A model generated the notes under the pieces. The model saw only the letters and a program-made list of their open reading frames with translations. It was not told where the DNA came from and ran no database searches. From Verrucomicrobiales bacterium (GTDB lineage: Bacteria; Verrucomicrobiota; Verrucomicrobiia; Limisphaerales; UBA11320): 64,000 nt of DNA. Location: positions 124,001 through 188,000 of the forward strand of contig JAEUHE010000103.1 in the NCBI GenBank assembly GCA_016793885.1, read 5' to 3'. The position numbers and the translations under genes were made by a program. Positions 1 to 64,000 of the stretch are shown here, piece by piece. The first letter of the stretch is position 1. Each line of letters begins with the position of its first letter.

Positions 1-74
1 AGGTCAAGAAGCCCTGATCCCGGGCAGCCCATGGGTCGAATACGCCTTTAACCAACCAAACACCAGTAAGCACC

Positions 75-1154
75 ATGTCCGTCGATGCATCCTTGATCCA
101 GAAAGCCCAGCAACAGCTGGACGCGCATACCCGTGAAACTATCCAGTGGCACTTCTCTCCCGAGACCGGCTGCCCGTTCTGGCTGCAATGGGCGGCGAAG
201 GCGGGATGGGATCCGCGCCAGGAGGTAAAGTGTTTCGCCGACCTGATCGCAAAATTCCCCCACTTCCAAGACGAATGGTTGCGGGATGAACAGCCCGAGG
301 TCTGGGTGCCCGCCCAGTTTAAAGGGAAGCCATATAACATCTTCGAGACCGGTGGAACCACCGGCATGCCCAAGCAACGCATCGGCTGGACCGACTACAA
401 GGTCGACTATGAGGAGTTTTCGGGCAAGGTTTCGGACGAGCACTTCCCACGCGGGGGCGCTTGGCTGATGGTCGGGCCGACCGGACCTCGTCGGCTCAGA
501 CTGGCAATTGAGCATCTCGCGAACTTCCGTGGCAGCCCCTGCTACTTTGTCGATCTAGACCCTCGCTTCGTCAAAAAAGTGCTGTCGGACAAGAAATTTG
601 ATGTCGCCCGCTCCTACATGGACCATGTCGTCGATCAGGGAGTCACCATTCTCAAAAACCGGAAGGTAACCGGCCTGTTTACCACTCCTAAACTGCTGGA
701 GGCGCTCGCGGAGAAAATTGATCTCTACGAAGCGGGCATCCGCGGTGTTTTCTGCGGCGGAACCACGATGGCACCGCAATACGTGCGTTATATCGTCGAG
801 GAAGTTCTGGAGGGTCGCATCGGGTTTTATCCGACCTATGGCAATACTCTCATGGGCCTGGCTGCGAGTGTACCGTTGAAACCGGAGGACAACTTCTCCA
901 TCACCTATTACGCGCCCCAGCCCCGGGCCGTCCTGCGCGTGGTCGATCCCAAGGCGACGAGCCAACTCAGGTCGTATGGTGAATGGGGCCGTGTGGAGCT
1001 AACCACGCTCACCAAGGAGTTCTTCATGCCGCGCTTCCTGGAGCGCGATGAGGCGATCCGCAAAGAGCCACGAGCACCCTACAGCTGGGACGGCGTCGCG
1101 GAAGTCAGGCCTTTCGGAGCGATGGAAAAGCAAATCGTCGAAGGCGTCTACTAG
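75..1154 (+). CDS. PaaK/CapK-like adenylate-forming enzyme, short form
   Basis: A 359-residue protein of the phenylacetate-CoA ligase/CapK branch of adenylate-forming enzymes, expected to activate a carboxylate with ATP. The ATP-binding loop ETGGTTGMPK is at residues 91-100, and YPTYGNTLMG near residue 255 fits the second core motif. It is about 80-100 residues shorter than usual PaaK proteins and has little of the C-terminal lid domain, so it may only form acyl-adenylates or act on a carrier-bound substrate. The ATG at 75 gives a typical N terminus; I see no good ribosome-binding site. The 74 bases before it probably hold the tail of an upstream gene, but I cannot decide the frame. It converges on the next gene with 7 bp between stops. 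The substrate is unknown. Family call firm, role open. Confidence 0.75.
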   Translation: MSVDASLIQKAQQQLDAHTRETIQWHFSPETGCPFWLQWAAKAGWDPRQEVKCFADLIAKFPHFQDEWLRDEQPEVWVPAQFKGKPYNIFETGGTTGMPKQRIGWTDYKVDYEEFSGKVSDEHFPRGGAWLMVGPTGPRRLRLAIEHLANFRGSPCYFVDLDPRFVKKVLSDKKFDVARSYMDHVVDQGVTILKNRKVTGLFTTPKLLEALAEKIDLYEAGIRGVFCGGTTMAPQYVRYIVEEVLEGRIGFYPTYGNTLMGLAASVPLKPEDNFSITYYAPQPRAVLRVVDPKATSQLRSYGEWGRVELTTLTKEFFMPRFLERDEAIRKEPRAPYSWDGVAEVRPFGAMEKQIVEGVY

Positions 1155-1161
1155 ACGCGCC

Positions 1162-4100
1162 TCACTTGCCATCCCAGGACTCGCCGGTGATCACCTTGTA
1201 GCGATCAGCCATCACTTTGGCTCGATCGCTCTGGGCCTGCTTCTCCAGCAAGCCGCTCAAATAGCCAAGCACTTGCGGACGGTCGGGGGTTCTTATCAAG
1301 AACCCCTCCAGAGTGGCGGTGGCAGACTTAAGGTCCCCCTGCAGTTCCTGTGCATACGCCAGACGCAAGGCGATATCCGGGTCCCAAGGCTTGAGCCCGC
1401 GTGCCTGTTCCAACTGAGCGGACGCGGACGGCAGCTCACCTCGTTGCAACGAAGCTACCGCCGTGCGCAGGATGTTCTCACCGGCGGCCGAGGCGATCTG
1501 CACCAACTGCTGGCACTGCCCCAAAGCTTCACTCTCTCGACCCAAACGGCTCAAAACATCGATCCATTTAAGACGGCTGCCGACGTGTTGCGGTTCGCGT
1601 AAAAGATGGGTCTCGAAGCAGACAGCGGCCTCCTGCCACCGTCCTTTGTCCCACAACAGCGTGCCCAAATAGAAGGGAAGCTTCTTGCATTCCCGATCTT
1701 CCCAGAGGTCGTTCCGGACGGCTTCAAATGCCGCCAAGGCCTCGGTGGACTGCCCCAGCTGAAACTGGCTGATTCCCAAAAAATAGCGAGCACGCGGATC
1801 AGCGGGAGCGAGCCGGAGCCACTCCGTCGCTGCCGAGCGCACCTCGGACCACTGTCCCACCAACGCTAAGACCTCCGCACGAGCTCTCTGAAAGACGCTA
1901 GATTGATCGAAACGCGAGGAGTACTCGCTTAAGAGGGCCAAAGCCTGGTCACGTTGTCGGATCGCGAGTAAGCCGAGGCTGGTCGCACGCACCGCTTCCG
2001 CTGAGGGTGTGAGTTGGAGAGCATGTCGGGCGTACCGAAGGGAGGCAGCATGATGGCCGTCCCGACGCGAGGCTTCACTAAGTCGAATCCAGAATCCTGC
2101 GTCGGACGAAATCTGTGGATCGGAGAGATGCGGGATCAGTCCGCTTCCAGCCTGCTCATAGAGACGCGATACCATCGACTCCGGCCTCAGGGGCGTGACC
2201 GCTCTAAGGATGACCTGAAGAGGCGCGGAGAACTCGATCACACGATTATCGTCCGTATTGTAGTTTGATCCCGACAGCTGTCCGCTCAACTCCTTGCCCC
2301 CAATCCAATAGTGCGCCAAAAGATCCTCCACACTGCCCGTCCGCATGATCCGAAACTCCTGCTCAACCGCATCGCTCCACTTCGCTCTAAGCCGCGCGAG
2401 ATCGAAGGCCAGGGGCTTCATGGACCCAAGGACAACGGCATCGGTCCCACTTCTGAACAGGTGCATCTCAGGGTACACCGACCCGAAAGTTCGGAGAATC
2501 AACTCGAAATGCTCCGGCTCGATTTCATACATCTGCAGCCACAAACAAAACGTCCCAGCATCCCGAAGGCGCTTGCGGCTCAGCTCAAAGAACTCCTTGG
2601 TGAACAGATTGGCCGCACCTGGGATCCAGGGATTGGAGGGTTCGGAGATGATGACGTCATATTGACGGTCGCTCACCAACAGGTGATTGCGTGCGTCGTT
2701 GACGAGCATGTGTGTCCGCGGATCGGCAAGCGGCTTGCGGTTGTAGTCCTCGAAAAAGCGGCTGCCCTCCACCACCGCGTGCTCCAACTCAAGGCAATCC
2801 ACCCGTTTAACCGGATGTGTCAGCACCGAGCCTAGCGTCACTCCGCTTCCCAAACCAATCACGAGCACGTCATCCGACTTATCACCTAACAACAAAGGCA
2901 GTTGACCCAGAAGAATCTGGGTGCCCAGGTCGCCCTGTTGAGGCTCGTCGTGCGGAGCAAACGGATTCTTGAGCCCCGACGGCACGGAGGCATCGGGCTT
3001 TCCGTTCACCGCCAGGTGGATCAGATTCCGGCTCCGTTTCACCGTCACCGTACAGGTCAATCCCTCATCGAAGAAAAGCACCTCACCACTGAGAGCTCGG
3101 AGACGTTGCAAAAACTCCTGCCGGTTCAGTCCGGTGTAATCCTTGGCATACCGAAACATCCCGGACGACATCACGGCCGGATCCCAAGGAGACGTCAGAG
3201 CCAGGCTTGCCACGCCAATCGTGAGCAAGGCCGCCCCTACGGTGCGCCGGCATCTCCGCAGAAACCCGCGCTGCATGAAGCTCATGGCCCAGGCGCCAAG
3301 TGCGGCATTGAGCAGCACCCCCATCAACATGGTCTTCTGTGTACCGAGCAGGGGAACCAACCAGAACCCGGCAACGACAGAACCGCCGATCGCACCCAGC
3401 GTGTTCCAGGCATACGCCCATCCCACGAGAGCGGGAGTTGTGCTACCCGCGGTAGGCAAGCCCTGAAGCACGATGGGAAACATAGCCCCCAGCCCAATCG
3501 TCGGCAGAATCATCAACCCAAACGCGAAGAGGAACTGCACCGATAGAAACGTGGCTGGTGAAGTCGGAACCATTTCAAAGGTCTTGAGATACAGAAAAGG
3601 AAGCTCTTCCACACACTGCACCCCAAGATAGGTCGTCAAAAGCACTCCCACCTGAACCAGAGCGACAGCGTGGAACACGTAAGCCCGGTTCCGCAGCAGC
3701 CGATTCCCTAACCAGGCCCCAAGCGCCAAGCCTAGGAGGAACGTGGAAAGCATGATCGTGTAGGCGTAGATCGAGGAGCCCAGCACCAAAACGAGCACCC
3801 GCGACCATGCCACCTCATAAAGCATCGAGATAAATCCAGAAACGGCATACATCCCAACCAGAGCACGAGCCTCATCGTGGGTCGGCTCCGACTTCCCCGC
3901 CTGCATCAGCCGAGTGCCCGGAAGCTGTTCCCGCGCATAACTTGAAGGATCCTGGTCGAAACTATTGATCAGCAGCTGCGACAATCGCCACGCGCCCAAA
4001 GCAGCCAAGCCATTCAAGCCCATCGCGATCCACTGGGTCTGCTCCAGACCTACCTTCGGAAAAAGAACGAGACCCGCGAGCGCGCAGCCCAGTACGGCTC

Positions 4101-4611
4101 CTGCAGTGTTCGCCGCATACAGCCAACCTACAAAGTGCCGGCTCAGTTGTTTATCCCTCGAGACCAAGTCGCTCATAAGGGGCAAAGTCGCCCCCATCAA
4201 TAGCGTGGGCACAATCAGCACCAATGTGGAAAGGCCAAAACGCAACAGCGTAGCCCCGGCGAATGAGGTCTCCACATTCTTCCAAAGGGCCTGTTCTATC
4301 GGAATGAAAGCTTGAATCAGGTAGGGAGTAACGAAAGCGAGCGCAGCGATCATCAACTCGATCACTGCATAAACACGGAGAGGATGATATCGCCCGAGCC
4401 TTTGGATCCAGCGCCCCATGGCAAAGCTGCCAAGCGCCAGTCCACCCATGAAAACAGCCAGGACGGTAGCCACCGCGTAGGTGGTTGACCCAAAAACTAA
4501 TTCCAGTTGCCTGACCCAACTGAGCTCGTAGATCAGGCCGCTCATGCCAGAGCCGACAAAACAAACCATCAGCCAGGAGTACAGGCGAGAGCGGGGCGAA
4601 ATGCCATTCAT
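1162..4611 (-). CDS. Fused MFS-like membrane / spermidine-synthase-like / TPR protein
   Basis: About 1149 residues with three parts: an N-terminal integral membrane region (about residues 1-470, many hydrophobic helices arranged as two similar halves), a spermidine-synthase-type Rossmann domain (GLGSG nucleotide motif near residue 585, SEPSNPWIPG near 650) and a C-terminal run of TPR helices (about 850-1140). NCBI names such chains fused MFS/spermidine synthase; their substrate is generally not known, so polyamine synthesis should not be assumed. The first Met codon is at 4623; I prefer the ATG at 4611 because CAGGGG precedes it, although the spacing is short. It follows the pilus/secreted-protein operon on the same strand after 213 bp that contain a hairpin, so it is probably a separate unit. 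The TPR tail makes a protein-binding role plausible. Confidence 0.8.
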   Translation of the reverse strand: MNGISPRSRLYSWLMVCFVGSGMSGLIYELSWVRQLELVFGSTTYAVATVLAVFMGGLALGSFAMGRWIQRLGRYHPLRVYAVIELMIAALAFVTPYLIQAFIPIEQALWKNVETSFAGATLLRFGLSTLVLIVPTLLMGATLPLMSDLVSRDKQLSRHFVGWLYAANTAGAVLGCALAGLVLFPKVGLEQTQWIAMGLNGLAALGAWRLSQLLINSFDQDPSSYAREQLPGTRLMQAGKSEPTHDEARALVGMYAVSGFISMLYEVAWSRVLVLVLGSSIYAYTIMLSTFLLGLALGAWLGNRLLRNRAYVFHAVALVQVGVLLTTYLGVQCVEELPFLYLKTFEMVPTSPATFLSVQFLFAFGLMILPTIGLGAMFPIVLQGLPTAGSTTPALVGWAYAWNTLGAIGGSVVAGFWLVPLLGTQKTMLMGVLLNAALGAWAMSFMQRGFLRRCRRTVGAALLTIGVASLALTSPWDPAVMSSGMFRYAKDYTGLNRQEFLQRLRALSGEVLFFDEGLTCTVTVKRSRNLIHLAVNGKPDASVPSGLKNPFAPHDEPQQGDLGTQILLGQLPLLLGDKSDDVLVIGLGSGVTLGSVLTHPVKRVDCLELEHAVVEGSRFFEDYNRKPLADPRTHMLVNDARNHLLVSDRQYDVIISEPSNPWIPGAANLFTKEFFELSRKRLRDAGTFCLWLQMYEIEPEHFELILRTFGSVYPEMHLFRSGTDAVVLGSMKPLAFDLARLRAKWSDAVEQEFRIMRTGSVEDLLAHYWIGGKELSGQLSGSNYNTDDNRVIEFSAPLQVILRAVTPLRPESMVSRLYEQAGSGLIPHLSDPQISSDAGFWIRLSEASRRDGHHAASLRYARHALQLTPSAEAVRATSLGLLAIRQRDQALALLSEYSSRFDQSSVFQRARAEVLALVGQWSEVRSAATEWLRLAPADPRARYFLGISQFQLGQSTEALAAFEAVRNDLWEDRECKKLPFYLGTLLWDKGRWQEAAVCFETHLLREPQHVGSRLKWIDVLSRLGRESEALGQCQQLVQIASAAGENILRTAVASLQRGELPSASAQLEQARGLKPWDPDIALRLAYAQELQGDLKSATATLEGFLIRTPDRPQVLGYLSGLLEKQAQSDRAKVMADRYKVITGESWDGK

Positions 4612-4740
4612 TAGCCCCTGCATAGCAAGAGGCCTACCAAAAGGATCTACCCTCGAAGCGGAGCAACCGGATGCAGTTTGAGAAGCCAGCGGGTCGCCTC
4701 ACCCAGAGAATCGGCAATAAATCTCAGAGTCAAGAAAGCA

Positions 4741-4768
4741 CCTAGGCAAGAGATGCCTAGAGGGCCAA
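4741..4768 (-). terminator. Probable terminator hairpin after the secreted-protein operon
   Basis: The 7 bp stem CTAGGCA/TGCCTAG has a 5-base loop. On the minus strand it is followed by a moderately T-rich stretch (GTGCTTTCTT). It lies about 70 bp downstream of the stop of the giant secreted protein and before the next minus-strand gene, where a terminator would be expected. Confidence 0.4.
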
Positions 4769-4836
4769 GCCCCAGGGTGCACTTTGAGTGACCTCGCTGG
4801 GGGTTAGATTTCGCTGAGGCGAGAGTCCTGCCGGGA

Positions 4837-7800
4837 TCAGGGATCCGTCACCCTCACGCGCATGCGGTAGTGACGTGAGATGTTGGTGGGGCCGCGATCA
4901 AAGTAGACGAACGGCACCGATTGCGGAGGCACGGTGTTGGCCACGGGCGTAACAATGTTGGTCAACACCATCCAAGGTCCGTTCGCCAAGTCCAAGGTGT
5001 ATTCCAGAGTGTTGGTCGCGTAATTCGTGTAGACCGTGTTGTTGTAGCTGACCAAGGCATTGCCAGTCAGCAAGAAGCCTCGTCGGCCTAGAGCATTGGT
5101 GGGCACCGGGGGCTGCAAATCGGTGTTCACGGAAGTCCAGACAGGTTGAGCATCGCTCGGATTGGGGATCCCGTCGTTATCCGAATCCAGGTTCGCGTTG
5201 AGAACCAAAGACAGGTTCAGATCAAAGCTCAACAGGCCATAGCTGATGTTGGTGCCGGAGAAATTACCAGCAAAGCTAGAAGCCCAGCGCAACCCATCGT
5301 CGGCTGCATGATTGACTCCATCCTGTGGTAAGAGAGGGGTTGAGTTGGCAAAATAGACCCGAATGCCCGGATCCACCACGATGGCGTCGGCAATGTTAGT
5401 CGCGTTGTTCAACAAAACCAACTCGTCGATGTAAAAGGCAACATTACTAACGCCAGGAGGCGGAGAGAATCGGAACAAGCAGTTGTCTCCCCCATCGAGT
5501 ACCAAACGTCCGATGGCTAGATTGGTAGCATAAGCGTCAGGAGTCGGTCCCGCGTCAGGGATGGCGGATGAATGGATGACTTCGGTGAAGGCTCCAGCCG
5601 TGGAATAGATTGTGGTCCCCAAAAGGTTTCCGGACTTCGGTGCCCGCATCAGGACCAAGCTTTGGTTGATCGACCAGAAGTTGGAGGAGGACGGGCCCCC
5701 ATCAGAAATGGAGTTCGTGACGTTGAGGATCAGTCCTCCGGCAGCGACAGCAAAGGGATTCAACCCGGCCGCCCCGGCCTCGATATAACTGTTGGTAGTT
5801 ATTAAATCATTGGCGGTCAGCGTAATGTCGCCCACTACTTGGTTCGAACTGCCGCTCAACAAATTGAGCTGCCTCGCATTAAGCACCATGCCACCGTCGC
5901 TCGCGGCTATGTAATTGCTTTGAATGATCCTATCGCTAGCCAGCCGAACGTCGGCAGCGAAGAGCCCCCCATAGTTGACGATGTTGGAAAGCGGTTTGGA
6001 CCGATCAGCCCCCATGTTCAATCCTCGTGAGATCACCAGATTCCCGTGATTGGTGAAGTTCTGAAGGTTGACGAGGTTGCTGCCCGCCAGGCTGGTGTTA
6101 GGCGGGTTGAAGATGTTCACGGCGTTGGTCCCAACCTGGCCTGTGATGGTCAGGTTGGTGGCATCGATCAACAGATTTGCGGCCACAGACATCGTATCGG
6201 AAAGAACCACGCTCTTGCCTCGAAGCTTCAGATCCTGAAGCAATACTTGTTGAGTGCGGGTGAAATTGTGGTCCACCACCAGAATATGAACCATGAAAAC
6301 GTTCGTGACGTAGTTGGTTCCACCAGGAGTTACCGGATCGTTGGTCGAGCCACTCTGCCAGATGGCCGAATAGCAGCCCAAATCGCCAGCCCAGCGGTTG
6401 ACCGTGGGTGGCACCAAGTTGGAGACAACTAGGTCCGACTGCTTGGAACGAAGGTCGTAGCTTAACAAGGGAGAGTCAACCGCGTTGGGAAGCGCGTTCC
6501 CGACCAAATCATCAGTCTGGATGATCAGGGCGGATTCAGCCCGGATCCGCGAGCGATCCAGGTTCAAACTCTTCGCCTTAATCTCAACTCGGCCGGCCAG
6601 ATTCGTCACCTCGTCGCGAGGCAAGCCGGACAACCCAGGAATCGTTTCGAAGTTGTTGCCGTTCAGCTTGGACATCAGCAAATTCGACCCCCCCGCAAAG
6701 GACACTGAGTAGGCCGTGTAGGCCGCGCTCACGGTGTTGGACAACAGATCAGGATTGTAGATCATCAAAGGATCAAAGACGGCATTGGACGGGCTCCCAA
6801 TGTCGCTCAGAAAGTTCACGGCCCCGAAGGAGTAGGTGTTAGGACGCGCCGTCCCGTTTCTTAGTCCACCCCGATCGAGCCCCTCAGGCGTGGGATTCCC
6901 CGCACTGGCGAGATTCGGGACCAGATACAGGTTTCGTTCAGGCCGGATCGCCGCCGAGTTTTCGCCGCGGAACGCCAAGTAGTCCCGCAATTCCAGGAAG
7001 TTCGTCGTATTGAGTCCGGTGAACGGATCCAGCTCAGGCAGCCCCAGTCGAACCGTGGCGATATTTCCAGGTCCCGGCCAGTTGGCTCCGCTGATGTTCT
7101 CAATGTTCGGGCTGAAGCCGACTTCGACGCTGACACCCTCCGTGAAGCCGTTGGTGTTCACAAACACCATTTGGATCACATTCGTCAACGGAGACCCGCC
7201 GGGGTTGACCAAATTAGTAAAGACGAACGAGTCGAATGTGGGCGACTGATAAAAATCCTGTGGGCTCACCAGGCCAAATCCCAGGGGAAAACCACCCAGG
7301 AAACCACCCAGGAAACCAGCAAATCGCGAAGCACTTCGGCTGTTGGCGCTGTGGGCAGGAGGGACTGTGGCCGGCGGCGTCAGCGCGGTGCTGAGCCCCT
7401 CCAAGGCGATACTGTTGCTCCGCGAGGCCCAATAGTTGTCAATGAATGTGCCATCGCTGAAGCCGGATGCATTGGGGGGAATGCTAGCCACGCCGGGGTC
7501 CAGGTTGGGATACTGCTCAAGGCCACCAGGCAGTCCACCGACCCGGAATCCGGTATAGATAACACTGCGCGAAACGTTAACCTTGTCGCCTTCAAGGTGA
7601 ACAATCCCTCTCCCTCCGGCCTCGACGCCCCGACCCGAATTCACCAGATTCGAGGAGTTTACCCACACTGAGACATCACCGGAGATCAGTCCACGGTTCA
7701 CCCAGTTCAGGAGCGGTCCACGTCCTCCCTGATAGGAGTGGTCAAAGTGAAATCCCGGGGAACCGCTCATCGTGCCCGCAGCGGCGTTGGTCACGAACAG

Positions 7801-8019
7801 CGTGTTAAAGGTCTCGAACGGGACATCGCTACCCAGGAACCCTCCGCCGGTCGCGACGGAAAAAGAACTCCGATTGTCGAACGCTGTGGCGTTGATCTGG
7901 GGTGTATCGTCGGCAAACGTCACCGGCGAAGTGTTAATATAGAGCGGCACTGGGGCGGCACCAAAAACCGACTCGGTCAACACACCAGTTAGCAACAGTA
8001 GAAGAGAGAAATTTCTCAT
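4837..8019 (-). CDS. Giant secreted repeat-rich protein, adhesin/filamentous-haemagglutinin-like
   Basis: A 1060-residue exported protein. The ATG at 8019 gives a clean signal peptide (MRNFSLLLLLTGVLTESVFG); a Met codon 60 bp earlier would lie inside the preceding gene. The mature part is rich in Asn, Ser, Thr and Val with short beta-strand-like segments and phrases such as NRGLISGDVSVWVNSSN and NLTITGQVGTNAVN, which suggest a right-handed beta-helix as in filamentous haemagglutinin-type surface proteins. A Gly-Phe repeat (GGFLGGFLGGF) occurs near residue 240. Near residue 960, DSDNDGIPNPSDAQP resembles a calcium-binding thrombospondin-3-like turn. There is no PEP-CTERM tail and no visible transmembrane anchor. 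It is the last gene of the pilus-linked run, 22 bp after the preceding gene. Function unknown; a surface or matrix role is inferred from composition only. Confidence 0.7.
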   Translation of the reverse strand: MRNFSLLLLLTGVLTESVFGAAPVPLYINTSPVTFADDTPQINATAFDNRSSFSVATGGGFLGSDVPFETFNTLFVTNAAAGTMSGSPGFHFDHSYQGGRGPLLNWVNRGLISGDVSVWVNSSNLVNSGRGVEAGGRGIVHLEGDKVNVSRSVIYTGFRVGGLPGGLEQYPNLDPGVASIPPNASGFSDGTFIDNYWASRSNSIALEGLSTALTPPATVPPAHSANSRSASRFAGFLGGFLGGFPLGFGLVSPQDFYQSPTFDSFVFTNLVNPGGSPLTNVIQMVFVNTNGFTEGVSVEVGFSPNIENISGANWPGPGNIATVRLGLPELDPFTGLNTTNFLELRDYLAFRGENSAAIRPERNLYLVPNLASAGNPTPEGLDRGGLRNGTARPNTYSFGAVNFLSDIGSPSNAVFDPLMIYNPDLLSNTVSAAYTAYSVSFAGGSNLLMSKLNGNNFETIPGLSGLPRDEVTNLAGRVEIKAKSLNLDRSRIRAESALIIQTDDLVGNALPNAVDSPLLSYDLRSKQSDLVVSNLVPPTVNRWAGDLGCYSAIWQSGSTNDPVTPGGTNYVTNVFMVHILVVDHNFTRTQQVLLQDLKLRGKSVVLSDTMSVAANLLIDATNLTITGQVGTNAVNIFNPPNTSLAGSNLVNLQNFTNHGNLVISRGLNMGADRSKPLSNIVNYGGLFAADVRLASDRIIQSNYIAASDGGMVLNARQLNLLSGSSNQVVGDITLTANDLITTNSYIEAGAAGLNPFAVAAGGLILNVTNSISDGGPSSSNFWSINQSLVLMRAPKSGNLLGTTIYSTAGAFTEVIHSSAIPDAGPTPDAYATNLAIGRLVLDGGDNCLFRFSPPPGVSNVAFYIDELVLLNNATNIADAIVVDPGIRVYFANSTPLLPQDGVNHAADDGLRWASSFAGNFSGTNISYGLLSFDLNLSLVLNANLDSDNDGIPNPSDAQPVWTSVNTDLQPPVPTNALGRRGFLLTGNALVSYNNTVYTNYATNTLEYTLDLANGPWMVLTNIVTPVANTVPPQSVPFVYFDRGPTNISRHYRMRVRVTDP

Positions 8020-8041
8020 CGGAGACTTACAGAAAAGTTGA

Positions 8042-9604
8042 TCACGGAGTGGTACCAGCGGTTGTCGTGTTCGTGCCAACCACTACGATAACTGAGGACG
8101 CCCAAGGACTCAAGCCAGAGCCCGTATCCAGCCCACCAGAGGCTGCGATCTGTTGTAGAGTCTGAAAACTGGTTCCTCCGTAAAAAGGATACACCACCGG
8201 AGGCGTGGGAGAGCCGTCATACGAACCCCAAGCGGCAACCGGAGCCGTTTCGGCGATGTCGCCTGGATTGATGTTAACGAAGGCGGGATAGAGGCTGGTG
8301 AAGGCCACTTCCACCGTACCGCTAATCACCCCCGGGCCGATCGGCCCCGTGCCATCACCGCCACCACCACCTACGCCGCTATGCGTGTTGAGAGCGGCGT
8401 TCGCAGTCCAAGAACTGGGTTGGGTGACACTGAAAGCAAAGGGCAAACCCGTGGGAGAGGTGCCGATATCTCTCGCTGAGAACAAAATATCAGGCTGGGT
8501 CACCAGCCGGCTAACCCGACGTGAAACCTGCCGGAAGTTGAGGATGATCGTTTCGTTGTAATTCACCACGAATGGATTAAAGGCCTGACCTACGATCGAG
8601 TCATAGTTGACTCGACTAAACTTCAGCTTGCCCAGACCTGGCCGCAACGCAATGGAAGTGTTCGTCCCCAACACATTGGTCCCAATGATCGTGTTCGTCA
8701 GTGTGGTGACCTCCCACGGATTGCCTCCCACGACACTGGCCCCACCGGACACGATGGCGCCGGGGTATAGATTCTCAACCGCCAGGTTTTGCGAGCTGTA
8801 CAGCCGGCGCAAACCACCTACGTCATCGCGGGTCAGACCAAAGAAATATTGTCCAGAGAGCAATTCTCCACTGGCAGATACCATTGTCCCGGTGACTGGA
8901 TCTTGTTCCACAGAGACCACGGTATCTCCGCCGTCAGCGGTCGAGTTAGCAACCGAGCTGTACCCTCGGGTCCGAAGGTCGCTCACCTTGATCTCGCCAG
9001 CCAGCGCGGCCGTCGTGTTGTCAGGAAGCGTCAGTGGGTCGTAGATTTCGTAAGTATAAAGGGCACCGTTCACGTAGCTGGAAGGACGCAACGTCACGGG
9101 ATCGTAATTATATTTGACGACCGTGTAGTTGGTAACCTGGTTCCGCACCACCCTAGACTTGATGCTCCAAACGAAGTGCTCAGCCGCCCCAACGCCCAAT
9201 TGCTGCATCATCAACCCCATGGTCTGCGACTTGAGATCGATCAGACCGGTCTGCCGTGCGGAAAAGTTCAGGCCACGGGTATTCAGAGGATACTCCGATA
9301 GATCCGTCGACATCGAACCGAATGCAGGCAGATCAGAATAGACTTTCAGAGCGCTTTCCACGGCGGCAACCCCGTTGGTACCGAAGTACTCGATGAACGA
9401 GCGGTCAAATGCGTAGTAGATCGTTGGTGTGTTCCAACGGAAACCTTCGTCCGGAGGCAGCGGTCCGCCATCCTGGCTGTTGACCTGGTAACCAATGGCC
9501 TCGACCATCCACGGTTTAAAGGGGCCTATGAACGTAAATCCCTGGGCCTGACTTGAAGCAAGCAAACCGACGATCGCCAATAGGACTGAGCGCGCGAAAT
9601 TCAT
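8042..9604 (-). CDS. Secreted protein of unknown function, possibly a degenerate matrixin-like fold
   Basis: The ATG at 9604 starts a signal peptide (MNFARSVLLAIVGLLASSQA) and gives about 520 residues; the longer open frame upstream would overlap the preceding gene. I do not recognise a family with certainty. The order of elements in the first 300 residues (TPTIYYAFDRSF, a helix VAAVESALKVYSDLP, later LTRDDVGGLRRLYS) resembles matrixin-type metalloproteases, which end their catalytic domain with a DD.xGI..LYG turn. No HExxHxxGxxH zinc motif is present; the nearest equivalent is VGAAEHFVWS. The C-terminal third is Gly/Thr/Val rich. It sits 20 bp after the beta-propeller-like gene and 22 bp before the giant secreted protein, so it is very likely translated with them. 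Confidence 0.65.
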   Translation of the reverse strand: MNFARSVLLAIVGLLASSQAQGFTFIGPFKPWMVEAIGYQVNSQDGGPLPPDEGFRWNTPTIYYAFDRSFIEYFGTNGVAAVESALKVYSDLPAFGSMSTDLSEYPLNTRGLNFSARQTGLIDLKSQTMGLMMQQLGVGAAEHFVWSIKSRVVRNQVTNYTVVKYNYDPVTLRPSSYVNGALYTYEIYDPLTLPDNTTAALAGEIKVSDLRTRGYSSVANSTADGGDTVVSVEQDPVTGTMVSASGELLSGQYFFGLTRDDVGGLRRLYSSQNLAVENLYPGAIVSGGASVVGGNPWEVTTLTNTIIGTNVLGTNTSIALRPGLGKLKFSRVNYDSIVGQAFNPFVVNYNETIILNFRQVSRRVSRLVTQPDILFSARDIGTSPTGLPFAFSVTQPSSWTANAALNTHSGVGGGGGDGTGPIGPGVISGTVEVAFTSLYPAFVNINPGDIAETAPVAAWGSYDGSPTPPVVYPFYGGTSFQTLQQIAASGGLDTGSGLSPWASSVIVVVGTNTTTAGTTP

Positions 9605-9624
9605 TTTCTTTGAAACTTGGCTTT

Positions 9625-11514
9625 CTACTGCAGGCGTACTACCCGGTACAAATTGGACGCACCCTGCTGATCTATCCTCACCGAGTCGGATGTCTCTCGA
9701 GCGAAGCGAACGGTCCCGAGATCCTTCCAGACGGCCGGCAACCCCTCCGCCACCTGGACCTGATAAACGTAGCCGGGAACAGTGTTCCAAGTAAGAACCG
9801 TCGCGTGAGCTCTGTGGGCTACCCCAAGTTTGAGCACACTCTGCCCATCCAAGGGCAGCGTTCCCGCTCGGAACTCACTCAAATTGGAGGCACCGTCGCC
9901 ATCGCTATCCGCTGCAGCGTCCGCCCAATTGCCAGCATCAGAACCCCAGTAGATCGTCTGCCAATCATCGGGAATACCATCTCCATTTGTGTCTTCACCC
10001 CACACCCGACCCGCGGCGGATGCCGACCAAAGCGACTGTTCGCCGTTCTTGAGAATATAACGAAGCTTGAACTGGTGGGTAGACCCCGGCACTAAACCTT
10101 CCACCGAGTAGTGATTCCTATCCACAATCAAACCAGCGTTTCCATCCACTGAAAGCTCATAGTGGGCCAAATCGTAACCGGTCAAAGCGGGCCAACTGGC
10201 TTGCAACGAGCGAAGGCTGCTCGCCCCGACAAAGGGCGCCTCAGGTTGCGGCACGGTGGACACTGCGGAATAGCGCTGGGCATGTAAGTCAAAGCCGCGA
10301 CGATCTAGGAACGTGGAGAAAACGATGGCCGCCTGACTCACCCCGTCCGAAATGGCGACGGGTTGAACTTGTGATGAAGGTGTCCAGGAATTCACGCGGA
10401 ATTCGTCGCCGCTCGCCACACCCCCACGCAGATAACGTGCATACACCCCGTTTTGGCTCCCATCCTGGCCCGTGGAGGTCCAGGTAACTAAATGAAGTGC
10501 ACCTAAGCGGGTGATGCTAGGCACAATTTGGTTGCCGCGCGCATACGTGTTCAGCACGGAGGGTTCTCTGACAGTAACGCCGTCCAAACTCACCGTGGAA
10601 GTCACAATCTCCCAGCCGTTGCTGCGAATGGATGACCTCTCAGACCAAGCCACAATCAGTTGGCCCCCTTCGGTCGAGGACAAACTGGGGTTGGCACAAT
10701 GGCTGTTCGATCGATTCACTCTAAACTCGCCGGTCATTGGCTCGCCCGTGGAACTGAACACCCGAGCGTAGGTATCGATACTGGCCAAACCACGTCCCTC
10801 GTTAGCCGCGAACCGCTGCTGCTCGGATATCCAGCAGACCGCAAACCCACCATTGTCCAACGCTGTAACGTCGGAGTTCCTTTGGTTGAATGCCGAAAAC
10901 TCGTTCACCTGGAAGATTCCCCCTAGAAACTTACCGGTTGAATCGACGATCCGACCAAACACACCTTGAAGATCACCATCGGCTCCAAACGTGGACCATA
11001 CCAGAACAGCATTACCGTTCTTCAGCACAGACACCCCAACGTCCAAGCTCTCTTGAGTGGTGGATTGGCTCACCACGGTCTCGGCCGCCGAGAAGATACC
11101 CTTCTTGCTCAGGAACCGCGCGTAGATCTTGTGCCGCCCCGGCTCTCCTCCATCCCAACAAAAAACCGCCGAACCATCCGCGAAAAGCCCCACCTTGGGC
11201 TTTTCCTGGTCACCGGCGTTGAGTTGGTTGACCCGAAAAGCGGGGGAAAGAGCGGCGGAGAATCCGGCGGACAATTGGCGAGCTACGATTCCCGAGCCCT
11301 TACCGTCCGCTGCACTATCCTGCCACACCACGAAACCGTAATTCCCTTGGTACGCCCCAGCACTGAACATCTGGTCGCCGACGTAGCTACCCACTAATGG
11401 GTACTCATCTCCTACCGGGCTGAGCGATTGGGCCCTTGCCAGTCCTGCCGTGAGCACTAGAGCAATCAGCACGGCCAGCCGGTGAACAGACGCAGACTTT
11501 GTCGAACGAGGCAT
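9625..11514 (-). CDS. Secreted repeat (beta-propeller-like) protein with fibronectin-III-like and dockerin-like C terminus
   Basis: The ATG at 11514 starts a signal peptide ending near LTAGLARAQ and gives 629 residues. Four or more repeats follow the pattern F.VN......Q..P......DG....W (for example FRVNQLNAGDQEKP, FQVNEFSAFNQRN, FRVNRSNSHCANP, FRVNSWTPSSQVQP); such repeats occur in many secreted bacterial proteins and are thought to form beta-propeller blades. Then comes a fibronectin-III-like segment (PEAPFVGASSLRSLQASWPAL), two calcium-loop-like stretches (DTNGDGIPDDWQ near residue 510 and DSDGDGASNLSEF near 545) and a short beta-rich tail ending SNLYRVVRLQ. There is no PEP-CTERM anchor. 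It starts 37 bp after the secretin gene, which suggests co-expression with the pilus system. Confidence 0.65.
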   Translation of the reverse strand: MPRSTKSASVHRLAVLIALVLTAGLARAQSLSPVGDEYPLVGSYVGDQMFSAGAYQGNYGFVVWQDSAADGKGSGIVARQLSAGFSAALSPAFRVNQLNAGDQEKPKVGLFADGSAVFCWDGGEPGRHKIYARFLSKKGIFSAAETVVSQSTTQESLDVGVSVLKNGNAVLVWSTFGADGDLQGVFGRIVDSTGKFLGGIFQVNEFSAFNQRNSDVTALDNGGFAVCWISEQQRFAANEGRGLASIDTYARVFSSTGEPMTGEFRVNRSNSHCANPSLSSTEGGQLIVAWSERSSIRSNGWEIVTSTVSLDGVTVREPSVLNTYARGNQIVPSITRLGALHLVTWTSTGQDGSQNGVYARYLRGGVASGDEFRVNSWTPSSQVQPVAISDGVSQAAIVFSTFLDRRGFDLHAQRYSAVSTVPQPEAPFVGASSLRSLQASWPALTGYDLAHYELSVDGNAGLIVDRNHYSVEGLVPGSTHQFKLRYILKNGEQSLWSASAAGRVWGEDTNGDGIPDDWQTIYWGSDAGNWADAAADSDGDGASNLSEFRAGTLPLDGQSVLKLGVAHRAHATVLTWNTVPGYVYQVQVAEGLPAVWKDLGTVRFARETSDSVRIDQQGASNLYRVVRLQ

Positions 11515-11551
11515 AACGCTAAGCAACGGTTGTGAGGTCAAGACTGCCTTA

Positions 11552-14332
11552 TTACTTCACCGAGCTGCCCGATTGAGCAACGGCGGTTGGTGTCTGGCTC
11601 GGAATGCCGTTCTTCGCAAAAGGCATTTCTTCCTCGGAGTGAACCCGATTTCCAGCCGGATCAATAATGGTCGGGGTCACAAAGATCATGAGGTTTTTCT
11701 TGTCCGAGATATTGCTCTCGCTTCGGAACAAACGCCCAAAGAGCGGAAGATCACCCAAGAACGGCACTTTGTCCTTCGTCTTGGTCTCACTTTCGGAAAT
11801 CAAACCACCGAGCACCACGGTTTGACCATCCCACACCACCGCGGTGGTTGCAACCTGGCGCAATCGGAATTGCGGCAAGGGAATAGGCTGGCTCAGCGTA
11901 GGCACCGCAGTCGTTCCGACCGAAGTCGCACGAACTTGGAACTGCTGGGCTGTTTCAAAGTCATATCCTACGAATTCCTTCAAGGTCGGGATGATGGTCA
12001 TCTGGATCGTGTAGCCGTCCGCGGAAACATAGGGAATGACGTCCAGGATGGGCCCTAGTTCCGTCGGGGTCGCGATTGGCTGAATGGCTGAAGCGACACC
12101 ACCCTGACCGCCACTGTTCACGTTGACTCCCCCCGTGCCACCACCACCGCCGCCCGAACCGGTTTGGTTCAGGTCGATGTCGGTAACGACGAACTTCACG
12201 TCGACAGCCTTGATCTGGGTCTGCCGAGAACTCACCGTGACGACCTCGGGAGCGTTCAGCACGTTGATGCCACCCCGCTGCTCCAAGGCCTTGATGGCGA
12301 CTCGGAACTGCGGATCAGTAAGGATGCCCGTGAACGTTCCTAGCGTCGGAGTTGTATCCTGGCGAAGGCCGCTGGTTAGCAAGCCATCATTCGCGCTAGG
12401 CGACACCCCACTTCCAAACCCAGGGAAAGGAAAGCTACCGATCGGATTAGCCGCGGTAGGCGTTCCGGAGTAGGTGGGAGCCGTTCCGCCCTGGAGCCCC
12501 ATCTTACCATCGCCCACCAGCGTATTCCCAAGCATCCAGTCAAAGCCCAAAGCCTTATTCTGGCTGAGGTTCACTTCCGCAAAGCGAGCTTTGATCGAGA
12601 GCTGAGGAGGAGGAACGCTCAGAATCTGAACGGCCTGCTCAATGATGTCTAGGTCGGCTAAAGTGGCCCGAACCATCAGCAGTCCGTTACGGTCGTTGTA
12701 GAAGAGCTGCTTCGGTGGCAACAAAGTGACCCCTGCGGCCGTGAAGAAATTGCGAACCGTTTCCCCAATCACTTGCGTGTAGGCCGGCCGAGTCAGGAAG
12801 GTAACACCAGAGCTACCCAACTCACCACGGTAGGTCTGAGGATCACTGGGGATACCGGCGGCACCGCCGCCACCGCCGCCTGCACCGCCACCCGCACCGG
12901 TGGGCGCAATGTTAATTCCCGCAAAGCTCGCTCCAAATTGCTCCTGAGCCTGCTGCTGACCACCCTGGCCGCCACCGCCACCACCGCCCCGGCTGCCGCC
13001 ACCACCACCTCGGCTACCACCACCACCGCCGCCACCGCCACCGCTACCACCCTGCCCACCTTCACTGCCGAAGGAGGCCGCGGTCACCGATTCAAGACCT
13101 TGACGGAATGAGTTCGGATCCACTTTGAAAGTCCGAGTGAACAACTGCTCCGGTTCGCGACTACGGAACGAGAACACAATAGCATAGTCTTCCACCGAGT
13201 ATTTGATAGGGCGATCCGCGACTTTGATGATGGCGTCCAGCATCTCCGCCAGAGTGATCCCACGCAACGGAGTCGGCACATTGATGATAACATCGCTCAA
13301 CAAGGGAGCGGAATCGGCCGCGGGTGTGGGAATCGGGGTGCCGTTAGCATCTAACTGAGGCACCGCGACCGGTAGATCGATGTTCGGCGCGAGCAGCATA
13401 TTGACGCCCGTGCGATCCGGATCGCGCTTCTGCGACTCGTTGAACAGATCCTTGATAACCTCGGAGAGGTTCTTGGACTCAAACTTCATCTCGTTAAGCG
13501 TGATACGGCTCAGTTTCGAGAAGATCATTTGGCGGGCCCGACTGGTATGCACCATGTTCGTGCGGGCGTAGCCATTAGGCTGAGGCAGAGAGTTTCGGGT
13601 GTTGGGATCCATCCATTCCCGCGTTACTTCGGCAAACTGATCGCGGAACCATCCCTCACGCTTGAGAATCTCTCCGGAGTGGCGCTGCTCCCGAATCACG
13701 TTCAGGTAATAGTATGCTCCCTGGTTGTTGGCATCGGCCGCGAGAATCTCATTCAGCTTGGCTTCCGCTTCCTTGAGGCGCCCGGCCTCGATCAGCACTT
13801 TGGCGTCCTGGAGCTTGGTGCCTTGTTTCAGCTGCTGCTCTTTGATCTCCGGCAGCATGGCCAACGCCTCAGGGCTGGGCATCTTACCCGCTACCTGCGC
13901 CTTAACCTTGTCGAGATTGCGCCTGAACTCCTGGGCGGCCTTGTTGTCCGGGTCCACAATGAGGACCCGGTCCACTTGCTTCTCCGCCTCGAGCAAATCA
14001 CCGCCGCGCTGCGCTTGCTGCGCAACCTGCAGGCGGCTCAGCCCCATGCCGGATTTCACCTCGGCATACTCCGCCTCAACACCGTTGTTAACGGTTTTGA
14101 GTTGGAGCAGACAATCCTCATAAAGGCGGTAAGCCTCGGCAAACTTGCCGGCTTTTTCAGCCTCCTGGGCCTTGGCGATTTTGGCCCGGACATCCACCTT
14201 GGCAGCCTGCCGTCTTATGCTTTCCTTTGTCGCTTCGTCGATCGCTGAGCCCGAGGACTGAGCGAAAGCTGGAGGACAAAGTGCCAGCCAAGCGGCTGTG
14301 ACACCAACCAAGAATCTAAACGTGCTGAACAT
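11552..14332 (-). CDS. Outer-membrane secretin, Amuc_1098 family
   Basis: A 926-residue secretin with a signal peptide (MFSTFRFLVGVTAAWLAL, cleavage after PPAFA). Residues about 30-220 form a TPR-like helical region, followed by an STN/N-domain-like region ending near 380. Three Gly-rich linkers follow (about 420-465, 474-495, 722-744), then the secretin core with the signature VPFLGDLPLFGRLFRS at about 856-871. By homology it forms the gated outer-membrane ring for a type IV pilus-like machine. The order PilM-like, Amuc_1100-like, Amuc_1099-like, secretin on one strand matches the Akkermansia Amuc_1101-1098 cluster. A terminator-like hairpin precedes it and may lower its expression relative to the platform genes. 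The call as a secretin is firm; the Amuc_1098 assignment rests on context and architecture. Confidence 0.9.
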   Translation of the reverse strand: MFSTFRFLVGVTAAWLALCPPAFAQSSGSAIDEATKESIRRQAAKVDVRAKIAKAQEAEKAGKFAEAYRLYEDCLLQLKTVNNGVEAEYAEVKSGMGLSRLQVAQQAQRGGDLLEAEKQVDRVLIVDPDNKAAQEFRRNLDKVKAQVAGKMPSPEALAMLPEIKEQQLKQGTKLQDAKVLIEAGRLKEAEAKLNEILAADANNQGAYYYLNVIREQRHSGEILKREGWFRDQFAEVTREWMDPNTRNSLPQPNGYARTNMVHTSRARQMIFSKLSRITLNEMKFESKNLSEVIKDLFNESQKRDPDRTGVNMLLAPNIDLPVAVPQLDANGTPIPTPAADSAPLLSDVIINVPTPLRGITLAEMLDAIIKVADRPIKYSVEDYAIVFSFRSREPEQLFTRTFKVDPNSFRQGLESVTAASFGSEGGQGGSGGGGGGGGGSRGGGGGSRGGGGGGGQGGQQQAQEQFGASFAGINIAPTGAGGGAGGGGGGAAGIPSDPQTYRGELGSSGVTFLTRPAYTQVIGETVRNFFTAAGVTLLPPKQLFYNDRNGLLMVRATLADLDIIEQAVQILSVPPPQLSIKARFAEVNLSQNKALGFDWMLGNTLVGDGKMGLQGGTAPTYSGTPTAANPIGSFPFPGFGSGVSPSANDGLLTSGLRQDTTPTLGTFTGILTDPQFRVAIKALEQRGGINVLNAPEVVTVSSRQTQIKAVDVKFVVTDIDLNQTGSGGGGGGTGGVNVNSGGQGGVASAIQPIATPTELGPILDVIPYVSADGYTIQMTIIPTLKEFVGYDFETAQQFQVRATSVGTTAVPTLSQPIPLPQFRLRQVATTAVVWDGQTVVLGGLISESETKTKDKVPFLGDLPLFGRLFRSESNISDKKNLMIFVTPTIIDPAGNRVHSEEEMPFAKNGIPSQTPTAVAQSGSSVK

Positions 14333-14349
14333 GTGCTTTCCCGTCTTCT

Positions 14350-14383
14350 GTTTAAAAACAAAAGCACCTCACTTAGGGGGTGC
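14350..14383 (-). terminator. Intra-operon terminator or attenuator hairpin before the secretin gene
   Basis: On the minus strand GCACC....GGTGC forms a stem that contains the TAA stop of the Amuc_1099-like gene in its loop and is followed at once by TTTTGTTTTT. This has the form of an intrinsic terminator, with a short stem, placed inside the operon about 20 bp before the secretin start. Confidence 0.5.
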
Positions 14384-15224
14384 GTTTGAGTCTGGTTTTC
14401 TTTTCGTTTAAGCGATTGGAGACTACCACCTCGTTTTCTGTGATTTCAACGATTTTGTAGTCCTCGCCGCCAAAGCCGATGAATGCGTCCCGTCGGAGCC
14501 CTTTATACTGGCGACCCTCCGGCGGATAACTCAACTCCGCAACATACGCCTCAGCTCGAACAAAGGCCTTGTCCTTGGCCACCGAGATCCGTTCCTTTGT
14601 TTCCGTCAATTCAAACACCAAGCCATCGGGATCTTCTGCCTTACCCTTCACTTCACGAAGCCATAGCTGATTCGGATTCCTGGCCGTTCCGCCGGGCATG
14701 CGGATTTTTTCGTCCAACTTCATGGTAAACGGCCTCGGTTTTCTAAACTCTGGTCGATCGGCCGCCTCCGCCATCAACTCAACAACGTAGGACGCTCCTC
14801 CCGCAGTGCCGGAGTCGTTAGAGGCGCTCACGAGCCGCACCACCAGATTCAAAGGCTTGATGGAATCGATCTTCAAGGCTTCCGGACCGACCGATTTACC
14901 AGACCTATCCACGATCAACTTTCCATCCTGGCCGCGCATCCACTTCACCGGATTGAACAGCTTGTGGGGCAGACCAAAATCAACGCGCGGCGGGTTGAGC
15001 GCCACTTTGAGCCCCTGGTCATACGCCGCCATGTCCAGGGCCGGCGGCGGGTTCAGCTTTTTGCGAACATAGTTGCCGGTGGTCTCGTTGGCTTTCTTCT
15101 GTTCCTCTCCGCTGAGCCAATACAGGAAGCCGACCGCCACCGCCAAAATCAGCACGACAAGAACGAGAATAGCCTTCTCGTAGTTGGCCTTGGCTAGCTC
15201 GACTAATTTTTTAACTTTTTCCAT
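14373..15224 (-). CDS. Amuc_1099 family pilus-like system protein
   Basis: A 283-residue protein with one N-terminal transmembrane helix (about residues 19-39) and a periplasmic remainder. A Pro-rich linker near residues 55-60 leads to a beta-rich domain with the end IVEITENEVVVSNRLNEKKT, typical of pilus assembly proteins of the PilP type that connect the inner-membrane platform to the secretin. Length and position between the Amuc_1100-like gene (8 bp upstream) and the secretin gene (40 bp downstream) match Amuc_1099. The family name is assigned mainly from gene order; by sequence alone I would say only a bitopic membrane protein with a PilP-like tail. Confidence 0.75.
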   Translation of the reverse strand: MEKVKKLVELAKANYEKAILVLVVLILAVAVGFLYWLSGEEQKKANETTGNYVRKKLNPPPALDMAAYDQGLKVALNPPRVDFGLPHKLFNPVKWMRGQDGKLIVDRSGKSVGPEALKIDSIKPLNLVVRLVSASNDSGTAGGASYVVELMAEAADRPEFRKPRPFTMKLDEKIRMPGGTARNPNQLWLREVKGKAEDPDGLVFELTETKERISVAKDKAFVRAEAYVAELSYPPEGRQYKGLRRDAFIGFGGEDYKIVEITENEVVVSNRLNEKKTRLKRTP

Positions 15225-15232
15225 GTGGAATA

Positions 15233-16180
15233 CTATTCCGCCGGCGGCGCGGCCTTGGTCACTTCAAGCAGCATCGACACCCGGAATGCCTTCTCATCCG
15301 CGAGAGTCTCCAATCGTCGAGTTTGATTCGCGGCTGCCGCACCCGGCCCACCAGGTCGCGGCTGCCCACGCTGAGCCGCACCGGCCGGAGCCCCCGAGTT
15401 CACAGGGATGAACGGACCACTGGCCGCAGGACCCGCACCAGGCTTACCGGGCGCAGCGGGCAGCACCGAGAGCAGTCGCACGGACAAGGCCTCAGGGCTG
15501 CGTTCGACGTTCTCAAGCACCGAGGCCAACGACTCGCTGAAGGCCGTGAACGTGACGACGTGAAAGCTGCTGATCTCGCCGGTCAAATCATTGGTCATCT
15601 TCGGAATCGCATGATAGTCGACCGAGCTGACAGCCGCCAAGTCATCCTTCGAGATCGCCTGCCGCCGCAAGTTTTCGAGCGCGCTGATTTCGGATCGGAA
15701 GAGAATCCCGCAAATGAGCTTCACCTCGGCCAACTGCTCCGCGAGCAATGGTACGCTGCCCTCTGCAAAGCTGACCAACGGCTTGATATTGGAGAAGCCA
15801 AACTCCTTCTGCGCCACCGGAATCCTGGCTTGGTCAGCCTGACGGTTCAACTGAGCCAAACTGTTGTCCAAAAGAGTTTTGAAGTTCGCAGAACTGATCT
15901 TGGCATCGAAGTCCAGCGGCTTTCGAGCCGCCATCACGTTGGTCAAAAACGTTTTCAGCTCCGCGTCCTGCTGACGCAGGATCATGATGTTGGTCGCCGT
16001 CGGAGAGGTCGACTTTAGATCGTAAATCTTTTTGAGCGAGGCGTCTGTTTCCTCGAGCTGTTTTTGGACTTCTGAATTCTCGCTCCATTTGGAGAACAAG
16101 TAGTAGCTGCCAAAAAGGAACAATCCTACCGCCACCACCAGGGAGAGAGCGAAAATCAAATTGCGCTTGAGCCAAAGCAT
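15233..16180 (-). CDS. Amuc_1100 family pilus-like protein
   Basis: A 315-residue protein, close to the 317 residues of Akkermansia Amuc_1100, the membrane protein known for TLR2-linked effects on the host. The order of parts is the same as I recall for Amuc_1100: an N-terminal membrane helix (about residues 7-29), a coiled-coil stretch (about 35-95), two alpha/beta PilN/PilO-like domains, a Pro/Ala/Gly-rich disordered loop (about 243-285) and a final beta strand FRVSMLLEVTK. It should act in the inner-membrane pilus platform facing the periplasm. It starts 5 bp after the PilM-like gene and ends 8 bp before the Amuc_1099-like gene, so tight co-translation is likely. Sequence identity to the Akkermansia protein appears low; architecture and gene order carry the call. 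Confidence 0.8.
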   Translation of the reverse strand: MLWLKRNLIFALSLVVAVGLFLFGSYYLFSKWSENSEVQKQLEETDASLKKIYDLKSTSPTATNIMILRQQDAELKTFLTNVMAARKPLDFDAKISSANFKTLLDNSLAQLNRQADQARIPVAQKEFGFSNIKPLVSFAEGSVPLLAEQLAEVKLICGILFRSEISALENLRRQAISKDDLAAVSSVDYHAIPKMTNDLTGEISSFHVVTFTAFSESLASVLENVERSPEALSVRLLSVLPAAPGKPGAGPAASGPFIPVNSGAPAGAAQRGQPRPGGPGAAAANQTRRLETLADEKAFRVSMLLEVTKAAPPAE

Positions 16181-16185
16181 ATCAA

Positions 16186-18039
16186 TTACAGGTCCAAAGG
16201 CTTCGCCAGCTTCAACGTCAGTTCGAACGTAAAGAAGAGACCGGCATTCGTTCCACGGTCATCCACCTCCAAACGTCCCGACAGAGCGGTGTTAGTAGTA
16301 AACAAATTCGAACTAGCCACCAATTTCTGAGCCAAGGCCGAGGCCAGCTCGAAATTAGCGGAAGGTTTTACGGTCTGGTTGAGGTTCAACCCGCGACAGC
16401 TTAGGAGAATGGACTGAACCTGACTCGGTGAAGGCGTCTCGCTAGGAGGCCCCCTTCTTCCGGCACGGACTTTAACACCGGAGGTGTCCGGCGGAGCTGC
16501 TGATGGATCCACCACTGGTTCCCCTTCAGCCGGAGTCGCCAGACCCTCCATGGGCAACGGATCCGCCATCACGGGAGCCATCTTCTCCACCCACATCGAG
16601 GCCTCAACACCGGCCGCGGCTAGGATCTCCGGAGCCTTTTCCTCCGTCTCGCGAAAAGCGCGTCGGACTTCACCCAACATCTGAGACCAGTAATGACGAT
16701 CCTCCAACCAGGCCAGATGAGCATCCGCCAAGGTCTGGGTCTTCTTGAGATTGTCCTCCGCCTTCGATAGTTGCGCTTTAGAAGCTTCCATCGGCTTCAG
16801 CTTCTGCCGCAGATCCTCGAGGGTCTGGGCCTTTTGCTGGGAGGTTTTCTCGTAAAAGAAGCCAATGGTGAACACGATCAAGGCCAAGCCTAGAGCCGAA
16901 GCGATGAAATAGGGCTTCTTCTGGGCAAATCGCTGCCGCGTGAGCGAACTCTCGGGCATCAGATTCAACTCAACGGGGCAGTGAGCCAGATTTCGCAGCC
17001 CCAACCCCACCGTCTCACCGAGTGAGTGAGCCACCTTAGCCAACTCATCCAAGTCCAAGGACGGGTCAATCTCGACGTTTCGAAGAGGGTTGAAGTAATC
17101 GACAGGGATGTTCAGCTTCTCGGTAAAGAACTCGCGGGTATAGGGCATGATCGAAGCCCCACCCGACAGGAACAACCGCTGGGGAGCGCTGCCCCCTTGC
17201 TGAGTGCGGTAAAACTGAATGGTCTGATTGACCTGAATGTGAAGCCGCGTCATGAACTGACGCGCAATCTTCGAGATAGCCGCCTGATTGGGATTCTCCG
17301 GCTCCGCGTAAGCACCCCCCAATCCTACGAATCCTTCCTGAATCTTGAGCCGCTCCGCTTCATCATAGGGCAACTTCGCCTCTCTGAGAAAATCCGTCGT
17401 GATCGAGTTCGCACCGATGTTGATGCCTCGGGAATAAACCTGGCCCTTATCGAAAAAGAGCAAATTGCAGGTCTTGGCCCCGATATCGAGGAGCATCGAG
17501 CAGCCTTCCTGATCCCCGTAATTATACCGAAAGGCATTACACAGCGCAGCCGGCGACACATCCGCCAACTGCAGCCTAAGGCCGGCCGCTTCAGCCACAC
17601 CAAAGAGCCCTTCGACGACGTCGTTCTTGATCGCCACGAGCAAGACTTCAAGCTCGCCCGTGCTGGTGGTCCCGATGATCTGGTAGTCCCAAACAACCTC
17701 CTCCAGCGGGAATGGCACGTTTTGCTGAGCCTCGTACTTGATGATCTGGGTCACCTTCGAGGTGTCGACCGGAGGCAGGCGAACAAATTTCGAGAACGTT
17801 TGAAAGCCCGGAGCACAAACGTTAATGCGGTTAGATCCGAACTGCTTCTCCTGGTAAAGGGCCTGGAGCTTGCTCTGTAGCAAGGCTGGACGCGCTTTGT
17901 CATTGAAGCTCTCCTCACCCAGAGCAGCAAAGCCATATTTGCGCAAACGCAAACCACCAGCTTCGTTCACTTCGAACTCAGCCAGCTTCAGCGTCGTTGC
18001 GCCAAAATCTACCGCAAGAAAGGACTTTGATGTAAGCAT
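16186..18039 (-). CDS. pilM: PilM-like pilus platform ATPase-fold protein fused to a PilN-like part, Amuc_1101 family
   Basis: A 617-residue protein starting at the ATG at 18039 (MLTSKSFLAVDFGATTLKLA). The first ~350 residues are an actin/FtsA-like PilM domain with the phosphate motif AVDFGATTLKLAEFE, the second motif LLDIGAKTCNL and the adenosine motif LFLSGGASIM. A transmembrane helix follows (about 378-397), then a coiled coil and a PilN-like periplasmic domain, with a Pro-rich loop near residues 510-545. In classical type IV pili PilM is cytosolic and PilN is a separate protein, so this is a natural fusion of the two, as in Amuc_1101. It is the first gene of the operon; the 500 bp upstream should hold its promoter. 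Confidence 0.85.
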   Translation of the reverse strand: MLTSKSFLAVDFGATTLKLAEFEVNEAGGLRLRKYGFAALGEESFNDKARPALLQSKLQALYQEKQFGSNRINVCAPGFQTFSKFVRLPPVDTSKVTQIIKYEAQQNVPFPLEEVVWDYQIIGTTSTGELEVLLVAIKNDVVEGLFGVAEAAGLRLQLADVSPAALCNAFRYNYGDQEGCSMLLDIGAKTCNLLFFDKGQVYSRGINIGANSITTDFLREAKLPYDEAERLKIQEGFVGLGGAYAEPENPNQAAISKIARQFMTRLHIQVNQTIQFYRTQQGGSAPQRLFLSGGASIMPYTREFFTEKLNIPVDYFNPLRNVEIDPSLDLDELAKVAHSLGETVGLGLRNLAHCPVELNLMPESSLTRQRFAQKKPYFIASALGLALIVFTIGFFYEKTSQQKAQTLEDLRQKLKPMEASKAQLSKAEDNLKKTQTLADAHLAWLEDRHYWSQMLGEVRRAFRETEEKAPEILAAAGVEASMWVEKMAPVMADPLPMEGLATPAEGEPVVDPSAAPPDTSGVKVRAGRRGPPSETPSPSQVQSILLSCRGLNLNQTVKPSANFELASALAQKLVASSNLFTTNTALSGRLEVDDRGTNAGLFFTFELTLKLAKPLDL

Positions 18040-18550
18040 CGTCGTCAGCCCAGCGAAAGCGCCCCACAAGAGCCGAAAACGACTCTCTCTGAAATTGCAC
18101 TATCGCCGGAAGCTCGTGCGAAATACTGGATCAGACCCGTCGGGTCAAATGAAAACTTCCGCCGACACAGCGGAAATCAGCCCGGCGGACAGGTCTACAC
18201 TTCGCCAATCAGGATTCCGCCGATACAGACAGAGGCGACCCACAAACGTCACGAGAAAACTTTTCTGGACCACCTGATACCACGGCACTTGAAGCGTTAG
18301 AGATCGCATAACCCTCTGGTCCGACCCCGCCCCTCCTCCGTTTGTCTGACACGAGACGCCATGGGTATAACTTGTGAATAACTCCCTAACCGACCGGCAA
18401 AGAGAACTTTCCGGAGGGTCCGTTGGCAGGATGGCCTGGGTATAACTCCCTCAATGCGGACTGCCCTTAGAGCCGAAGCATCCCGGTCACCAGCAGGCTA
18501 AGGGAGTCGAATCACGTGCGAAGAAAGAGGAGGCGAGTGGGGATGGAGCC
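18040..18550. other. Intergenic region upstream of the pilus operon
   Basis: About 510 bp without a credible gene between the pilM-like start and the terminator of the exopolysaccharide operon. It holds a 6 bp hairpin (TTCCGC/GCGGAA around 18148-18166) and two copies of a GGGTATAACT motif (about 18363 and 18438). The promoter of the pilus operon is expected here on the minus strand, but I cannot point to a convincing -35/-10 pair. Confidence 0.5.
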
Positions 18551-18590
18551 AAAATAAAAAAGCCCGAGCAGACCGAGCCGCTCGGGCTTT
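18551..18590 (-). terminator. Intrinsic terminator of the exopolysaccharide/exosortase operon
   Basis: On the minus strand AAAGCCCGAG, a 12-base loop and CTCGGGCTTT form a 10 bp stem followed by TTTTTATTTT. It lies 20 bp after the stop of the last operon gene, in the right orientation. Confidence 0.9.
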
Positions 18591-18609
18591 GGACGGGAAA
18601 ACCGGTGGG

Positions 18610-19575
18610 CTAAACCTTAGAACGAAAATATTTAATCGTTTGCTTGAGCCCTTCAGCGAGACCCACCTTGGGTTCCCACTTGAGAAGCGTGCGAGCCAAC
18701 CGAATATCCGGCTTTCGCTGCTTCGGGTCATCCTGAGGGAGAGGGCGATGAACAATCCGACTGCTCGACCGGGTAGCCCGGATGGTGGCCTCGGCAAACT
18801 GCAACATGGTCATCTCGGTAGGATTCCCTATGTTCACGGGGCCGGGTGCCGATCCCATCATCAATCGATAGATACCCTCGATCAGGTCGGAACAGTAGCA
18901 AAAGCTCCGGGTTTGACTGCCATCGCCAAACACAGTGATCGGCTTGTTTTTAAGGGCCTGGCTAATGAAGGCGGGCACCACCCGGCCATCGCGCAGTCGC
19001 ATTCGAGGACCATAGGTGTTAAAGATGCGGACGATGCGAGTCTCCAAGCGGTGCTGCTTTCGATAGGCGGTCACCAAAGCCTCGGCAAATCGCTTGGCCT
19101 CATCATAGCACCCGCGCGGACCAATGGGGTTCACATTGCCCCAGTAGGTCTCGGGTTGGGGATGCACCAAAGGGTCCCCATAGACCTCGGAGGTGGAAGC
19201 CAGTAAAAATCGAGCCCCTTTCTCCTTTGCCAGGCCAAGTGCCTTGTGGGTCCCAAGCGAGCCAACCTTAAGGGTTTGGATGGGTAGCTCAAGATAGTCA
19301 ATCGGGCTGGCCGGAGAGGCGAAGTGCCAAAGATAATCCACGGGGCCGGCCAGATAGAGGAACTCCGTGACGTCCTGCTCGATGAAGTGAAAATTACTGT
19401 TCCCCGCCAAGTGAGCGATATTGTCCACCGACCCGGTCACCAGGTTGTCGATGGCAACCACGCGATGGCCGCGGTCCAACAGATAGTCTACGAGATGCGA
19501 ACCAAGAAATCCCGCACCTCCGGTAACGACCGAGGTCAACTTCGTCTGACGCGCCGAACGGTTTGATGTTGCCAT
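18610..19575 (-). CDS. UDP-glucuronate decarboxylase-type NAD-dependent sugar epimerase
   Basis: A 321-residue extended short-chain dehydrogenase. The start at 19575 ([20 protein letters not shown]) places the Rossmann motif [11 protein letters not shown] near the N terminus; the longer open frame would overlap the sugar-transferase gene. The catalytic YDEAKR (YxxxK) lies in [14 protein letters not shown], and the segment [18 protein letters not shown] is the hallmark of UDP-xylose synthases (UXS), which oxidise and decarboxylate UDP-glucuronate to UDP-xylose. A UDP-xylose or related pentose donor would suit the surrounding polymer genes. A UDP-glucuronate source is not obvious in the window, because the dehydrogenase upstream looks more like a GDP-mannose enzyme. 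Last gene of the operon, directly before its terminator. Confidence 0.8.
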
Positions 19576-19616
19576 GCAATTGTTTTCGGCAGGCGCGGGG
19601 GTTCCTTGAGCAACGA

Positions 19617-21005
19617 CTACTTCGCGCCGGTCCCCCGAAGCACCACCGGGATGGTCATAAAGAGGATCTTCAGATCGAGCCAGATAGACCAGTTGTCGAT
19701 ATACTCCAGGTCCAATCTGACCCACTCTCGGAAGTTCGTCACATTGTTGCGGCCCTTGATCTGCCACAAGCAAGTGAGGCCAGGCTTCACACTCAGCCGT
19801 CGGCGATGAGCCAAATCATCGAAACGCCGCACTTCGTCGATCGGCAGTGGCCGCGGCCCCACCAAGCTCATCTCACCCCTCAGGACATTGTAAAGCTGGG
19901 GAAGCTCGTCGATGCTGAACTTTCGCAGCCACCGGCCGACGGGGGTGACCCGAGGATCATGGCTCACTTTGAAGACTGGACCATCCATCTCATTGAAAGC
20001 GGCCAACTCATGCTTACGCTGCTCCGCGTCGGTGACCATCGATCTAAACTTATACATCGAGAAAGGCTGTCCGTTGAGCCCACAACGAAGCTGACGGAAG
20101 AAGACCGGGCCCTTCGAGGTCATCCGAATCAGCAGGGCAACCACCAGAAAAAGAGGCGAAAGAAGGATCAAAGCCAGACCTGCGGAGCAGGTGTCCATAC
20201 CCACCTTGATTAGCCGAGGCCAGGAGTCATCCGGGGCCGATCGAAACACGAGCACCGGGCGTCCCCGAAAGTCATCGAGGGTGGTTTGCGAGATTTGAGG
20301 CTTGAAGAAATCAGCTAGCAGCCAAACTTCAATACCCTCCAACTCACAGGCTTGGATCGCCGCCTCGATATCACCAAAGTAAGTGTGTTGGGCGGCAAGG
20401 ATCACCCCGTTGGGCACTTTCTCATGGAGCAGCTCAACGAGCTTCGCAACACCTCCCTCTTTAAGGTCGGTTTGGGCGACGATCTCAAGTCCATCAAACT
20501 TGGTCGTGCTGATGTCCGATCTCAGGTTCGCGATATCCTCAGAGGTACCCACCAGGATAAAGCGACGTTTGAACTGTGCTTGGCCGTAACGGCTCCGGAT
20601 GATAAAGCGACTAATCTCCTCGCTCGCAACCATCAGGCCGAAACTCACAAATCCGTAGAGAAACAACACCACGCGGGGAAGCACGGTCTTGAAGGCCCAC
20701 AAGGCCAAAATCAGCCCCAACGTAATGTACACACAGCCCTTGGCCATGGTCAGATACACGTCTTTTCGCGGCCCTGTCACCGGGCGCTGGTAGAAGCCGA
20801 TCGATTCGAAGATCAACGGCGCACCCGGGATGATGATGAGTAGAAGCCAAACAAATCTATCGAAGGTCTCGATAGATCGGTCGTCGAAGAAAATCGGATG
20901 CCAGGGCTGCCACAGCAAATGGGTAAGCCACAGGGCAAACCCAAAGAGCAGAGCGTCCTTCCACTGATGCACCTGAGTGCGAAACTGTTGATTACCGCGG
21001 AGCAT
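19617..21005 (-). CDS. Polyprenyl-phosphate sugar-1-phosphate transferase (exopolysaccharide priming enzyme)
   Basis: A 462-residue enzyme that starts exopolysaccharide repeat units by placing a sugar phosphate on undecaprenyl phosphate. The N-terminal part has several membrane helices and a CoA-binding-like fold ([19 protein letters not shown]). After a further helix ([20 protein letters not shown]) comes the catalytic bacterial sugar-transferase domain with [20 protein letters not shown], the conserved [20 protein letters not shown] and [13 protein letters not shown]. This is the WcaJ/EpsL type with a complete domain set. It lies 52 bp after the exosortase gene and 41 bp before the epimerase gene, in the same operon. 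The sugar it transfers cannot be read from sequence. Confidence 0.9.
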
Positions 21006-21057
21006 GGCAAATACTACTTACTCAATGTGACCATCGCAGCTGAATCACCGACACCCA

Positions 21058-22872
21058 TCACCTCACGCTCTCCTGAAAAACAGGCCCAGCATCCCGCTGA
21101 ACAAGGTCTCCAGACTGAGAATCAGACACACCTGCCAGAGGCCTGCCCTGAACTTCCTGAAAGAGCGGTACCGACTCTGAAACTAGGTTCTTGAGCCGTT
21201 CGAAGGTGACCTGCTCAAGCCCAGGCGGGCACTCCGCAAAATAGGTGACATAGGCCCAACGTTGCAATAGTCCTTGCGTCAAAAGGTCCCGAGCCATCCA
21301 CCATTGCCGATCCAAATGATCCGCCGTCAACTGGTCCTGGGAGACAAACCAATAGAGGTAGATTCCACGAACCCGATCCTTGGATCCATCCGCTTGTTGG
21401 CGCTCCTTGCTCAAATCTAGTCGCATCACAGGCAGTTCGTAACGGGTAGGCCGGTCAATCACCAGGTGAGTTGCCTGAGACCTGTCAATCTTCCACCCCT
21501 GAGCCACCAAACAGATTTGAGGCTTGTGAATGCTGCTTCGATCGCTCCCCATCAGCACCACGGACGTCGAGACATACATCCCATCTGCCGACTGATACAG
21601 CCGCTGCCCGTAGGTCGTGTCTTTGGGCAGCAGATCCAAAACCATCTGCGCCACCGGCATCGGACGGCTGTCAAAGGACAAAACCTTTTCCGGCAGGTAG
21701 ACGCTGTTGGTTCCAATCGGGTTTCCCTTCACATCCAAGGAGGGCACGCTCACCACTTTAAGCCCCGGACGTCCCATGCGCTGATTATTGCGCAATTTGT
21801 CAATAAAGACCCCTGTAGCCGCCACCGCCAGCCACACGGAGACGAGTGCGAAGGCCCCTTGCCGGCCAAAGGAGGACCGGACGGGGATCGGCTCGGGCAC
21901 CGGAGGGGGCGGGGCCACAGGAGCGGATGCGCCAGGCAATTCCTTCTCCTGGAGGAGCTTAACCAAAAGCACCAAACCACCAATCGCCGGCACATAGGGA
22001 AGCAAACTGAGCCAACTGCTGTCGTGAACGTACTTTCCAGCCAGAGGTCCAAACGCTTCGGACGCCACCACGATGGCTACCAGGCGGATGGCATTACCCA
22101 ACACTGCCAGGGGAAACGCCGACAAAAACGTGACCAAACGCCGCCATGGCGCCCGGAAAAAGACGAACCCTCCGATAAGCGAAATTGCCACCGTGGCCGT
22201 GAGGCTCTTGATGCCGCTGCACGCCGCAGCGATGTCGTACTGGTACCTGCCTTGAGGGTCAAACAGCTGAGTCCCATCACTTAAGACATTGATACCTAGG
22301 ATAGTGCGACACGTAAACGCAGTGATCTGCGTCGCATACAAACGGAGCGGAAGGGTAATTCGCTCCGTTTCCGTGGCTAAGGGAACGCAGAAGACGAAGA
22401 GGCAGAAAGGGAAGAACGTGGCCAAGAGCCAACGCCAGCCCCAGACCAGACCCGTGATGCCGTAGAGCCCAATGAAGAATCCGACGATCGAGACCCGGGA
22501 CTGCTGAACCACGTAACCCACCACGTGAATGGCCAACCCTGCCAAAACCAAGAGAAGCGCCGGCCACCACCTAGACTTTCTCACGGCGATCAGCTGCTCG
22601 CGCTTCCAATAGGCCAAAGCCAACACGATCGCTGGCATATAAAGCCCCAGTTCGTCACCCTCCGAAGTCGTGAACACGTAGTGCATCCAACCGAACAAGG
22701 ACGTCTCCTTCACATATCCTTGAGTGGAATTGCCCAATAAATGGAACAAAACAACCCACCCCGCGAAGAGGAGCAGGAACAGGAGCTTATCGGGTAGCGC
22801 TTGGGAAAAGCGCTTTAACTCAACCGGGATTTTTTGCAAATCCTCTGCCAAACTTTTCGGTTCTTCAGACAT
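21058..22872 (-). CDS. Exosortase with fused C-terminal EpsI domain
   Basis: A 604-residue integral membrane protease-transpeptidase. The first ~310 residues carry about eight hydrophobic helices and the exosortase triad: C218 in AAACSGIKSL, R263 in LGNAIRLVAIV and H283 in YVHDSSW. After a Pro-rich linker (about 318-335) and one more helix comes an EpsI-type domain with SSIHKPQICLVAQGW, the motif found in EpsI proteins next to exosortases. Exosortases recognise PEP-CTERM tails and are thought to cut and attach such proteins at the cell surface; a candidate substrate is encoded at 46783-47394. Being in the middle of an exopolysaccharide operon is the usual setting. All three catalytic residues are present, so it should be active. 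Confidence 0.92.
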   Translation of the reverse strand: MSEEPKSLAEDLQKIPVELKRFSQALPDKLLFLLLFAGWVVLFHLLGNSTQGYVKETSLFGWMHYVFTTSEGDELGLYMPAIVLALAYWKREQLIAVRKSRWWPALLLVLAGLAIHVVGYVVQQSRVSIVGFFIGLYGITGLVWGWRWLLATFFPFCLFVFCVPLATETERITLPLRLYATQITAFTCRTILGINVLSDGTQLFDPQGRYQYDIAAACSGIKSLTATVAISLIGGFVFFRAPWRRLVTFLSAFPLAVLGNAIRLVAIVVASEAFGPLAGKYVHDSSWLSLLPYVPAIGGLVLLVKLLQEKELPGASAPVAPPPPVPEPIPVRSSFGRQGAFALVSVWLAVAATGVFIDKLRNNQRMGRPGLKVVSVPSLDVKGNPIGTNSVYLPEKVLSFDSRPMPVAQMVLDLLPKDTTYGQRLYQSADGMYVSTSVVLMGSDRSSIHKPQICLVAQGWKIDRSQATHLVIDRPTRYELPVMRLDLSKERQQADGSKDRVRGIYLYWFVSQDQLTADHLDRQWWMARDLLTQGLLQRWAYVTYFAECPPGLEQVTFERLKNLVSESVPLFQEVQGRPLAGVSDSQSGDLVQRDAGPVFQESVR

Positions 22873-22921
22873 AATACGTCACAATAATACCCGGATTGGA
22901 ACATGGTTACCCCCTCTCCGT

Positions 22922-24139
22922 TCAAAGAGAGGTAGCCAAAGTCCGATGATACGCAATCAGAAGCTGTTCCACCGATTTTTCCCAATTGAGTTCGGTTCGA
23001 AACCGCTCCAACCCTGCTGCCGCCATCCGATCCCGACTGGCTCCATCATCCAACACGCCGGCGATGGCTTCCGCTAATCTAATCGGCGAGTTTTCGCTGA
23101 CATAAACCGCCGCCTCACCCGCCGAGAACCTACCCTCCTTCAGATCAAAAAGCACTTGAGCCTTTCCAAAGGCCATGTACTCCAGGACTTTGTTCATCGT
23201 GCAATGATCATTGTAGGGATTAATGGGATCACAAGAGACACCCAAATCGATGGTCCTCAACGCCGAAAACAAGAACTCGTTGGTCACTCGTCCCGGCAGG
23301 TCGACATGCTGCTGTAACCCCAGGCGATCACGCAGGGTGACCAACTTAGCATGTTCCGGGCCCGTTCCCATTAAAAGAAAATGGATATCGGTCCGCCCCA
23401 TCACCCGAATCAGGTGATCGGCCGCCTCGAGGAGGTACTGCAGCCCATCCGCATCCCCCATCACTCCGACGTATCCAACCAAAAACGTCTTTCCCTTCCG
23501 CAGGCCGGGATCCGGGGTGGCTTGATGAACGGCTATCTTCGGAGCAGTTCGAACGATAAAAACCTCATCAGCGCCTTTGCCACCACGATCCAGCGCGATC
23601 CCGCGAACGGATTGATTCGTAGCCAGCACGGTGTCGGCGCAGGCGTAAGTCAAACGCTCGGCCATGCGAACCGCCCAATAGAGCAAACCGCGACGTTGAA
23701 ACTTGGCTTCGAACATCTCCGGCCAGGCATCATGAACATCGTAGATCACTTTCACCCCAAAGAGGAGTCGGAACGGCCATGCAACCAAGAAGAGCAAATC
23801 GGGCGGATTGCAGAGATGAATGAGCTTAAAACGGTGGCGCCACCAAGCCTTGCAGGTCAGGCGAAGCTCTCCCAGCAACGCCGAAGCATACTCCCCGATA
23901 AAACCCAGAAGTCCACCCGCTTCATCGCTAATCCAATGCCGATAGATCTGAATGCCGTCGAGAACCTCTTCCGCCTTCACGTAACCGCGCATCTTCGGGC
24001 AGATGACGACCACCTGGTAACCCGCGTCTCGAAGGGCGCAGGACTCCTGCCATACCCGGCGATCCAAAGGCACCGGCAGGTTCTCCACGATAATCAGAAC
24101 GGTCTCCCGCTTCTGCGGCTGGTGAGCTTGAGAATCCAT
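22922..24139 (-). CDS. Glycosyltransferase family 4 (WcaI/WbuB-like)
   Basis: A 405-residue GT-B fold retaining glycosyltransferase. The N-terminal acceptor domain opens with ETVLIIVENLPVPLDRRVWQE, a start typical of this subfamily; the C-terminal donor domain contains VGYVGVMGDADGLQYLLEA, HFLLMGTGPE and an E-x7-E-like region NKVLEYMAFGKAQVLFDL. It should add one sugar to the lipid-linked polymer intermediate on the cytosolic side. It is 22 bp after the dehydrogenase gene and 49 bp before the exosortase gene. It is the only transferase of this type in the operon, so the other glycosyltransferases for a complex polymer, the flippase and the polymerase must be elsewhere. Confidence 0.88.
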   Translation of the reverse strand: MDSQAHQPQKRETVLIIVENLPVPLDRRVWQESCALRDAGYQVVVICPKMRGYVKAEEVLDGIQIYRHWISDEAGGLLGFIGEYASALLGELRLTCKAWWRHRFKLIHLCNPPDLLFLVAWPFRLLFGVKVIYDVHDAWPEMFEAKFQRRGLLYWAVRMAERLTYACADTVLATNQSVRGIALDRGGKGADEVFIVRTAPKIAVHQATPDPGLRKGKTFLVGYVGVMGDADGLQYLLEAADHLIRVMGRTDIHFLLMGTGPEHAKLVTLRDRLGLQQHVDLPGRVTNEFLFSALRTIDLGVSCDPINPYNDHCTMNKVLEYMAFGKAQVLFDLKEGRFSAGEAAVYVSENSPIRLAEAIAGVLDDGASRDRMAAAGLERFRTELNWEKSVEQLLIAYHRTLATSL

Positions 24140-24161
24140 GTCAGTTCCGTTCCCTCATCAC

Positions 24162-25463
24162 TCACCAACAAAATCCCTGATACGGCACATCGAGAGCCCG
24201 CAGCTCCTTCCAGCCGTTCACGTCGAGAATCGAGTGTTTAGCCGTCAGATGCGGCTTCAGCTCGTCCAAGGTGGCACACTTCTGCGCAGCCACCACAAAT
24301 CCACCGGAACCCAGCGCGGCAGCCAAATCCGAACGCAGTAACGAAGCCAGATGAGGCATCCGGGTATCGATGACTCGCTTGTTGCTGCCAACCAGGGCCG
24401 CCAGGTTTAGGGCCGGATCATAGATGCGCACCTGATACCCGCGTCCCAAAAGCGTCTGCGCCACCTCCACCATCGAGCTTTCGCGCAAATCATCCGTGTT
24501 TGATTTAAAGGACAAACCCAAAATCACAACCTCGGACGCCCCCGATTCCATGATCAGCGTGAGCAGGCTCTGCAGGTGCCGTTCGTTGCTGGGAAGCAAG
24601 CTCTCCAGCAAAGGAAGCGAGACGCCTTCCAAACGGCCGCATTGGGTCAGCGCTCGGACGTCCTTCGGAAGGCAGGACCCGCCAAACGGGTTACCCGGTT
24701 TCATGTAGTAGGGGGACAGGTTCAGCTTAGTGTCTCGGCAGAGGAGTTCCATGACCGCACGGGCATCGATGTGAAGCTGCTTGCCCAAGCGGCCGATTTC
24801 ATTCGCAAAGGTGATCTTCGTAGCATGGAACGCATTGCAGGCGTACTTGATCATTTCCGCCGTGGGCCAGTTCACCACTGCCGCCTCGGGTCCAAACAGC
24901 GATTTCATCAAGTCCTCAGGCGGTCGGGCTCCCGTGCGTGAGCCGACGACGGCTAAGGAGGGATGCTCGAAATCAGAAACAGCGGTGCTCTCGCGCAAGA
25001 ACTCGGGATAATAAAAAATCTGCAGCATCCCGGACTGCTCCAAATCGCCCAGAATCTCGTCCACCAAGGCCTGGGTGCTGCCCGGAAGCATGGTGCTCCG
25101 AAGCACCAGGGTGTGCGGCTTGCTTAGCTTCCGAAGCACCGCTCCCATTTCTGCGAGAACTCCGCGAACGAAGCTAAGGTCAAGGGACCCCGACAACGCG
25201 GACGGTGTCCCGACACACACAATCGACGCCTCAGTGGCCAAGAGGGCGTCAGAGCAGCTGGTGGTTGCCCGAAGCAGCCCGGCCGTCCGCGCCGCCTTCA
25301 GAAGCTCAGGCAGCCCGGGCTCGATAATCGGCGCCACGCCTGCGTTCAAGGCCTCCACTTTGGCCGAACTCACGTCGACTCCCACAATGCTATGCCCTTG
25401 GCCGGCCAAACAGCCCGCCGTCACGGCACCCACATATCCAAGGCCAAAAATGCTGATCTTCAT
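24162..25463 (-). CDS. UDP-glucose/GDP-mannose 6-dehydrogenase family, closest to GDP-mannose dehydrogenase (AlgD type)
   Basis: A 433-residue NAD-dependent sugar-nucleotide dehydrogenase that would oxidise C6 twice to give the uronic acid. The ATG at 25463 places the Rossmann motif ISIFGLGYVGAVTAG at the N terminus and overlaps the preceding stop by 4 bp (ATGA). The catalytic cysteine is C264 in NPFGGSCLPKD. The stretch LSPYYMKPGNPFGG just before it resembles AlgD of Pseudomonas (active Cys268) more than UDP-glucose dehydrogenases, so GDP-mannuronate is the likelier product. Together with a heparinase/alginate-lyase-type gene directly upstream this suggests a uronic-acid-containing polymer. 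The substrate choice between GDP-mannose and UDP-glucose remains an inference. Confidence 0.85.
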   Translation of the reverse strand: MKISIFGLGYVGAVTAGCLAGQGHSIVGVDVSSAKVEALNAGVAPIIEPGLPELLKAARTAGLLRATTSCSDALLATEASIVCVGTPSALSGSLDLSFVRGVLAEMGAVLRKLSKPHTLVLRSTMLPGSTQALVDEILGDLEQSGMLQIFYYPEFLRESTAVSDFEHPSLAVVGSRTGARPPEDLMKSLFGPEAAVVNWPTAEMIKYACNAFHATKITFANEIGRLGKQLHIDARAVMELLCRDTKLNLSPYYMKPGNPFGGSCLPKDVRALTQCGRLEGVSLPLLESLLPSNERHLQSLLTLIMESGASEVVILGLSFKSNTDDLRESSMVEVAQTLLGRGYQVRIYDPALNLAALVGSNKRVIDTRMPHLASLLRSDLAAALGSGGFVVAAQKCATLDELKPHLTAKHSILDVNGWKELRALDVPYQGFCW

Positions 25464-27415
25464 GAAGAGATGGAAGCTAGAAAAGTAGTGGTAAAAACAC
25501 AAGAATTGTCCCCTGCGGGCGGGGCGGTCAGCAAAAGAAAAGGAGCCCGTTCCGTTTTCCGAAACGCCTGAGAAACAGTGCCGGGACCGGAGACAACCGA
25601 GCTTGAACCAGAGTTCAGGTCCCCCAGCTCCACTAGCTCAACGCTTTGCCACCCTGAACCAAGCACCACACGAACCTCCCGATCCTGGCGCCGAAGGATA
25701 AACTCACGATCGCTTTCCCGGCGCACGGTGCACCCAGGTGCAAACTGCCATCGAACGGAAAAGGCGCAGCTGCCGCCGTCCTTTTGAACACACGAATCCG
25801 AGACGCACCAACCCGATCCGTCCGGCTGACTGGAGATCTGGCGCCTCATTTGCCAACCCGGGATTTCAAATACACCTTCAATGCTGCCCTCCGACTTCGC
25901 CCCCCACGCCGGCGGCTGATGGTGGCTTTGCCAAAGGAAGGGACCGAGTCTCCGAGGAAACTCAGGAACACCAATGGGATGTGGGCCGTTATGGGCATCG
26001 CGTGAAGCCAGCCAGGCCCGCAATTTCGGGTCGGCATAATAGGCTCCTGTGCCTGGATCGACCACAAACGCCACCCCCTTAAGCCAGATCGAGAGATGCA
26101 GCGCATCCAAGTGTCCATGAGCCGCGGTGGAAAGATAGCCCAGGGGCGACAGATCCCACCGCAACCACCAAAAACCCGAGGCCTGAATCCCGATCCCGGC
26201 ATCCGGATAAACCCACCAATCGCCCACCTTCCGAGTGTGCGGCGGCTGTGCTCCGCGTCCCAATGGAACCCCAAATGAAGGCGGCTCCCCCAGCCAAAAA
26301 CCCAAAGAGCGTCCCATCCTCGTCTGCTCCATCCAGCCCGCCCACTCCGGCACAACACTCGAATCTCGAGCGAACAACGGGCTCACGTAGGCGCTGTCGG
26401 AATCCCCATAATCCCAGGGTTCCTCACGGACCTGAACCTCCCAGAAGAACCGCGCGGCACCGGTCAAACGTCTCTCAACTTCAGGAGAAATCGTTCGGCC
26501 AAAAGCCTTCAACGCCAGTCGGGCCTGCCAACAAAACTCAAAGGAAAAAAGCTGATAGTTGAGGGCCTGCTCGCGATTGCCGCCGTCAGCGCCGAACTGA
26601 GCGAGCACCTCGCGCTCCCAGATCCGCTGGAGCCGGTCGATGGAGGTCGACACCTCGGCAAGCACCGGCCAACGAACCAATGCCAAAATCAAGCCCACCA
26701 ACTCGCCCAACAAATGATTGTTGGCTGAGGAGCCGAAGGACTTGTAGCGCCACGCATAGGAAACATGAGGCACCAAGACCTGCGCGCGCAGCTGATGCAG
26801 CCGCTCACGAACACGGGTCGAACTTTGATCCAAAAGCGCGTCGATCCACGTGAACTGGATCAAGCGCATACCCACCTCCAGCGCGCTGGTCCAGTTCCAG
26901 CCCACTAAGGGGGGGTTCTTTCGGAGCCAGTCCTCCAACCAATCCAGACACTTCATCGCGGCCCGGTCGTCCCTCAGCAGATACCCAGCCTGTGCCAACC
27001 GCAGGAGCTGATACCATCGGCTCAACTCCCAGATCAATTTGACATCAGCTCCGTTGGGAAGAGCTCGATGGTTCAGCCCAAAAGCTGAAGCCGTGGTGGT
27101 CAAGTCCTGCTGCACCAGGTAATCCCGATGCCAGCGGGGGGGATCGTCCACCTGCAGGGCCAGGTGGCCGAATGCACGCCAGCGACCGGCCAGGATTTCC
27201 CGAGCGTCTTGTTCAACCGCCGTCCGCAATTCCTCCGGAGCTTCCGTCGGAGACCGGAGCACGGGGAACCCGGACGGGCTGCCGAAATCTAAAGGCGGCA
27301 GAGGCGATCGACCCATACGGTCGGTCCGCTGCAGCCACTTCTTGCGCGCGTGCGCCCACATCTCCTCCGGGCTCATCGCCCGAAGCCGATGCCAGTACCA
27401 CGAGAGGTCCTTCAC
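25460..27415 (-). CDS. Heparinase II/III family (alginate/uronan lyase-like) protein
   Basis: The GTG at 27415 overlaps the previous stop as GTGA and gives 651 residues starting VKDLSWYWHRLRAMSPEEM, the common start of heparinase II/III-like proteins in exopolysaccharide clusters. An alpha-helical toroid domain (about residues 30-360) includes SFGSSANNHLLGELVGL and GGNREQALNYQLFSFEF; a beta-sheet domain begins near 400 with HGHLDALHLSIWLKG followed by VDPGTGAYYADPKLR. These contain the His and Tyr positions expected for a beta-eliminating polysaccharide lyase. No signal peptide is visible, which is usual for operon members of this family. It may trim or release the polymer during assembly. 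Confidence 0.82.
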   Translation of the reverse strand: MKDLSWYWHRLRAMSPEEMWAHARKKWLQRTDRMGRSPLPPLDFGSPSGFPVLRSPTEAPEELRTAVEQDAREILAGRWRAFGHLALQVDDPPRWHRDYLVQQDLTTTASAFGLNHRALPNGADVKLIWELSRWYQLLRLAQAGYLLRDDRAAMKCLDWLEDWLRKNPPLVGWNWTSALEVGMRLIQFTWIDALLDQSSTRVRERLHQLRAQVLVPHVSYAWRYKSFGSSANNHLLGELVGLILALVRWPVLAEVSTSIDRLQRIWEREVLAQFGADGGNREQALNYQLFSFEFCWQARLALKAFGRTISPEVERRLTGAARFFWEVQVREEPWDYGDSDSAYVSPLFARDSSVVPEWAGWMEQTRMGRSLGFWLGEPPSFGVPLGRGAQPPHTRKVGDWWVYPDAGIGIQASGFWWLRWDLSPLGYLSTAAHGHLDALHLSIWLKGVAFVVDPGTGAYYADPKLRAWLASRDAHNGPHPIGVPEFPRRLGPFLWQSHHQPPAWGAKSEGSIEGVFEIPGWQMRRQISSQPDGSGWCVSDSCVQKDGGSCAFSVRWQFAPGCTVRRESDREFILRRQDREVRVVLGSGWQSVELVELGDLNSGSSSVVSGPGTVSQAFRKTERAPFLLLTAPPAGDNSCVFTTTFLASISS

Positions 27416-29604
27416 TGGCCGTCCCTCACCTCGATGGATCGGCCCTGCTGAATCGATTCCAACGCCGCAAATGTCAGGCACATGCTCTGCCGCGAGAGCG
27501 CGTACGGCAGGGGATGGCTGCGCTCACCTCGCAAAAACGAGGCCCATTCGGCCATCTGCTCGGCATGCCCCTTGGATAGATAGGAGAAACTCTTCTCCTT
27601 GCGCCCCCGATGGAGCACAAGCTTCTGGTAGTTCTGAAGCCCGGCGACAAACCCCGCTCCGAACACGGTCAACTCCTCCTTGGGCCAGGAGGTGTCGCCT
27701 TCGGCCGAGTAAATCAACTGTCCCGACGATCCATCCGCAAATTCAACCTGCGCCGTGATCGTGTCCGGAAAGGGCAATCGGCCGGTAGCCGGCCAGGTCG
27801 TCTGAGCACTGACGCGCACCGGGGCTGAATCGAACAGGAAGCAGAAGTAATCAAAGAAGTGACAGGCCTCGCCCAGCACCCGACCACCGCTCTCTGCGTA
27901 ATTGGAATACCAGTGGGTAGGATCCAACTTCCCTGCCATCACGCGAAAGCTCGCGCTCTTCGGTCCAGCCGCCCCCGCGATGCATTTTTTGAGCTCCAGA
28001 CTGGCGGGTGCAAAACGACGGTTGAAACCGACCTGCACCGATCCAGCAGTGCTGCCCATCACCGCATCTATCTGAGCCAGTTCAGCTCGGGTCAAACACA
28101 GGGGCTTCTCCACAAACACATGACGTCCCTGATTCAAGGCGGATGTCACCAGCGGTGCGTGCAAGTGATGGCGAGTCGCAATCAGCACCGCCGCATTCTC
28201 TCCACCCTTGCCTTGAAGCACTTCCTCGTGACTCGTGCCCGCGCTCGCGAAGGCAAATTTCGTTTTGACATGATTGGCGCTAAGCGCGGTCTGGTTAACA
28301 ACCGTTCCAAAGGGGACCTTGCCCTGCAGGTGAGGCAGCAGCATGGTGCGGGCAAAGTTTCCAGCGCCAATCACATCCAGTCGGGTCGCTGGACGCGAAA
28401 GCCGAATCTCTGCGGCTGCGCCGCGCGATAGGCTAGCTATCTTCGGCTCCAAGGCCGGGGCGTTGGCTGACGCGTCGATCCCCGGCGTGGCGTACTCCAT
28501 CACCACCCCGATATCCTTGGCCCCTTCGGCCATGAGGTCGCGGTAGACCTCCAGGCATCCTTGAAACGGAACTCGCCGAGTGGTGATCGAGCCAAGCTTC
28601 AAATCACCGGTCTTCATCAAGTGCAACACGGATTCGAAGTTGCGCCCCTCGGTCCACCGCACGTAACCGATAGGATAGTCCACTCCTGCCCATTCGTACG
28701 CCGGATCGTAACGACCTGGGCCGTAGGAACGCGAATAACGGACGTCCAGCTCCTTCTCGTAGAAAACTTTCCAGGCGCAGTCGGCTCGCGTGTTTCCGAT
28801 GATGACGATCCGACCGCGATCTCGCAGCGCATCGGCCGCCTGCTCGAGCGGGGCATTGTTGTTGCCTGCCGTGCACAGAACTACTGAGTCTACGCCGTAG
28901 CCCTCCGTCCAGGCACGCACTTCATCCGCAAGATTCTGCTGACCAACGATGACTACCCGTTCCGCGCCGACGCCCAAGGCGAAGGGTTTTCGGGCGGCCG
29001 CCAAGTCGACTGCCATCACACGACACCCGCTGGCTGCCAGAATGTTGGTCACCAACAATCCAACCAAGCCCTGGCCCATCACCAAAACTCGATCCCCCAG
29101 CTGAGGCTCCAACTGCCGCACCCCTTGCAGCGCGATGGCGGCAATGGTGGTGTAGGCCGCCTGCCAGCCTTCCACGCCTTCCGGCACCTTGGCCATCAGC
29201 AGGTCGGGCACAGCGACCCATTCGGCATGAAATGCACACTCGGCTCCGCTGCAGCTTACCAAGTCACCGACGCGAAAACGCGTGTTGCCCGGGTCAATGG
29301 ATTCAATGATCCCCGCAGCGCTGTACCCCATCGGCGTCGGTGTCTCGAGCCGATTTCGGACCTTCTCCAGGGCGGCCTTCCACCCCAGGTTCCTGGCCGT
29401 GTCCAGCACCTTCCGAACTTGATCAGGACGCGCCTTCGCCTTCTGAAGCAGGTTCATCTTGGCCTGCTCTACCTTCATCTTCTCCGTACCGATGCTGATC
29501 ACGGAGTGGGTCACCCGGACTACCGCGCCACCCGGAGGTGCTGTGGGAACAGGCACTTCCTGGAGCTCGAGCCGGCCATCTTGATATTGGGCAATCTGCT
29601 TCAC
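27412..29604 (-). CDS. Bi-domain oxidoreductase: zinc-type alcohol dehydrogenase fused to Gfo/Idh/MocA
   Basis: A 730-residue protein with two Rossmann enzymes in one chain. Residues 1 to about 370 are a medium-chain dehydrogenase (VGDLVSCSGAECAFHAEW; nucleotide site GDRVLVMGQGLVGLLVTN). From about residue 403 a Gfo/Idh/MocA domain begins (RLDVIGAGNFARTMLLPHL) and has the typical FVEKPLCLTRAEL. NCBI calls such chains bi-domain-containing oxidoreductase; they are common next to heparinase II/III genes in polysaccharide loci, and the reaction has not been settled as far as I know. The start is GTG at 29604 (GTGAAGCAGATT). The stop overlaps the heparinase start by 4 bp, so the two are probably made in fixed ratio. 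Confidence 0.85.
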   Translation of the reverse strand: MKQIAQYQDGRLELQEVPVPTAPPGGAVVRVTHSVISIGTEKMKVEQAKMNLLQKAKARPDQVRKVLDTARNLGWKAALEKVRNRLETPTPMGYSAAGIIESIDPGNTRFRVGDLVSCSGAECAFHAEWVAVPDLLMAKVPEGVEGWQAAYTTIAAIALQGVRQLEPQLGDRVLVMGQGLVGLLVTNILAASGCRVMAVDLAAARKPFALGVGAERVVIVGQQNLADEVRAWTEGYGVDSVVLCTAGNNNAPLEQAADALRDRGRIVIIGNTRADCAWKVFYEKELDVRYSRSYGPGRYDPAYEWAGVDYPIGYVRWTEGRNFESVLHLMKTGDLKLGSITTRRVPFQGCLEVYRDLMAEGAKDIGVVMEYATPGIDASANAPALEPKIASLSRGAAAEIRLSRPATRLDVIGAGNFARTMLLPHLQGKVPFGTVVNQTALSANHVKTKFAFASAGTSHEEVLQGKGGENAAVLIATRHHLHAPLVTSALNQGRHVFVEKPLCLTRAELAQIDAVMGSTAGSVQVGFNRRFAPASLELKKCIAGAAGPKSASFRVMAGKLDPTHWYSNYAESGGRVLGEACHFFDYFCFLFDSAPVRVSAQTTWPATGRLPFPDTITAQVEFADGSSGQLIYSAEGDTSWPKEELTVFGAGFVAGLQNYQKLVLHRGRKEKSFSYLSKGHAEQMAEWASFLRGERSHPLPYALSRQSMCLTFAALESIQQGRSIEVRDGQ

Positions 29605-29647
29605 AAAATTCAGTAACTAACTCTCGGTTTTCGGGTTCCGTTCCCGG

Positions 29648-31087
29648 TCAGCCAACTGCCTCGCCTGGCGCGCCAAGCTTGGAGGCTTGAGCAGTGATCC
29701 GACTGATTAACCACCGATGCTTGCCACGAGCCGTTTTTTCCGTCTCGCGAACCTCCCGAATCGTGAGCTGGAAGTCCTCGCCGAGCTTCCGTCGAATGCC
29801 GGACTCGATGCGGCCGAGCTTTTCTCGATTGAAGTTCGGACCTGGAACGTAGCGAAACTCTGCCGAACCCGCCGCCTCCTGCACAAACTGCACGGCATAG
29901 AGGTCGTCGAATATCGCATCGTGCATGTTGAATGCGGTTAGGGAAATCCGCCGCCCCGTGGCGCTGATCAGGAATTCCTGCTCCCGGCCCGCGATCTCGG
30001 AAACCGCAGGCCAGGGAAACTCCAACCCGCCATCTCGCGACGGATCGGCCAGCCGCACGTAATCGCCTGTTCGATATCGGATCAACGGCATGGCCAGGTT
30101 GTGAAAGCTCGTTCCGATCACTTCGCAGAAGCCCTCGGCATCAGGAGCTCCAAACTCCACCAAACCGTAGGTCGGCCAAAAATAGAACAGATCCGATCGT
30201 CGGCCTTCCGCGGCCAGAACCGCTCGCTCGGAATGGCCATACCAGCGAAAAACCCGGCACCGAAACACGCGTTCGAGCAATCGTTTCTGCGGCAGGTTGA
30301 GTCGCTCCGAGCCAGCCAGCAGGCCCTTCAACGGCACTTCCCACTGCAGCCCGGCCTTTTCGAGAAACTCGGCGAGTTGAAGGGCCGCCGAGGGATACGC
30401 GTGGAGCAGGTCGGGGCGAAACCGCTTCACCTCGGCGAGATACTCCGGGAGTCTAGCCTCTGTCAGATGGTAGGATGACAGCATCAGCCAATCACGGGTC
30501 GCGTCATAGCTGGCGATCCTCCCTTGAGATTCGTCGCTCGTGACATGACCGCGAATCACCACCAATCGCGCGCCCGGAAAGTAGCCTCCGCGCGCCCACT
30601 GAGCCTCCAAAAATGCCTGCTCCTTCGGACGACTGACTCCGCGCTGCAAGTAGAATCCCACCGGAACTCCCGTCGATCCTCCCGTCGTGATGTACAGCCG
30701 TTCCTTCTTGGGCACGTGGCTGCACACCAATTCCTCGCGAGACTGCAACAAGTCCTGCTTTTCTAGAAAGGGGCAACCCTGAAGATCCTCAATCTCGCGA
30801 ACAAGCTCCGGTCGGAAGCCAGCCTGAGCAAATCTTCGTTGATACCCAGTCGAGTAGTTCCCCGCGTGAATCAGGACCTTCCGCAACTCTTTCAACTGAT
30901 AATCCCGGATCTGATCCACCGACCAGGATTCAACTTCGGCAGCCAGACGTTGAAACTCAGGAAAGCGGGCACCCTGCCTCCAACGGACCGGCAGACGACG
31001 GTAAGTCCCGCCGATCGCCCGTTTAAGGCCCTGGGGCATCCGCTCGTAAACCGCCAATAGCGGATAGAGTTTATCCTCTAAGCTCAT
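29648..31087 (-). CDS. CapK/PaaK-family adenylate-forming enzyme, operon copy
   Basis: A 479-residue CapK-type protein related to phenylacetate-CoA ligases. The ATP loop TTGGSTGVP is at residues 134-142, the second core motif is FRWYGHSERAVLA, and the hinge aspartate lies in PLIRYRTGDYVRL. The C-terminal lid ends ETEKTARGKHRWLIS with the conserved lysine region. In polysaccharide clusters such enzymes are thought to activate a carboxylate for attachment to, or modification of, a sugar. It overlaps the DUF362 gene by 4 bp (ATGA), and the same gene pair is repeated divergently at 32739-35493. That repeat pairing suggests CapK and DUF362 proteins act together. The substrate is unknown. Confidence 0.83.
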   Translation of the reverse strand: MSLEDKLYPLLAVYERMPQGLKRAIGGTYRRLPVRWRQGARFPEFQRLAAEVESWSVDQIRDYQLKELRKVLIHAGNYSTGYQRRFAQAGFRPELVREIEDLQGCPFLEKQDLLQSREELVCSHVPKKERLYITTGGSTGVPVGFYLQRGVSRPKEQAFLEAQWARGGYFPGARLVVIRGHVTSDESQGRIASYDATRDWLMLSSYHLTEARLPEYLAEVKRFRPDLLHAYPSAALQLAEFLEKAGLQWEVPLKGLLAGSERLNLPQKRLLERVFRCRVFRWYGHSERAVLAAEGRRSDLFYFWPTYGLVEFGAPDAEGFCEVIGTSFHNLAMPLIRYRTGDYVRLADPSRDGGLEFPWPAVSEIAGREQEFLISATGRRISLTAFNMHDAIFDDLYAVQFVQEAAGSAEFRYVPGPNFNREKLGRIESGIRRKLGEDFQLTIREVRETEKTARGKHRWLISRITAQASKLGAPGEAVG

Positions 31088-32469
31088 GCGGTCACAGCAC
31101 GCCGGTCACTCTCAATGGCACCGACCCAACCGAAATGTGGTTTGAACTCGAATACATCGCTCATTCCCCCCAGCTTGCCCTGCCAAGCCGGATGGTTGGA
31201 CACCACTTCCATTTCCTCCGGCTTGAAGTCGACAAAGCTGGCCTGCTTCAATTCGAAGCATCCCCGCAGCATCCGGAGTTTCCTCCAGTCGAATCCCATC
31301 ACGGTTGCAGCGGTACAATCCACGGCCGTGGGATGCGTGCCCGCCACGACCACCCCGATAGGCCGTGCATCCGGGGCCATGGGACCGTTGCCCTCTCCAC
31401 CGATGATTCCATCCACCACCGCCAGATAGCGCAAGGGAGCCTTTCGCAGACTTCCGTCGCCGCCGTAGCCAAATAAACACTTGTTCAGGTCCACCACCAT
31501 CCGCCAGCAAGTATCGTTGCCATGCCAGTTGCCGGAGCGAACCACTTTCTGAGTATCTCCAAAATACAGCCTGCCCAGCTTCTTCAAGGGCACAAACAAA
31601 CGGGATAAGAGCGTGTTTCCCTTCAGCACTCGCTTGGCCGTTCCCATCCAAGAATGCTCCAGCTTGGCCTTGGTGGTCGCATGAGGAAATTGATCTCCAC
31701 CCCGGTCAGGGGTGCCCTCGGTATGATGCGGAAGCCAATTTTTATTGGCATTAATTCCCACCAAGTTCTTGAGGGCACAGGTAATTCCCACTTTCTTGTG
31801 CGTCTTGAGCTTGGGTAGGTTGATTAGCACGTCCGCATCCATGGGCGTGCGGCACAGCAGATACTCGTGCGTGGTGCCCTGATGCTTGGTGTTCGTCTCG
31901 TTCATGTCATAGGAGGCCCCATAGAGCTGGCCACAGCCACGAAATCCGACAAATTCGCTCGCCGCATTCAGTCGCACATGGGTGCTGCCCAAAGGATCAC
32001 CGGGTAGCGAGGTCTTGGAGACGGTAACTCCATCCACGGCATGCCACTCCTCCGGACGCAGATCCAACAGGGCAATGTGGAGGGTCGAGAAATCCCGCTT
32101 CAACCGCGCCACCATCTCATCCAGACCGCAATAGGCCCTCAAAGTCGCAAAGGAACTGTCGGTCTGAGGCGCGTCACAGATCACAATCGAACCAGCCCCG
32201 CTCAAGCGTGGCGCCACCCATCGGATCACCGCTTCGATGACGGACGGATGCGTGACCACATAATCCCATCGATCCGGCCCCGGATGCCGCTCGTCGTGCT
32301 CCTTAACCCAGTTCGGCTTGAGAACCACCCGGTCTCCCGTTCGGATGAAGTCCGCCGGCAGCCGCAGGGCGTCCAGCGCTTGGTGCACCAAGCCCGCCAC
32401 CGCCTGAGTATCGCGGTAATTGTCAGGGCCGCGATAACAAGCCACTCTTGAGTTGGTCACATTCATCAT
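31084..32469 (-). CDS. DUF362 domain protein, first gene of the exopolysaccharide operon
   Basis: A 461-residue DUF362 protein. Conserved family features seen are VVLKPNWVKEH near residue 50, LINLPKLKTHKKVGITCALKNLVG in the middle, a tract GIN.NK..LPHH.EGTP..GGD, NWHGNDTCWRMVVDLN, and GIIGGEGNGPMAPD. No signal peptide, membrane helix or ferredoxin-type cysteine cluster is seen, so it looks cytosolic. DUF362 has no settled function; the invariant Lys/Asn and His residues suggest an enzyme. It is clearly related to the protein at 32739-34091 and, as there, followed directly by a CapK gene. The start is the first of two adjacent ATG codons; the promoter should lie in the 269 bp divergent spacer. 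Confidence 0.85.
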   Translation of the reverse strand: MMNVTNSRVACYRGPDNYRDTQAVAGLVHQALDALRLPADFIRTGDRVVLKPNWVKEHDERHPGPDRWDYVVTHPSVIEAVIRWVAPRLSGAGSIVICDAPQTDSSFATLRAYCGLDEMVARLKRDFSTLHIALLDLRPEEWHAVDGVTVSKTSLPGDPLGSTHVRLNAASEFVGFRGCGQLYGASYDMNETNTKHQGTTHEYLLCRTPMDADVLINLPKLKTHKKVGITCALKNLVGINANKNWLPHHTEGTPDRGGDQFPHATTKAKLEHSWMGTAKRVLKGNTLLSRLFVPLKKLGRLYFGDTQKVVRSGNWHGNDTCWRMVVDLNKCLFGYGGDGSLRKAPLRYLAVVDGIIGGEGNGPMAPDARPIGVVVAGTHPTAVDCTAATVMGFDWRKLRMLRGCFELKQASFVDFKPEEMEVVSNHPAWQGKLGGMSDVFEFKPHFGWVGAIESDRRAVTA

Positions 32470-32738
32470 TTCATCTTAATTCCGAACCACTTGCAGTCTA
32501 GCCTAGACGCGACAAGCATGTCATGAAACTTCCATCATGCCCTTCGCAGGGCAAGCCCATTCGTCGCAAACACCCCTCAAGGAGGCGTCCCAACCACCAC
32601 AACAACTAAAGAAGTATCGGCGTTCAAAAAAGATTCTGTCTCATTTTTGATCATTCTCCCGCAAAGATCTTGCAGAACTGCCGATTCAAATCTAGGTAGG
32701 ACGGAACTTAGACTCTGCCGACAGAGACAATCCATGAC
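32470..32738. promoter_or_regulatory. Divergent promoter spacer between two DUF362-CapK modules
   Basis: A 269 bp spacer separates two divergently transcribed DUF362 genes, so promoters for both directions must be here. A small hairpin GCCCT-TCGC-AGGGC lies near 32538-32553. The right half is more A+T-rich than the genes around it. I cannot name specific -35/-10 boxes or an operator. Confidence 0.5.
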
Positions 32739-34091
32739 ATGACGCGTTGTTTTACTCAGAGTGCCGGTCGCCTCAAGGCGCTCGTGCACGAGAACCTAAA
32801 GCGGGATCTTGGACACCTGCAGCCCAAGCGGATCGTGCTGAAGCCGAACTGGGTGCTCCATGAAACCGACCCCCATTTCCCTATCCAAGCTCTGGTGACG
32901 GATGCCCGGGTCATCGAAGCCACGCTGGATGCTTGCCTTGACCTGTTTCCCCATGCGGAATCCATTCTGATCGGAGATTGTCCCCTCCAATCCGCCGACT
33001 GGCCGGCCATGTGTCGCCAAAATGGGCTGGACCAAGTGATCGCCCGGCTGTCCCGTACCACCGGAACCCAGGTCAAGTTCCGCGACCTGCGCAAGGAGGT
33101 GTTCCGCAAGGACGCAGGCGGGTTTATGATTCCCAGCGACGTGGAACACGGGGATCCCAAAGGCTACCTGGAGGTTCATCTGGGCGACCGCAGCCATCTG
33201 GAACCCATCTCGGATCAAGCACATCTCTTCGCCGTCAACGATTACACGTCCAGCGTCACCCGCAGCAATCACCGCAAAGGCGACCATCGCTATTTCGTCA
33301 GCCAGAGCATCTTGGAGTCCGATCTCTTCATCAATCTTCCCAAATGGAAATCCCACGCCAAGAGCGGGCTCACCTGCGCGCTGAAAAACTTGGTGGGGAT
33401 CAACGGGGACAAGGCCTACCTGCCCCACTTTCGTCGGGGAGCGCCCAAGTGGGGTGGTGACGAATACCGCGATGAAAGCCGCTGGCTCTACTGGGCTCAG
33501 ACCACTCTCCGCGAGAAGCTGCAGAAAAGAAGTCAGTTTGCTTTCAAGCTGCTCAAACCCGGATGGGAGCTCCTGAAACGGGCGCGCGGCATCGAGACCA
33601 AACTTAAGGATCGCAAGGCTCAGCCTAAGGAGTTTTATGTCGCGGGCGGGGCCTGGTACGGCAACCAGACCATCTGGCGGATGATCTACGACCTCAACCT
33701 CATCATCCACTGCGCCGATCGCGCCGGCGTCCTTCAGCGCTCCCCCCAACGAACCTATTACTGTGTGGTGGACGGCCTGGTCAGCGGCGAAGGAAATGGC
33801 CCGCTCGAACCCCTGCCCCGCGAGACGGACTGGCTGATCTTCGGTGACGACCCGTTCCAGATCGATTGTTCGTTGGCCTGGTTCATGGGTTTCGACCCGC
33901 GACTCATGCCGGTTCTCGAACAACGAAGCCAATACCTAGGACCCAACTGGGGCGATTTCGAACTAGGTCAGCTCGAAGTGCTCCTGGACGGAGTGCCGAC
34001 GCGCGTCCTGGAATCCGCTCTCAATCTGCAATTCGTACCTCCTCCGGGATGGCGACATCATATCGAACGTGAACGTCAACTGGCTCTTTAA
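32739..34091 (+). CDS. DUF362 domain protein, second copy
   Basis: A 450-residue DUF362 protein paralogous to the one at 31084-32469. Shared landmarks, in the same order, are RIVLKPNWVLHE, LFINLPKWKSHAKSGLTCALK, VGINGDKAYLPHFRRGAPK, WYGNQTIWRMIYDLN and VSGEGNGPLEP, followed by a D-C pair and MGFDPR. The N terminus is about 20 residues shorter than in the other copy; the ATG at 32739 is the only credible start. A Lys/Arg-rich insert (about residues 255-300) is not found in the first copy. It overlaps the following CapK gene by 23 bp. Function unknown, but the repeated DUF362-CapK pairing implies a joint reaction. Confidence 0.83.
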   Translation: MTRCFTQSAGRLKALVHENLKRDLGHLQPKRIVLKPNWVLHETDPHFPIQALVTDARVIEATLDACLDLFPHAESILIGDCPLQSADWPAMCRQNGLDQVIARLSRTTGTQVKFRDLRKEVFRKDAGGFMIPSDVEHGDPKGYLEVHLGDRSHLEPISDQAHLFAVNDYTSSVTRSNHRKGDHRYFVSQSILESDLFINLPKWKSHAKSGLTCALKNLVGINGDKAYLPHFRRGAPKWGGDEYRDESRWLYWAQTTLREKLQKRSQFAFKLLKPGWELLKRARGIETKLKDRKAQPKEFYVAGGAWYGNQTIWRMIYDLNLIIHCADRAGVLQRSPQRTYYCVVDGLVSGEGNGPLEPLPRETDWLIFGDDPFQIDCSLAWFMGFDPRLMPVLEQRSQYLGPNWGDFELGQLEVLLDGVPTRVLESALNLQFVPPPGWRHHIERERQLAL

Positions 34092-35493
34092 ACTTCCGGC
34101 GCCCGTGCGGCGCTCCATTTACTTTGGCCTTCAAACAGTCATCGGCTCCAAGGTGGCATCCACTTGGAGGGAGATGCAGTCTTGGGAGCGTCTCTCCCCC
34201 GAAGCACACGACGCCAAGGTCGAGCAGTCCCTGAGCCGAACTTTGGAAGGTGCCGTCCAACATTCCGAGTATTACCGACAGCTTGGCCTCGTTCGAAAGC
34301 CCGGGGAATCAGCAGCCCAGTTCCTCCAACGCTTTCCCATCCTCGACCGGGAGATCATCCGATCCGACTTCACTCGTATCGTCATCGACCCTCTCCGATC
34401 GGAGATCACCTCCCCTCAGTCCGTCAGTTCCAAACGGTATGACTGGTTGGTCGTGAAGACTGGCGGCACCACCGGCAACCCCACCACCATCGTCCATGAC
34501 GCCAGCGCTCGCGACTGGGGGCGCTCGACCCGACTGCTCGCCGCCAAGATGTGCGGCCATCCCTTGGGAGTGCGCTACTTCCGCCTGTGGGGATCGGAGC
34601 CCGACCTGCTCAAGGAGCAGGCTAGCCTGCAGCTGCGCGTGCTCTTCAACCTCGTGGGAGCCATGCCTCTCAACGCCTTTCGCGCCAAGGAATCCGATCT
34701 GCTGCGACATCATGCGACCCTCATGGCTCATCCTGAGATCGACAGCATGATGGCCTATGTCGACGCGGCGGCCGGCCTGGCGGAATTCATCGAAGAGCGC
34801 GGATTACCCCGTCCCAAACTCCGCACCATCATGGCCTGTGCAGGAACAGTGACTCCGGAGTGGCGAGCGCTGTTGCAGCGTGTGTTCCAAGCCGAGGTTT
34901 TCGACAAATATGGATCCCGTGATTGCTGCGACATGGCCTGTGAGTGTTCGCAGCACAACGGCCTGCACGTCTACTCCGCGAACTGCTTCATCGAGATCGT
35001 CGACGATAATCTGAAGCCCTGTCCGCCCGGAGTCACCGGCCGTATTCTGGTGACCTTGCTCAACAACCCTACCTTCCCGATGATCCGCTACTCCGTAGGT
35101 GACCTCGGGCAATGGGCACCGCCCGGACCCTGCGCCTGCGGCCTGGCTTGGCCACGGATTCAGAGCCTGCAGGGCCGACTCGATGACATGCTCACCACCG
35201 AGGATGGCACCCAGCTATCCTCCGTGTTTGTGAGACATTTTGTGGGAGTAAGCCTCAACCGGCAGATCATTCGCGAATGGCAGCTCGAGCAATCCGACGC
35301 GAAGAAATTCATCTTCCGCTACATTCCCACCCGGACCGAAGGGCTGGCCGAAAACCTGGAAAAACTGAAGAGCAGCTTCCTGTTGGCCTTCGGCAAGAGC
35401 GTCGATATCGAACTGGTGCAGGTGTCTGAGATCCCCCCCTCCAAGACCGGCAAAGTCCGCTGGATCATCAACACCTACAAAAAGCGTGGTTGA
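34069..35493 (+). CDS. CapK/PaaK-family adenylate-forming enzyme, second copy
   Basis: A 474-residue CapK-type enzyme that starts with GTG at 34069 inside the end of the DUF362 gene. It has the ATP loop KTGGTTGNPTT at residues 130-140, the second motif VFDKYGSRDCCDMACEC and the hinge PMIRYSVGDLGQW, and it ends in a lid with SEIPPSKTGKVRW that carries the catalytic lysine. Cysteines cluster in the middle (CCDMACEC and PCACG), which is not seen in the operon copy; they could bind a metal. Similarity to the operon CapK is limited to the core motifs, so the two may use different acids while working with related DUF362 partners. Confidence 0.82.
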   Translation: MNVNWLFKLPAPVRRSIYFGLQTVIGSKVASTWREMQSWERLSPEAHDAKVEQSLSRTLEGAVQHSEYYRQLGLVRKPGESAAQFLQRFPILDREIIRSDFTRIVIDPLRSEITSPQSVSSKRYDWLVVKTGGTTGNPTTIVHDASARDWGRSTRLLAAKMCGHPLGVRYFRLWGSEPDLLKEQASLQLRVLFNLVGAMPLNAFRAKESDLLRHHATLMAHPEIDSMMAYVDAAAGLAEFIEERGLPRPKLRTIMACAGTVTPEWRALLQRVFQAEVFDKYGSRDCCDMACECSQHNGLHVYSANCFIEIVDDNLKPCPPGVTGRILVTLLNNPTFPMIRYSVGDLGQWAPPGPCACGLAWPRIQSLQGRLDDMLTTEDGTQLSSVFVRHFVGVSLNRQIIREWQLEQSDAKKFIFRYIPTRTEGLAENLEKLKSSFLLAFGKSVDIELVQVSEIPPSKTGKVRWIINTYKKRG

Positions 35494-35532
35494 GGTATGC
35501 AACGTGTGACAAAGGCAAGGGCTTGGAGTCAC

Positions 35533-35655
35533 CCGACTCCGTCGGGTTCTGAAAAGCTGTAGAGGGCTACAGCACTCCCAGACGCTTTGCGAGAATTTGG
35601 GCTAATCTGGAGTGCGTGCAGCCCTCTGCCGCTTTTGACCCGCCGACGGAGTCGG
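35533..35655. repeat. Palindromic dispersed repeat, copy A
   Basis: An imperfect inverted repeat of about 123 bp. The left arm begins CGACTCCGTCGGG, continues CTGAAAAGCTGTAGAGGGCT and ends GCACTCC; the right arm is its reverse complement (GGAGTGC, GCCCTCTGCCGCTTTT, CCGACGGAGTCG) around a ~25-base centre. A close relative in the same orientation lies at 38438-38554. It is non-coding, lies 42 bp after the CapK stop and ends about 97 bp before the next start. It could be a non-autonomous mobile element or a REP-like sequence, and its RNA would fold into one long hairpin. Confidence 0.85.
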
Positions 35656-35751
35656 TCCCCCCAAAAAACTCTCCCCTTTTGCTCACACGCGCTCCGCCAC
35701 CTGTCATGCACCCAAGATTGACCCCGGATAAAACTTCGTCTAGACGAACGC

Positions 35752-37011
35752 ATGACCTCTTCCCGACTTTTACGGCTGGCGAGCTTGCGTCCCGGCATCT
35801 TGCTGGTGGCCGTCCTGCTGGCGCTTCACTCCGCAAAGGCCGCTGACTACTTTCCGCCGCCCGACTCAGACGGCGGGTGGAGAACCCTGTCAGACGACGC
35901 TTCGATTCGAGAGAAAGCGGGCCTGCGGTTGGATCGCCTCAATCAGGCATTCGAGTTCACGCAACGGTGCAGCCAGAGCGGCGGGCTGTTGGTGTTACGC
36001 CACGGATATCTCGTCTACGAAAGATATTACGGACGCGCGCATCGCAACGCCAATCCCGATATGGCATCCACCGGAAAGGCCTTCACGAGCATCGCGTGCG
36101 GCATCATGCTTCAAGAATTCCGCTCCGCGATTCCGGATGGCTTGAACCAAAAAGTGTTTACCGAGAAATACCTCCCCGAAGCCTTTCCCCTGGACGACCC
36201 TCGCAAGGCCGATATCACCTTCGGCCAGCTGCTGTGCATGACCGCCGGCTATCATGGGGAAGGCAGCAGCCCGGGTGTAGTGATGGGGCGAGTCGTGCCG
36301 TTGCAACCCGCACCCGGGCAAAACATTCGCGATCTGGACACTTCCTCCCTTCGTACCGTGCTATGGACCAACGCAGGTGCCGGCTATTCCTACTCCTCGC
36401 CCGCCCCTCACATCGCCTCCATGGTGCTCCGCCGAATCACCGGAATGGAGCTTCAGGACTATATCAACGAGCGACTGGCCAAGCCCATGGGTTGGGGCAC
36501 CTGGGGCTATTGTCTGCATTTGGGCGACGTCCACCTGCCTCACGCCAACGGCGCCGGCAGCATCGCCCTGCACTCAACCGATGCCCTCCGCTTCGGATAC
36601 TGCCTACTGCAGAAGGGCCGATGGAAGCAGCAGCAACTGGTGCCCGCCGACTACATCGCCCTCTGCAATCAACCCTCTCCCCACAACCCACACACCCCGT
36701 ACAGCCTGATGTTCGAGCACAACTCGGACGGCCATGTCGCCGGCGCCCCGCGCGATGCCTACTATAAGTCCGGGGCCGGCGGCTTTGGCCTCTTCGTGGT
36801 GCCTTCGTTAGACCTGGTGATCTACAAGCTCGGCGGCCACAACGGTCAATACGATCCCAAGCTGACCGGGATCCCGCAAACGGTAGCCCCCGACACCAGC
36901 CGCGATACCTGGAAAGCAATCCCGCGCACCCCGTTTAATGAAGGAAGTATGGGCGGGGACGATGGCCTCCGACGGGTGCTCGAGATGGTATCGGCCGCGG
37001 TGGTGGAATAA
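35752..37011 (+). CDS. Secreted serine hydrolase of the beta-lactamase class C family
   Basis: A 419-residue protein with a signal peptide (about residues 1-30, ending SAKA) and a class C beta-lactamase/DD-peptidase fold. The catalytic SxxK is S106-T-G-K109 in MASTGKAFTS; the second motif region is GAGYSYSSPAPH with a Tyr in the expected place; near the C terminus SGAGGFGLFVVP is the usual strand. Such proteins act as esterases, peptidases or amidases in the periplasm or outside the cell, and the substrate cannot be predicted. The start at 35752 lies downstream of the palindromic repeat copy A. It converges on the radical SAM gene with an inverted repeat between them. Confidence 0.83.
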   Translation: MTSSRLLRLASLRPGILLVAVLLALHSAKAADYFPPPDSDGGWRTLSDDASIREKAGLRLDRLNQAFEFTQRCSQSGGLLVLRHGYLVYERYYGRAHRNANPDMASTGKAFTSIACGIMLQEFRSAIPDGLNQKVFTEKYLPEAFPLDDPRKADITFGQLLCMTAGYHGEGSSPGVVMGRVVPLQPAPGQNIRDLDTSSLRTVLWTNAGAGYSYSSPAPHIASMVLRRITGMELQDYINERLAKPMGWGTWGYCLHLGDVHLPHANGAGSIALHSTDALRFGYCLLQKGRWKQQQLVPADYIALCNQPSPHNPHTPYSLMFEHNSDGHVAGAPRDAYYKSGAGGFGLFVVPSLDLVIYKLGGHNGQYDPKLTGIPQTVAPDTSRDTWKAIPRTPFNEGSMGGDDGLRRVLEMVSAAVVE

Positions 37012-37053
37012 AATATTCCATCAGCGGATCGGCTCTTTTCCGCAGGAAATTAT

Positions 37054-37152
37054 CTAGCAGCCTGTCGCGACGGTTCCCAAGAGATAACTCAGCACAAACG
37101 AGCCCCACAGCCGGACTCACGTCCGGTTTGGAAAGGCCCGACAGGCTGCTAG
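37054..37152. repeat. Inverted repeat between convergent genes
   Basis: Perfect 14 bp arms CTAGCAGCCTGTCG (37054-37067) and CGACAGGCTGCTAG (37139-37152) enclose 71 bases that contain a second hairpin CCGGAC-TCAC-GTCCGG (37111-37126). The right arm contains the TAG stop of the minus-strand radical SAM gene. It may serve as a two-way terminator or be a small repeat element; there is no T-run on either side. Confidence 0.7.
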
Positions 37153-38318
37153 TTCGTCAAAATCTCTTCCTCGTTCAAATAGCACGCCGGATCAGGCGCC
37201 CACAAATTGTTATGGACCTGCACGGCTCTGACTCGGAAACCGCCGCCGCAAATACCCAGAAAGCGACAGGCGGCACAGCGACCTTCCAACTTCTCGCGTC
37301 GGTTCCGCAGGGCATTCAAGGTCGGGTTGTTTTGGTTCTGCCAGATCTCACTGAAAGGCGTCTGCTTGACGTTGCCGAGAGTGAGGGACTGCCAGAACTG
37401 ATCGGGATGAACATTGCCTTGGGTATCGATGTTGCCGATGCCTGTCCCCGATCCATGTGACCCCCCACCGTTCCACTTAAGCAACTCCAGCACTTCACCC
37501 GCGCGATCCGGGTCTTCCTCCAGCAAGCGCAGATAAAGATACGCTCCATCAGCCGGCTGATCCACGGTAAGAACCTCGCGCGCTCGGCCAGACTCGGCCC
37601 AGCGCTCGGTCCGGTCTATGATCTTATCCAAGGCCATGCGCGAATCCTCGTGGGTAACGTCCACCATCGTGCTGCCGCGCCCGCTGTACACCAGGTGGTA
37701 GAAGCACACCCGATCGATGTCCTCCTTCTCAATGAAATCAAGGATCTGATCCAAATCATCGATGTTGCTTCGCGACAACGTCAAACGCAGACCAACCTTC
37801 TGCCCGACCGCCTTGCAGTTCCGGAAGGCCTGCACGGTCTTGTCAAAGGCACCTGGTCGGCCCCGAAAATAATCATGGGTCGCCCCAATGCCATCGAGCG
37901 AGATCCCGACGTAGGCAAATCCCACCTCCTTGATCTTCTCGGCAGCCGCGCGATCAATCAGGGTGCCATTGGTGGAGAGAGTCAGCCTCAGGCCTTTGCT
38001 GCGAGCATACCTGGCCAGGTCGAAGAAACGCGGGTGGATCAACGGCTCTCCCCCCGATAGCAGCAATCCAGGAACACCGAAGGAGGCTAGGTCGTCGATC
38101 ACCCCTTGACATTGCTCCCAGGTCAGCTCTCCCGGATATTCCCGCGCCTCAGAATCCGAGTAACAATGGATGCACTTGAGGTTGCAACGACGAGTGATGT
38201 TCCAAACCACGATCGGTTTGCGCGCCGCCGCAGTCTTCGGGGCGGCATGCCCTTGACCGTAACGAAGCGCATCCGCCGATTGGGAAAGGCCGCAGTAGAG
38301 CCGAGTGATGTTGATCAT
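37149..38318 (-). CDS. Radical SAM/SPASM protein of the AhbC/NirJ type
   Basis: A 389-residue radical SAM enzyme. The N terminus MINITRLYCGLSQSADALRYG followed by the cluster motif C45-x3-C49-x2-C52 (CNLKCIHC) matches AhbC, 12,18-didecarboxysiroheme deacetylase, and its relative NirJ. SPASM-type cysteines near the C terminus (GRCAACRFLGICGG...DPACYL) would hold an auxiliary Fe-S cluster. AhbC works in the siroheme route to heme b, NirJ in heme d1 synthesis. No other ahb or nir gene is in the window, so the precise substrate is not fixed. It lies alone on the minus strand and is bracketed, together with the serine hydrolase, by two copies of a palindromic repeat. Confidence 0.82.
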   Translation of the reverse strand: MINITRLYCGLSQSADALRYGQGHAAPKTAAARKPIVVWNITRRCNLKCIHCYSDSEAREYPGELTWEQCQGVIDDLASFGVPGLLLSGGEPLIHPRFFDLARYARSKGLRLTLSTNGTLIDRAAAEKIKEVGFAYVGISLDGIGATHDYFRGRPGAFDKTVQAFRNCKAVGQKVGLRLTLSRSNIDDLDQILDFIEKEDIDRVCFYHLVYSGRGSTMVDVTHEDSRMALDKIIDRTERWAESGRAREVLTVDQPADGAYLYLRLLEEDPDRAGEVLELLKWNGGGSHGSGTGIGNIDTQGNVHPDQFWQSLTLGNVKQTPFSEIWQNQNNPTLNALRNRREKLEGRCAACRFLGICGGGFRVRAVQVHNNLWAPDPACYLNEEEILTN

Positions 38319-38702
38319 ACTGGTGACATTAAATAGGGAGGGCCAACGGCGTGCCTAACCGATTTTGCTCAGCAGCGCACGGGAATTGCGAAGTCGATGC
38401 CCCCCGAAGGCGTTTCCACGCCAGCGGGAATTCTCCCAACTCCGTCGGGTGCTGAAAAGCTGTAGAGGGCTACCGCACTCCAAGACGCTTCGCGAGGCGC
38501 TTGACGCTATGGAGTGCTGTAGCCCTCTACAGCTTTTGTCCCGCGACGGAGTCGCCCCCCCAATCTCACCCCCCTGGCGCATCGGCCGGCGCCCCGTACC
38601 TGGGTCGTCCGTGCCGGACGATGGGGAGGCCAAGATTGTCTTGGCCTACGAAAGCCCCGGCCCTAAGTTACGAATTCAACGTTTTCGAACGTTTCACCAA
38701 AA
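38319..38702. other. Divergent intergenic region before uvrA
   Basis: 384 bp without a gene between the divergent AhbC-like gene and uvrA. It contains palindromic repeat copy B (38438-38554). Just before the uvrA start AACGTT occurs twice with a 4-base spacer (38679-38684 and 38689-38694), each a palindrome, which could be a repressor site. uvrA has no Shine-Dalgarno-like sequence. Promoters in both directions should be here but are not identifiable by eye. Confidence 0.5.
38438..38554. repeat. Palindromic dispersed repeat, copy B
   Basis: An imperfect inverted repeat of about 117 bp. Left arm: ACTCCGTCGGG, then CTGAAAAGCTGTAGAGGGCT and GCACTCC. Right arm: GGAGTGCTGTAGCCCTCTAC, then AGCTTTTG and GCGACGGAGTCG. 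The arms pair almost fully around a centre GACGCTTCGCGAGG. It is clearly the same family as the element at 35533-35655, in the same orientation, with the arms better conserved than the centre. Confidence 0.85.
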
Positions 38703-41660
38703 ATGGCGCAGGATGTGATCAGGATCGGCGGGGCTCGAGAGCACAACCTAAAGAATCTCACTCTCGAAATCCCTCGTCACAAGCTAGTGGTATTCACTGG
38801 CTTAAGCGGCTCAGGGAAGTCCTCCCTGGCCTTCGATACCATCTATGCGGAGGGCCAGCGAAAGTACGTCGAATCCTTGTCGGTTTATGCCCGGCAGTTT
38901 CTCGATCAGATGCAAAAGCCCGAGGTAGACTATCTGGAGGGTCTGTCGCCGGCCATAGCCATCGAGCAGCAAGGGTCCGGAGCCACCCCTCGATCCACCA
39001 TCGCCACCACCACTGAGATTTACGACTATCTCCGATTGCTCGTGGCTAACGTCGGCCAGCGCTTTTGTCCCGCCAGCGGAGTTCCCATCATACCCCAGAC
39101 CACGTCGGATATCGTCGATAAGCTCCTCGCCCTCCCCGCCCGCAGCAAGCTCATGATCCTGGCCCCGGTCGTGCAGGACCAAAAAGGGGAGTTCCGAGAT
39201 GTGCTGGAACGGCTGGCTCGCGAAGGTTTTGTGCGGGCCCGAATCGATGGAGAACTGGTCGAACTCGGCGGCAATGTCCGCCCCAAGGTAGATCCGAAGG
39301 CTAAACATAGCATCGACGTCGTGGTGGATCGCTTGGTCGTGGACGACAAGATCCGCGTGCGGCTGAGTGACTCCGTGGATACGGCCATTAAATGGGGGGA
39401 AGGAAGGCTCATTGCGCTCCACCAGGTTCCCACTGAAACGGGGACCTCGGATTCCAACCTGTGGATTCAAACACTCCACTCGAATCGTGCTTACAGCCCA
39501 GCCACCGGACAAAGCTTCGATCTCGTAACCCCCAAACACTTTTCATTCAATTCGCCGGCTGGCGCCTGTCCCGTTTGTCATGGGCTGGGTCAGAAGATGG
39601 TTTTCGACGAGTCACTCATTGTTCCCGACTCGGAGAAATCTTTGGATAAGGGAGCCGTGCTCCCCTGGCGACGAGGCGGAAAAAGGATGGTGGTCTACTA
39701 CAAGGCCTTGATCAGAGGCCTGGCCAAACACTTTCAGGTTAGTCTGGAAGTCCCCTATAAGGACCTGCCCGAGTCCTTTAAAAAAGCCCTGCTGCACGGC
39801 AGCGGTGACACTCCAGTGGAGTTCCATTTTTCTCGCGCCGGGACCACCTCCAGTTCCAGCAAGCCTTTCGAAGGTGTCATCCCCAACCTGGAACGTCTCT
39901 TTCAGGAAAGCGAAAGCGAGTTCACGCGAAACCGCCTCAAAGGGTTCATGAGCCCTACCTTTTGCGACGCGTGCAACGGAAAACGCCTGAAGCCCGAGAT
40001 TCTGTGCATCCGCATCGGATCCGGAGACTGCTCCGTGCTGGTGCGCACGCCCCACCCGAAGCTTCCCAAATTACCGGGACTTTCCATCATGGATCTTTGC
40101 TCACTTTCAATTGAGCAAGCCGACCAGTTCTTCGCCGAACTGCGTCTCACGGAGTTCCAGCAGAAAATCGCCCAGGAGGTGATTCGCGAAATCCGAGCGC
40201 GCCTGGGATTTTTGAAGGACGTCGGACTTGGCTATCTGACCCTGGATCGAGAAAGCGGCACTCTGAGCGGAGGAGAAGCCCAACGGATCCGTCTGGCCAC
40301 TCAAATCGGAGCCGGATTGGTAGGGGTGCTGTATATCCTCGACGAACCCAGCATCGGGCTCCATCAACGCGACAATGATCGGCTCCTGCACACGCTCCAC
40401 CACCTCCGAGACCTAGGGAACTCCGTGCTGGTGGTAGAACATGATGAGGACACTATTCGGAGCGCCGACTACGTGGTCGACCTCGGGCCCGGAGCCGGGG
40501 TCCGTGGCGGTGAACTCGTAGGCGCCGGAACCGTGGATGAGATCATCGCCAGCCCGCGCTCGCTCACGGGCAAGTACCTGTCTGGGGAGCTCTCCATCGC
40601 GATTCCCAAAACCAGGCTGAAACCTTCGAAGGAACGGGGATGGCTCGAGGTGCTGGGGGCGAGCGAGAACAACCTCAAACACATCGATTTCAAGATACCG
40701 GTGGGCCTAATGACCTGTGTGACCGGGGTTAGCGGCTCCGGTAAAAGCACCGCGGTGGACGATATCCTACGGCGCGCCCTGTTCCGCCTCTATTACGGCT
40801 CCAAAGAGCGTCCCGGTGCTCATCGCGAACTCAAGGGACACGACTTGTTCGACAAGGTGATTGTAGTCGACCAAACGCCGATCGGCAGGACCCCGCGGAG
40901 CAATCCAGCCACCTACACGGGGATCTTCAACCAGATCCGCGACCTGTTTGCGCGGCTGCCCACCGCCAAAGTCAGGGGATATGGAGCGGGACGGTTCAGC
41001 TTCAACATCAAGGGTGGGCGATGCGAAAAATGCCAAGGTGACGGCCTGATCAAGATCGAAATGCATTTTCTCCCACCGGTCTACGTGACCTGCGAGGGAT
41101 GCAATGGCCGACGCTACAATCGCGAAACCTTGGAGATTGCTTACAAAGGGATGAACATTGCCGACGTCTTGGCGATGACGGTCGACGAGGCAGTGACTTT
41201 TTTTCGGGCCGTTCCACAAATCTACGAACCGTGTCTCGTGCTGGCAGAGGTCGGCTTGGGCTATCTTCGGTTGGGCCAGTCCGCCACCACCCTCAGCGGC
41301 GGCGAGGCCCAACGGCTCAAGCTGGCAGCCGAACTGAGCCGCAAAGCCACCGGCCACACTCTCTATATTCTGGACGAACCGACGACTGGACTTCACTTTC
41401 ACGATGTAGCAAAACTTCTCGAGGTGCTCTTCAAGCTGCGAGCTCCGGGCAACACGCTGGTTATCATCGAACACAATCTGGATGTCATTAAGACCGCCGA
41501 TTGGGTGATCGATCTCGGGCCTGAGGGAGGAACTCGCGGAGGCGAAATAGTGGCCCAAGGCACGCCGGAGGAGGTCGCCCGGTCAGCAGCCAGTTACACC
41601 GGCCAGTTCCTCGCACGTATCCTGGCGCGGCAACCGAGTCTTAGCCGGGGTGGCACCTGA
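38703..41660 (+). CDS. uvrA: UvrA, excinuclease ABC subunit A
   Basis: A 985-residue UvrA, the damage-recognition ATPase of nucleotide excision repair, which works as a dimer with UvrB in the cytosol. The first Walker A is GLSGSGKSS at residues 33-41. The first zinc site is formed by CPVCHGLGQ and CDACNGKR. The signature LSGGEAQRIRLATQIG precedes ILDEPSIGLH; the second ABC module has GVSGSGKST, the zinc finger CEKCQGDG...CEGCNGRRY, LSGGEAQRLKLAAEL and YILDEPTTGLH. It is slightly longer than the usual ~940 residues, mainly through an insert in the first half and a short tail. All motifs are intact. The start at 38703 fits the conserved N terminus. It is probably monocistronic or co-transcribed with the TPR gene 36 bp downstream. 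Confidence 0.97.
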   Translation: MAQDVIRIGGAREHNLKNLTLEIPRHKLVVFTGLSGSGKSSLAFDTIYAEGQRKYVESLSVYARQFLDQMQKPEVDYLEGLSPAIAIEQQGSGATPRSTIATTTEIYDYLRLLVANVGQRFCPASGVPIIPQTTSDIVDKLLALPARSKLMILAPVVQDQKGEFRDVLERLAREGFVRARIDGELVELGGNVRPKVDPKAKHSIDVVVDRLVVDDKIRVRLSDSVDTAIKWGEGRLIALHQVPTETGTSDSNLWIQTLHSNRAYSPATGQSFDLVTPKHFSFNSPAGACPVCHGLGQKMVFDESLIVPDSEKSLDKGAVLPWRRGGKRMVVYYKALIRGLAKHFQVSLEVPYKDLPESFKKALLHGSGDTPVEFHFSRAGTTSSSSKPFEGVIPNLERLFQESESEFTRNRLKGFMSPTFCDACNGKRLKPEILCIRIGSGDCSVLVRTPHPKLPKLPGLSIMDLCSLSIEQADQFFAELRLTEFQQKIAQEVIREIRARLGFLKDVGLGYLTLDRESGTLSGGEAQRIRLATQIGAGLVGVLYILDEPSIGLHQRDNDRLLHTLHHLRDLGNSVLVVEHDEDTIRSADYVVDLGPGAGVRGGELVGAGTVDEIIASPRSLTGKYLSGELSIAIPKTRLKPSKERGWLEVLGASENNLKHIDFKIPVGLMTCVTGVSGSGKSTAVDDILRRALFRLYYGSKERPGAHRELKGHDLFDKVIVVDQTPIGRTPRSNPATYTGIFNQIRDLFARLPTAKVRGYGAGRFSFNIKGGRCEKCQGDGLIKIEMHFLPPVYVTCEGCNGRRYNRETLEIAYKGMNIADVLAMTVDEAVTFFRAVPQIYEPCLVLAEVGLGYLRLGQSATTLSGGEAQRLKLAAELSRKATGHTLYILDEPTTGLHFHDVAKLLEVLFKLRAPGNTLVIIEHNLDVIKTADWVIDLGPEGGTRGGEIVAQGTPEEVARSAASYTGQFLARILARQPSLSRGGT

Positions 41661-41696
41661 ACGCAGTCATGCCGTTTTAATGGCTTACAACTGTCC

Positions 41697-44453
41697 ATGA
41701 ACCTTAGTCGCTGTCGCACCATTCATTCACCAAGAGCGCTTCTAGCGAGCGCGCTGGCGCTGAGCGCGGCGTTGCTGCTAGGATTTGCTACCGAACTTCT
41801 CTGCCAGGAGAAAACCCCGGCACCCGCTCCGCCAGCCCCAACCGCTGCACCCTCGCCTGACGAAGAAAACAAGGCTTTCGTGGCAGCGCAGCGCGCGTTT
41901 GAGTCGGCCAGCTACAGCGTAGCCGAGAGTTTCTTTTCTGAGTTTCTGAAAACGTATCCCTCCTCAGACAAAGCACCGGAGGCTGCCCTCTTCATGGCTA
42001 GGGCTATTCTCAAACAGGGGGATGCGGATCGCTGCCTGGCCGTCCTGCGCGAACACCTGACCAAGAGCGGGCGGGTGACGGACCAGTATCTCTACTGGAT
42101 GGCCGAGTCGTATTACCAGAAGGGCGACCTGAAGTCGGCCAGTGATCAGTTTGCGCTGCTGCTCAAACAACATCCGACCTCGACCTGGCAGCTGGAGGCG
42201 TCCTACAGCGCCGCCCGATGTCATTTTAAGCTGGGAGAGTGGGGTCGCGTGGTAGAGCTGCTCAGCAATCCGAAGGGGAATTTTCGCGAGGCCACCAAAG
42301 TCCGCTCCAATGACAACCTGGTGATCTCGGGTGACCTGATGCTGGTCGAAGCCCTGTTGGAACTCAAAAACTACTCCGCAGCGGAGGAGGTGAGTCGCAG
42401 CCTGGCTAGAAGAACGCTCGTTCCAGAGATGAAGTGGCGGCAAGAACAACTGCTCGGACGTGTACTGCTGGAGAGCCAGCAGCTGCAGCCGGCTCTCAAT
42501 CAGAGCTCGAACGCAGTCACGAGCGCCGCTGCCACAGGGCTGGCCTCGGCCTCCGCGGAAGCCTATGCCCTGCAGGCAACAATCCTGACGCGACTGAACC
42601 GACTCGAGGAGGCCGCCAAGGTCTACGAACAGAATCTGGGAGCGGCGAGCCCGATTCCACGCCAGAAGGAAGCGCTACTTCAAATCATCCAGCTGCGCCT
42701 CGCTCAAAATGAGTTCGGCCTGGCGACTCAGAAGCTGGACGCCTTGCTGACCAGCAAGCTGATCACCACCAATACAGACATCGCTCTTCTGACCTACGGC
42801 GAGATCTTTCTTCGTGACTACGTTCTCCGCCATCACCAAGCACTTTCCGGTACCAATGCCTACCCCTCGGCGGGAACAAACCTGCTTTCCGAAGCCCTCC
42901 AGCGCTTCGATCAAGTGATTCAAGCGCGGCCCAGCGGGCCCATACTGGGGCTTGCCCAACTGAACAAAGGTTGGGCCCTGTGGGCGCAAAACCGTTTCGT
43001 GGAGTGCCGCCAAGCCTTCCAGGACGCCACCGAAAACCTGACCTGGTCGGAGCAGCAAGCCACTGCCCAGTATAAACTGGCGGAAACCCAGTTTCGCCTC
43101 AACGAGTATACCAATGCGCTGACGAGCTTCCGCAAGTTTACCAATCAATTTCTCACCCTGCCGCGCATCAGAAACACGCTGCTGGATCAGGCCCTGATTC
43201 ACATGGTCCGGATCGGGTTCGAGCTCAACGACACTCGCAGCGCTTCCGAGGCCATGGAGCGACTGCTGAGCTGGAAGCCGGACAGCGCCTATGTGGATCG
43301 AAGCCTGCTGCTGATGGGCCAGCACCTCACCCTGCGAGACCAGCCTCAAAAAGCCCGCGAGTGGCTCAGCAAGGTGCCGGATCTCTCCACTCAAAAGCCC
43401 GTGGCGGAGCTTCTCATCGCCGAATCCTACACGCGGGAAGGACGCTGGACCAACGCGCTCGGCAGCTATACCGGATGGCTGAGCCGATTTGCCACGAATC
43501 AGGAGTTGCGACCCAATGCGGAATACTATTTGGCACTCGCCACTTACGGTGCGGGAGGCGAGAGCAATGCGTTCATTCTGTTCACCAATTTCGTGGCTAC
43601 GTACCCGGATCATCTCCTGGCGCCGCAAGCGCAGTTCTGGATTGGAGAATACTTTCTACGCCAGCAGAACTACACCAATTCCGAGATTCATTTCAGGCGG
43701 CTCTACCAGAACACAAACTGGCCCGTCACCAAGCTCACCTACGACGCCCGAATGCAGGAAGGACGCGCGGCCTTCGCCCGTCAGGGCTACAATAATGCTC
43801 AGGAGCTCTTTACCGGCATCGTCAACGAGAAGGATCCACCATACCCCAAACTCGTGGCAGAAGCCTTCTTTGCCCTCGGCGACTGTCTCTGGATGCAGGC
43901 CACCACCTCGACCAACGCCGTGCGCCAGTTGGAGCTTGCAAGCACCGCTTTTCGGAACATTACGCTGCTCTACCCCACGAATGAGGTGGCCCCTAAAGCA
44001 TGGGGCAATCTCGGAAACTGCTATTTGCAGCTGGCGCAACAGGATTCGGCGGATAACTACAAGAAGGCGACGAACGCTTACCATCAGGTGCTGCTCCACC
44101 CTCTATCCAGCGCCAGCAACCGCAGCGAGGCCGAAATCGGAATCGCTCTCGTGCTGAAAAAGCTCGCGGAATCAGCCACCCAGACTCGCGACCGACAGGC
44201 TCTTCTGGATCGTGCCCAGCTTCACCTCCAGAGAGTACTCTACGAAAAGAATCTCCAGGAGAGCGAAAGGCCCGATCCCTTCTGGCAGAAAAAAGCCGGG
44301 CTCGAAGCGGCGCTCATCTCGGAATCCACGCTGGATTGGCGGGCAGCGGCTGGAATCTACGAGCGGCTGAAGCAGATCTTTCCCCAGGTCTCACCTGATC
44401 TCGAACGCCGCCTGGCCCGCGCCAAATCGCTCATCCCTCAAGACCAACCGTAG
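41697..44453 (+). CDS. Secreted tetratricopeptide-repeat protein (BamD/YbgF-like repeats)
   Basis: A 918-residue protein with a signal peptide (hydrophobic stretch about residues 14-34), then a Pro/Ala-rich linker and TPR-type helical repeats for almost the whole length. Typical units are FESASYSVAESFFSEFLKTY, SSDKAPEAALFMARAILKQG, LAPQAQFWIGEYFLRQQNY and NEVAPKAWGNLGNCYLQLAQ, which are the kind found in BamD and CpoB/YbgF. It is probably a periplasmic or outer-membrane scaffold in envelope assembly. There is no lipobox that I can see; the cysteine in ELLCQEK near residue 36 lies close to the signal peptide end but lacks a good lipobox. It follows uvrA by 36 bp and ends 13 bp before a convergent gene. 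Confidence 0.75.
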   Translation: MNLSRCRTIHSPRALLASALALSAALLLGFATELLCQEKTPAPAPPAPTAAPSPDEENKAFVAAQRAFESASYSVAESFFSEFLKTYPSSDKAPEAALFMARAILKQGDADRCLAVLREHLTKSGRVTDQYLYWMAESYYQKGDLKSASDQFALLLKQHPTSTWQLEASYSAARCHFKLGEWGRVVELLSNPKGNFREATKVRSNDNLVISGDLMLVEALLELKNYSAAEEVSRSLARRTLVPEMKWRQEQLLGRVLLESQQLQPALNQSSNAVTSAAATGLASASAEAYALQATILTRLNRLEEAAKVYEQNLGAASPIPRQKEALLQIIQLRLAQNEFGLATQKLDALLTSKLITTNTDIALLTYGEIFLRDYVLRHHQALSGTNAYPSAGTNLLSEALQRFDQVIQARPSGPILGLAQLNKGWALWAQNRFVECRQAFQDATENLTWSEQQATAQYKLAETQFRLNEYTNALTSFRKFTNQFLTLPRIRNTLLDQALIHMVRIGFELNDTRSASEAMERLLSWKPDSAYVDRSLLLMGQHLTLRDQPQKAREWLSKVPDLSTQKPVAELLIAESYTREGRWTNALGSYTGWLSRFATNQELRPNAEYYLALATYGAGGESNAFILFTNFVATYPDHLLAPQAQFWIGEYFLRQQNYTNSEIHFRRLYQNTNWPVTKLTYDARMQEGRAAFARQGYNNAQELFTGIVNEKDPPYPKLVAEAFFALGDCLWMQATTSTNAVRQLELASTAFRNITLLYPTNEVAPKAWGNLGNCYLQLAQQDSADNYKKATNAYHQVLLHPLSSASNRSEAEIGIALVLKKLAESATQTRDRQALLDRAQLHLQRVLYEKNLQESERPDPFWQKKAGLEAALISESTLDWRAAAGIYERLKQIFPQVSPDLERRLARAKSLIPQDQP

Positions 44454-44460
44454 ATCACGG

Positions 44461-44480
44461 CCTGGCTCAACTGAGCCAGG
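44461..44480. terminator. Two-way terminator hairpin between convergent genes
   Basis: CCTGGCTCA-AC-TGAGCCAGG is a perfect 9 bp inverted repeat, 7 bases after the stop of the plus-strand TPR gene and overlapping the stop codon of the convergent minus-strand gene. No T-run follows on either strand, so efficiency as an intrinsic terminator is uncertain. Confidence 0.5.
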
Positions 44481-45567
44481 AGTCCCGATGGCGTTCCACG
44501 AACTCGTCATCGCGCAGATGCGGATAAGCCGCCCAGATTCGGTCGATTTCCTCAAGCTGTCCCGGCCCAAGCGTCTCTCTCGGGTTGAGACACCAAACGC
44601 CCCGCATCAAGCCTTGCCGACGCAAGGCCTCATGAATTCCAGCAATACATCCGCCAAATCCGTTCGCCGCGTCAAAAAGGGCCGCATTCGCATCCGTAAG
44701 CTCTGCGGCCAGCTTGAACATCGCGGGAGGGATCGGCACAGCGGTTTGACGTAGATGAGTGCAGTCCTTCAAAAAGGACACCGCTTTCGCTGTCCAAACG
44801 GCCCACTGGCCCAGCAGGCCACCCACAAATCGGCCGGAGGCCCGTCCTGCCTTCCCCTCTGTGGGTCCAGGACAAAGCAGATCGAGCAAAATGTTGTCAT
44901 CGTTGCCGGTGTACAGGGCGACGTCCCCCCTTCCCGAGTCGACTACTGCACGCAGAACATCCTGCGTCTGATACCGATTGAACGGCGCCACCTTGATCGC
45001 CGCCAGCCCCTCCAACTCACAAAGACGCCGCCAAAAGCGATAGGAGAGCCGGCGTCCACCGACGGCCGCCTGAAGATAGAATCCCATAATGGGTAGGATC
45101 TGGGCGACCTGCCGGCAGTGCTCCACCAAGTCTTCCTCGGACTTTTCCGAAAACCCGCGAAGCGCAACGAGGCCGACCTGATACCCCAACTCACGCGCCA
45201 ACAGCGCTTCGCTCATCGCCTGACCGATTTCTCCGCAAATTCCGGCGATCCGAACGGTGGTGCGGCCACTGCGCTGATCACAGTCCTGCAACGTGTTGAC
45301 TGCCAGCTGGAGCACCGGTTGAAGCAGACCATGTGCAGGTTCCCGAATCTCAAACTGAGTCGTGTGGACCCCGACCGCAATCCCTCCGGCTCCGGAGGCA
45401 TGATAGTAGCGCGTCAGTGCTCGCTGATATTTCTCGTCTAATCGACGTTCCGCGGTCAAGGCGAGGGGATGTGCGGGAATCACCAAGCCCTGCTGCAGCA
45501 GGGACCGGACGGCAACCGGAGCTCGGTCAGCTTTCACGCCACCTTGGACGGATTTAGTATTTCCCAT
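44467..45567 (-). CDS. Dihydrodipicolinate synthase family (DapA-like) aldolase/lyase
   Basis: A 366-residue (beta/alpha)8-barrel protein of the DapA/NAL class I aldolase superfamily. The ATG at 45567 (MGNTKSVQGG) is preferred over a TTG four codons earlier. The Schiff-base lysine is in LEGLAAIKVAPFNRYQ. The early part reads VIPAHPLALTAERRLDEKYQ, matching the family start IPAhPLAL seen in many Verrucomicrobia and Planctomycetes members. True DapA is about 290 residues, so this longer protein is more likely a sugar-acid or hydroxy-keto-acid lyase or dehydratase than the lysine-pathway enzyme. It overlaps the preceding epimerase-like gene by 14 bp, which suggests one catabolic step pair. Confidence 0.75.
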   Translation of the reverse strand: MGNTKSVQGGVKADRAPVAVRSLLQQGLVIPAHPLALTAERRLDEKYQRALTRYYHASGAGGIAVGVHTTQFEIREPAHGLLQPVLQLAVNTLQDCDQRSGRTTVRIAGICGEIGQAMSEALLARELGYQVGLVALRGFSEKSEEDLVEHCRQVAQILPIMGFYLQAAVGGRRLSYRFWRRLCELEGLAAIKVAPFNRYQTQDVLRAVVDSGRGDVALYTGNDDNILLDLLCPGPTEGKAGRASGRFVGGLLGQWAVWTAKAVSFLKDCTHLRQTAVPIPPAMFKLAAELTDANAALFDAANGFGGCIAGIHEALRRQGLMRGVWCLNPRETLGPGQLEEIDRIWAAYPHLRDDEFVERHRDSWLS

Positions 45568-46609
45568 CACGAACCTCAAAATGAGTTGGGCGATTATAAA
45601 GACGCCCTCCCGTCATGACCCATTCCGCTACCCATTGAATCATCGACTCCAGTGAGGTGGAGGGAGATCCGAGGGTTTCTCGCATGAGTTCTGTATTGCT
45701 GAGCAGTGCCGTCTGAGCCTCTTGACCTACGAACACGGGTTCGCGCCCCATCCGTTTACCCAAGGCTAAGGCGGCCTCACGAACGGACACCGGCGCCTCG
45801 CCCGTCAGATTCACCGGCAGCGGGGGAGAGGTAGCGTGGGCCAGTGAACGAATCACCATTTCGTTGGCATCACCTTGCCAGATGCAGTTGAAGAACGGCG
45901 TTCCAACCTCTACAGATTCCCCCCGCCAGACCTTAAGCGCCAGATCAACCAGAACCCCATAGCGAAGATCGATGGCGTAGCTCAGGCGCAGGAAGGTCAT
46001 CGGGGTGCCGTGGCGTCGGGAGAAGAATTCAAAGACTCGCTCCCGGGCGACGGCGGCGTTCGCATACTCGCCGATGGGTGTCAGTGGGTGATTCTCTCGG
46101 GCTCCGCCGGAATGGACATCTACCAGCGGATAGACGTTGCCGGTCGAGAGGATCGACCATTTCGCTCTGGGGTATCGGGTCGCAGCCCAAGTAGGGATAA
46201 CGGTGTTTGCCGCCCAGGTAGCAGATGGATCAGCGGAGGTGCCGAACTTCAGCCCCACGAGGTAAACCACGTTCAAGGCCTCCGGCAGGGACCGGTATGC
46301 TTCGTGATTCAAAAGATCTGCGGAGACTGTCCGAACCCCCTGCGTCTGGAGCCAGCGAGCAGCACCGGTATCTGTGAACCGGCTCACAGCAATCACCTCG
46401 ATGTCTCGTTTCGCTTCAACCGCCGCACGTTTGGCCAGCACAGCCAGGCTCGGTCCCATTTTTCCACCTGCACCTAGCAGCACCAAGGGAGACTCCACCG
46501 TGCTCATGTGGTCGATAAGACCAGCCGTAGGGGTGGTCATACGCTCGAGCAGAAGCTCCTCCGTGTTCATATGGGAAGTCCGCATTTTCATGATTCCAAC
46601 CCCCTTCAT
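45554..46609 (-). CDS. NAD-dependent epimerase/dehydratase-like protein with altered active site
   Basis: A 351-residue extended short-chain dehydrogenase-like protein. The nucleotide motif is LVLLGAGGKMGPSLA near residue 45. Where most family members have YxxxK, this one reads GEYANAAVARERV, so the lysine position is alanine; the preceding Ser/Thr is in WSILSTGNVYPL. Either catalysis is different or the protein binds NAD without classical epimerase chemistry. Several Met codons (residues 1, 7, 9, 14) could be the start; 46609 is the longest and residues before 40 look unstructured. It overlaps the DapA-like gene, so the two likely act on the same small molecule. A terminator for the gene upstream lies just before it. 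Confidence 0.7.
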   Translation of the reverse strand: MKGVGIMKMRTSHMNTEELLLERMTTPTAGLIDHMSTVESPLVLLGAGGKMGPSLAVLAKRAAVEAKRDIEVIAVSRFTDTGAARWLQTQGVRTVSADLLNHEAYRSLPEALNVVYLVGLKFGTSADPSATWAANTVIPTWAATRYPRAKWSILSTGNVYPLVDVHSGGARENHPLTPIGEYANAAVARERVFEFFSRRHGTPMTFLRLSYAIDLRYGVLVDLALKVWRGESVEVGTPFFNCIWQGDANEMVIRSLAHATSPPLPVNLTGEAPVSVREAALALGKRMGREPVFVGQEAQTALLSNTELMRETLGSPSTSLESMIQWVAEWVMTGGRLYNRPTHFEVRDGKY

Positions 46610-46720
46610 GGGCGAGGATGCACACCTTCGTCAACCCTCAAGATCGGCGAGAAGTCTCAAACCGAAACGGTGCCGACCTCACGACACCTCCGTGTAGGCC
46701 TCACCCAACCATCCACTGCC

Positions 46721-46755
46721 AAAAACAAAAAAGCCGCCCATTGCTGGGCGGCTTT
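46721..46755 (-). terminator. Intrinsic terminator of the PEP-CTERM gene
   Basis: On the minus strand AAAGCCGCCCA-GCAA-TGGGCGGCTTT forms an 11 bp stem with a tetraloop followed by TTTGTTTTT. It is 28 bp after the stop of the PEP-CTERM protein and about 110 bp before the epimerase-like gene, separating the two units. Confidence 0.92.
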
Positions 46756-46782
46756 GTGAATTAGCTTTTGCTAAGCCTTAGA

Positions 46783-47394
46783 TTACTTGCGGCGGCGGAG
46801 GAGCAGAGCTCCGAGTCCGAGAGCGCCGAGAGCAACCACAGAGGGCTCAGGAACGGTCAAGCTGAAGTAGGTCAGACCATTGGCAATGCTGCCGGTGCCC
46901 AACTTCGGGGAGCCATCAGCGCCAACGCCAGCCAGTTCATGAGTGAACAGGTTGGAGGCACCCTTTTCAACGGCATTGTCCCAGCTGGTGATCGTGCCGC
47001 CCTCGTTGTTCCAAACGCGGAGCTGCAGAGTGACTTTGTCGCCACCCACGGTGCCGGCAATGTCGAGCTTGGACTTACCAGCGATCAAACCAGCAGTGGT
47101 GCCAGTCCGGAAAGCGACCAAAGAGCCAGCAACGGCCTTCAGGCTGCTTTCGGCAGCGCCTTCGCCAGCAGCCCAATAGAGCTCGGCGGAGTAGCCAGCG
47201 CCTTCAACCTTAGAGAAACCAGCGTAGTCAGCCAGGGTTCCACCGTTCTTAGCAACGGTCGGAGCGGACGGATTGGGCTGGAAGATATACTTTTCCTTAC
47301 CGACACCGAGGGTCGACTGATAGGTCAGAGAACCCTGAGCAAATGCACCCACAGCAACGGTTGCCAGGGCGAGTGTTACGAACAATTTTTTCAT
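46783..47394 (-). CDS. PEP-CTERM sorting-domain surface protein
   Basis: A 203-residue exported protein. The signal peptide is MKKLFVTLALATVAVGAFAQ. The C terminus shows the full PEP-CTERM tripartite signal: VPEPS, a hydrophobic helix VVALGALGLGALLL and the basic end RRRK. It should be cut and sorted by an exosortase, such as the one at 21058-22872. The mature part (about 150 residues) is beta-rich with Gly and Ala and has no motif I recognise. It starts 51 bp after the stop of the upstream secreted-protein gene, probably in one transcript, and ends at a strong terminator, which fits high expression. No Shine-Dalgarno sequence is visible. Confidence 0.93.
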   Translation of the reverse strand: MKKLFVTLALATVAVGAFAQGSLTYQSTLGVGKEKYIFQPNPSAPTVAKNGGTLADYAGFSKVEGAGYSAELYWAAGEGAAESSLKAVAGSLVAFRTGTTAGLIAGKSKLDIAGTVGGDKVTLQLRVWNNEGGTITSWDNAVEKGASNLFTHELAGVGADGSPKLGTGSIANGLTYFSLTVPEPSVVALGALGLGALLLRRRK

Positions 47395-47445
47395 GATGGT
47401 TGTGGTTGTTATATGGTTGGAAAACGAACTAGATGCTCAAGAGGT

Positions 47446-48072
47446 TCAGGGAACGTTGAACGTCCGGGACCAGCTGCCTCCAGTGGAGAACAACAGCGCG
47501 GATTGACCCACGGCGAGCGTCGGCTCTGCGGGATCCCAGGTGTTGTCACCGAAGAGGTTGTAGGTGGAGGCCGAGAAGCCGCCGTCCCACTTGTAGAGGA
47601 CATCTCCGTCCTTAGCGGTATATCCCAACGCGCTCAGGGTGCCTTCTTGAGGAACCTGGGAGCTGATGAAGGAGAAACCGTTCGGGATGGTGGTGGTGAG
47701 GGTGCCCTGCTTCACTTCACCAACGAAGGTGACAGTGAAAGCGGTCGCAGTGGCGTTGTAGATCAACGCACCGCTTCCCGGGGTCAGGATGGTGTCCGGA
47801 TTATCCCAGGTCTCGTCACCGAAGAGGTTGAACGAGTTAGCAGCAAAACCATTGTCCCAGGTGTAAACAACCGTTCCGTCGGGCGGGCGGCTGATCAACG
47901 CAGAGATCTTTTCGTTTTGAGCAGAGAGCTGATTCGCGATGAACGAGAATCCAGCCGGGACGGAGACGTTGATGTATCCGACCACGTTAACCGAGGTCAC
48001 CCCAGCCGCCATCGTGGCCATAACGCCAGCAGCGGAAAGAGCAGCCGTAAGAAGTAGTGTTTTTGTTCTCAT
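47446..48072 (-). CDS. Secreted protein of two tandem beta-rich repeats
   Basis: The ATG at 48072 gives 208 residues with a signal peptide (MRTKTLLLTAALSAAGVMAT). The mature part is a tandem duplication of ~85 residues: VGYINVSVPAGFSFIANQL ... DGTVVYTWDNGFAANSFNLF ... TILTPGSGALIY, then TTTIPNGFSFISSQVPQ ... DGDVLYKWDGGFSASTYNLF ... TLAVGQSALLF. Proteins with this GFSFI...YKW.....W....L..G.gal pattern are frequent in Verrucomicrobia, but I know no function. It has no PEP-CTERM tail. On the minus strand TTGACT lies about 55 bp upstream of the start and could be a -35 box. It is probably co-transcribed with the PEP-CTERM gene. Confidence 0.78.
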   Translation of the reverse strand: MRTKTLLLTAALSAAGVMATMAAGVTSVNVVGYINVSVPAGFSFIANQLSAQNEKISALISRPPDGTVVYTWDNGFAANSFNLFGDETWDNPDTILTPGSGALIYNATATAFTVTFVGEVKQGTLTTTIPNGFSFISSQVPQEGTLSALGYTAKDGDVLYKWDGGFSASTYNLFGDNTWDPAEPTLAVGQSALLFSTGGSWSRTFNVP

Positions 48073-48461
48073 GTGGCTTTGTGTTTTGTTCTGTGTGTAG
48101 GCGCACTGTGCCAAATGTGAGGGCAACAGTCAACACCTTTTTTCCTTCCGTTTGAACAGAAGTCTGATTCTGTTGTCTTCAGGTTTTCTGATCGCCTTCG
48201 AGTTTCCTCTGTAAGTCTCAGATAACTGGCATATTTTGCCGCTCGATGTTTCAGCATCCGGGATTCCCCTAGCCCAGGGCCGCTGCTTCCCCTAGTTTCG
48301 ACGCGAACCACCACCCAACACCACTTCGCGGTTTTTCTATGCGGCCGCCTCCGAGATTCTCTCCGGAGAAATCCGCGGTTCTACGACAAATCCACCAAAT
48401 CAGGTAGGCAGCGAGGCATTTTCCTGTTAACCCTCCGGAAACTCAACGCGTCTGAATCTTT
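48073..48461. promoter_or_regulatory. Divergent intergenic region, promoter area
   Basis: 389 bp between divergent genes with no credible open frame. On the minus strand TTGACT (48128-48133) followed after 17 bases by CACAGT is a possible promoter for the secreted-protein pair; the -10 match is weak. Nothing recognisable serves the plus-strand lactonase gene. Confidence 0.4.
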
Positions 48462-49433
48462 ATGAACGGCCTGCTGCTCCCACTCACCTTGGCGATCTCG
48501 CTCGTGCCCCTGATTCTCCAACCCAACGCCCGAGCCTCTGCGATCGAACCCCTGAACGCTTCTGAATCAGCCAAAATCTTCGCTCCCAACACCGATGTCG
48601 AGAAGCTGGCCTCCGGATTCAAATTCGTGGAAGGACCGGTCTGGATTCCAAAGGACGGGGGTTTTCTCGTGTTTAGTGATATCCCGGCCAACGAACTCAA
48701 ACGCTGGAGCCCCAGCACCGGTGTCACGCTTTTCCGCTTCCCCAGCCGCCATGCCAATGGAAACAATCTGGATCTCAAAGATCGGCTAGTAACCGCCGAG
48801 CACAGCGGCCGACGCCTTTCCTTCACGACGCGAAAAGACAACGTCAAAACGGTCGTCGACGAATTTAACGGGAAAAAGTTCAACTCTCCGAATGATGTCG
48901 TGGTCAGGAGCGACGGGACTTATTGGTTCACCGATCCCGACTACGGACTACCCAAGGAAGCCACCAAGGAGATGGAGGGAAACTATGTGTTCCGCTTCGA
49001 TGAAAGCCAGAAGGCCATTTCCGCCGTAGCCCTGGATTTCGATAAGCCAAACGGGCTGTGCTTTTCTCCGGATGAGAAAAAGCTCTACATCGCCGACTCC
49101 GGCAAGCCCCACCACATTCGGGTCTTCGACGTTCTAGACAACGGACAACTGGCGAATGGCAAAGTCTTTTGCACCATCAACCCGGGCGGTCCCGACGGGA
49201 TTCGCTGCGACGCCGAGGGCCGCGTGTGGTCGAGTTCAGGAAACGGCGTGCAGGTCTTTCTTCCGGACGGAAACTTGATCGCCAAAGTCAATTTGCCTGA
49301 ATCGGCCGCCAATCTTTGCTTTGGAGGGGAGGATGGCCGCAGCGTTTTTATCACCGCACGCACGACTCTTTACCGGGTCAAAACCTTAACCACCGCCGCG
49401 GCCCGCCCTAAAAGCAGCGCCAACCAAAAATAG
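48462..49433 (+). CDS. Secreted SMP-30/gluconolactonase family protein
   Basis: A 323-residue six-bladed beta-propeller of the SMP-30/gluconolaconase/LRE family, preceded by a signal peptide (about residues 1-25, ending ARAS). Motifs seen are FVEGPVWIPKDGGFLVFSD, the metal-site region SPNDVVVRSDGTYWFTDPDYG, LDFDKPNGLCFSPDEKKLYIADSG and GGPDGIRCDAEGRVWSS. These carry the Glu, Asn and Asp ligands for the catalytic divalent metal. It probably hydrolyses a sugar lactone or related ester outside the cytosol. It stands alone, 28 bases after a stretch with no clear promoter. The true substrate cannot be read from sequence. Confidence 0.85.
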   Translation: MNGLLLPLTLAISLVPLILQPNARASAIEPLNASESAKIFAPNTDVEKLASGFKFVEGPVWIPKDGGFLVFSDIPANELKRWSPSTGVTLFRFPSRHANGNNLDLKDRLVTAEHSGRRLSFTTRKDNVKTVVDEFNGKKFNSPNDVVVRSDGTYWFTDPDYGLPKEATKEMEGNYVFRFDESQKAISAVALDFDKPNGLCFSPDEKKLYIADSGKPHHIRVFDVLDNGQLANGKVFCTINPGGPDGIRCDAEGRVWSSSGNGVQVFLPDGNLIAKVNLPESAANLCFGGEDGRSVFITARTTLYRVKTLTTAAARPKSSANQK

Positions 49434-49810
49434 AGCCGTGACGGGTAGGCACGCAGGGGCAAGCAGACCTTCAGCAGCATTCTGACATAGGGCCGACGGC
49501 CTCTCCGTGAACTCTTTCCTCTCCGCGTTCTCCGCGCCTCCGCGAGGGATTCCGGTAGTCCTTCCGAATCAGGAGAGGGGATCTTTTCTCGCGGAGGCGC
49601 GGAGAACGCGGAGGAGCACCAAATCAGTGAGAACCGAAGGATCATGCAGATCAGCCCGATCCTAGCCGGCTCCCCTCCATGAACCAAGCCTCGGCTCCTA
49701 AAAGGCCCGAAAGAAAGGCCGAGACAACCTCCCAGGAAGAGTCTTGCCCCCCGCTCCCAAGGCTTCCGCACCTCTCAACAGCCGTGCCATCGCGACGGCG
49801 GTGGTTGCTG
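49434..49810. other. Intergenic region with long perfect inverted repeat
   Basis: 377 bp between convergent genes. It holds the 26 bp perfect inverted repeat described separately; the remainder shows no credible gene, no T-run terminator and no second repeat. Confidence 0.6.
49521..49613. repeat. 26 bp perfect inverted repeat
   Basis: The arms at 49521-49546 (beginning CTCCGCGTTCTCCGCG) and 49588-49613 (ending CGCGGAGAACGCGGAG) are exact reverse complements of 26 bases, separated by 41 bases. The arms are built of CCTCCGCG-like units, a type of sequence that recurs in intergenic DNA of this phylum as far as I recall. It lies between convergent genes. Confidence 0.9.
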
Positions 49811-50161
49811 CTAGCGGCGCAGGGCCAGCCACAGCCAGCCGGCAAGGAATGCAACTCCTCCCAAAGGAGTGACCGCCCCGAGGGCTTTGATGCCCGTCAC
49901 AGCCAAAACGTAAAGGGAGCCGGAAAAGAGAACAATGCCAGCTACAAAGCAACAGTACGGCCCCCGAGGGATGGATGGCCATCCTGACACGACGAACAAA
50001 GCGAGGGCGTGCACCAAATGGTAAAAAACGGCGGTTTCCCAGGTCTGAGCGGTGCCGTTCTCCGCGAGGACTGCTTTGAGCCCGTGTGCGCCAAAAGCCC
50101 CAAGGGCAACGCCAGCGAGGGCAAACAAGGAGGCAACACGATGGAGGGAGGGTTGAGCCAC
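49811..50161 (-). CDS. DUF423 (YgdD-like) small membrane protein
   Basis: A 116-residue protein with four hydrophobic helices, starting with GTG at 50161. The N-terminal stretch LFALAGVALGAFGAHGLK followed by TWETAVFYHLVHALALF is diagnostic for DUF423, a widespread inner-membrane family without a settled function. The C-terminal half keeps GIVLFSGSLYVLAVTG and TPLGGVAFLAGWLWLAL, so it is complete. It lies 19 bp downstream of the HPr gene on the same strand, so the two may share a transcript. I see no functional link. Confidence 0.88.
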   Translation of the reverse strand: MAQPSLHRVASLFALAGVALGAFGAHGLKAVLAENGTAQTWETAVFYHLVHALALFVVSGWPSIPRGPYCCFVAGIVLFSGSLYVLAVTGIKALGAVTPLGGVAFLAGWLWLALRR

Positions 50162-50180
50162 GTCTCAGAGGGCAAGCAGG

Positions 50181-50453
50181 TTACTCTTCGTCGAATTTTC
50201 GCTTCAGAAGCAACTCCAACTCGGTAACCGCCGAGGAGGCGTCTTCACCCTCAGCATACAGCATAAGACGGCTGCCCGGCCCGGCTGCGAGCATCATCAG
50301 GCCCATGATGCTCTTCCCGTTAACTCGCTCGCCGTCTTTCTCCACGTAGACCTGGCACTCAAAGCGGTTGGCTGTGCGTACAAACATCGCCGCTGGCCTG
50401 GCGTGAATTCCAAGCTTATTGCTGACGATTAATTCTTTCGTGATTTTGGACAC
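50181..50453 (-). CDS. HPr-family phosphocarrier protein
   Basis: A 90-residue HPr protein starting with GTG at 50453 (no ATG is in frame). The phosphorylated histidine is H17 in LGIHARPAAMFV and the regulatory serine is S48 in NGKSIMGLMMLAAGPGS, equal to H15 and S46 of classical HPr. HPr passes phosphate from enzyme I to sugar-specific EII proteins or, in species without EII transporters, takes part in regulation through HPr kinase and PtsN-like proteins. No ptsI, hprK or EII gene is nearby; the neighbours are DUF423 and a protease gene. Presence of the serine motif suggests HPr-kinase control. Family call very firm. Confidence 0.93.
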   Translation of the reverse strand: MSKITKELIVSNKLGIHARPAAMFVRTANRFECQVYVEKDGERVNGKSIMGLMMLAAGPGSRLMLYAEGEDASSAVTELELLLKRKFDEE

Positions 50454-50794
50454 AAAGTCGCACTTCGGCTTACTCGCTTTGACTCTCTATAGACTCGATC
50501 TGCTGCGAATCGAGGTTGCCAGAACTCTCCGCAGGCCACTCCTGCATAGCAGCGCCACGCCCAAATGCCAAACCTAATATCATGCAAGAAAACTGGCACT
50601 ACCGGCCGGAAACAGTCGTGCCGAAGGGACCATTCCGGCTGGCATCGTAAAGGGAATAAGCCGGCACCTCCTCGACCAAGGATCTCACAGGTATTCCGCT
50701 TTACGAGCGCCTGGAGGAACCACGGCAGTCCATGGAACCGATCTCGTTCTCCCAAGCCCCGCGGCCAGAGGACGTGGCTCTAGTTAGGCTTCGA
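50454..50794. other. Intergenic region between the protease and HPr genes
   Basis: 341 bp with no gene I can support. One modest hairpin (GCCGGAA/TTCCGGC, about 50607-50641) could end the protease transcript. The HPr promoter should be near 50460-50560 on the minus strand, but no clear boxes are seen. Confidence 0.45.
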
Positions 50795-53287
50795 CTAACG
50801 CGCACCAGCAACATCAGGTTCCGCAGCGCGCAAGGCGACGAAATCGAGAATGATTCTCTTGGCCTCTTCGAGCGTAATGTCGATGTCGGGAACCGAATCA
50901 TCTACTACGGGCTCGTCGTCGTCCAACTCGTCAGATTTGCTGGCTGGTTCAGCAGATTTCTCGTCGGAACCATGTCCCTTCGCCGCCCCCTTCACAGAGG
51001 CAAGCTTATTGGTCTTCTGCAATGGAGGAGGCAGCTGTGGACTGTTTACATCCTTCAGCTTAAATTCATAGATCTTACCCGGAGGCTCCCCTCGAGCCTG
51101 CAACTCCTTCTTGCGGGCGTCGACCCGAGCTTTGTTTTCATCCTTCTCCGTACGCCGCTTCTCCTCGTTCAGCGACACCGTCTTGTCGGCTTTGATCTTC
51201 AGGTAGCGATCCATTTCCTGCCGGATATAGGCAAAATCCTTATCCCCGGCGATGCGCTTGTCAGATCGGGCCTTAATCTCCCCCAGGACGCCAGCAACCC
51301 GGTTGACCTTGTCATAGCTCGCCGGCTTGATGACATCGAAGTCGAGGGCGTTGTCCAACTCGGCCTCACCGACATCCAACACATTGTTGACCGAGGGAAG
51401 CACCAGGTCCGGCACGACTCCTTTCTTCTGAGTGGAATCCCCACTAGCACGATAAAACTTGCGGATCGTCAACTTGACCGCCCCCAGATTGTTCGTCGTC
51501 CGCAGCATCCGACCGAGTTGAATGACCGACTGCACCGTGCCCTTGCCGTGCGTGGAGCTGTCGCCAACGATGAGGGCACGTCCATAGTCCTGAAGGGCAC
51601 CCGCCAGAATTTCGGAGGCGGAGGCACTAAACCGGCTGGTCAAAACCATCAAGGGGCCGTCGTACTGCACCTTCGGATCGGTGTCCTCATCGACCTCCAC
51701 CGTATCGTCCGCATTGCGCACCTGCACAATAGGGCCCTTTTTGATGAAGAGGCCCGTCAGGTTAATCGCTTCCTCGAGGGAGCCTCCTCCGTTACGGCGA
51801 AGATCGAGAATGACTCCCGAAACGTTCTCTTTGACCAACCGCTCCAACAGCCGAGCGACATCTTTAGTCGTGCTCTTCACGTCGGACTCGTCCCGACGCT
51901 GGGACCCTACGGCAAAAGTAGCGTAAAAAGACGGTAGATCGATCAATCCCACTTTGCGGATCTTCCCGTCCGCATCCGGAAACTCATGAATCCGCGCCTT
52001 GGCCTCCTGGTCCTCAAGCTTGATTTCGTCGCGGACGAGCTCAATCTCCTTCCGAATGCTCGGATCGGGTGCATCCGCGGGGTTGACCCGCAGCCGAACG
52101 CGGCTTCCCTTGGGTCCCCGGATGAGATCCACCACTTTCCTCAACTTCATCTCGACCACGTCCGTAAATTCGCCGTCACCCTGGGCAACTGCCACAATCT
52201 TGTCGTTGGGCTTCAGCTTGCCGCTCCTCGCCGCCGGGCCCGCCGCCATCAGTTCTTGAATCTTGCAATAGCCATCCTCGGAGCGCAGCACCGCCCCAAT
52301 GCCGAACAGGGACAGGTTCATGCTGATGGAAAAATTGTCGAGCTCCCCGCGGTTGAGGTAATCGGTATGTGGGTCGTAGATGTGCGCCAAGGCGCTGAGG
52401 TAATACTGCATGACATCGTCGTTGTCGAAGTCACGAAACATCCGGACGATCCGGCTGTAGCGACGGCTGATAACCTTCACGATCTCCTCATGCTGATCCT
52501 TGCGCACCTGCGCGACCACCGAATCTGCGATGGCTTCCGGCTTGGCGGACTTCGCTAGGCCCGCCTCAACCTGGTGAAGTAGATTGGTAAGCTTCTCCTT
52601 GCCCAGCTTGTCCTTCAACGCCTCCATGAGTTCCGCTGGCTTCTTCTGCTCAGCCTTCTCCCGCACAATGCGGCCGATATCCTCGGCACGTTGCAGATTG
52701 AGCTTTTCCTGAAGATATTCGTAGCGAATTCGCGAGCGCCAGAACTGCTTGGCCTCTGTCAGGTCCTTCGGCCGCTCCAGATCCTTGCGATTCGGGGTAT
52801 ACCGTTCATCGGTGGAAAAATCCCAGTGTCCCCCTTTGTCGTCATGGAGCAATTCATGAACATAGGCATACTGCTGCTCAACCCGATCCATAAAGCGGTT
52901 GAAAATAGCGTAAGCAGGCGTGGGGTCGGCCCGACGTAAGGTCAGCTTGTCCAGGGTCTTCCGAAACATCTCAAAGCTCTCCACATCGCTCTTCAAAAAA
53001 TACAGATGCAGACCGTCCAGAGTGTCCAAGTAGCGATCCAGGAATTTAGAAGAAATCTCACTGTTGAAGCCCTTCTGACTATAATGCTGCTGCTGGAGGA
53101 TCAACCCGGTGGTCCGCGCAATGTCCCCGTCGAAGTCCCCGGGCATCAGCAGCTTCTCATTCGAATGCCGAACGCTGACCAGCGTCTTGTCGATGGTCAC
53201 AGCCGAATCCGCCGGACCGTCCGCAGCAACACCGGCCGAGGAGGTTAATAAACCCAGCAGGAGAATCAGATTCATTCGAAGTGTCAT
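50795..53287 (-). CDS. prc: Carboxy-terminal processing protease, Prc/Tsp type
   Basis: An 830-residue periplasmic S41 protease that degrades or trims proteins from their C terminus. The ATG at 53287 gives a signal peptide (hydrophobic stretch LILLLGLLTSSAGVAA). A long N-terminal helical domain is followed by a PDZ domain (SLFGIGAVLRSEDGYCKIQELMA to LRKVVDLIRG), the S41 core with nucleophile in RFSASASEI and lysine in HGKGTVQ, both nearly identical to E. coli Prc, and the family C-terminal domain ending NSPQLPPPLQKT. A Lys/Asp-rich tail of about 60 residues with DELDDDEPVVDDS follows and is extra relative to E. coli. All catalytic parts are intact. It stands alone. Confidence 0.93.
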   Translation of the reverse strand: MTLRMNLILLLGLLTSSAGVAADGPADSAVTIDKTLVSVRHSNEKLLMPGDFDGDIARTTGLILQQQHYSQKGFNSEISSKFLDRYLDTLDGLHLYFLKSDVESFEMFRKTLDKLTLRRADPTPAYAIFNRFMDRVEQQYAYVHELLHDDKGGHWDFSTDERYTPNRKDLERPKDLTEAKQFWRSRIRYEYLQEKLNLQRAEDIGRIVREKAEQKKPAELMEALKDKLGKEKLTNLLHQVEAGLAKSAKPEAIADSVVAQVRKDQHEEIVKVISRRYSRIVRMFRDFDNDDVMQYYLSALAHIYDPHTDYLNRGELDNFSISMNLSLFGIGAVLRSEDGYCKIQELMAAGPAARSGKLKPNDKIVAVAQGDGEFTDVVEMKLRKVVDLIRGPKGSRVRLRVNPADAPDPSIRKEIELVRDEIKLEDQEAKARIHEFPDADGKIRKVGLIDLPSFYATFAVGSQRRDESDVKSTTKDVARLLERLVKENVSGVILDLRRNGGGSLEEAINLTGLFIKKGPIVQVRNADDTVEVDEDTDPKVQYDGPLMVLTSRFSASASEILAGALQDYGRALIVGDSSTHGKGTVQSVIQLGRMLRTTNNLGAVKLTIRKFYRASGDSTQKKGVVPDLVLPSVNNVLDVGEAELDNALDFDVIKPASYDKVNRVAGVLGEIKARSDKRIAGDKDFAYIRQEMDRYLKIKADKTVSLNEEKRRTEKDENKARVDARKKELQARGEPPGKIYEFKLKDVNSPQLPPPLQKTNKLASVKGAAKGHGSDEKSAEPASKSDELDDDEPVVDDSVPDIDITLEEAKRIILDFVALRAAEPDVAGAR

Positions 53288-53546
53288 AAAGTCGCTTTGG
53301 CTACTTAGAGTGGTTCGACTGGTCTCTACCAACAAAATTCACCGCTAATGTCCCTAGTAAAGCTGCGACGTCAATCCTGCAAATGAAAGAGAGGCTTAAA
53401 AAGTCGCATCGCTGCTGAACCATCGACCGAATTGTCCGCGTCCTGAATCCAGACTTTGCCAGCAATTAACCCCCTCGCTGGATTCAGGGTTAAAGCACCA
53501 GCGCAACCTACCGATTAAGCTTCAGGAACAAAGGAAAGGCCAAACT

Positions 53547-54083
53547 ATGTCAGCATCAGCCACCGCACCAGCCGTCGAAGAATCCAACAGCAAAGCGCAC
53601 AGCGCCACCGGCAAATACCTCACTTTCACCCTAGGACACGAATCCTACGGCATCGCCGTGCTCAAGGTCCGGGAAATCATCCGGGTTCCTGACATCACCG
53701 CGGTGCCGCAAATGCCAGACTACGTCAAAGGGGTTATCAACCTACGAGGCAAGGTCATTCCGGTCGCTGACCTGCGCGTGAAGTTTCAACTGGCTGACGT
53801 TCAGAACACCGAGCGCACCTGCATCGTGGTCGTCCAAGTGAAACTACCGAGCGGTGCCCAGCCTCTCATCGGCTTGATCGTCGATTCCGTAGAAGAGGTG
53901 GTCAATATCCCCGGGACCGACATCGAGCCCACCCCCGACTTCGGCTCAACCCTGGATACCGAATACATCCTGGGCATGGCCAAGGTCAAAGGTGCTGTCA
54001 AAACCCTGCTGGATATCGATCGCGTCGTTGCCGCCGAGACCCTGACTGCCATGGCCGCCGCCGCCGGTTCCCGAGCTGCCTGA
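53547..54083 (+). CDS. cheW: CheW chemotaxis coupling protein
   Basis: A 178-residue CheW. It contains LTFTLGHESYGIAVLKVREII, PDYVKGVINLRGKVIPVADLR (the receptor-binding NLRG motif), IVVVQVK and GLIVDSVEEVVNIP, all typical of the double beta-barrel scaffold that links chemoreceptors to CheA. The N-terminal 25 residues and the Ala-rich tail are low-complexity. A reasonable ribosome site (GGAAAGG) lies 7 bases before the ATG at 53547. No cheA, receptor or other chemotaxis gene is in the window, so it is an orphan copy. The ~210 bp upstream should hold its promoter. Confidence 0.95.
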   Translation: MSASATAPAVEESNSKAHSATGKYLTFTLGHESYGIAVLKVREIIRVPDITAVPQMPDYVKGVINLRGKVIPVADLRVKFQLADVQNTERTCIVVVQVKLPSGAQPLIGLIVDSVEEVVNIPGTDIEPTPDFGSTLDTEYILGMAKVKGAVKTLLDIDRVVAAETLTAMAAAAGSRAA

Positions 54084-54158
54084 GCTGTAGGAGTCGAGGT
54101 AACGAGAATTGGTCCCACCCCCCTACTTCAGTGTAGGAGCCGAGGTCACGAGGCTTGG
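54084..54158. repeat. Two direct repeats after cheW
   Basis: The segments 54084-54112 (GCTGTAGGAGTCGAGGTAAC...) and 54130-54158 (AGTGTAGGAGCCGAGGTCAC...) are about 80 percent identical over 29 bases with a 46-base period. They overlap no gene except the last bases around the cheW stop. The unit looks like a dispersed intergenic repeat unit in tandem. Confidence 0.6.
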
Positions 54159-54177
54159 CCTCCGAATCTGACCCTCG

Positions 54178-55440
54178 TCAACTCGCCAGGTAAGGGACCG
54201 TCAGCGGCCCCTGCGGCAGGACCGCCACCCGGCCCTGCCCGCCCAGACGCTGCAGCTCACGTGACACCGCGAGCCCGATGTCACCACAGGGCTCCAAATG
54301 ACACGCCCGCAGCACCTCATCGGGCAGGGAGCTATGCACCATCACCCTGGCCCGACGCTGAATCAGAGCCTGAATCTGAGCCTGCCATTGCTCCGGACGC
54401 GCTTCGCCCGACATCAGACGAGCCATGACTTCCTCGATGCTCCCAGCGCTCCCGAGCAGTCGCTCCATCGGACTACCCGCCGGCACGCCTTCCCGACACT
54501 CACAAGCCAGGATCAGCAGCCCGCCCGGCTTCAGGATTCGTACCCCCGCGCTCATGCCCTTCACCCCCTGGTAGAGGTTTTGGTCCAGCGGATAGCCGCT
54601 GTTGGAGGTCACCACGATATCGAAGGGCAACTCCTGGCGTTGCATCGCTGAGGCGCGAACGAATTCGCAACCTTGCCGATGCGCCTCGATCAAGTCTCCC
54701 GCGAACACCTGGGTGATGCGACGCTCATCGTTCAGCGTGACGTTAACCAGAAACGAGGGGCCCACCCGCAGTGCCACATCGCGAAGCTCCTCCCACAGGG
54801 GGTTTCCTACCGTCACCCCAAACGCTGCGTTGGGATCGCCGATGTTCCTGACCCCATGATTGCTCATCACGCTCGAGAGAGCTGCCACCCCTGGAATGAT
54901 GCCCTTAACCCCGCCGCTGAAACCGGCGAAAAAATGAGGCTCGATAAATCCGGTGACGATCCGAACAGCGGCGTCGGCAAAGTGGCGATTGATCAGCGCA
55001 GGTGTTCCATCACGCATCGTGCCGAACGCGCGATGAGCCGCAGGATTCTCAGGCTCGTGATTGATAACTCGGTAATGGTTCACCACCTCCGGCGTTAACA
55101 TCCGCTCCAGCTCTTGCCGAGTGTTGGGCCGGTGCGTTCCCAATTGATTCAACAGCGTGATGCGGTCTCGCGGAACGAAGGAGAGGTACTCCAGCAGCCA
55201 CGGAATCAGTCGTTCATTCGGAGTGGCACGGGTGATGTCGCTGAAGCTGATGCAGACGGTGTCCGTCGGTCCAATCCAGTCGCGCAGCGGACGAGCCTGG
55301 ATGGGGGCCTCGAGTGCACGCATCAACGCCGCCTGCTCATCGCCCAAGCCGACGCGAGGAAAGGGTTCAATAACGGTGGTGGCCGAGTCGGGTAGTTCCA
55401 CCGGAAGCTGGCCCTGTCCGTAGGCAAATCGAACAATCAT
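54178..55440 (-). CDS. larA: LarA-type nickel-pincer lactate racemase family protein
   Basis: A 420-residue DUF2088/LarA-family enzyme. H103 (LGTHRPN), H169 and K179 (EPHFFAGFSGGVKG) and H195 (SNHGVRN) keep exactly the spacing of H108, H174, K184 and H200 of Lactobacillus plantarum LarA, which bind the nickel-pincer nucleotide and act in catalysis. So it should use the same cofactor to racemise or epimerise an alpha-hydroxy acid. The family is broad (sugar acids, malate and others), so lactate is not certain. The cofactor genes larB, larC and larE are not in the window. The divergent gene at 55678 is a zinc alcohol dehydrogenase; a joint role in hydroxy-acid or sugar-acid use is possible but unproved. 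Confidence 0.88.
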   Translation of the reverse strand: MIVRFAYGQGQLPVELPDSATTVIEPFPRVGLGDEQAALMRALEAPIQARPLRDWIGPTDTVCISFSDITRATPNERLIPWLLEYLSFVPRDRITLLNQLGTHRPNTRQELERMLTPEVVNHYRVINHEPENPAAHRAFGTMRDGTPALINRHFADAAVRIVTGFIEPHFFAGFSGGVKGIIPGVAALSSVMSNHGVRNIGDPNAAFGVTVGNPLWEELRDVALRVGPSFLVNVTLNDERRITQVFAGDLIEAHRQGCEFVRASAMQRQELPFDIVVTSNSGYPLDQNLYQGVKGMSAGVRILKPGGLLILACECREGVPAGSPMERLLGSAGSIEEVMARLMSGEARPEQWQAQIQALIQRRARVMVHSSLPDEVLRACHLEPCGDIGLAVSRELQRLGGQGRVAVLPQGPLTVPYLAS

Positions 55441-55542
55441 GCGTCGAGGCTAGCACGTCGAGGAGGTTCGGGTCAAAAGCCACCCCCTTCAGTATGGTCC
55501 GTCTCTGGAAGATTCCCCCTGCCCTTTCCCCCTTTCCCACGC

Positions 55543-55620
55543 CCCGATGGGCCGACACGGCCCACACTACATTGTAGCGCGGGCCGTCCTCGGCACGTCG
55601 GGCCACCAACCGGGAAACGT
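55543..55620. repeat. Possible structured intergenic repeat before the alcohol dehydrogenase gene
   Basis: CGGCCCACACTACATTGTAGCGCGGGCCG holds nested palindromes: CGGCCC/GGGCCG outside and CTACA/TGTAG inside. A second GC-rich stretch with CGTCGGGCC and GTCCGGGAC follows. It could be a hairpin-forming dispersed repeat or part of a divergent control region between larA-like and the dehydrogenase. Confidence 0.35.
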
Positions 55621-55698
55621 CCGGGACACACGTCGCTACAGCGAGCCCCCCGAAATTAAATTGAGACAGCCAGCCGGATGTCCTATGTATACCACTAC

Positions 55699-56721
55699 AT
55701 GCAGGCCATCTTACTGGAAAAACCGCAGCAGTTCACCGTGACGCAAATCCCGGAGCCCGCCCAGCCTGGACCAGGTGAAGCGCTTGTTCGAGTTCACCGC
55801 GTCGGAATCTGCGGCACCGACTACTCAGGCTTCCTCGGCAAGATGCCATTCTACAGCTATCCGCGCATTCCCGGACATGAGTTGGGTGTTGAAGTCTTGG
55901 CCGTAGGCACCGGGGTGACCAACGTAGCTCCCGGCGACCGTTGCTCGGTCGAGCCCTACATGAACTGCCAACGCTGCTCGGCGTGCCAGCGCGGACATAC
56001 CAACTGCTGCGAAAACCTTCAGGTGCTCGGGGTTCACACCGATGGCGGATTACGCCCCCAGTTCCTAGTCCCAGCCCGCAAGTTACACCTGTCCAAATCG
56101 CTGAGCTTCGAACAGTTGGCCCTCGTCGAAACCCTCGCCATTGGCTGCCACGCCGTCAATCGAGGCAACCCACAACCCGGAGAATCGGTCCTCGTGATCG
56201 GCGCCGGGCCCATCGGACTCTCCACCATGGAGTTCATCCGCCTCACCGGGGCCAAGACGATTGTGTTGGACCTGAACGAGCAACGGCTCGAATTCTGCCG
56301 ACGCGTGATGAAGGTGGATCACACGATCGCTTTCAAGGGCGATGGCTCCGAATTAGAACAGCTGAAAGCGGTTACGAGTGGCAATCTGCCCGACGTCGTG
56401 ATCGATGCCACGGGCAGCAACAAATCAATGTCCAACGCCCTGAACCTGGTGGGCTTCGCGGGGCGTTTGGTTTTCGTGGGGATCACCACTTCGGAAGTTT
56501 CCTTTGGGCACCCGTTGATGCATCGCCGGGAGATGACCCTGCTCGCGAGCCGGAACGCGCTCCCCCCCGATTTCACTCGCATCATCAGCCTCATCGAAAA
56601 CGGCCAGATCGACACGAAGCCCTGGATCACTCACCATGCTGACTTTAGCGAAATGATCGGACGCTTCCCTGACTGGCTCAAACCGGAGACCGGAGTCCTC
56701 AAGGCCGTGGTGCATGTCTGA
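55699..56721 (+). CDS. Zinc-dependent alcohol dehydrogenase (sorbitol/threonine dehydrogenase-like)
   Basis: A medium-chain dehydrogenase of about 340 residues. Catalytic zinc ligands are in VGICGTDYSG and the GHE of IPGHELGVEV; the structural zinc site is CQRCSACQRGHTNC; the nucleotide motif is VLVIGAGPIGLSTMEF. It oxidises a sugar alcohol or related secondary alcohol with NAD(P). Two starts are possible: ATG at 55678 and ATG at 55699 (MQAILLEKP); the latter gives the usual family N terminus. The stop overlaps the following gene's longest frame by 8 bp. It is divergent from the LarA-like gene. The substrate is unknown. Confidence 0.88.
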   Translation: MQAILLEKPQQFTVTQIPEPAQPGPGEALVRVHRVGICGTDYSGFLGKMPFYSYPRIPGHELGVEVLAVGTGVTNVAPGDRCSVEPYMNCQRCSACQRGHTNCCENLQVLGVHTDGGLRPQFLVPARKLHLSKSLSFEQLALVETLAIGCHAVNRGNPQPGESVLVIGAGPIGLSTMEFIRLTGAKTIVLDLNEQRLEFCRRVMKVDHTIAFKGDGSELEQLKAVTSGNLPDVVIDATGSNKSMSNALNLVGFAGRLVFVGITTSEVSFGHPLMHRREMTLLASRNALPPDFTRIISLIENGQIDTKPWITHHADFSEMIGRFPDWLKPETGVLKAVVHV

Positions 56722-56773
56722 CCTCCATCATTCACAGTCGCCTTACCCCTTACCCCTCATCACTCGACTCTCG

Positions 56774-57583
56774 ATGCCCATGAAACCGAAATCGGACCGC
56801 TTTCTACCCCTCGTCACCCTCGCCCTCGCTGTCTGGATCTTTACGGGTTGTATGACAACTCCCGAAACGGGACGCAGTCAGCTCATTCTCCTGAGCGCGG
56901 AGCAGGAGACCAAACTCGGCTTTCAGTCCTTCGACCAGCTGAAGAAGCAGACGCCCATCAGCAAAAATGCTGCGGCGAATGCCCAGCTTCAGCGGGTAGG
57001 CAAGCAGATCGCCGCCGTGGCTGATCTCCCGGGAGCTCAATGGGAGTTCGTTCTCTTCGAAAGCAAGGAGCCCAACGCCTTCTGCCTGCCTGGAGGAAAG
57101 GTCGGAGTGTACACCGGCATTCTTCCCCTCACCAAGGACGATGCCGGCCTAGCGGCTGTCATCGGGCATGAGGTTGCCCACGCGGTGCTGCGTCATGGCA
57201 ACGAGCGCGTCAGCCGCTCCATGCTCTGGCAAATGGGGGCCACCGCTCTGGGTACCGGCATGTCCGTCTCAGCGGCTGATCCGCGCGTCGCCATGGCAGT
57301 GCAACAGGCCTATGGGGCCGGATCTCAAGTCCTCTCCGAGCTACCCCATAGCCGAGACCAAGAGTCGGAGGCAGATCGAGTCGGACTCCGCTACATGGCG
57401 CGAGCCGGATATGATCCGGAGGCTGCTTTGGGCTTCTGGCAGCGCTTCGCGGCCTTCAACTCTCAAGCAGGTGGTGGCGGCGGATTCTCCTTCTTGCGCA
57501 CTCACCCTACCGACGCAACCCGCGTCAAACAAATCCAGGCCTGGCTGCCCGAAGCCAAGGCGCAATACCGCCCGCGCCAATAG
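56774..57583 (+). CDS. M48-family metalloprotease lipoprotein (BepA/LoiP-like)
   Basis: A zinc protease of about 269 residues starting at 56774 or at the ATG at 56780 (MKPKSDRF); the longest frame begins inside the upstream gene. The signal peptide ends at a lipobox IFTGC followed by MTTPETGRSQ, so it is a membrane-anchored lipoprotein. The zinc motif is HEVAH in IGHEVAHAVLRHGNERVS, the third ligand is the Glu in SRDQESEADRVGLRYMARAGYD, and the tail RTHPTDATRVKQIQAWLP is standard for the family. These proteins clean up or mature outer-membrane proteins in the periplasm. It ends in front of a long palindromic repeat shared with the convergent AAA gene. Confidence 0.93.
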   Translation: MPMKPKSDRFLPLVTLALAVWIFTGCMTTPETGRSQLILLSAEQETKLGFQSFDQLKKQTPISKNAAANAQLQRVGKQIAAVADLPGAQWEFVLFESKEPNAFCLPGGKVGVYTGILPLTKDDAGLAAVIGHEVAHAVLRHGNERVSRSMLWQMGATALGTGMSVSAADPRVAMAVQQAYGAGSQVLSELPHSRDQESEADRVGLRYMARAGYDPEAALGFWQRFAAFNSQAGGGGGFSFLRTHPTDATRVKQIQAWLPEAKAQYRPRQ

Positions 57584-57602
57584 CCTTCCGGGTCAATTCT
57601 CC

Positions 57603-57779
57603 GCTTCAGCCCAATCCATACAGTAGGGCGGCATGCGGTTGCGCAGCGGGTTTTTGCGAAAACCGAGGCGTGAGGAGCAAGCGTATTGAGCGAAATACGT
57701 AAGCGACGAACCACGAAGGATTTCGCAAAAAGATCTAGCAAACGCGTGCTGAACGACTGCATGGATTGGGCTTCAGGCG
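57603..57779. repeat. Long imperfect palindromic repeat between convergent genes
   Basis: About 175 bp of imperfect inverted repeat with ~88-base arms. The outer ends are TTCAGCCCAATCCAT and ATGGATTGGGCT. Further in, GGTTTTTGCGAAA pairs with TTTCGCAAAAAG, and near the centre AGCAAGCGTATTGAG pairs with CGAAATACGTAAGC. It fills the whole space between the stops of the M48 and AAA genes, which end 19 bp and 4 bp away. It has no open frame of its own and looks like a non-autonomous palindromic element that may also work as a two-way terminator. Confidence 0.85.
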
Positions 57780-57782
57780 GTG

Positions 57783-59735
57783 CTATGACGGCAGGACAGG
57801 CTCGGCAAACTCAGCGTCGTAGTTTTGGGAGCAAGCCGTGCATTGCGCGTCTTTGAGCTGCGCTTCCGAGGTCCACGAGTAAACCTGCCGACAGCCCGGG
57901 CAGACTACTCGGTAGACACCGCCCCGGCGGTGGAAATCGGCCAGATAATCATCGGAGATCGCTCCAAAGTCCGCCGGCTCGAGGGTCATCAGGGCCTGAG
58001 CGGTGACTTGCTCCGGCGCCAACGCCGCCAGGCGCGACGCCTGGGCGTTGATGACTGTTTCGAAAAGATTGCGCACGAGACGCGCATTCCCAAAATTCAC
58101 AGTCCGATCCGCATGGGCCGCGTCAAAGTGATGAATCAGCTTCAACCGCAACACCGGATTCAACTTCAAGCCGCTGCGACGGCAGAGGAGGCTGAAAATC
58201 CGACACAACTCAACCGGCGTGTAGTCCGGAAACTCGATATGGCGGTTGAAACGGGAATGCAGGCCGGGATTCGAATGGATAAAGCGCTCCATTTCGACCG
58301 GATACCCCGCCACGATCACGATAAGCCGATCCCTTTCGTCCTCCATCCGCTTCAACAGGGTCTCGATCGCTTCCGCTCCAAAGTCTTCATGGTCCTTAAT
58401 GAGTGCATACGCCTCATCGATGAAGAGGATCCCGTCGCGCGCCGAGTCGATGACTGCATTGGTTCTTGGCGCCGTCTGACCAACATATTCCGCGACCAAG
58501 GCCGAACGGTCGCACTCCACCACATGCCCCTTCTTCAGCACACCCAATGAACGAAAAATTCTACCCATCAAGCGCGCGACCGTGGTCTTCCCGGTGCCTG
58601 GGTTTCCGGTGTAGACCGAGTGATAGCTTGTCGGGATCGGCTTCAAACCCTGCGTGATGCGCAGCTGTTGAATCTTGGCGAAATTCGCCACCTCGCGCAC
58701 CCGAGCCTTCACATCAGCGATACCCACCAGCGAATCCAACTCCTGCAGAACCTGGGAGAGCTCCTCCGGGCGTATGATCGGAGAGTTGGTCATCGCCACG
58801 TTGCGGAAATCCCGGCAGAGATGGGCGATCTGGGCCAGGAGGTAGTGATTGAACCGACTTTCCCGCGAGGAGACGGATCCGTCGAGAGAGCTAAACGCTT
58901 CGAGCACCTCCTGAACCAAGAACTCGTAGTGAACTACCAACAGCGCCGGCAGCTGTAGCTTGCCCACGACTCGCGTCATCTCCTCAAAAGAGTGGTCCAA
59001 ACCTTCGCGTACAGCCGGGGCAACCGCCTCATGCAACTTGTTCACCTTCTCCCGGGCACCATCGAGGTACTCCGAAACCGCATCCTTCACGTGGAGCGAG
59101 CGCGAGGCAGTGGGCGGCCGATTCAAGGCTTGAAACCGCTCCTTTTGGTCACGACGGAAGTAACCGGGCACAGTGGCCGCAAGCTCCTCCGCCCGACCGC
59201 TATACAGGCAGGAGACCCAAAAGTGAGCCGACGCATCAGCGAGCAAGCTGAACTCGGTGCGAGGAAAGAACACCGACCACGCTCCGCCCACCATCCGTCG
59301 GAAAGCGTCGAACAACGACGCCAAAAGATCGACAGTACCCTCGGGGGTCTTCTCGTAGGAAAGCTCCGGAGAGGTCAGTATTTCCAAATACTCCGCGAGC
59401 AATTTTGCGCTGTAAAGAGCTCGGAGCAACTGTTCCAGGGGCCGCCGCGCGCAGCCCGTCACATCAGCGATCTCATCGAGTTTGCCCAGCAACGTGCGCC
59501 AACTGGCCAAATAGGCCCCATCGACAGCAATGACCCGCTCCGCACAGGCCGCGTCGATGAGGGACAGGTTCTGAAAGTAAGTGACAACCTCCAGGGTGTT
59601 CTGCTTGTTGAACAACATCAGGCCCTCGTATTCCAAGGGGTGGATCCGGCGCGACTCCGGATCGCCCATCACGGCCGCCAAGAGGCTTCCGGGCACCAAC
59701 GGATGGGTCTTGAGATCTCTAACGAGGGCGTTCAT
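57783..59735 (-). CDS. CbbX/SpoVK-type AAA ATPase with C-terminal zinc ribbon
   Basis: A 650-residue protein. The first ~320 residues are helical with no motif I recognise. The AAA core follows: Walker A GNPGTGKTT (about 373-381), Walker B GILFIDEAYAL (about 432-442), arginine-rich HSRFNRHIEFPDYT and sensor region NARLVRNLFE. This core is of the CbbX/SpoVK type, the family of Rubisco activases and other small remodelling ATPases. A C-terminal extension has a four-cysteine zinc ribbon (CPGC...CTAC, about 610-635). No Rubisco gene is nearby, so the client is unknown. It starts 54 bp after the methyltransferase gene, with a hairpin between. Confidence 0.8.
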   Translation of the reverse strand: MNALVRDLKTHPLVPGSLLAAVMGDPESRRIHPLEYEGLMLFNKQNTLEVVTYFQNLSLIDAACAERVIAVDGAYLASWRTLLGKLDEIADVTGCARRPLEQLLRALYSAKLLAEYLEILTSPELSYEKTPEGTVDLLASLFDAFRRMVGGAWSVFFPRTEFSLLADASAHFWVSCLYSGRAEELAATVPGYFRRDQKERFQALNRPPTASRSLHVKDAVSEYLDGAREKVNKLHEAVAPAVREGLDHSFEEMTRVVGKLQLPALLVVHYEFLVQEVLEAFSSLDGSVSSRESRFNHYLLAQIAHLCRDFRNVAMTNSPIIRPEELSQVLQELDSLVGIADVKARVREVANFAKIQQLRITQGLKPIPTSYHSVYTGNPGTGKTTVARLMGRIFRSLGVLKKGHVVECDRSALVAEYVGQTAPRTNAVIDSARDGILFIDEAYALIKDHEDFGAEAIETLLKRMEDERDRLIVIVAGYPVEMERFIHSNPGLHSRFNRHIEFPDYTPVELCRIFSLLCRRSGLKLNPVLRLKLIHHFDAAHADRTVNFGNARLVRNLFETVINAQASRLAALAPEQVTAQALMTLEPADFGAISDDYLADFHRRGGVYRVVCPGCRQVYSWTSEAQLKDAQCTACSQNYDAEFAEPVLPS

Positions 59736-59752
59736 GCGAAGTGGCTTAACCG

Positions 59753-59791
59753 GAGGGTGAAGAGCGACACCACCAGAGTCATGTCACCCTC
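59753..59791 (-). other. Hairpin overlapping the stop codon of the ArsM-like gene
   Basis: On the minus strand GAGGGTGA (59791-59784) pairs perfectly with TCACCCTC (59760-59753) around a 23-base loop. The left arm starts inside the TGA stop. There is no T-run after it. It may be a weak terminator, a translation signal between the two genes, or a recoding element (see findings). Confidence 0.5.
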
Positions 59792-60947
59792 AACAACAAG
59801 CCCCTCCATCGCAACACCTACTGGCGTCGGTTGTCGCATCGTAGGCAGCTCCCTTGGTCGCCTGCGGATGACGAAGGCGCATCTCGGAACAATCGAAGGG
59901 GCGGGCTTGGTCCACTGGAACACTGAGGAGGGGCTCGATCGGCTCAAAGTGATCCCGATAAGGGGAGCGCTGGTAGAGCTGGAAGGTCTTGTCACAAACC
60001 GCATACCGACGCCCGCGTTCAAACCGATGCCCGTCATCATCCAGCACCTCCTTGAAAGGCCCTCGATAAATCACCGCCTGGTTTCGGTCGAGGCAGGGCC
60101 CCTGCTTGCCCTTGAACGCCCGAATGGTCACCGACCGAAACTCGATTCCACGCACGGTTCGCCAGGGCTCACGGTCGCGTTTGACAATCTCCACCCCATA
60201 GAAGCCTGCCCGTTCAAATGCTTGAAGAAACTGATCCTCCGTGAAGGCGCCGGAAATGCAACCGGACCAGAGCTCAGCATCCTCCTGCAGCTCGACTGGC
60301 ACTTCCTCATCGGACACAATGTCCGAGATCACCACTCGACCACCCTTCCGCAAAACTCGAAACAGTTCGTCGAACAAACGTGACTTATCCCTGGGATTCA
60401 CCAGGTTGAGAACACAGTTCGAAACCACCACGTCTACCGAGTCGGCGGCCACTAAAGGGTGAGAGGCGCGCAGTTCGTCAGCCCTCGACTCAATCGCCAG
60501 AAAGGCCGAGACGCTTTGGATGGGATGGCTTTGCAAGCTCGCATCGAGTCGATCCAGGTCCAAGGCAAGGTCCTGAATTCGCCCTTTTCGAAATTCGACA
60601 TTCTGCCACCCGATCGCTTCCCCGACTTGGGCTTGGTAGGAACGAGCGAGCGACAGCATCTCATCATTCATGTCCACCCCGATCACCCGCCCTTCGGGTC
60701 CGACGACCTGGGAGGCGATAAAGCAGATTTTGCCGGCCCCGGACCCCAGATCGAGCACGGTTTCACCGGGATTCAGATACTGGGAAGGATCTCCGCATCC
60801 ATAATCTCTCTCCAGAATCTCCGGAGGGATCACCTTCAAAAAGCGTGCGTCATACTGCACAGGGCAGCAGAGGGCTTCAACACGGGTCTGGGCGGCGGCG
60901 GAGTATCGTTCCTTGACCGCCTTCTCGACATGAAACTGGGCAGGCAT
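59790..60947 (-). CDS. ArsM-like SAM-dependent methyltransferase with cysteine-rich tail
   Basis: A 385-residue class I methyltransferase starting at 60947 (MPAQFHVEKAV; an ATG five codons earlier is possible). The SAM motif is VLDLGSGAGKICF near residue 61. Cysteines C51 (DYGCGDP), C178 (SNCVLNLV) and C230 (SGCISGAF) match the arsenic-binding Cys72, Cys174 and Cys224 of arsenite methyltransferase ArsM in order and spacing, with C27/C28 in place of Cys44. The protein ends SRCCDGGACC, a tail not standard in ArsM, followed by TGA, GGG, TGA. It therefore probably methylates arsenite or a related soft metalloid/thiol ligand. No ars operon genes are close by. The AAA gene follows at 54 bp. Confidence 0.75.
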   Translation of the reverse strand: MPAQFHVEKAVKERYSAAAQTRVEALCCPVQYDARFLKVIPPEILERDYGCGDPSQYLNPGETVLDLGSGAGKICFIASQVVGPEGRVIGVDMNDEMLSLARSYQAQVGEAIGWQNVEFRKGRIQDLALDLDRLDASLQSHPIQSVSAFLAIESRADELRASHPLVAADSVDVVVSNCVLNLVNPRDKSRLFDELFRVLRKGGRVVISDIVSDEEVPVELQEDAELWSGCISGAFTEDQFLQAFERAGFYGVEIVKRDREPWRTVRGIEFRSVTIRAFKGKQGPCLDRNQAVIYRGPFKEVLDDDGHRFERGRRYAVCDKTFQLYQRSPYRDHFEPIEPLLSVPVDQARPFDCSEMRLRHPQATKGAAYDATTDASRCCDGGACC

Positions 60948-61148
60948 AAGCGTGAACGTCATTAAGCCCCACTCGCCCCTTGGCGAGCAATAGGGAAAAG
61001 GTGGCTTTTCAGCGCGAGTGCTTGTTGCTGAGCCAACCCCCTGAAAAAGCAGCCTGCGAGCCGGACGCCGTTCCCGGGTCTGGCACGGAACTACAAACTG
61101 GCCATTTCAGCTGAACATCGCTAGATTGAGAGTCGTCTAGGTAAAGTC

Positions 61149-62522
61149 ATGAAAATGCGAGTTCAGCTCCAAACGGGATCCTGGCGTATAGGACGGAGAA
61201 CCTTCTTGAAGGGTCTCGGGACCGCTCTATCACTTCCCGTGCTGGAAGCCATGACCCCGATGACCAGCCGAGCTGGATCCACGGTTCCAGGGGGAGCCCT
61301 ACCCCGCCGAATGGCTTTCATCTATGTGCCGAACGGGGCGAACATGCCAGACTGGACGCCCAAGAGCACCGGAACGCACTTCGAGCTTCCGTTTATTCTG
61401 GATCCTCTGAAACCACATCGGGACGACCTACTCATTCTCAGCGGCTTAACTCATGACAAGGGCCGCGCAAATGGAGATGGTGCCGGCGATCACGCCCGGG
61501 CCTCTGCCTCGTTCCTAACCGCCGCACAACCTCGCAAAACGCAAGGTGCCGATATCAAGGTCGGAATCTCGGTCGACCAGATGGCCGCCCGAAAGATAGG
61601 AAATTTAACCCGCTTCGCTTCGCTAGAACTGGGTTGCGACCGTGGACAGCTCTCGGGCAACTGCGATTCTGGCTACAGCTGCGCCTACTCGTTCAATATC
61701 GCCTGGAAAACGGAGTCGACTCCGCTTCCTCCCGAAACGAACCCGAAACAGGTATTTAATCGGATGTTCGGGAACGGCCTGCCCTCCGAGTTGACCGAGC
61801 GCAATTCCAAACAGGCGCTTTACCACAAAAGCATCCTCGATTTCGTTCTGGAGGACGCTCACAAACTTCAGTCTCAGCTGGGGGCCACCGACCGTCGCAA
61901 GCTCGACGAGTACCTCACGGCGGTTCGAGAACTGGAGATGCGGATCGAACGTGCGGATCACCTCGCCGCAACTCTGCCCGATCGCAAGGCACCAGCAGGA
62001 ATCCCCGCCGAGAATGAAGAGCACATCCGGATGATGTACGATCTGCTCGCCCTCTCCTTTCAGACCGACTCGACCCGAATCTCCACCTTCGTGGTGGCTC
62101 ATGATGGTAGCAATCGACCCTATCCCCAACTGGGTGTGCCCGAGGGTCACCACGATCTGTCCCATCACGGAAGGGATGAGGCCAAGCGTGCCAAACTCGC
62201 CAAGATCAATCGGCACCACGCCACGTTGTTCAGTGAATTCTTGGCGAAGATGAAATCAATTCAGGAAGGCGAAGGTAGCTTGCTTGATCAGTGCACTATT
62301 TTATACGGGAGCGGGTTAGCCGATCCAGATGCTCATTCCCACGAAGATCTTCCCATCCTGCTAGCAGGCAAAGGGGGAGGAAGCCTCAAGACCGGTCGGC
62401 ACATTCGGTACCCGATCAACACTCCCATGGCCAACCTGTTCCTGACGATGATGGAGGAAGCGGGAGCGAGCTATGAGCGCATGGGAGATAGCACCGGGAA
62501 ACTAAAGCAACTCAACGGCTAG
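61149..62522 (+). CDS. Tat-exported DUF1552 protein
   Basis: A 457-residue DUF1552 protein with a twin-arginine signal (R16-R17 in GRRTFLKGLGTALSLPVLEA). The mature part has PRRMAFIYVPNGANMPDW, HDKGRANGDGAGDHARASASF, KVGISVDQMAA, STFVVAHDGSNR, GVPEGHHDLSHHG and TILYGSGLADPDAHSHEDLP. The many conserved His and Asp residues and the sulfatase/phosphatase-like pattern suggest a metal-dependent hydrolase, but the family has no proven function. In Planctomycetes and Verrucomicrobia it is usually encoded just after a DUF1592/DUF1588 cytochrome-like gene; here the upstream neighbour is the ArsM-like gene in the opposite direction. It overlaps the next convergent gene by 11 bp. Confidence 0.9.
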   Translation: MKMRVQLQTGSWRIGRRTFLKGLGTALSLPVLEAMTPMTSRAGSTVPGGALPRRMAFIYVPNGANMPDWTPKSTGTHFELPFILDPLKPHRDDLLILSGLTHDKGRANGDGAGDHARASASFLTAAQPRKTQGADIKVGISVDQMAARKIGNLTRFASLELGCDRGQLSGNCDSGYSCAYSFNIAWKTESTPLPPETNPKQVFNRMFGNGLPSELTERNSKQALYHKSILDFVLEDAHKLQSQLGATDRRKLDEYLTAVRELEMRIERADHLAATLPDRKAPAGIPAENEEHIRMMYDLLALSFQTDSTRISTFVVAHDGSNRPYPQLGVPEGHHDLSHHGRDEAKRAKLAKINRHHATLFSEFLAKMKSIQEGEGSLLDQCTILYGSGLADPDAHSHEDLPILLAGKGGGSLKTGRHIRYPINTPMANLFLTMMEEAGASYERMGDSTGKLKQLNG

Positions 62523-63540
62523 AGGTGGGTTTCGGACGTCCAACCAGCCAAGAGTAGGTCACCAGCAGATCCTCTACGGGATGATGTTGGAACTCGGGCG
62601 CCAATCGGATTCGCCGCAACTCACGCAGCTCTCCCAAAGTGTTTTGCTCCTTAAGGATCTCGTAGCCCCCTTCCCGGAACGCGCGACGGTGATCGGCGAT
62701 GCGCAACCGGTTGAGCGGAATGATCCCATTGTTCCACCGGCGAAACTCCTTGTCGGTGTACTGAAGGAAGTTGAATGGACTGATCGAAGGATCAAAGGTG
62801 GCATACTGATCCTCCAGCCCAATGAAGTGGGACATCAGCGAGTCCGCGGATGAAACGCGTCGGAATTCGTTAAACAGGGCAATGAGGTCGGGGTAGAGGA
62901 TATGCTCAAGAACGGTGCAGGAGCAGACCAGATCGATGCAGCCGGCGGGTAGACCAGTCTGGCGCGCATCCCCGACGCGAAGCTCAATATTCAAGGTCTT
63001 GAGAAAAGCAGCGGGAGTCTCGGAAACCTCGCGATCGAGATAACCTCGAAGCAAAGAAAGTCGCTCGGGCTGCAAACGCGGAAGCCGCTGTACCAACTCG
63101 CCGGAATCCTGCAGCTCACAAAAGTAGCGCGCCACTTGCCGCAGTGTGTAGGTCGAGAGTAACGGGTTGATGTCGTAGGTAACAACCTGGGATGCTCCCG
63201 CCAGATACAGGCCCACCGGCAATACCGGAAACCAGCCCGTCCCAAGCTCTAAAGCAGAAAACGCCTCCTTGGGCCGCAAGCTGAGAGAATGGTAATGATC
63301 AAGATGCTTCGCGCATTGACCCAGTTTGATCCTGAACCCGCTAGGGCTCAGTTCCAACCCGCCAGTCACGTAACGTTGGAATAGTTCGTTCCACCGGTGG
63401 CTCCAGGGCAAGGCTGCCATTCCCCGCTGGATCAGCGCTTTGACCATCCATTTCCGCAGGCCAAACCGTGGCCTCGGATCAGGAAGGTCACCCGCTCCAG
63501 CGCCCACAGAATGGCTAGAGGGTTCAGGAGAGGGCGTCAT
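62512..63540 (-). CDS. Class I SAM-dependent methyltransferase of unknown substrate
   Basis: A 342-residue protein with a Rossmann methyltransferase core: motif I is FSALELGTGWFPVLPVG, the acidic end of strand 2 is VVTYDINPLLS, and motif IV is IDLVCSCTVLEHILYPDLI, typical of small-molecule methyltransferases. An N-terminal ~90 residues with KMVKALIQRGMAALPWSHRWNELF and a C-terminal ~80 residues fall outside the core. No Cys motif or membrane segment is seen. It ends convergently with the DUF1552 gene (11 bp overlap). Substrate unknown. Confidence 0.75.
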   Translation of the reverse strand: MTPSPEPSSHSVGAGAGDLPDPRPRFGLRKWMVKALIQRGMAALPWSHRWNELFQRYVTGGLELSPSGFRIKLGQCAKHLDHYHSLSLRPKEAFSALELGTGWFPVLPVGLYLAGASQVVTYDINPLLSTYTLRQVARYFCELQDSGELVQRLPRLQPERLSLLRGYLDREVSETPAAFLKTLNIELRVGDARQTGLPAGCIDLVCSCTVLEHILYPDLIALFNEFRRVSSADSLMSHFIGLEDQYATFDPSISPFNFLQYTDKEFRRWNNGIIPLNRLRIADHRRAFREGGYEILKEQNTLGELRELRRIRLAPEFQHHPVEDLLVTYSWLVGRPKPTSSR

Positions 63541-63676
63541 AGTTGCGAAGGCTGGAATAGGTGACTGTGCTCGAGGAGAAGCCCGGAATGGGCCTCCCTT
63601 GCGCCTGGATCGCGATCAGCAGCATTGGACAGGATTAACCCTGCCAAACCGCCTCGACCGCGAAGATAGGAGGGCT

Positions 63677-64000
63677 TTAGGGGGCCTTCACGTCGTAACA
63701 ATAAATCAATTCCTGGTCCCGCAAGTACAGCTTTCCATTGCTGATTACAGGATGCGTCCAAATCCGCCCTTGCGGTTTCCGGAGCGTAGTTTGGGGGTCC
63801 AGAGTAAAGCGTCCGTGCTCCGTCCACTTCTTCGGAGACGCCTCGGCGAGCACCAAGGTCCCGCTGCCTTCCTCGAGGCAATAGAGTCGCCCGTCAGCAA
63901 AGCTCACCGCGCCTTTCCCGAATGCTTTCGAGCTCCACACCTCGGCTCCGGTCTTGAAATCCTGACACGTCCAACCTGCCCCGTCCGAATGCCCGTAAAC
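63677..64000 (-). CDS. PQQ-like beta-propeller repeat protein, 3' end only (cut by window edge)
   Basis: The reading frame is open from base 64000 to the stop at 63677, so this is the last ~107 residues of a longer gene. It shows beta-propeller blades of the PQQ-binding/outer-membrane BamB-like type: GAGWTCQDFKTGAEVW, FADGRLYCLEEGSGTLVL, THPVISNGKLYLRDQELIY, ending CYDVKAP. In this phylum such proteins are often exported and of unknown role. Nothing is seen in the 136 bp between its stop and the next gene. Confidence 0.8.
   Translation of the reverse strand, partial: VYGHSDGAGWTCQDFKTGAEVWSSKAFGKGAVSFADGRLYCLEEGSGTLVLAEASPKKWTEHGRFTLDPQTTLRKPQGRIWTHPVISNGKLYLRDQELIYCYDVKAP

Follow-up and report, generated by a model that had tools for sequence, protein, structure and literature searches.

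In the bacterial order Limisphaerales, the four genes of an Akkermansia-type pilus machine and three genes for secreted proteins, designated P, R and B, form one conserved, order-specific unit. The seven genes stood in identical order and on the same strand in all 86 loci that were not cut by contig ends, including the locus in the window (the whole stretch of 64,000 nucleotides analysed here, from a host assembly of 8.7 Mb). Since the arrangement recurs unchanged in every one of these loci, it is far beyond chance. On balance, we lean towards regarding P, R and B as dedicated extracytoplasmic parts of the four-part machine and not as passing cargo.

As the preliminary description stated, the seven genes lie on the minus strand of the window (Table 1), and the gaps it gave from pilM to B (5, 8, 40, 37, 20 and 22 bp) were exact to the base when counted with ATG starts. 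Its placing of the first four genes in the Amuc_1101-1098 order was confirmed by Pfam, NCBIfam and position. The PilM-like protein and the secretin exceeded the Pfam cut-offs (27 bits for PilM_2 and the curated 27.5 bits for Secretin, which was matched over residues 682-891), and the NCBIfam scores of the core proteins were below the cut-offs for Amuc_1101 (650 bits), Amuc_1098 (750 bits), Amuc_1100 (180 bits) and Amuc_1099 (50 bits). The Amuc_1099-like call is based mainly on position, its score being nearly nil. An N-terminal hydrophobic segment was found in 97 of 98 orthologues of the Amuc_1100-like protein. No NCBIfam name was obtained for P, R or B of the window.

Table 1 Features of the seven-gene locus in the window. 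Gene coordinates include stop codons.
Feature	Position	Strand	Evidence
PilM-like ATPase-fold protein (Amuc_1101-like), M	16186..18039	-	PF11104 126.8 bits; NF045709 475 bits
Amuc_1100-like inner-membrane protein, O	15233..16180	-	NF038287 37.8 bits; position
Amuc_1099-like membrane protein, N	14373..15224	-	NF042425 12.8 bits; position between 1100 and secretin
Secretin (Amuc_1098/PilQ-like) with N-terminal TPR, Q	11552..14332	-	PF00263 111.5 bits; NF042912 305 bits
Secreted protein P, propeller-like	9625..11514	-	W-repeats; fn3 and TSP3_bac in orthologues
Secreted protein R, predicted matrixin-fold pseudoprotease with C-terminal beta domain	8042..9604	-	predicted structure; zinc motif missing
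Secreted protein B, predicted FHA/HxuA-like right-handed beta-helix with TSP3 and C-terminal YRV domain	4837..8019	-	predicted structure
Terminator-like hairpin	18559..18590	-	13-pair stem and T tail, between upstream epimerase gene and pilM
Weak terminator-like hairpin	4741..4761	-	8-pair stem after last gene; may be chance

In Akkermansia, Amuc_1098-1101(-1102) constitute a pilus-like cluster (PMC5332112, PMC4960237). The window shares with it the order of PilM, 1100, 1099 and secretin as well as the TPRs at the N-terminus of the secretin. It differs in its upstream gene, a sugar epimerase, and in the scores of its four core proteins, which, judged by sequence, are distant relatives of Amuc_1101, 1100, 1099 and 1098 below the equivalog cut-offs and not equivalogs. 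The region upstream of pilM (18610-24139) encodes the sugar epimerase, a sugar transferase, an exosortase-like membrane protein and a glycosyltransferase, and pilM was preceded by an epimerase of this type in 52 of 93 loci. At 1162-4623, the window encodes a 1153-residue fused protein with membrane transporter-like and spermidine synthase-like parts and C-terminal TPRs.

The conservation of the unit was evaluated by searching 196 genomes of the order, most genomes surveyed being metagenome-assembled genomes (MAGs), with each of the seven proteins, the best matches of which mostly shared contigs and neighbouring places. Gene order was then rebuilt for 98 stretches and the window with profiles made from these families; the 13 loci beyond the 86 mentioned above were cut by contig ends. 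Bias from picking loci by PilM was checked with 80 loci drawn independently from another collection, for which the secretin rather than the triplet served as the criterion, although the genomes partly overlap those of the first sample. The same gene order was found wherever the contig was long enough, and in one locus (L206) only B, the last gene, gave no score. A chance neighbourhood or a single-genome artefact is thus ruled out by the 86 loci together with the secretin-picked sample. The preliminary description had raised the case that the triplet might stand mostly away from the pilus set in relatives; instead, wherever a locus of the order was untruncated, the triplet lay next to the secretin. 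Genomes of the order without an R match mostly had contigs ending inside the secretin gene; one genome (G034), with a full secretin (contig C249) and no R match, is a possible exception. Two full sets in a single genome (L117 and L118 in G002) were left out as evidence as possible MAG contamination. The locus also occurs in public MAGs whose records bear the titles Akkermansia muciniphila, Klebsiella pneumoniae or Proteobacteria and look mislabelled (L205, L206, L233, L235, L253 and others).

Identity to the window protein was roughly 30-50% for R orthologues and 25-48% for B orthologues. Since R and B are orthologues at those identities, they do not constitute a variable cargo set. Across the loci, the median gap was 9 bp between P and R and 24 bp between R and B, and the gap before P was about 120 bp in most loci.

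Outside the order, a search of 213 genomes from the rest of the phylum gave no match to the R profile, and PilM relatives were common in the class. In 20 of 20 outgroup loci, in some of which the 1099 member was too divergent for calling, the core pilus genes stood together without P, R and B, which the window adds. When 116 PilM rows were placed in a tree, a branch with an SH-aLRT of 100 set the order apart, and the triplet needed one change. Because the triplet is absent from the outgroups and needs a single change on the tree, the simplest account is a single gain close to the root of the order, after which it was retained.

The preliminary description had the pilus genes run directly into the triplet. 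This holds in the window, where 37 bp separate the secretin gene from P, but not in half of the order: in 47 of 94 loci, the secretin and the triplet were separated by a gene resembling a stand-alone 5'-3' exonuclease (e.g. L060:9781-10791 and L098:9516-10424, plus 45 other loci), and in the other 47 they were not. The exonuclease identity derives from the gene's own sequence and a single match in the window genome, and not from a family model; that sole match lies inside a 967-residue open frame fitting DNA polymerase I, and a separate copy is absent from this genome. A gene of this kind also directly follows the secretin in outgroups (L179-L181, L183, L184, L196 and L197) and in early-branching members of the order, and 16 changes on the PilM tree are required to explain its distribution. 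It was most simply an older neighbour of the secretin that was lost many times, and the direct secretin-triplet contact seen in the window therefore probably reflects a secondary loss. The triplet keeps its place with or without the intervening gene. It is conceivable that the exonuclease-like gene is linked to DNA uptake.

The internal gaps of the window locus contained no promoter-like or terminator-like site, and this included a separate promoter before P; the sigma-70 promoter scan is weak evidence, and its promoter-like hits were at chance level. A separate promoter for the triplet, which the preliminary description had named as a point against its reading, is accordingly not seen in the window gap, whereas the 120 bp before P in most loci leave room enough for one. 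P-R-B are likely one operon, and it is plausible that all seven genes are. Hydrophobic, signal-like N-termini were found in nearly all R and B orthologues and in most P orthologues by a simple hydrophobicity rule, with orthologue starts chosen by script. As described earlier for the window, P, R and B carry no PEP-CTERM tail, and none was present in any family member examined.

P of the window comprises seven repeats of about 55 residues, each built on a conserved tryptophan position (W64, W120, W173, W228, W290, W345 and residue 399), followed by an FN3 domain, a TSP3-type calcium site and a C-terminal domain ending in YRV; fn3 and TSP3_bac were detected in its orthologues. The C-terminal YRV domain is common to P and B (hhalign probability 96%). 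From its repeats, P appears to be a propeller-like protein with seven repeats. PilY1 of type IV pili is a secreted, calcium-binding propeller tip adhesin encoded with pilus genes. P appears to share these traits with PilY1, but its gene context is different, and neither P of the window nor 39 P members matched Pfam PilC/PilY1.

No credible Pfam family was found for R in any of 51 orthologues, and neither R nor B had sequence relatives among solved structures. The AlphaFold2 model of R (mean pLDDT 82) gave a weak single score with Foldseek (E 0.4). In a second look, all 50 listed structural matches were matrixins, each weak in itself (Z 4.1-5.0), with about 100 residues at 2.1-3.0 Å for most listed matches and 2.4 Å over 104 residues for the top one. 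Since these matches are uniform, though the single scores are weak, a matrixin fold is considered probable for R. The predicted fold resembles that of matrixins such as MMPs and karilysin, including a helix like their active-site helix, but in the R model beta hairpins are inserted and a further beta domain follows at the C-terminus, and R lacks the zinc motif that matrixins have. The helix expected to bear HExxHxxGxxH reads about DLKS..L...LE.LGL, and neither this motif nor HExxH occurred in any of 180 members, off-locus paralogues included. Among 92 members, the first zinc-ligand position kept histidine in 10, the second was glutamate in 73, and histidine was not among the residues listed for the third. 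Because the zinc motif is missing in all members, R is best called a pseudo-matrixin, a predicted fold without the catalytic site. Thus, of the term matrixin-like in the preliminary description, the predicted fold probably stands and the activity does not. Off-locus R paralogues exist in some families of the order. R-like proteins of 1000-1300 residues, in several copies per genome, were seen in two families (L285, L287, L288, L292, L294, L296, L300-L302 and L308); in these, N-P-H replaces P-E-R after the helix.

The model of B (pLDDT 81) is a beta-helix, and the closest structure was the secretion domain of HxuA (Z 15.6, 3.0 Å over 193 residues), with further matches to EtpA (Z 14.2) and HMW1 (Z 13.5). 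TpsA exoproteins of the HxuA, HMW1, EtpA and FHA type form a right-handed beta-helix like that predicted for B. B, however, stands beside a secretin and not beside a TpsB pore; none of 45 B members had a credible Pfam family or a TPS-family match, and no TpsB pore was apparent next to B in the open reading frames of the window. In 41 loci, B is followed on the same strand by a further large secreted protein, some of the weak matches being perhaps only partial. A Peptidase_S8 (subtilase) domain was present in both examined (L057:16217-19900 and L131:668-4351), and at least one of these proteins ends in the same YRV-type domain as P and B.

The secretin gene is intact in the window. In 17 loci, it is replaced by two tandem genes (L053, L064, L069, L077, L080, L081, L083, L090, L098, L099, L103, L109, L112, L139, L141, L142 and L143), and this split takes 5 changes on the PilM tree to explain. 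The split point is a loop inside the secretin beta-domain; in the window, this loop (about residues 720-745) is rich in glycine. The second product had its own signal-peptide-like leader in all 17 cases. We know of no description of a secretin cut within the barrel domain. The rhizobial type III secretin is split into RhcC1 and RhcC2, its N- and C-terminal parts (PMC3574062, PMC3973906). As in the 17 loci, one secretin is encoded there by two genes, but the rhizobial genes stand apart and separate N- and C-terminal domains, whereas those found here are adjacent and the cut is inside the beta-domain. In outgroups of several families (L188-L193), two full-length tandem secretin genes follow the PilM set.

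Since the set is fixed across the order, parts of the machine are favoured over cargo. From the gene order, the single gain on the PilM tree, the Sec-type N-termini and the loss of the zinc motif in R, we infer the following assembly. Sec would take P, R and B across the inner membrane; they would then go through the secretin, or assemble at it, and together form an assembly at the outer surface or the filament tip. In this assembly, P may serve as a propeller docking platform, R may bind without catalysis, and B may be an adhesin or a long, rigid spacer. Eight PilB/GspE-sized motors and several PilT-sized ones are encoded elsewhere in the window genome, and one of the eight could drive the machine. 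Against P, R and B being parts, the core machine stands in other orders without them, constancy is also compatible with a secreted protein being a dedicated substrate, the space before P in most loci could hold a promoter, and R has off-locus paralogues. It is possible, if doubtful, that the triplet is a new extracellular sub-assembly fixed throughout the order, with P-R-B as a stable complex at the mouth of secretins that have repeatedly become two-chain.

In some type II systems, a substrate gene adjoins the machine genes, and P, R and B could likewise be dedicated substrates, carried to the medium or the surface by the secretin machine. The Sec-type N-termini and extracellular folds of all three and the TSP3 sites in P and B agree with this, and the extra protein after B would fit a growing substrate cassette. 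However, such sets usually vary in number and place, whereas P-R-B is fixed, and no enzymatic activity was detected in the three proteins, R having lost the one its fold suggests; we regard this explanation as rather unlikely. The tight spacing within P-R-B and the wider gap to the preceding secretin or exonuclease gene, about 120 bp in most loci, would also suit an independent surface structure, e.g. an adhesive sheath, that shares only regulation with the pilus genes. Such a structure would be expected to have moved away from the pilus genes somewhere, but none had among the untruncated loci, and this appears distinctly improbable. The matrixin fold match and the few first-position histidines could be taken to mean that R is an active metalloprotease with another zinc site and that the triplet degrades polymers. 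The glutamate prevailing at the second ligand, the lack of histidine among the residues listed for the third and the absence of HExxH speak against it, and an active protease is rejected as highly improbable.

The literature on the triplet, on pili in this order and on pseudoproteases with secretins, searched with few subscription journals covered, held no report of the link between triplet and pilus, so that the preliminary description's view of the link as undescribed stands within that coverage. A large, mostly uncultured order thus keeps a machine together with three fixed extras, two of them families without a Pfam model. It would be unusual both for a pilus machine to carry a conserved pseudoprotease and for secretins to be split within the barrel. 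If P, R and B are machine components, they would reveal what is exported or anchored by the secretin and would provide a directly testable partner set.

Follow-up and report, generated by a model that had tools for sequence, protein, structure and literature searches.

The DUF362-CapK gene pair, in which a protein of the uncharacterised family DUF362 is encoded next to an acid-activating ligase, is real, widespread and conserved. Two copies of it are present in the window described here, a stretch of 64,000 nucleotides from a Verrucomicrobiales bacterium. Both DUF362 proteins of the window are predicted to have the fold of the lactate racemase LarA, and relatives carry larE, larB and larC, the genes of the nickel-pincer cofactor (NPN), alongside DUF362, in some bacteria within a single operon. 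For these two reasons DUF362 is more likely a cofactor-dependent enzyme preparing an acid than an anonymous partner of the ligase. We propose, with a probability of about 0.5, that DUF362 is a LarA-like NPN enzyme that fixes the configuration of a (hydroxy)acid, and that CapK activates this acid for decoration of an exopolysaccharide. If true, this would provide a function for a large uncharacterised family and place the nickel cofactor in surface-polysaccharide synthesis.

The features of the locus, in order of position and with the basis of each assignment, are:

18610..19773, minus strand: nucleotide-sugar epimerase/dehydratase (SDR) (NCBIfam)
19617..21005, minus strand: exopolysaccharide polyprenyl glycosylphosphotransferase (NCBIfam)
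21058..22872, minus strand: exosortase with C-terminal EpsI-like domain (NCBIfam)
22922..24139, minus strand: GT4-type glycosyltransferase (Pfam)
24162..25502, minus strand: UDP-glucose/GDP-mannose dehydrogenase family protein, nucleotide uronic acid synthesis (Pfam)
25460..27481, minus strand: heparinase II/III-like protein, HepP-like (Pfam)
27412..29604, minus strand: bi-domain oxidoreductase (zinc dehydrogenase and GFO/IDH/MocA), ZbdP-like (Pfam)
29648..31087, minus strand: CapK1, PaaK-like acid-activating ligase of the ANL superfamily, 479 aa (ORF, profile and structure-database matches)
31084..32469, minus strand: DUF362-1, 461 aa, predicted LarA fold (ORF, Pfam, model)
31726..31728, minus strand: His248 codon of DUF362-1; this residue may correspond to His200, a nickel ligand of LarA (inferred from spacing)
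31768..31770, minus strand: Lys234 codon of DUF362-1, aligned with the NPN-tethering lysine of LarA (codon position from gene coordinates)
31798..31800, minus strand: His224 codon of DUF362-1; this residue aligns with His174, a catalytic histidine of LarA (codon position from gene coordinates)
32470..32738, no strand: divergent spacer of 269 bp between DUF362-1 and DUF362-2
32739..34091, plus strand: DUF362-2, 450 aa, predicted LarA fold, His206-Lys216-His230 conserved (ORF, Pfam, model)
34069..35493, plus strand: CapK2, PaaK-like ligase, 474 aa, GTG start (ORF, NCBIfam)

The coordinates agree with an earlier, sequence-only reading of this DNA in the four genes, in the overlaps of their ends (4 bp for CapK1/DUF362-1 and 23 bp for DUF362-2/CapK2) and in the length of the spacer. 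It had also described the DUF362 proteins as paralogous and the CapK proteins as distant relatives; the identities are 32-33% and 22%, respectively. No other DUF362 genes were found in the 8.7-Mb genome. A recent mirror-image duplication of the module was considered and rejected, given these identities and the separate orthologues of each module at 60-79%. That the spacer is a promoter region is not shown: a search revealed no convincing promoter, terminator or repeat, and just a single weak sigma-70-like site with 9/12 matches, shuffled sequences giving 0.3.

Pairing was analysed in 58 genomes of the same order, own genome counted. DUF362-1 is present in 16 of them (62-79% identity, 100% in own genome), and so is CapK1 at the level of at least 60% identity. 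Both occur together in 15 genomes, DUF362-1 alone in one (G051), CapK1 alone in one (G042, a 76% complete genome) and neither in 41 (Fisher p 8e-12 over the 58 genomes, uncorrected for phylogeny). The two genes are adjacent (<300 bp) in 10 of 16 cases, 2.9 kb apart in G018 and unlinked in G004, G017, G033 and G036. The second module has orthologues of its own: best-match proteins of DUF362-2 (67-79%) were found in three other genomes of the order, G029, G048 and G003, the last being a fragment at a contig end. Both DUF362 types together were not found in any other of the 58 genomes. The mirror arrangement is thus unique to this genome within that set and is not supported as a meaningful unit; it amounts to two divergent modules lying side by side. 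Two more distant DUF362-CapK pairs (G016 and G041) have CapK first.

A wider scan of contigs yielded 362 relatives, and the analysis used the best 80. In 53 of these 80 loci DUF362 is followed directly by a same-strand CapK less than 300 bp away, and in 60 CapK is at most 3.5 kb downstream; in none is it found upstream within 300 bp. At least 1.4 kb of downstream sequence is available for 68 loci, and CapK is adjacent in 46 of these. These counts are not independent, because the loci are closest relatives, mainly from one phylum. Adjacent pairs carry the labels Verrucomicrobiota, Planctomycetota, Acidobacteria, Deltaproteobacteria, Lewinellaceae (Bacteroidota) and Eisenbacteria. In some loci, genes for methyltransferases, a GDSL hydrolase, an asparagine-synthase-like amidotransferase or a glycosyltransferase intervene between the two. 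Adjacency of DUF362 and CapK is therefore common rather than rare, and the recurrent pairing claimed from the window alone is borne out, both by these counts and by the 15 genomes with both genes against two with only one.

Both DUF362 proteins belong to the Pfam family DUF362 (PF04015; 108.5 bits for DUF362-1 and 89.7 bits for DUF362-2, cut-off 24). It is the sole Pfam family detected in them, with no match to Lar_N/DUF2088 or LarA_C, and for this reason they are not filed as members of LarA. The nearest named DUF362 family, Npun_F2552 (NF052623 of NCBIfam), gives 75.9 and 44.6 bits against a cut-off of 500, so that neither protein is a member. A search of PDB sequences with DUF362 returned nothing credible. 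An iron-sulfur cluster was dropped as a candidate cofactor of the DUF362-1/-2 subfamily, since neither alignment A1 nor A3 contains an invariant cysteine.

CapK1 has no Pfam match and CapK2 has only an AMP-binding match below the cut-off. Both match PaaK-type ligases of NCBIfam below the equivalog cut-offs; for the PaaK equivalog itself (TIGR02155), scores are 53.2 and 38.2 bits against 646.3, which leaves them outside that family. A relationship to PaaK-type enzymes is seen at the level of solved structures: CapK1 matches phenylacetate-CoA ligases (4r1l, E 2e-17), and the CapK profile matches 4r1l with E 4.6e-43 and 6hdw with E 3.7e-21. A 2-hydroxyisobutyryl-CoA synthetase is among the PaaK relatives matched by the profile. 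The CapK alignment retains a glycine-rich loop and Y-G, R-Y-x-x-x-D, G-R and C-terminal G-K stretches, which we take to be the ANL motifs. CapK thus resembles PaaK-type ligases and 2-hydroxyisobutyryl-CoA synthetase in profile match and kept stretches, but differs from PaaK-type ligases in scoring far under the equivalog cut-offs (53 vs 646) and in its partnership with DUF362. The ANL partner acts on carboxylic acids, and this was counted in favour of the proposed reading of the pair.

AlphaFold2 models of DUF362-1 (pLDDT 89.7) and DUF362-2 (pLDDT 82.6) both predict the fold of the lactate racemase LarA. At E <= 0.001 the DUF362-1 model has nine Foldseek matches, every one a LarA-fold entry. 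Using VIA-align, this model aligns to LarA with Z 15.6 and rmsd 3.2 over 223 aligned residues, the first entry of a different fold having Z 6.4; the DUF362-2 model reaches Z 15.9 with 4nar and 15.4 with LarA, against 7.4 for the first entry outside the fold. Sequence identity of DUF362 to LarA over the structural alignment is about 12%. DUF362 and DUF2088 share one Pfam clan, CL0471, according to PMC11770544.

In the only stretch aligned by hhalign, His224 and Lys234 of DUF362 fall on His174 and the NPN-tethering lysine of LarA (L. plantarum numbering; residue roles after PMC12611868). The match is of weak significance when the alignment of the DUF362-CapK subfamily is used (E 0.07, probability 0.8%), and the same stretch reaches E 8e-4 when the broad alignment A6 is used, local negative controls with CapK giving 0.2-0.5. 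Global hhalign produced no sensible alignment. Divergent DUF362 proteins all retain K51, N53, D99, K222, H224, K234 and G238. His248 follows Lys234 by 14 residues, compared with 16 in LarA, and its tentative assignment to His200 derives from this spacing. The His-Lys-His set is conserved. Catalysis in the LarA superfamily involves two histidines, or one histidine and an Asn; no counterpart of the second catalytic histidine of LarA, His108, was identified in DUF362.

DUF362 and CapK could be consecutive enzymes of one exopolysaccharide-decoration pathway. DUF362, which has the predicted LarA fold and stands outside the LarA family, would carry the NPN that LarB, LarE and LarC produce. Lys234 is the probable tether of the cofactor, His248 a putative nickel ligand and His224 a putative acid/base. 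It would racemise or epimerise a carboxylic acid with free C2 hydroxyl via transient hydride transfer, candidate substrates being a small 2-hydroxy acid or a sugar acid. CapK would then adenylate the carboxylate of the wanted isomer and hand it on as CoA thioester or directly, and the acid would end up attached to, or amidated within, a repeat unit containing uronic acid.

Genes of NPN synthesis accompany the pair in part of the loci. Among the best 80 of 362, larC is located just upstream of DUF362-CapK in nine, all labelled Verrucomicrobiota; it is the next gene in seven of them, and one further ORF intervenes in L097 and L103. Records with the larC-DUF362-CapK arrangement include Verrucomicrobium sp. 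BvORR034 (L100) and BvORR106 (L093). Six of the nine contain larE, larB and larC together, and in L092 larE-larB-larC-DUF362 overlap by 4 bp at every junction, with NCBIfam scores above cut-off. In the other 71 loci larC was not seen, and LarA was found in none of the 80. Ten genomes of Verrucomicrobiaceae type (those of the nine larC loci and L095) were searched for LarA, which is present elsewhere in six; it went undetected in L088, L098, L109 and L113, all four with larC in the locus. Among 17 other genomes of DUF362-CapK type, 14 contain larC, including all four without detected LarA (L126, L130, L132 and L137). The three larC-negative genomes all possess LarA, so their assemblies may be incomplete. 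Altogether, this DUF362 subfamily occurs without detected LarA in eight genomes, and larC is present in all eight. Co-occurrence of DUF362-1 with larC within the order was discarded as uninformative, larC being present in 53 and Lar_N in 55 of the 58 genomes.

A sample of 392 Bacteroidota genomes extends this linkage. Counting larC over the cut-off (G280, with a larC below it, was scored negative), 27 genomes contain larC, 61 contain DUF362 and 24 both; DUF362 is thus present in 24/27 larC genomes compared with 37/365 others (odds ratio 71 and p 9e-19, with no correction for phylogeny). Ten genomes have larC and lack LarA; DUF362 is present in seven of these and absent from three. In six loci chosen because larC and DUF362 lay close to each other (L186-L191), larC, larE and larB adjoin a DUF362 gene in every case. 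Two of them, L189 and L190, show the order DUF362-larC-larE-larB amid EpsG-like, glycosyltransferase and sugar-transferase genes, and both come from genomes without detected LarA; in the remaining four, larC, larE and larB lie beside other DUF362 types. The His-x9-Lys pattern is found in DUF362 of 28/30 Bacteroidota loci, the other two giving no motif match. As 20 of the 28 motif-bearing genomes are LarC-negative (their DUF362 proteins have about 310 aa and a His-x9-Lys-x-His pattern), the His-Lys-His motif alone does not imply NPN, and it was abandoned as a test of NPN use. The motif is thus a family trait, and NPN dependence may hold for some branches only, or be mistaken.

These LarC-negative genomes speak for an alternative in which the LarA fold operates without NPN, using another metal or the conserved lysine and histidines directly, while the lar neighbours are regulatory or historical. 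The fold need not mean lactate-racemase chemistry, because one of its entries, 4nar, is labelled a putative uronate isomerase, and larC is not alongside in the great majority of the best 80 loci. We nevertheless find this explanation doubtful, as it has to accommodate larC or larE/larB/larC beside divergent DUF362 types in two phyla, and larC in 8/8 genomes that hold this subfamily and have no detected LarA.

Several observations were counted against NPN binding by DUF362. They comprise the 71/80 loci without larC, LarA elsewhere in 6/10 tested genomes, the profile match of E 0.07, the motif in 20 larC-negative genomes, the lack of a His108 counterpart and the 3/10 larC-positive, LarA-negative genomes without DUF362. 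Further ones are that larC was found neither in 3/17 genomes of the DUF362-CapK type nor in G002 (80% complete), and that in the window's own genome larC and larB adjoin each other on another contig.

The minus-strand module runs on into an exosortase-associated exopolysaccharide cluster, and the neighbouring genes support the sequence-only reading, which had suggested a surface polymer. Similar surroundings recur among the best 80 of 362 loci: 23 contain the oxidoreductase, 21 the nucleotide-sugar dehydrogenase and 15 the heparinase-like gene. The oxidoreductase-heparinase pair that follows CapK here resembles, judged by domains alone, that of the ZbdP-HepP operon of Pseudomonas aeruginosa PA14; the part of the report on that operon available to us (PMC5732420) mentions no link to DUF362 or CapK.

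The nucleotide-uronate dehydrogenase and heparinase-like genes of the cluster also suit a second alternative, in which the sugar acid itself is the target: DUF362 would epimerise a uronic or aldonic acid and CapK would activate its carboxylate for amidation or addition of an amino acid. A gene resembling glutamine-dependent asparagine synthases separates DUF362 from CapK in L081 and immediately follows DUF362 in L133, and 4nar heads the structure list of DUF362-2. In a pyranose uronate, however, C5 bears the ring oxygen, and hydride transfer of the LarA type would require the open chain; moreover, the solved relatives of CapK include no ANL ligase known to act on uronates. We consider this version unlikely. 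In a third alternative, close to the sequence-only reading, DUF362 would be a transferase, moving an acyl or aminoacyl group activated by CapK onto the polymer without racemisation. It agrees with adjacency, co-occurrence and the methyltransferase or GDSL-hydrolase genes that intervene in some loci, but it is improbable, since LarA does not transfer acyl groups and such an activity would leave the lar linkage unexplained. The pair may plausibly attach an acyl or amino-acid group to a surface polymer, as that reading suggested; of the earlier interpretation, recurrent pairing and exopolysaccharide surroundings are supported, the mirror arrangement as a unit is not, and the LarA fold and lar linkage had been missed.

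Returning to DUF362 as an NPN enzyme, its likeness to the LarA superfamily (Lar_N/DUF2088) consists in predicted fold (Z about 15), the clan reported in PMC11770544, histidine and lysine in register, and linkage to larC, often with larE and larB. It differs in lacking Lar_N and LarA_C matches, in low identity, in the second catalytic histidine, for which no equivalent was identified, and in occurring with an acid-activating ligase. According to PMC11796402, larB, larE and larC occur without larA in about 15% of surveyed genomes, and which proteins use the cofactor there is unknown; PMC8305020 names Haloferax volcanii as a case for which no user is known. DUF362 may have been overlooked as a user of the rare nickel cofactor that lactate racemase carries. 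We tentatively suggest, at slightly less than even odds, that all or a large part of DUF362 is a second NPN-using family, belonging to the 'non-LarA' clients inferred in PMC11796402 and, in the branch studied here, coupled to an acid-activating ligase so that the stereochemistry of an exopolysaccharide can be tailored. In the literature searched, DUF362 is tied to NPN nowhere beyond its use as an outgroup. With the right fold and the right neighbours, DUF362 is a candidate for filling part of the larA-less gap. Of four control genomes with larC and without Lar_N (S. elongatus, C. glutamicum, M. jannaschii and H. volcanii), two contain DUF362, namely Synechococcus elongatus and H. volcanii.

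A genuine LarA homologue, carrying both Lar_N and LarA_C, is encoded at 54178-55440 (minus strand), 19 kb from the window's DUF362 genes. This genome's cofactor genes larC and larB are located on a different contig from the LarA homologue and the DUF362 genes.

Among relatives of the DUF362-CapK locus, an asparagine-synthase-like amidotransferase gene sits between DUF362 and CapK in L081 and follows DUF362 in L133, and methyltransferase genes are present in L081 and L101. These genes hint that carboxylates are amidated or methylated.

In three Bacteroidota loci (L186, L187 and L188), DUF362 proteins are short (312-417 aa), have an N-terminus that is Tat-like by eye and are encoded next to polyferredoxin-type genes and larC-larE-larB; they possibly represent an exported, redox-linked branch. 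DUF362 proteins of about 310 aa from other Bacteroidota loci (L157-L185), also with Tat-like N-termini, retain the His-Lys-His pattern in larC-negative genomes.

Further genes of the window are:
75-1154 (plus strand), additional AMP-binding ORF at the window edge (28.9 bits, below the cut-off of 29.9)
37149-38318 (minus strand), Radical SAM/SPASM protein resembling NirJ1/AhbC (512 bits, below the cut-off of 650)
21058-22872 (minus strand), exosortase with EpsI-like domain, 604 aa
11552-18069 (minus strand), PilM-like and secretin genes

No obvious haem d1 genes neighbour the Radical SAM/SPASM gene. The exosortase/EpsI-like region forms a single ORF here, whereas some relatives (L035, L052) have two. 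Downstream of the polysaccharide cluster, the PilM-like and secretin genes form a set that resembles either a type IV pilus or a type II secretion system.
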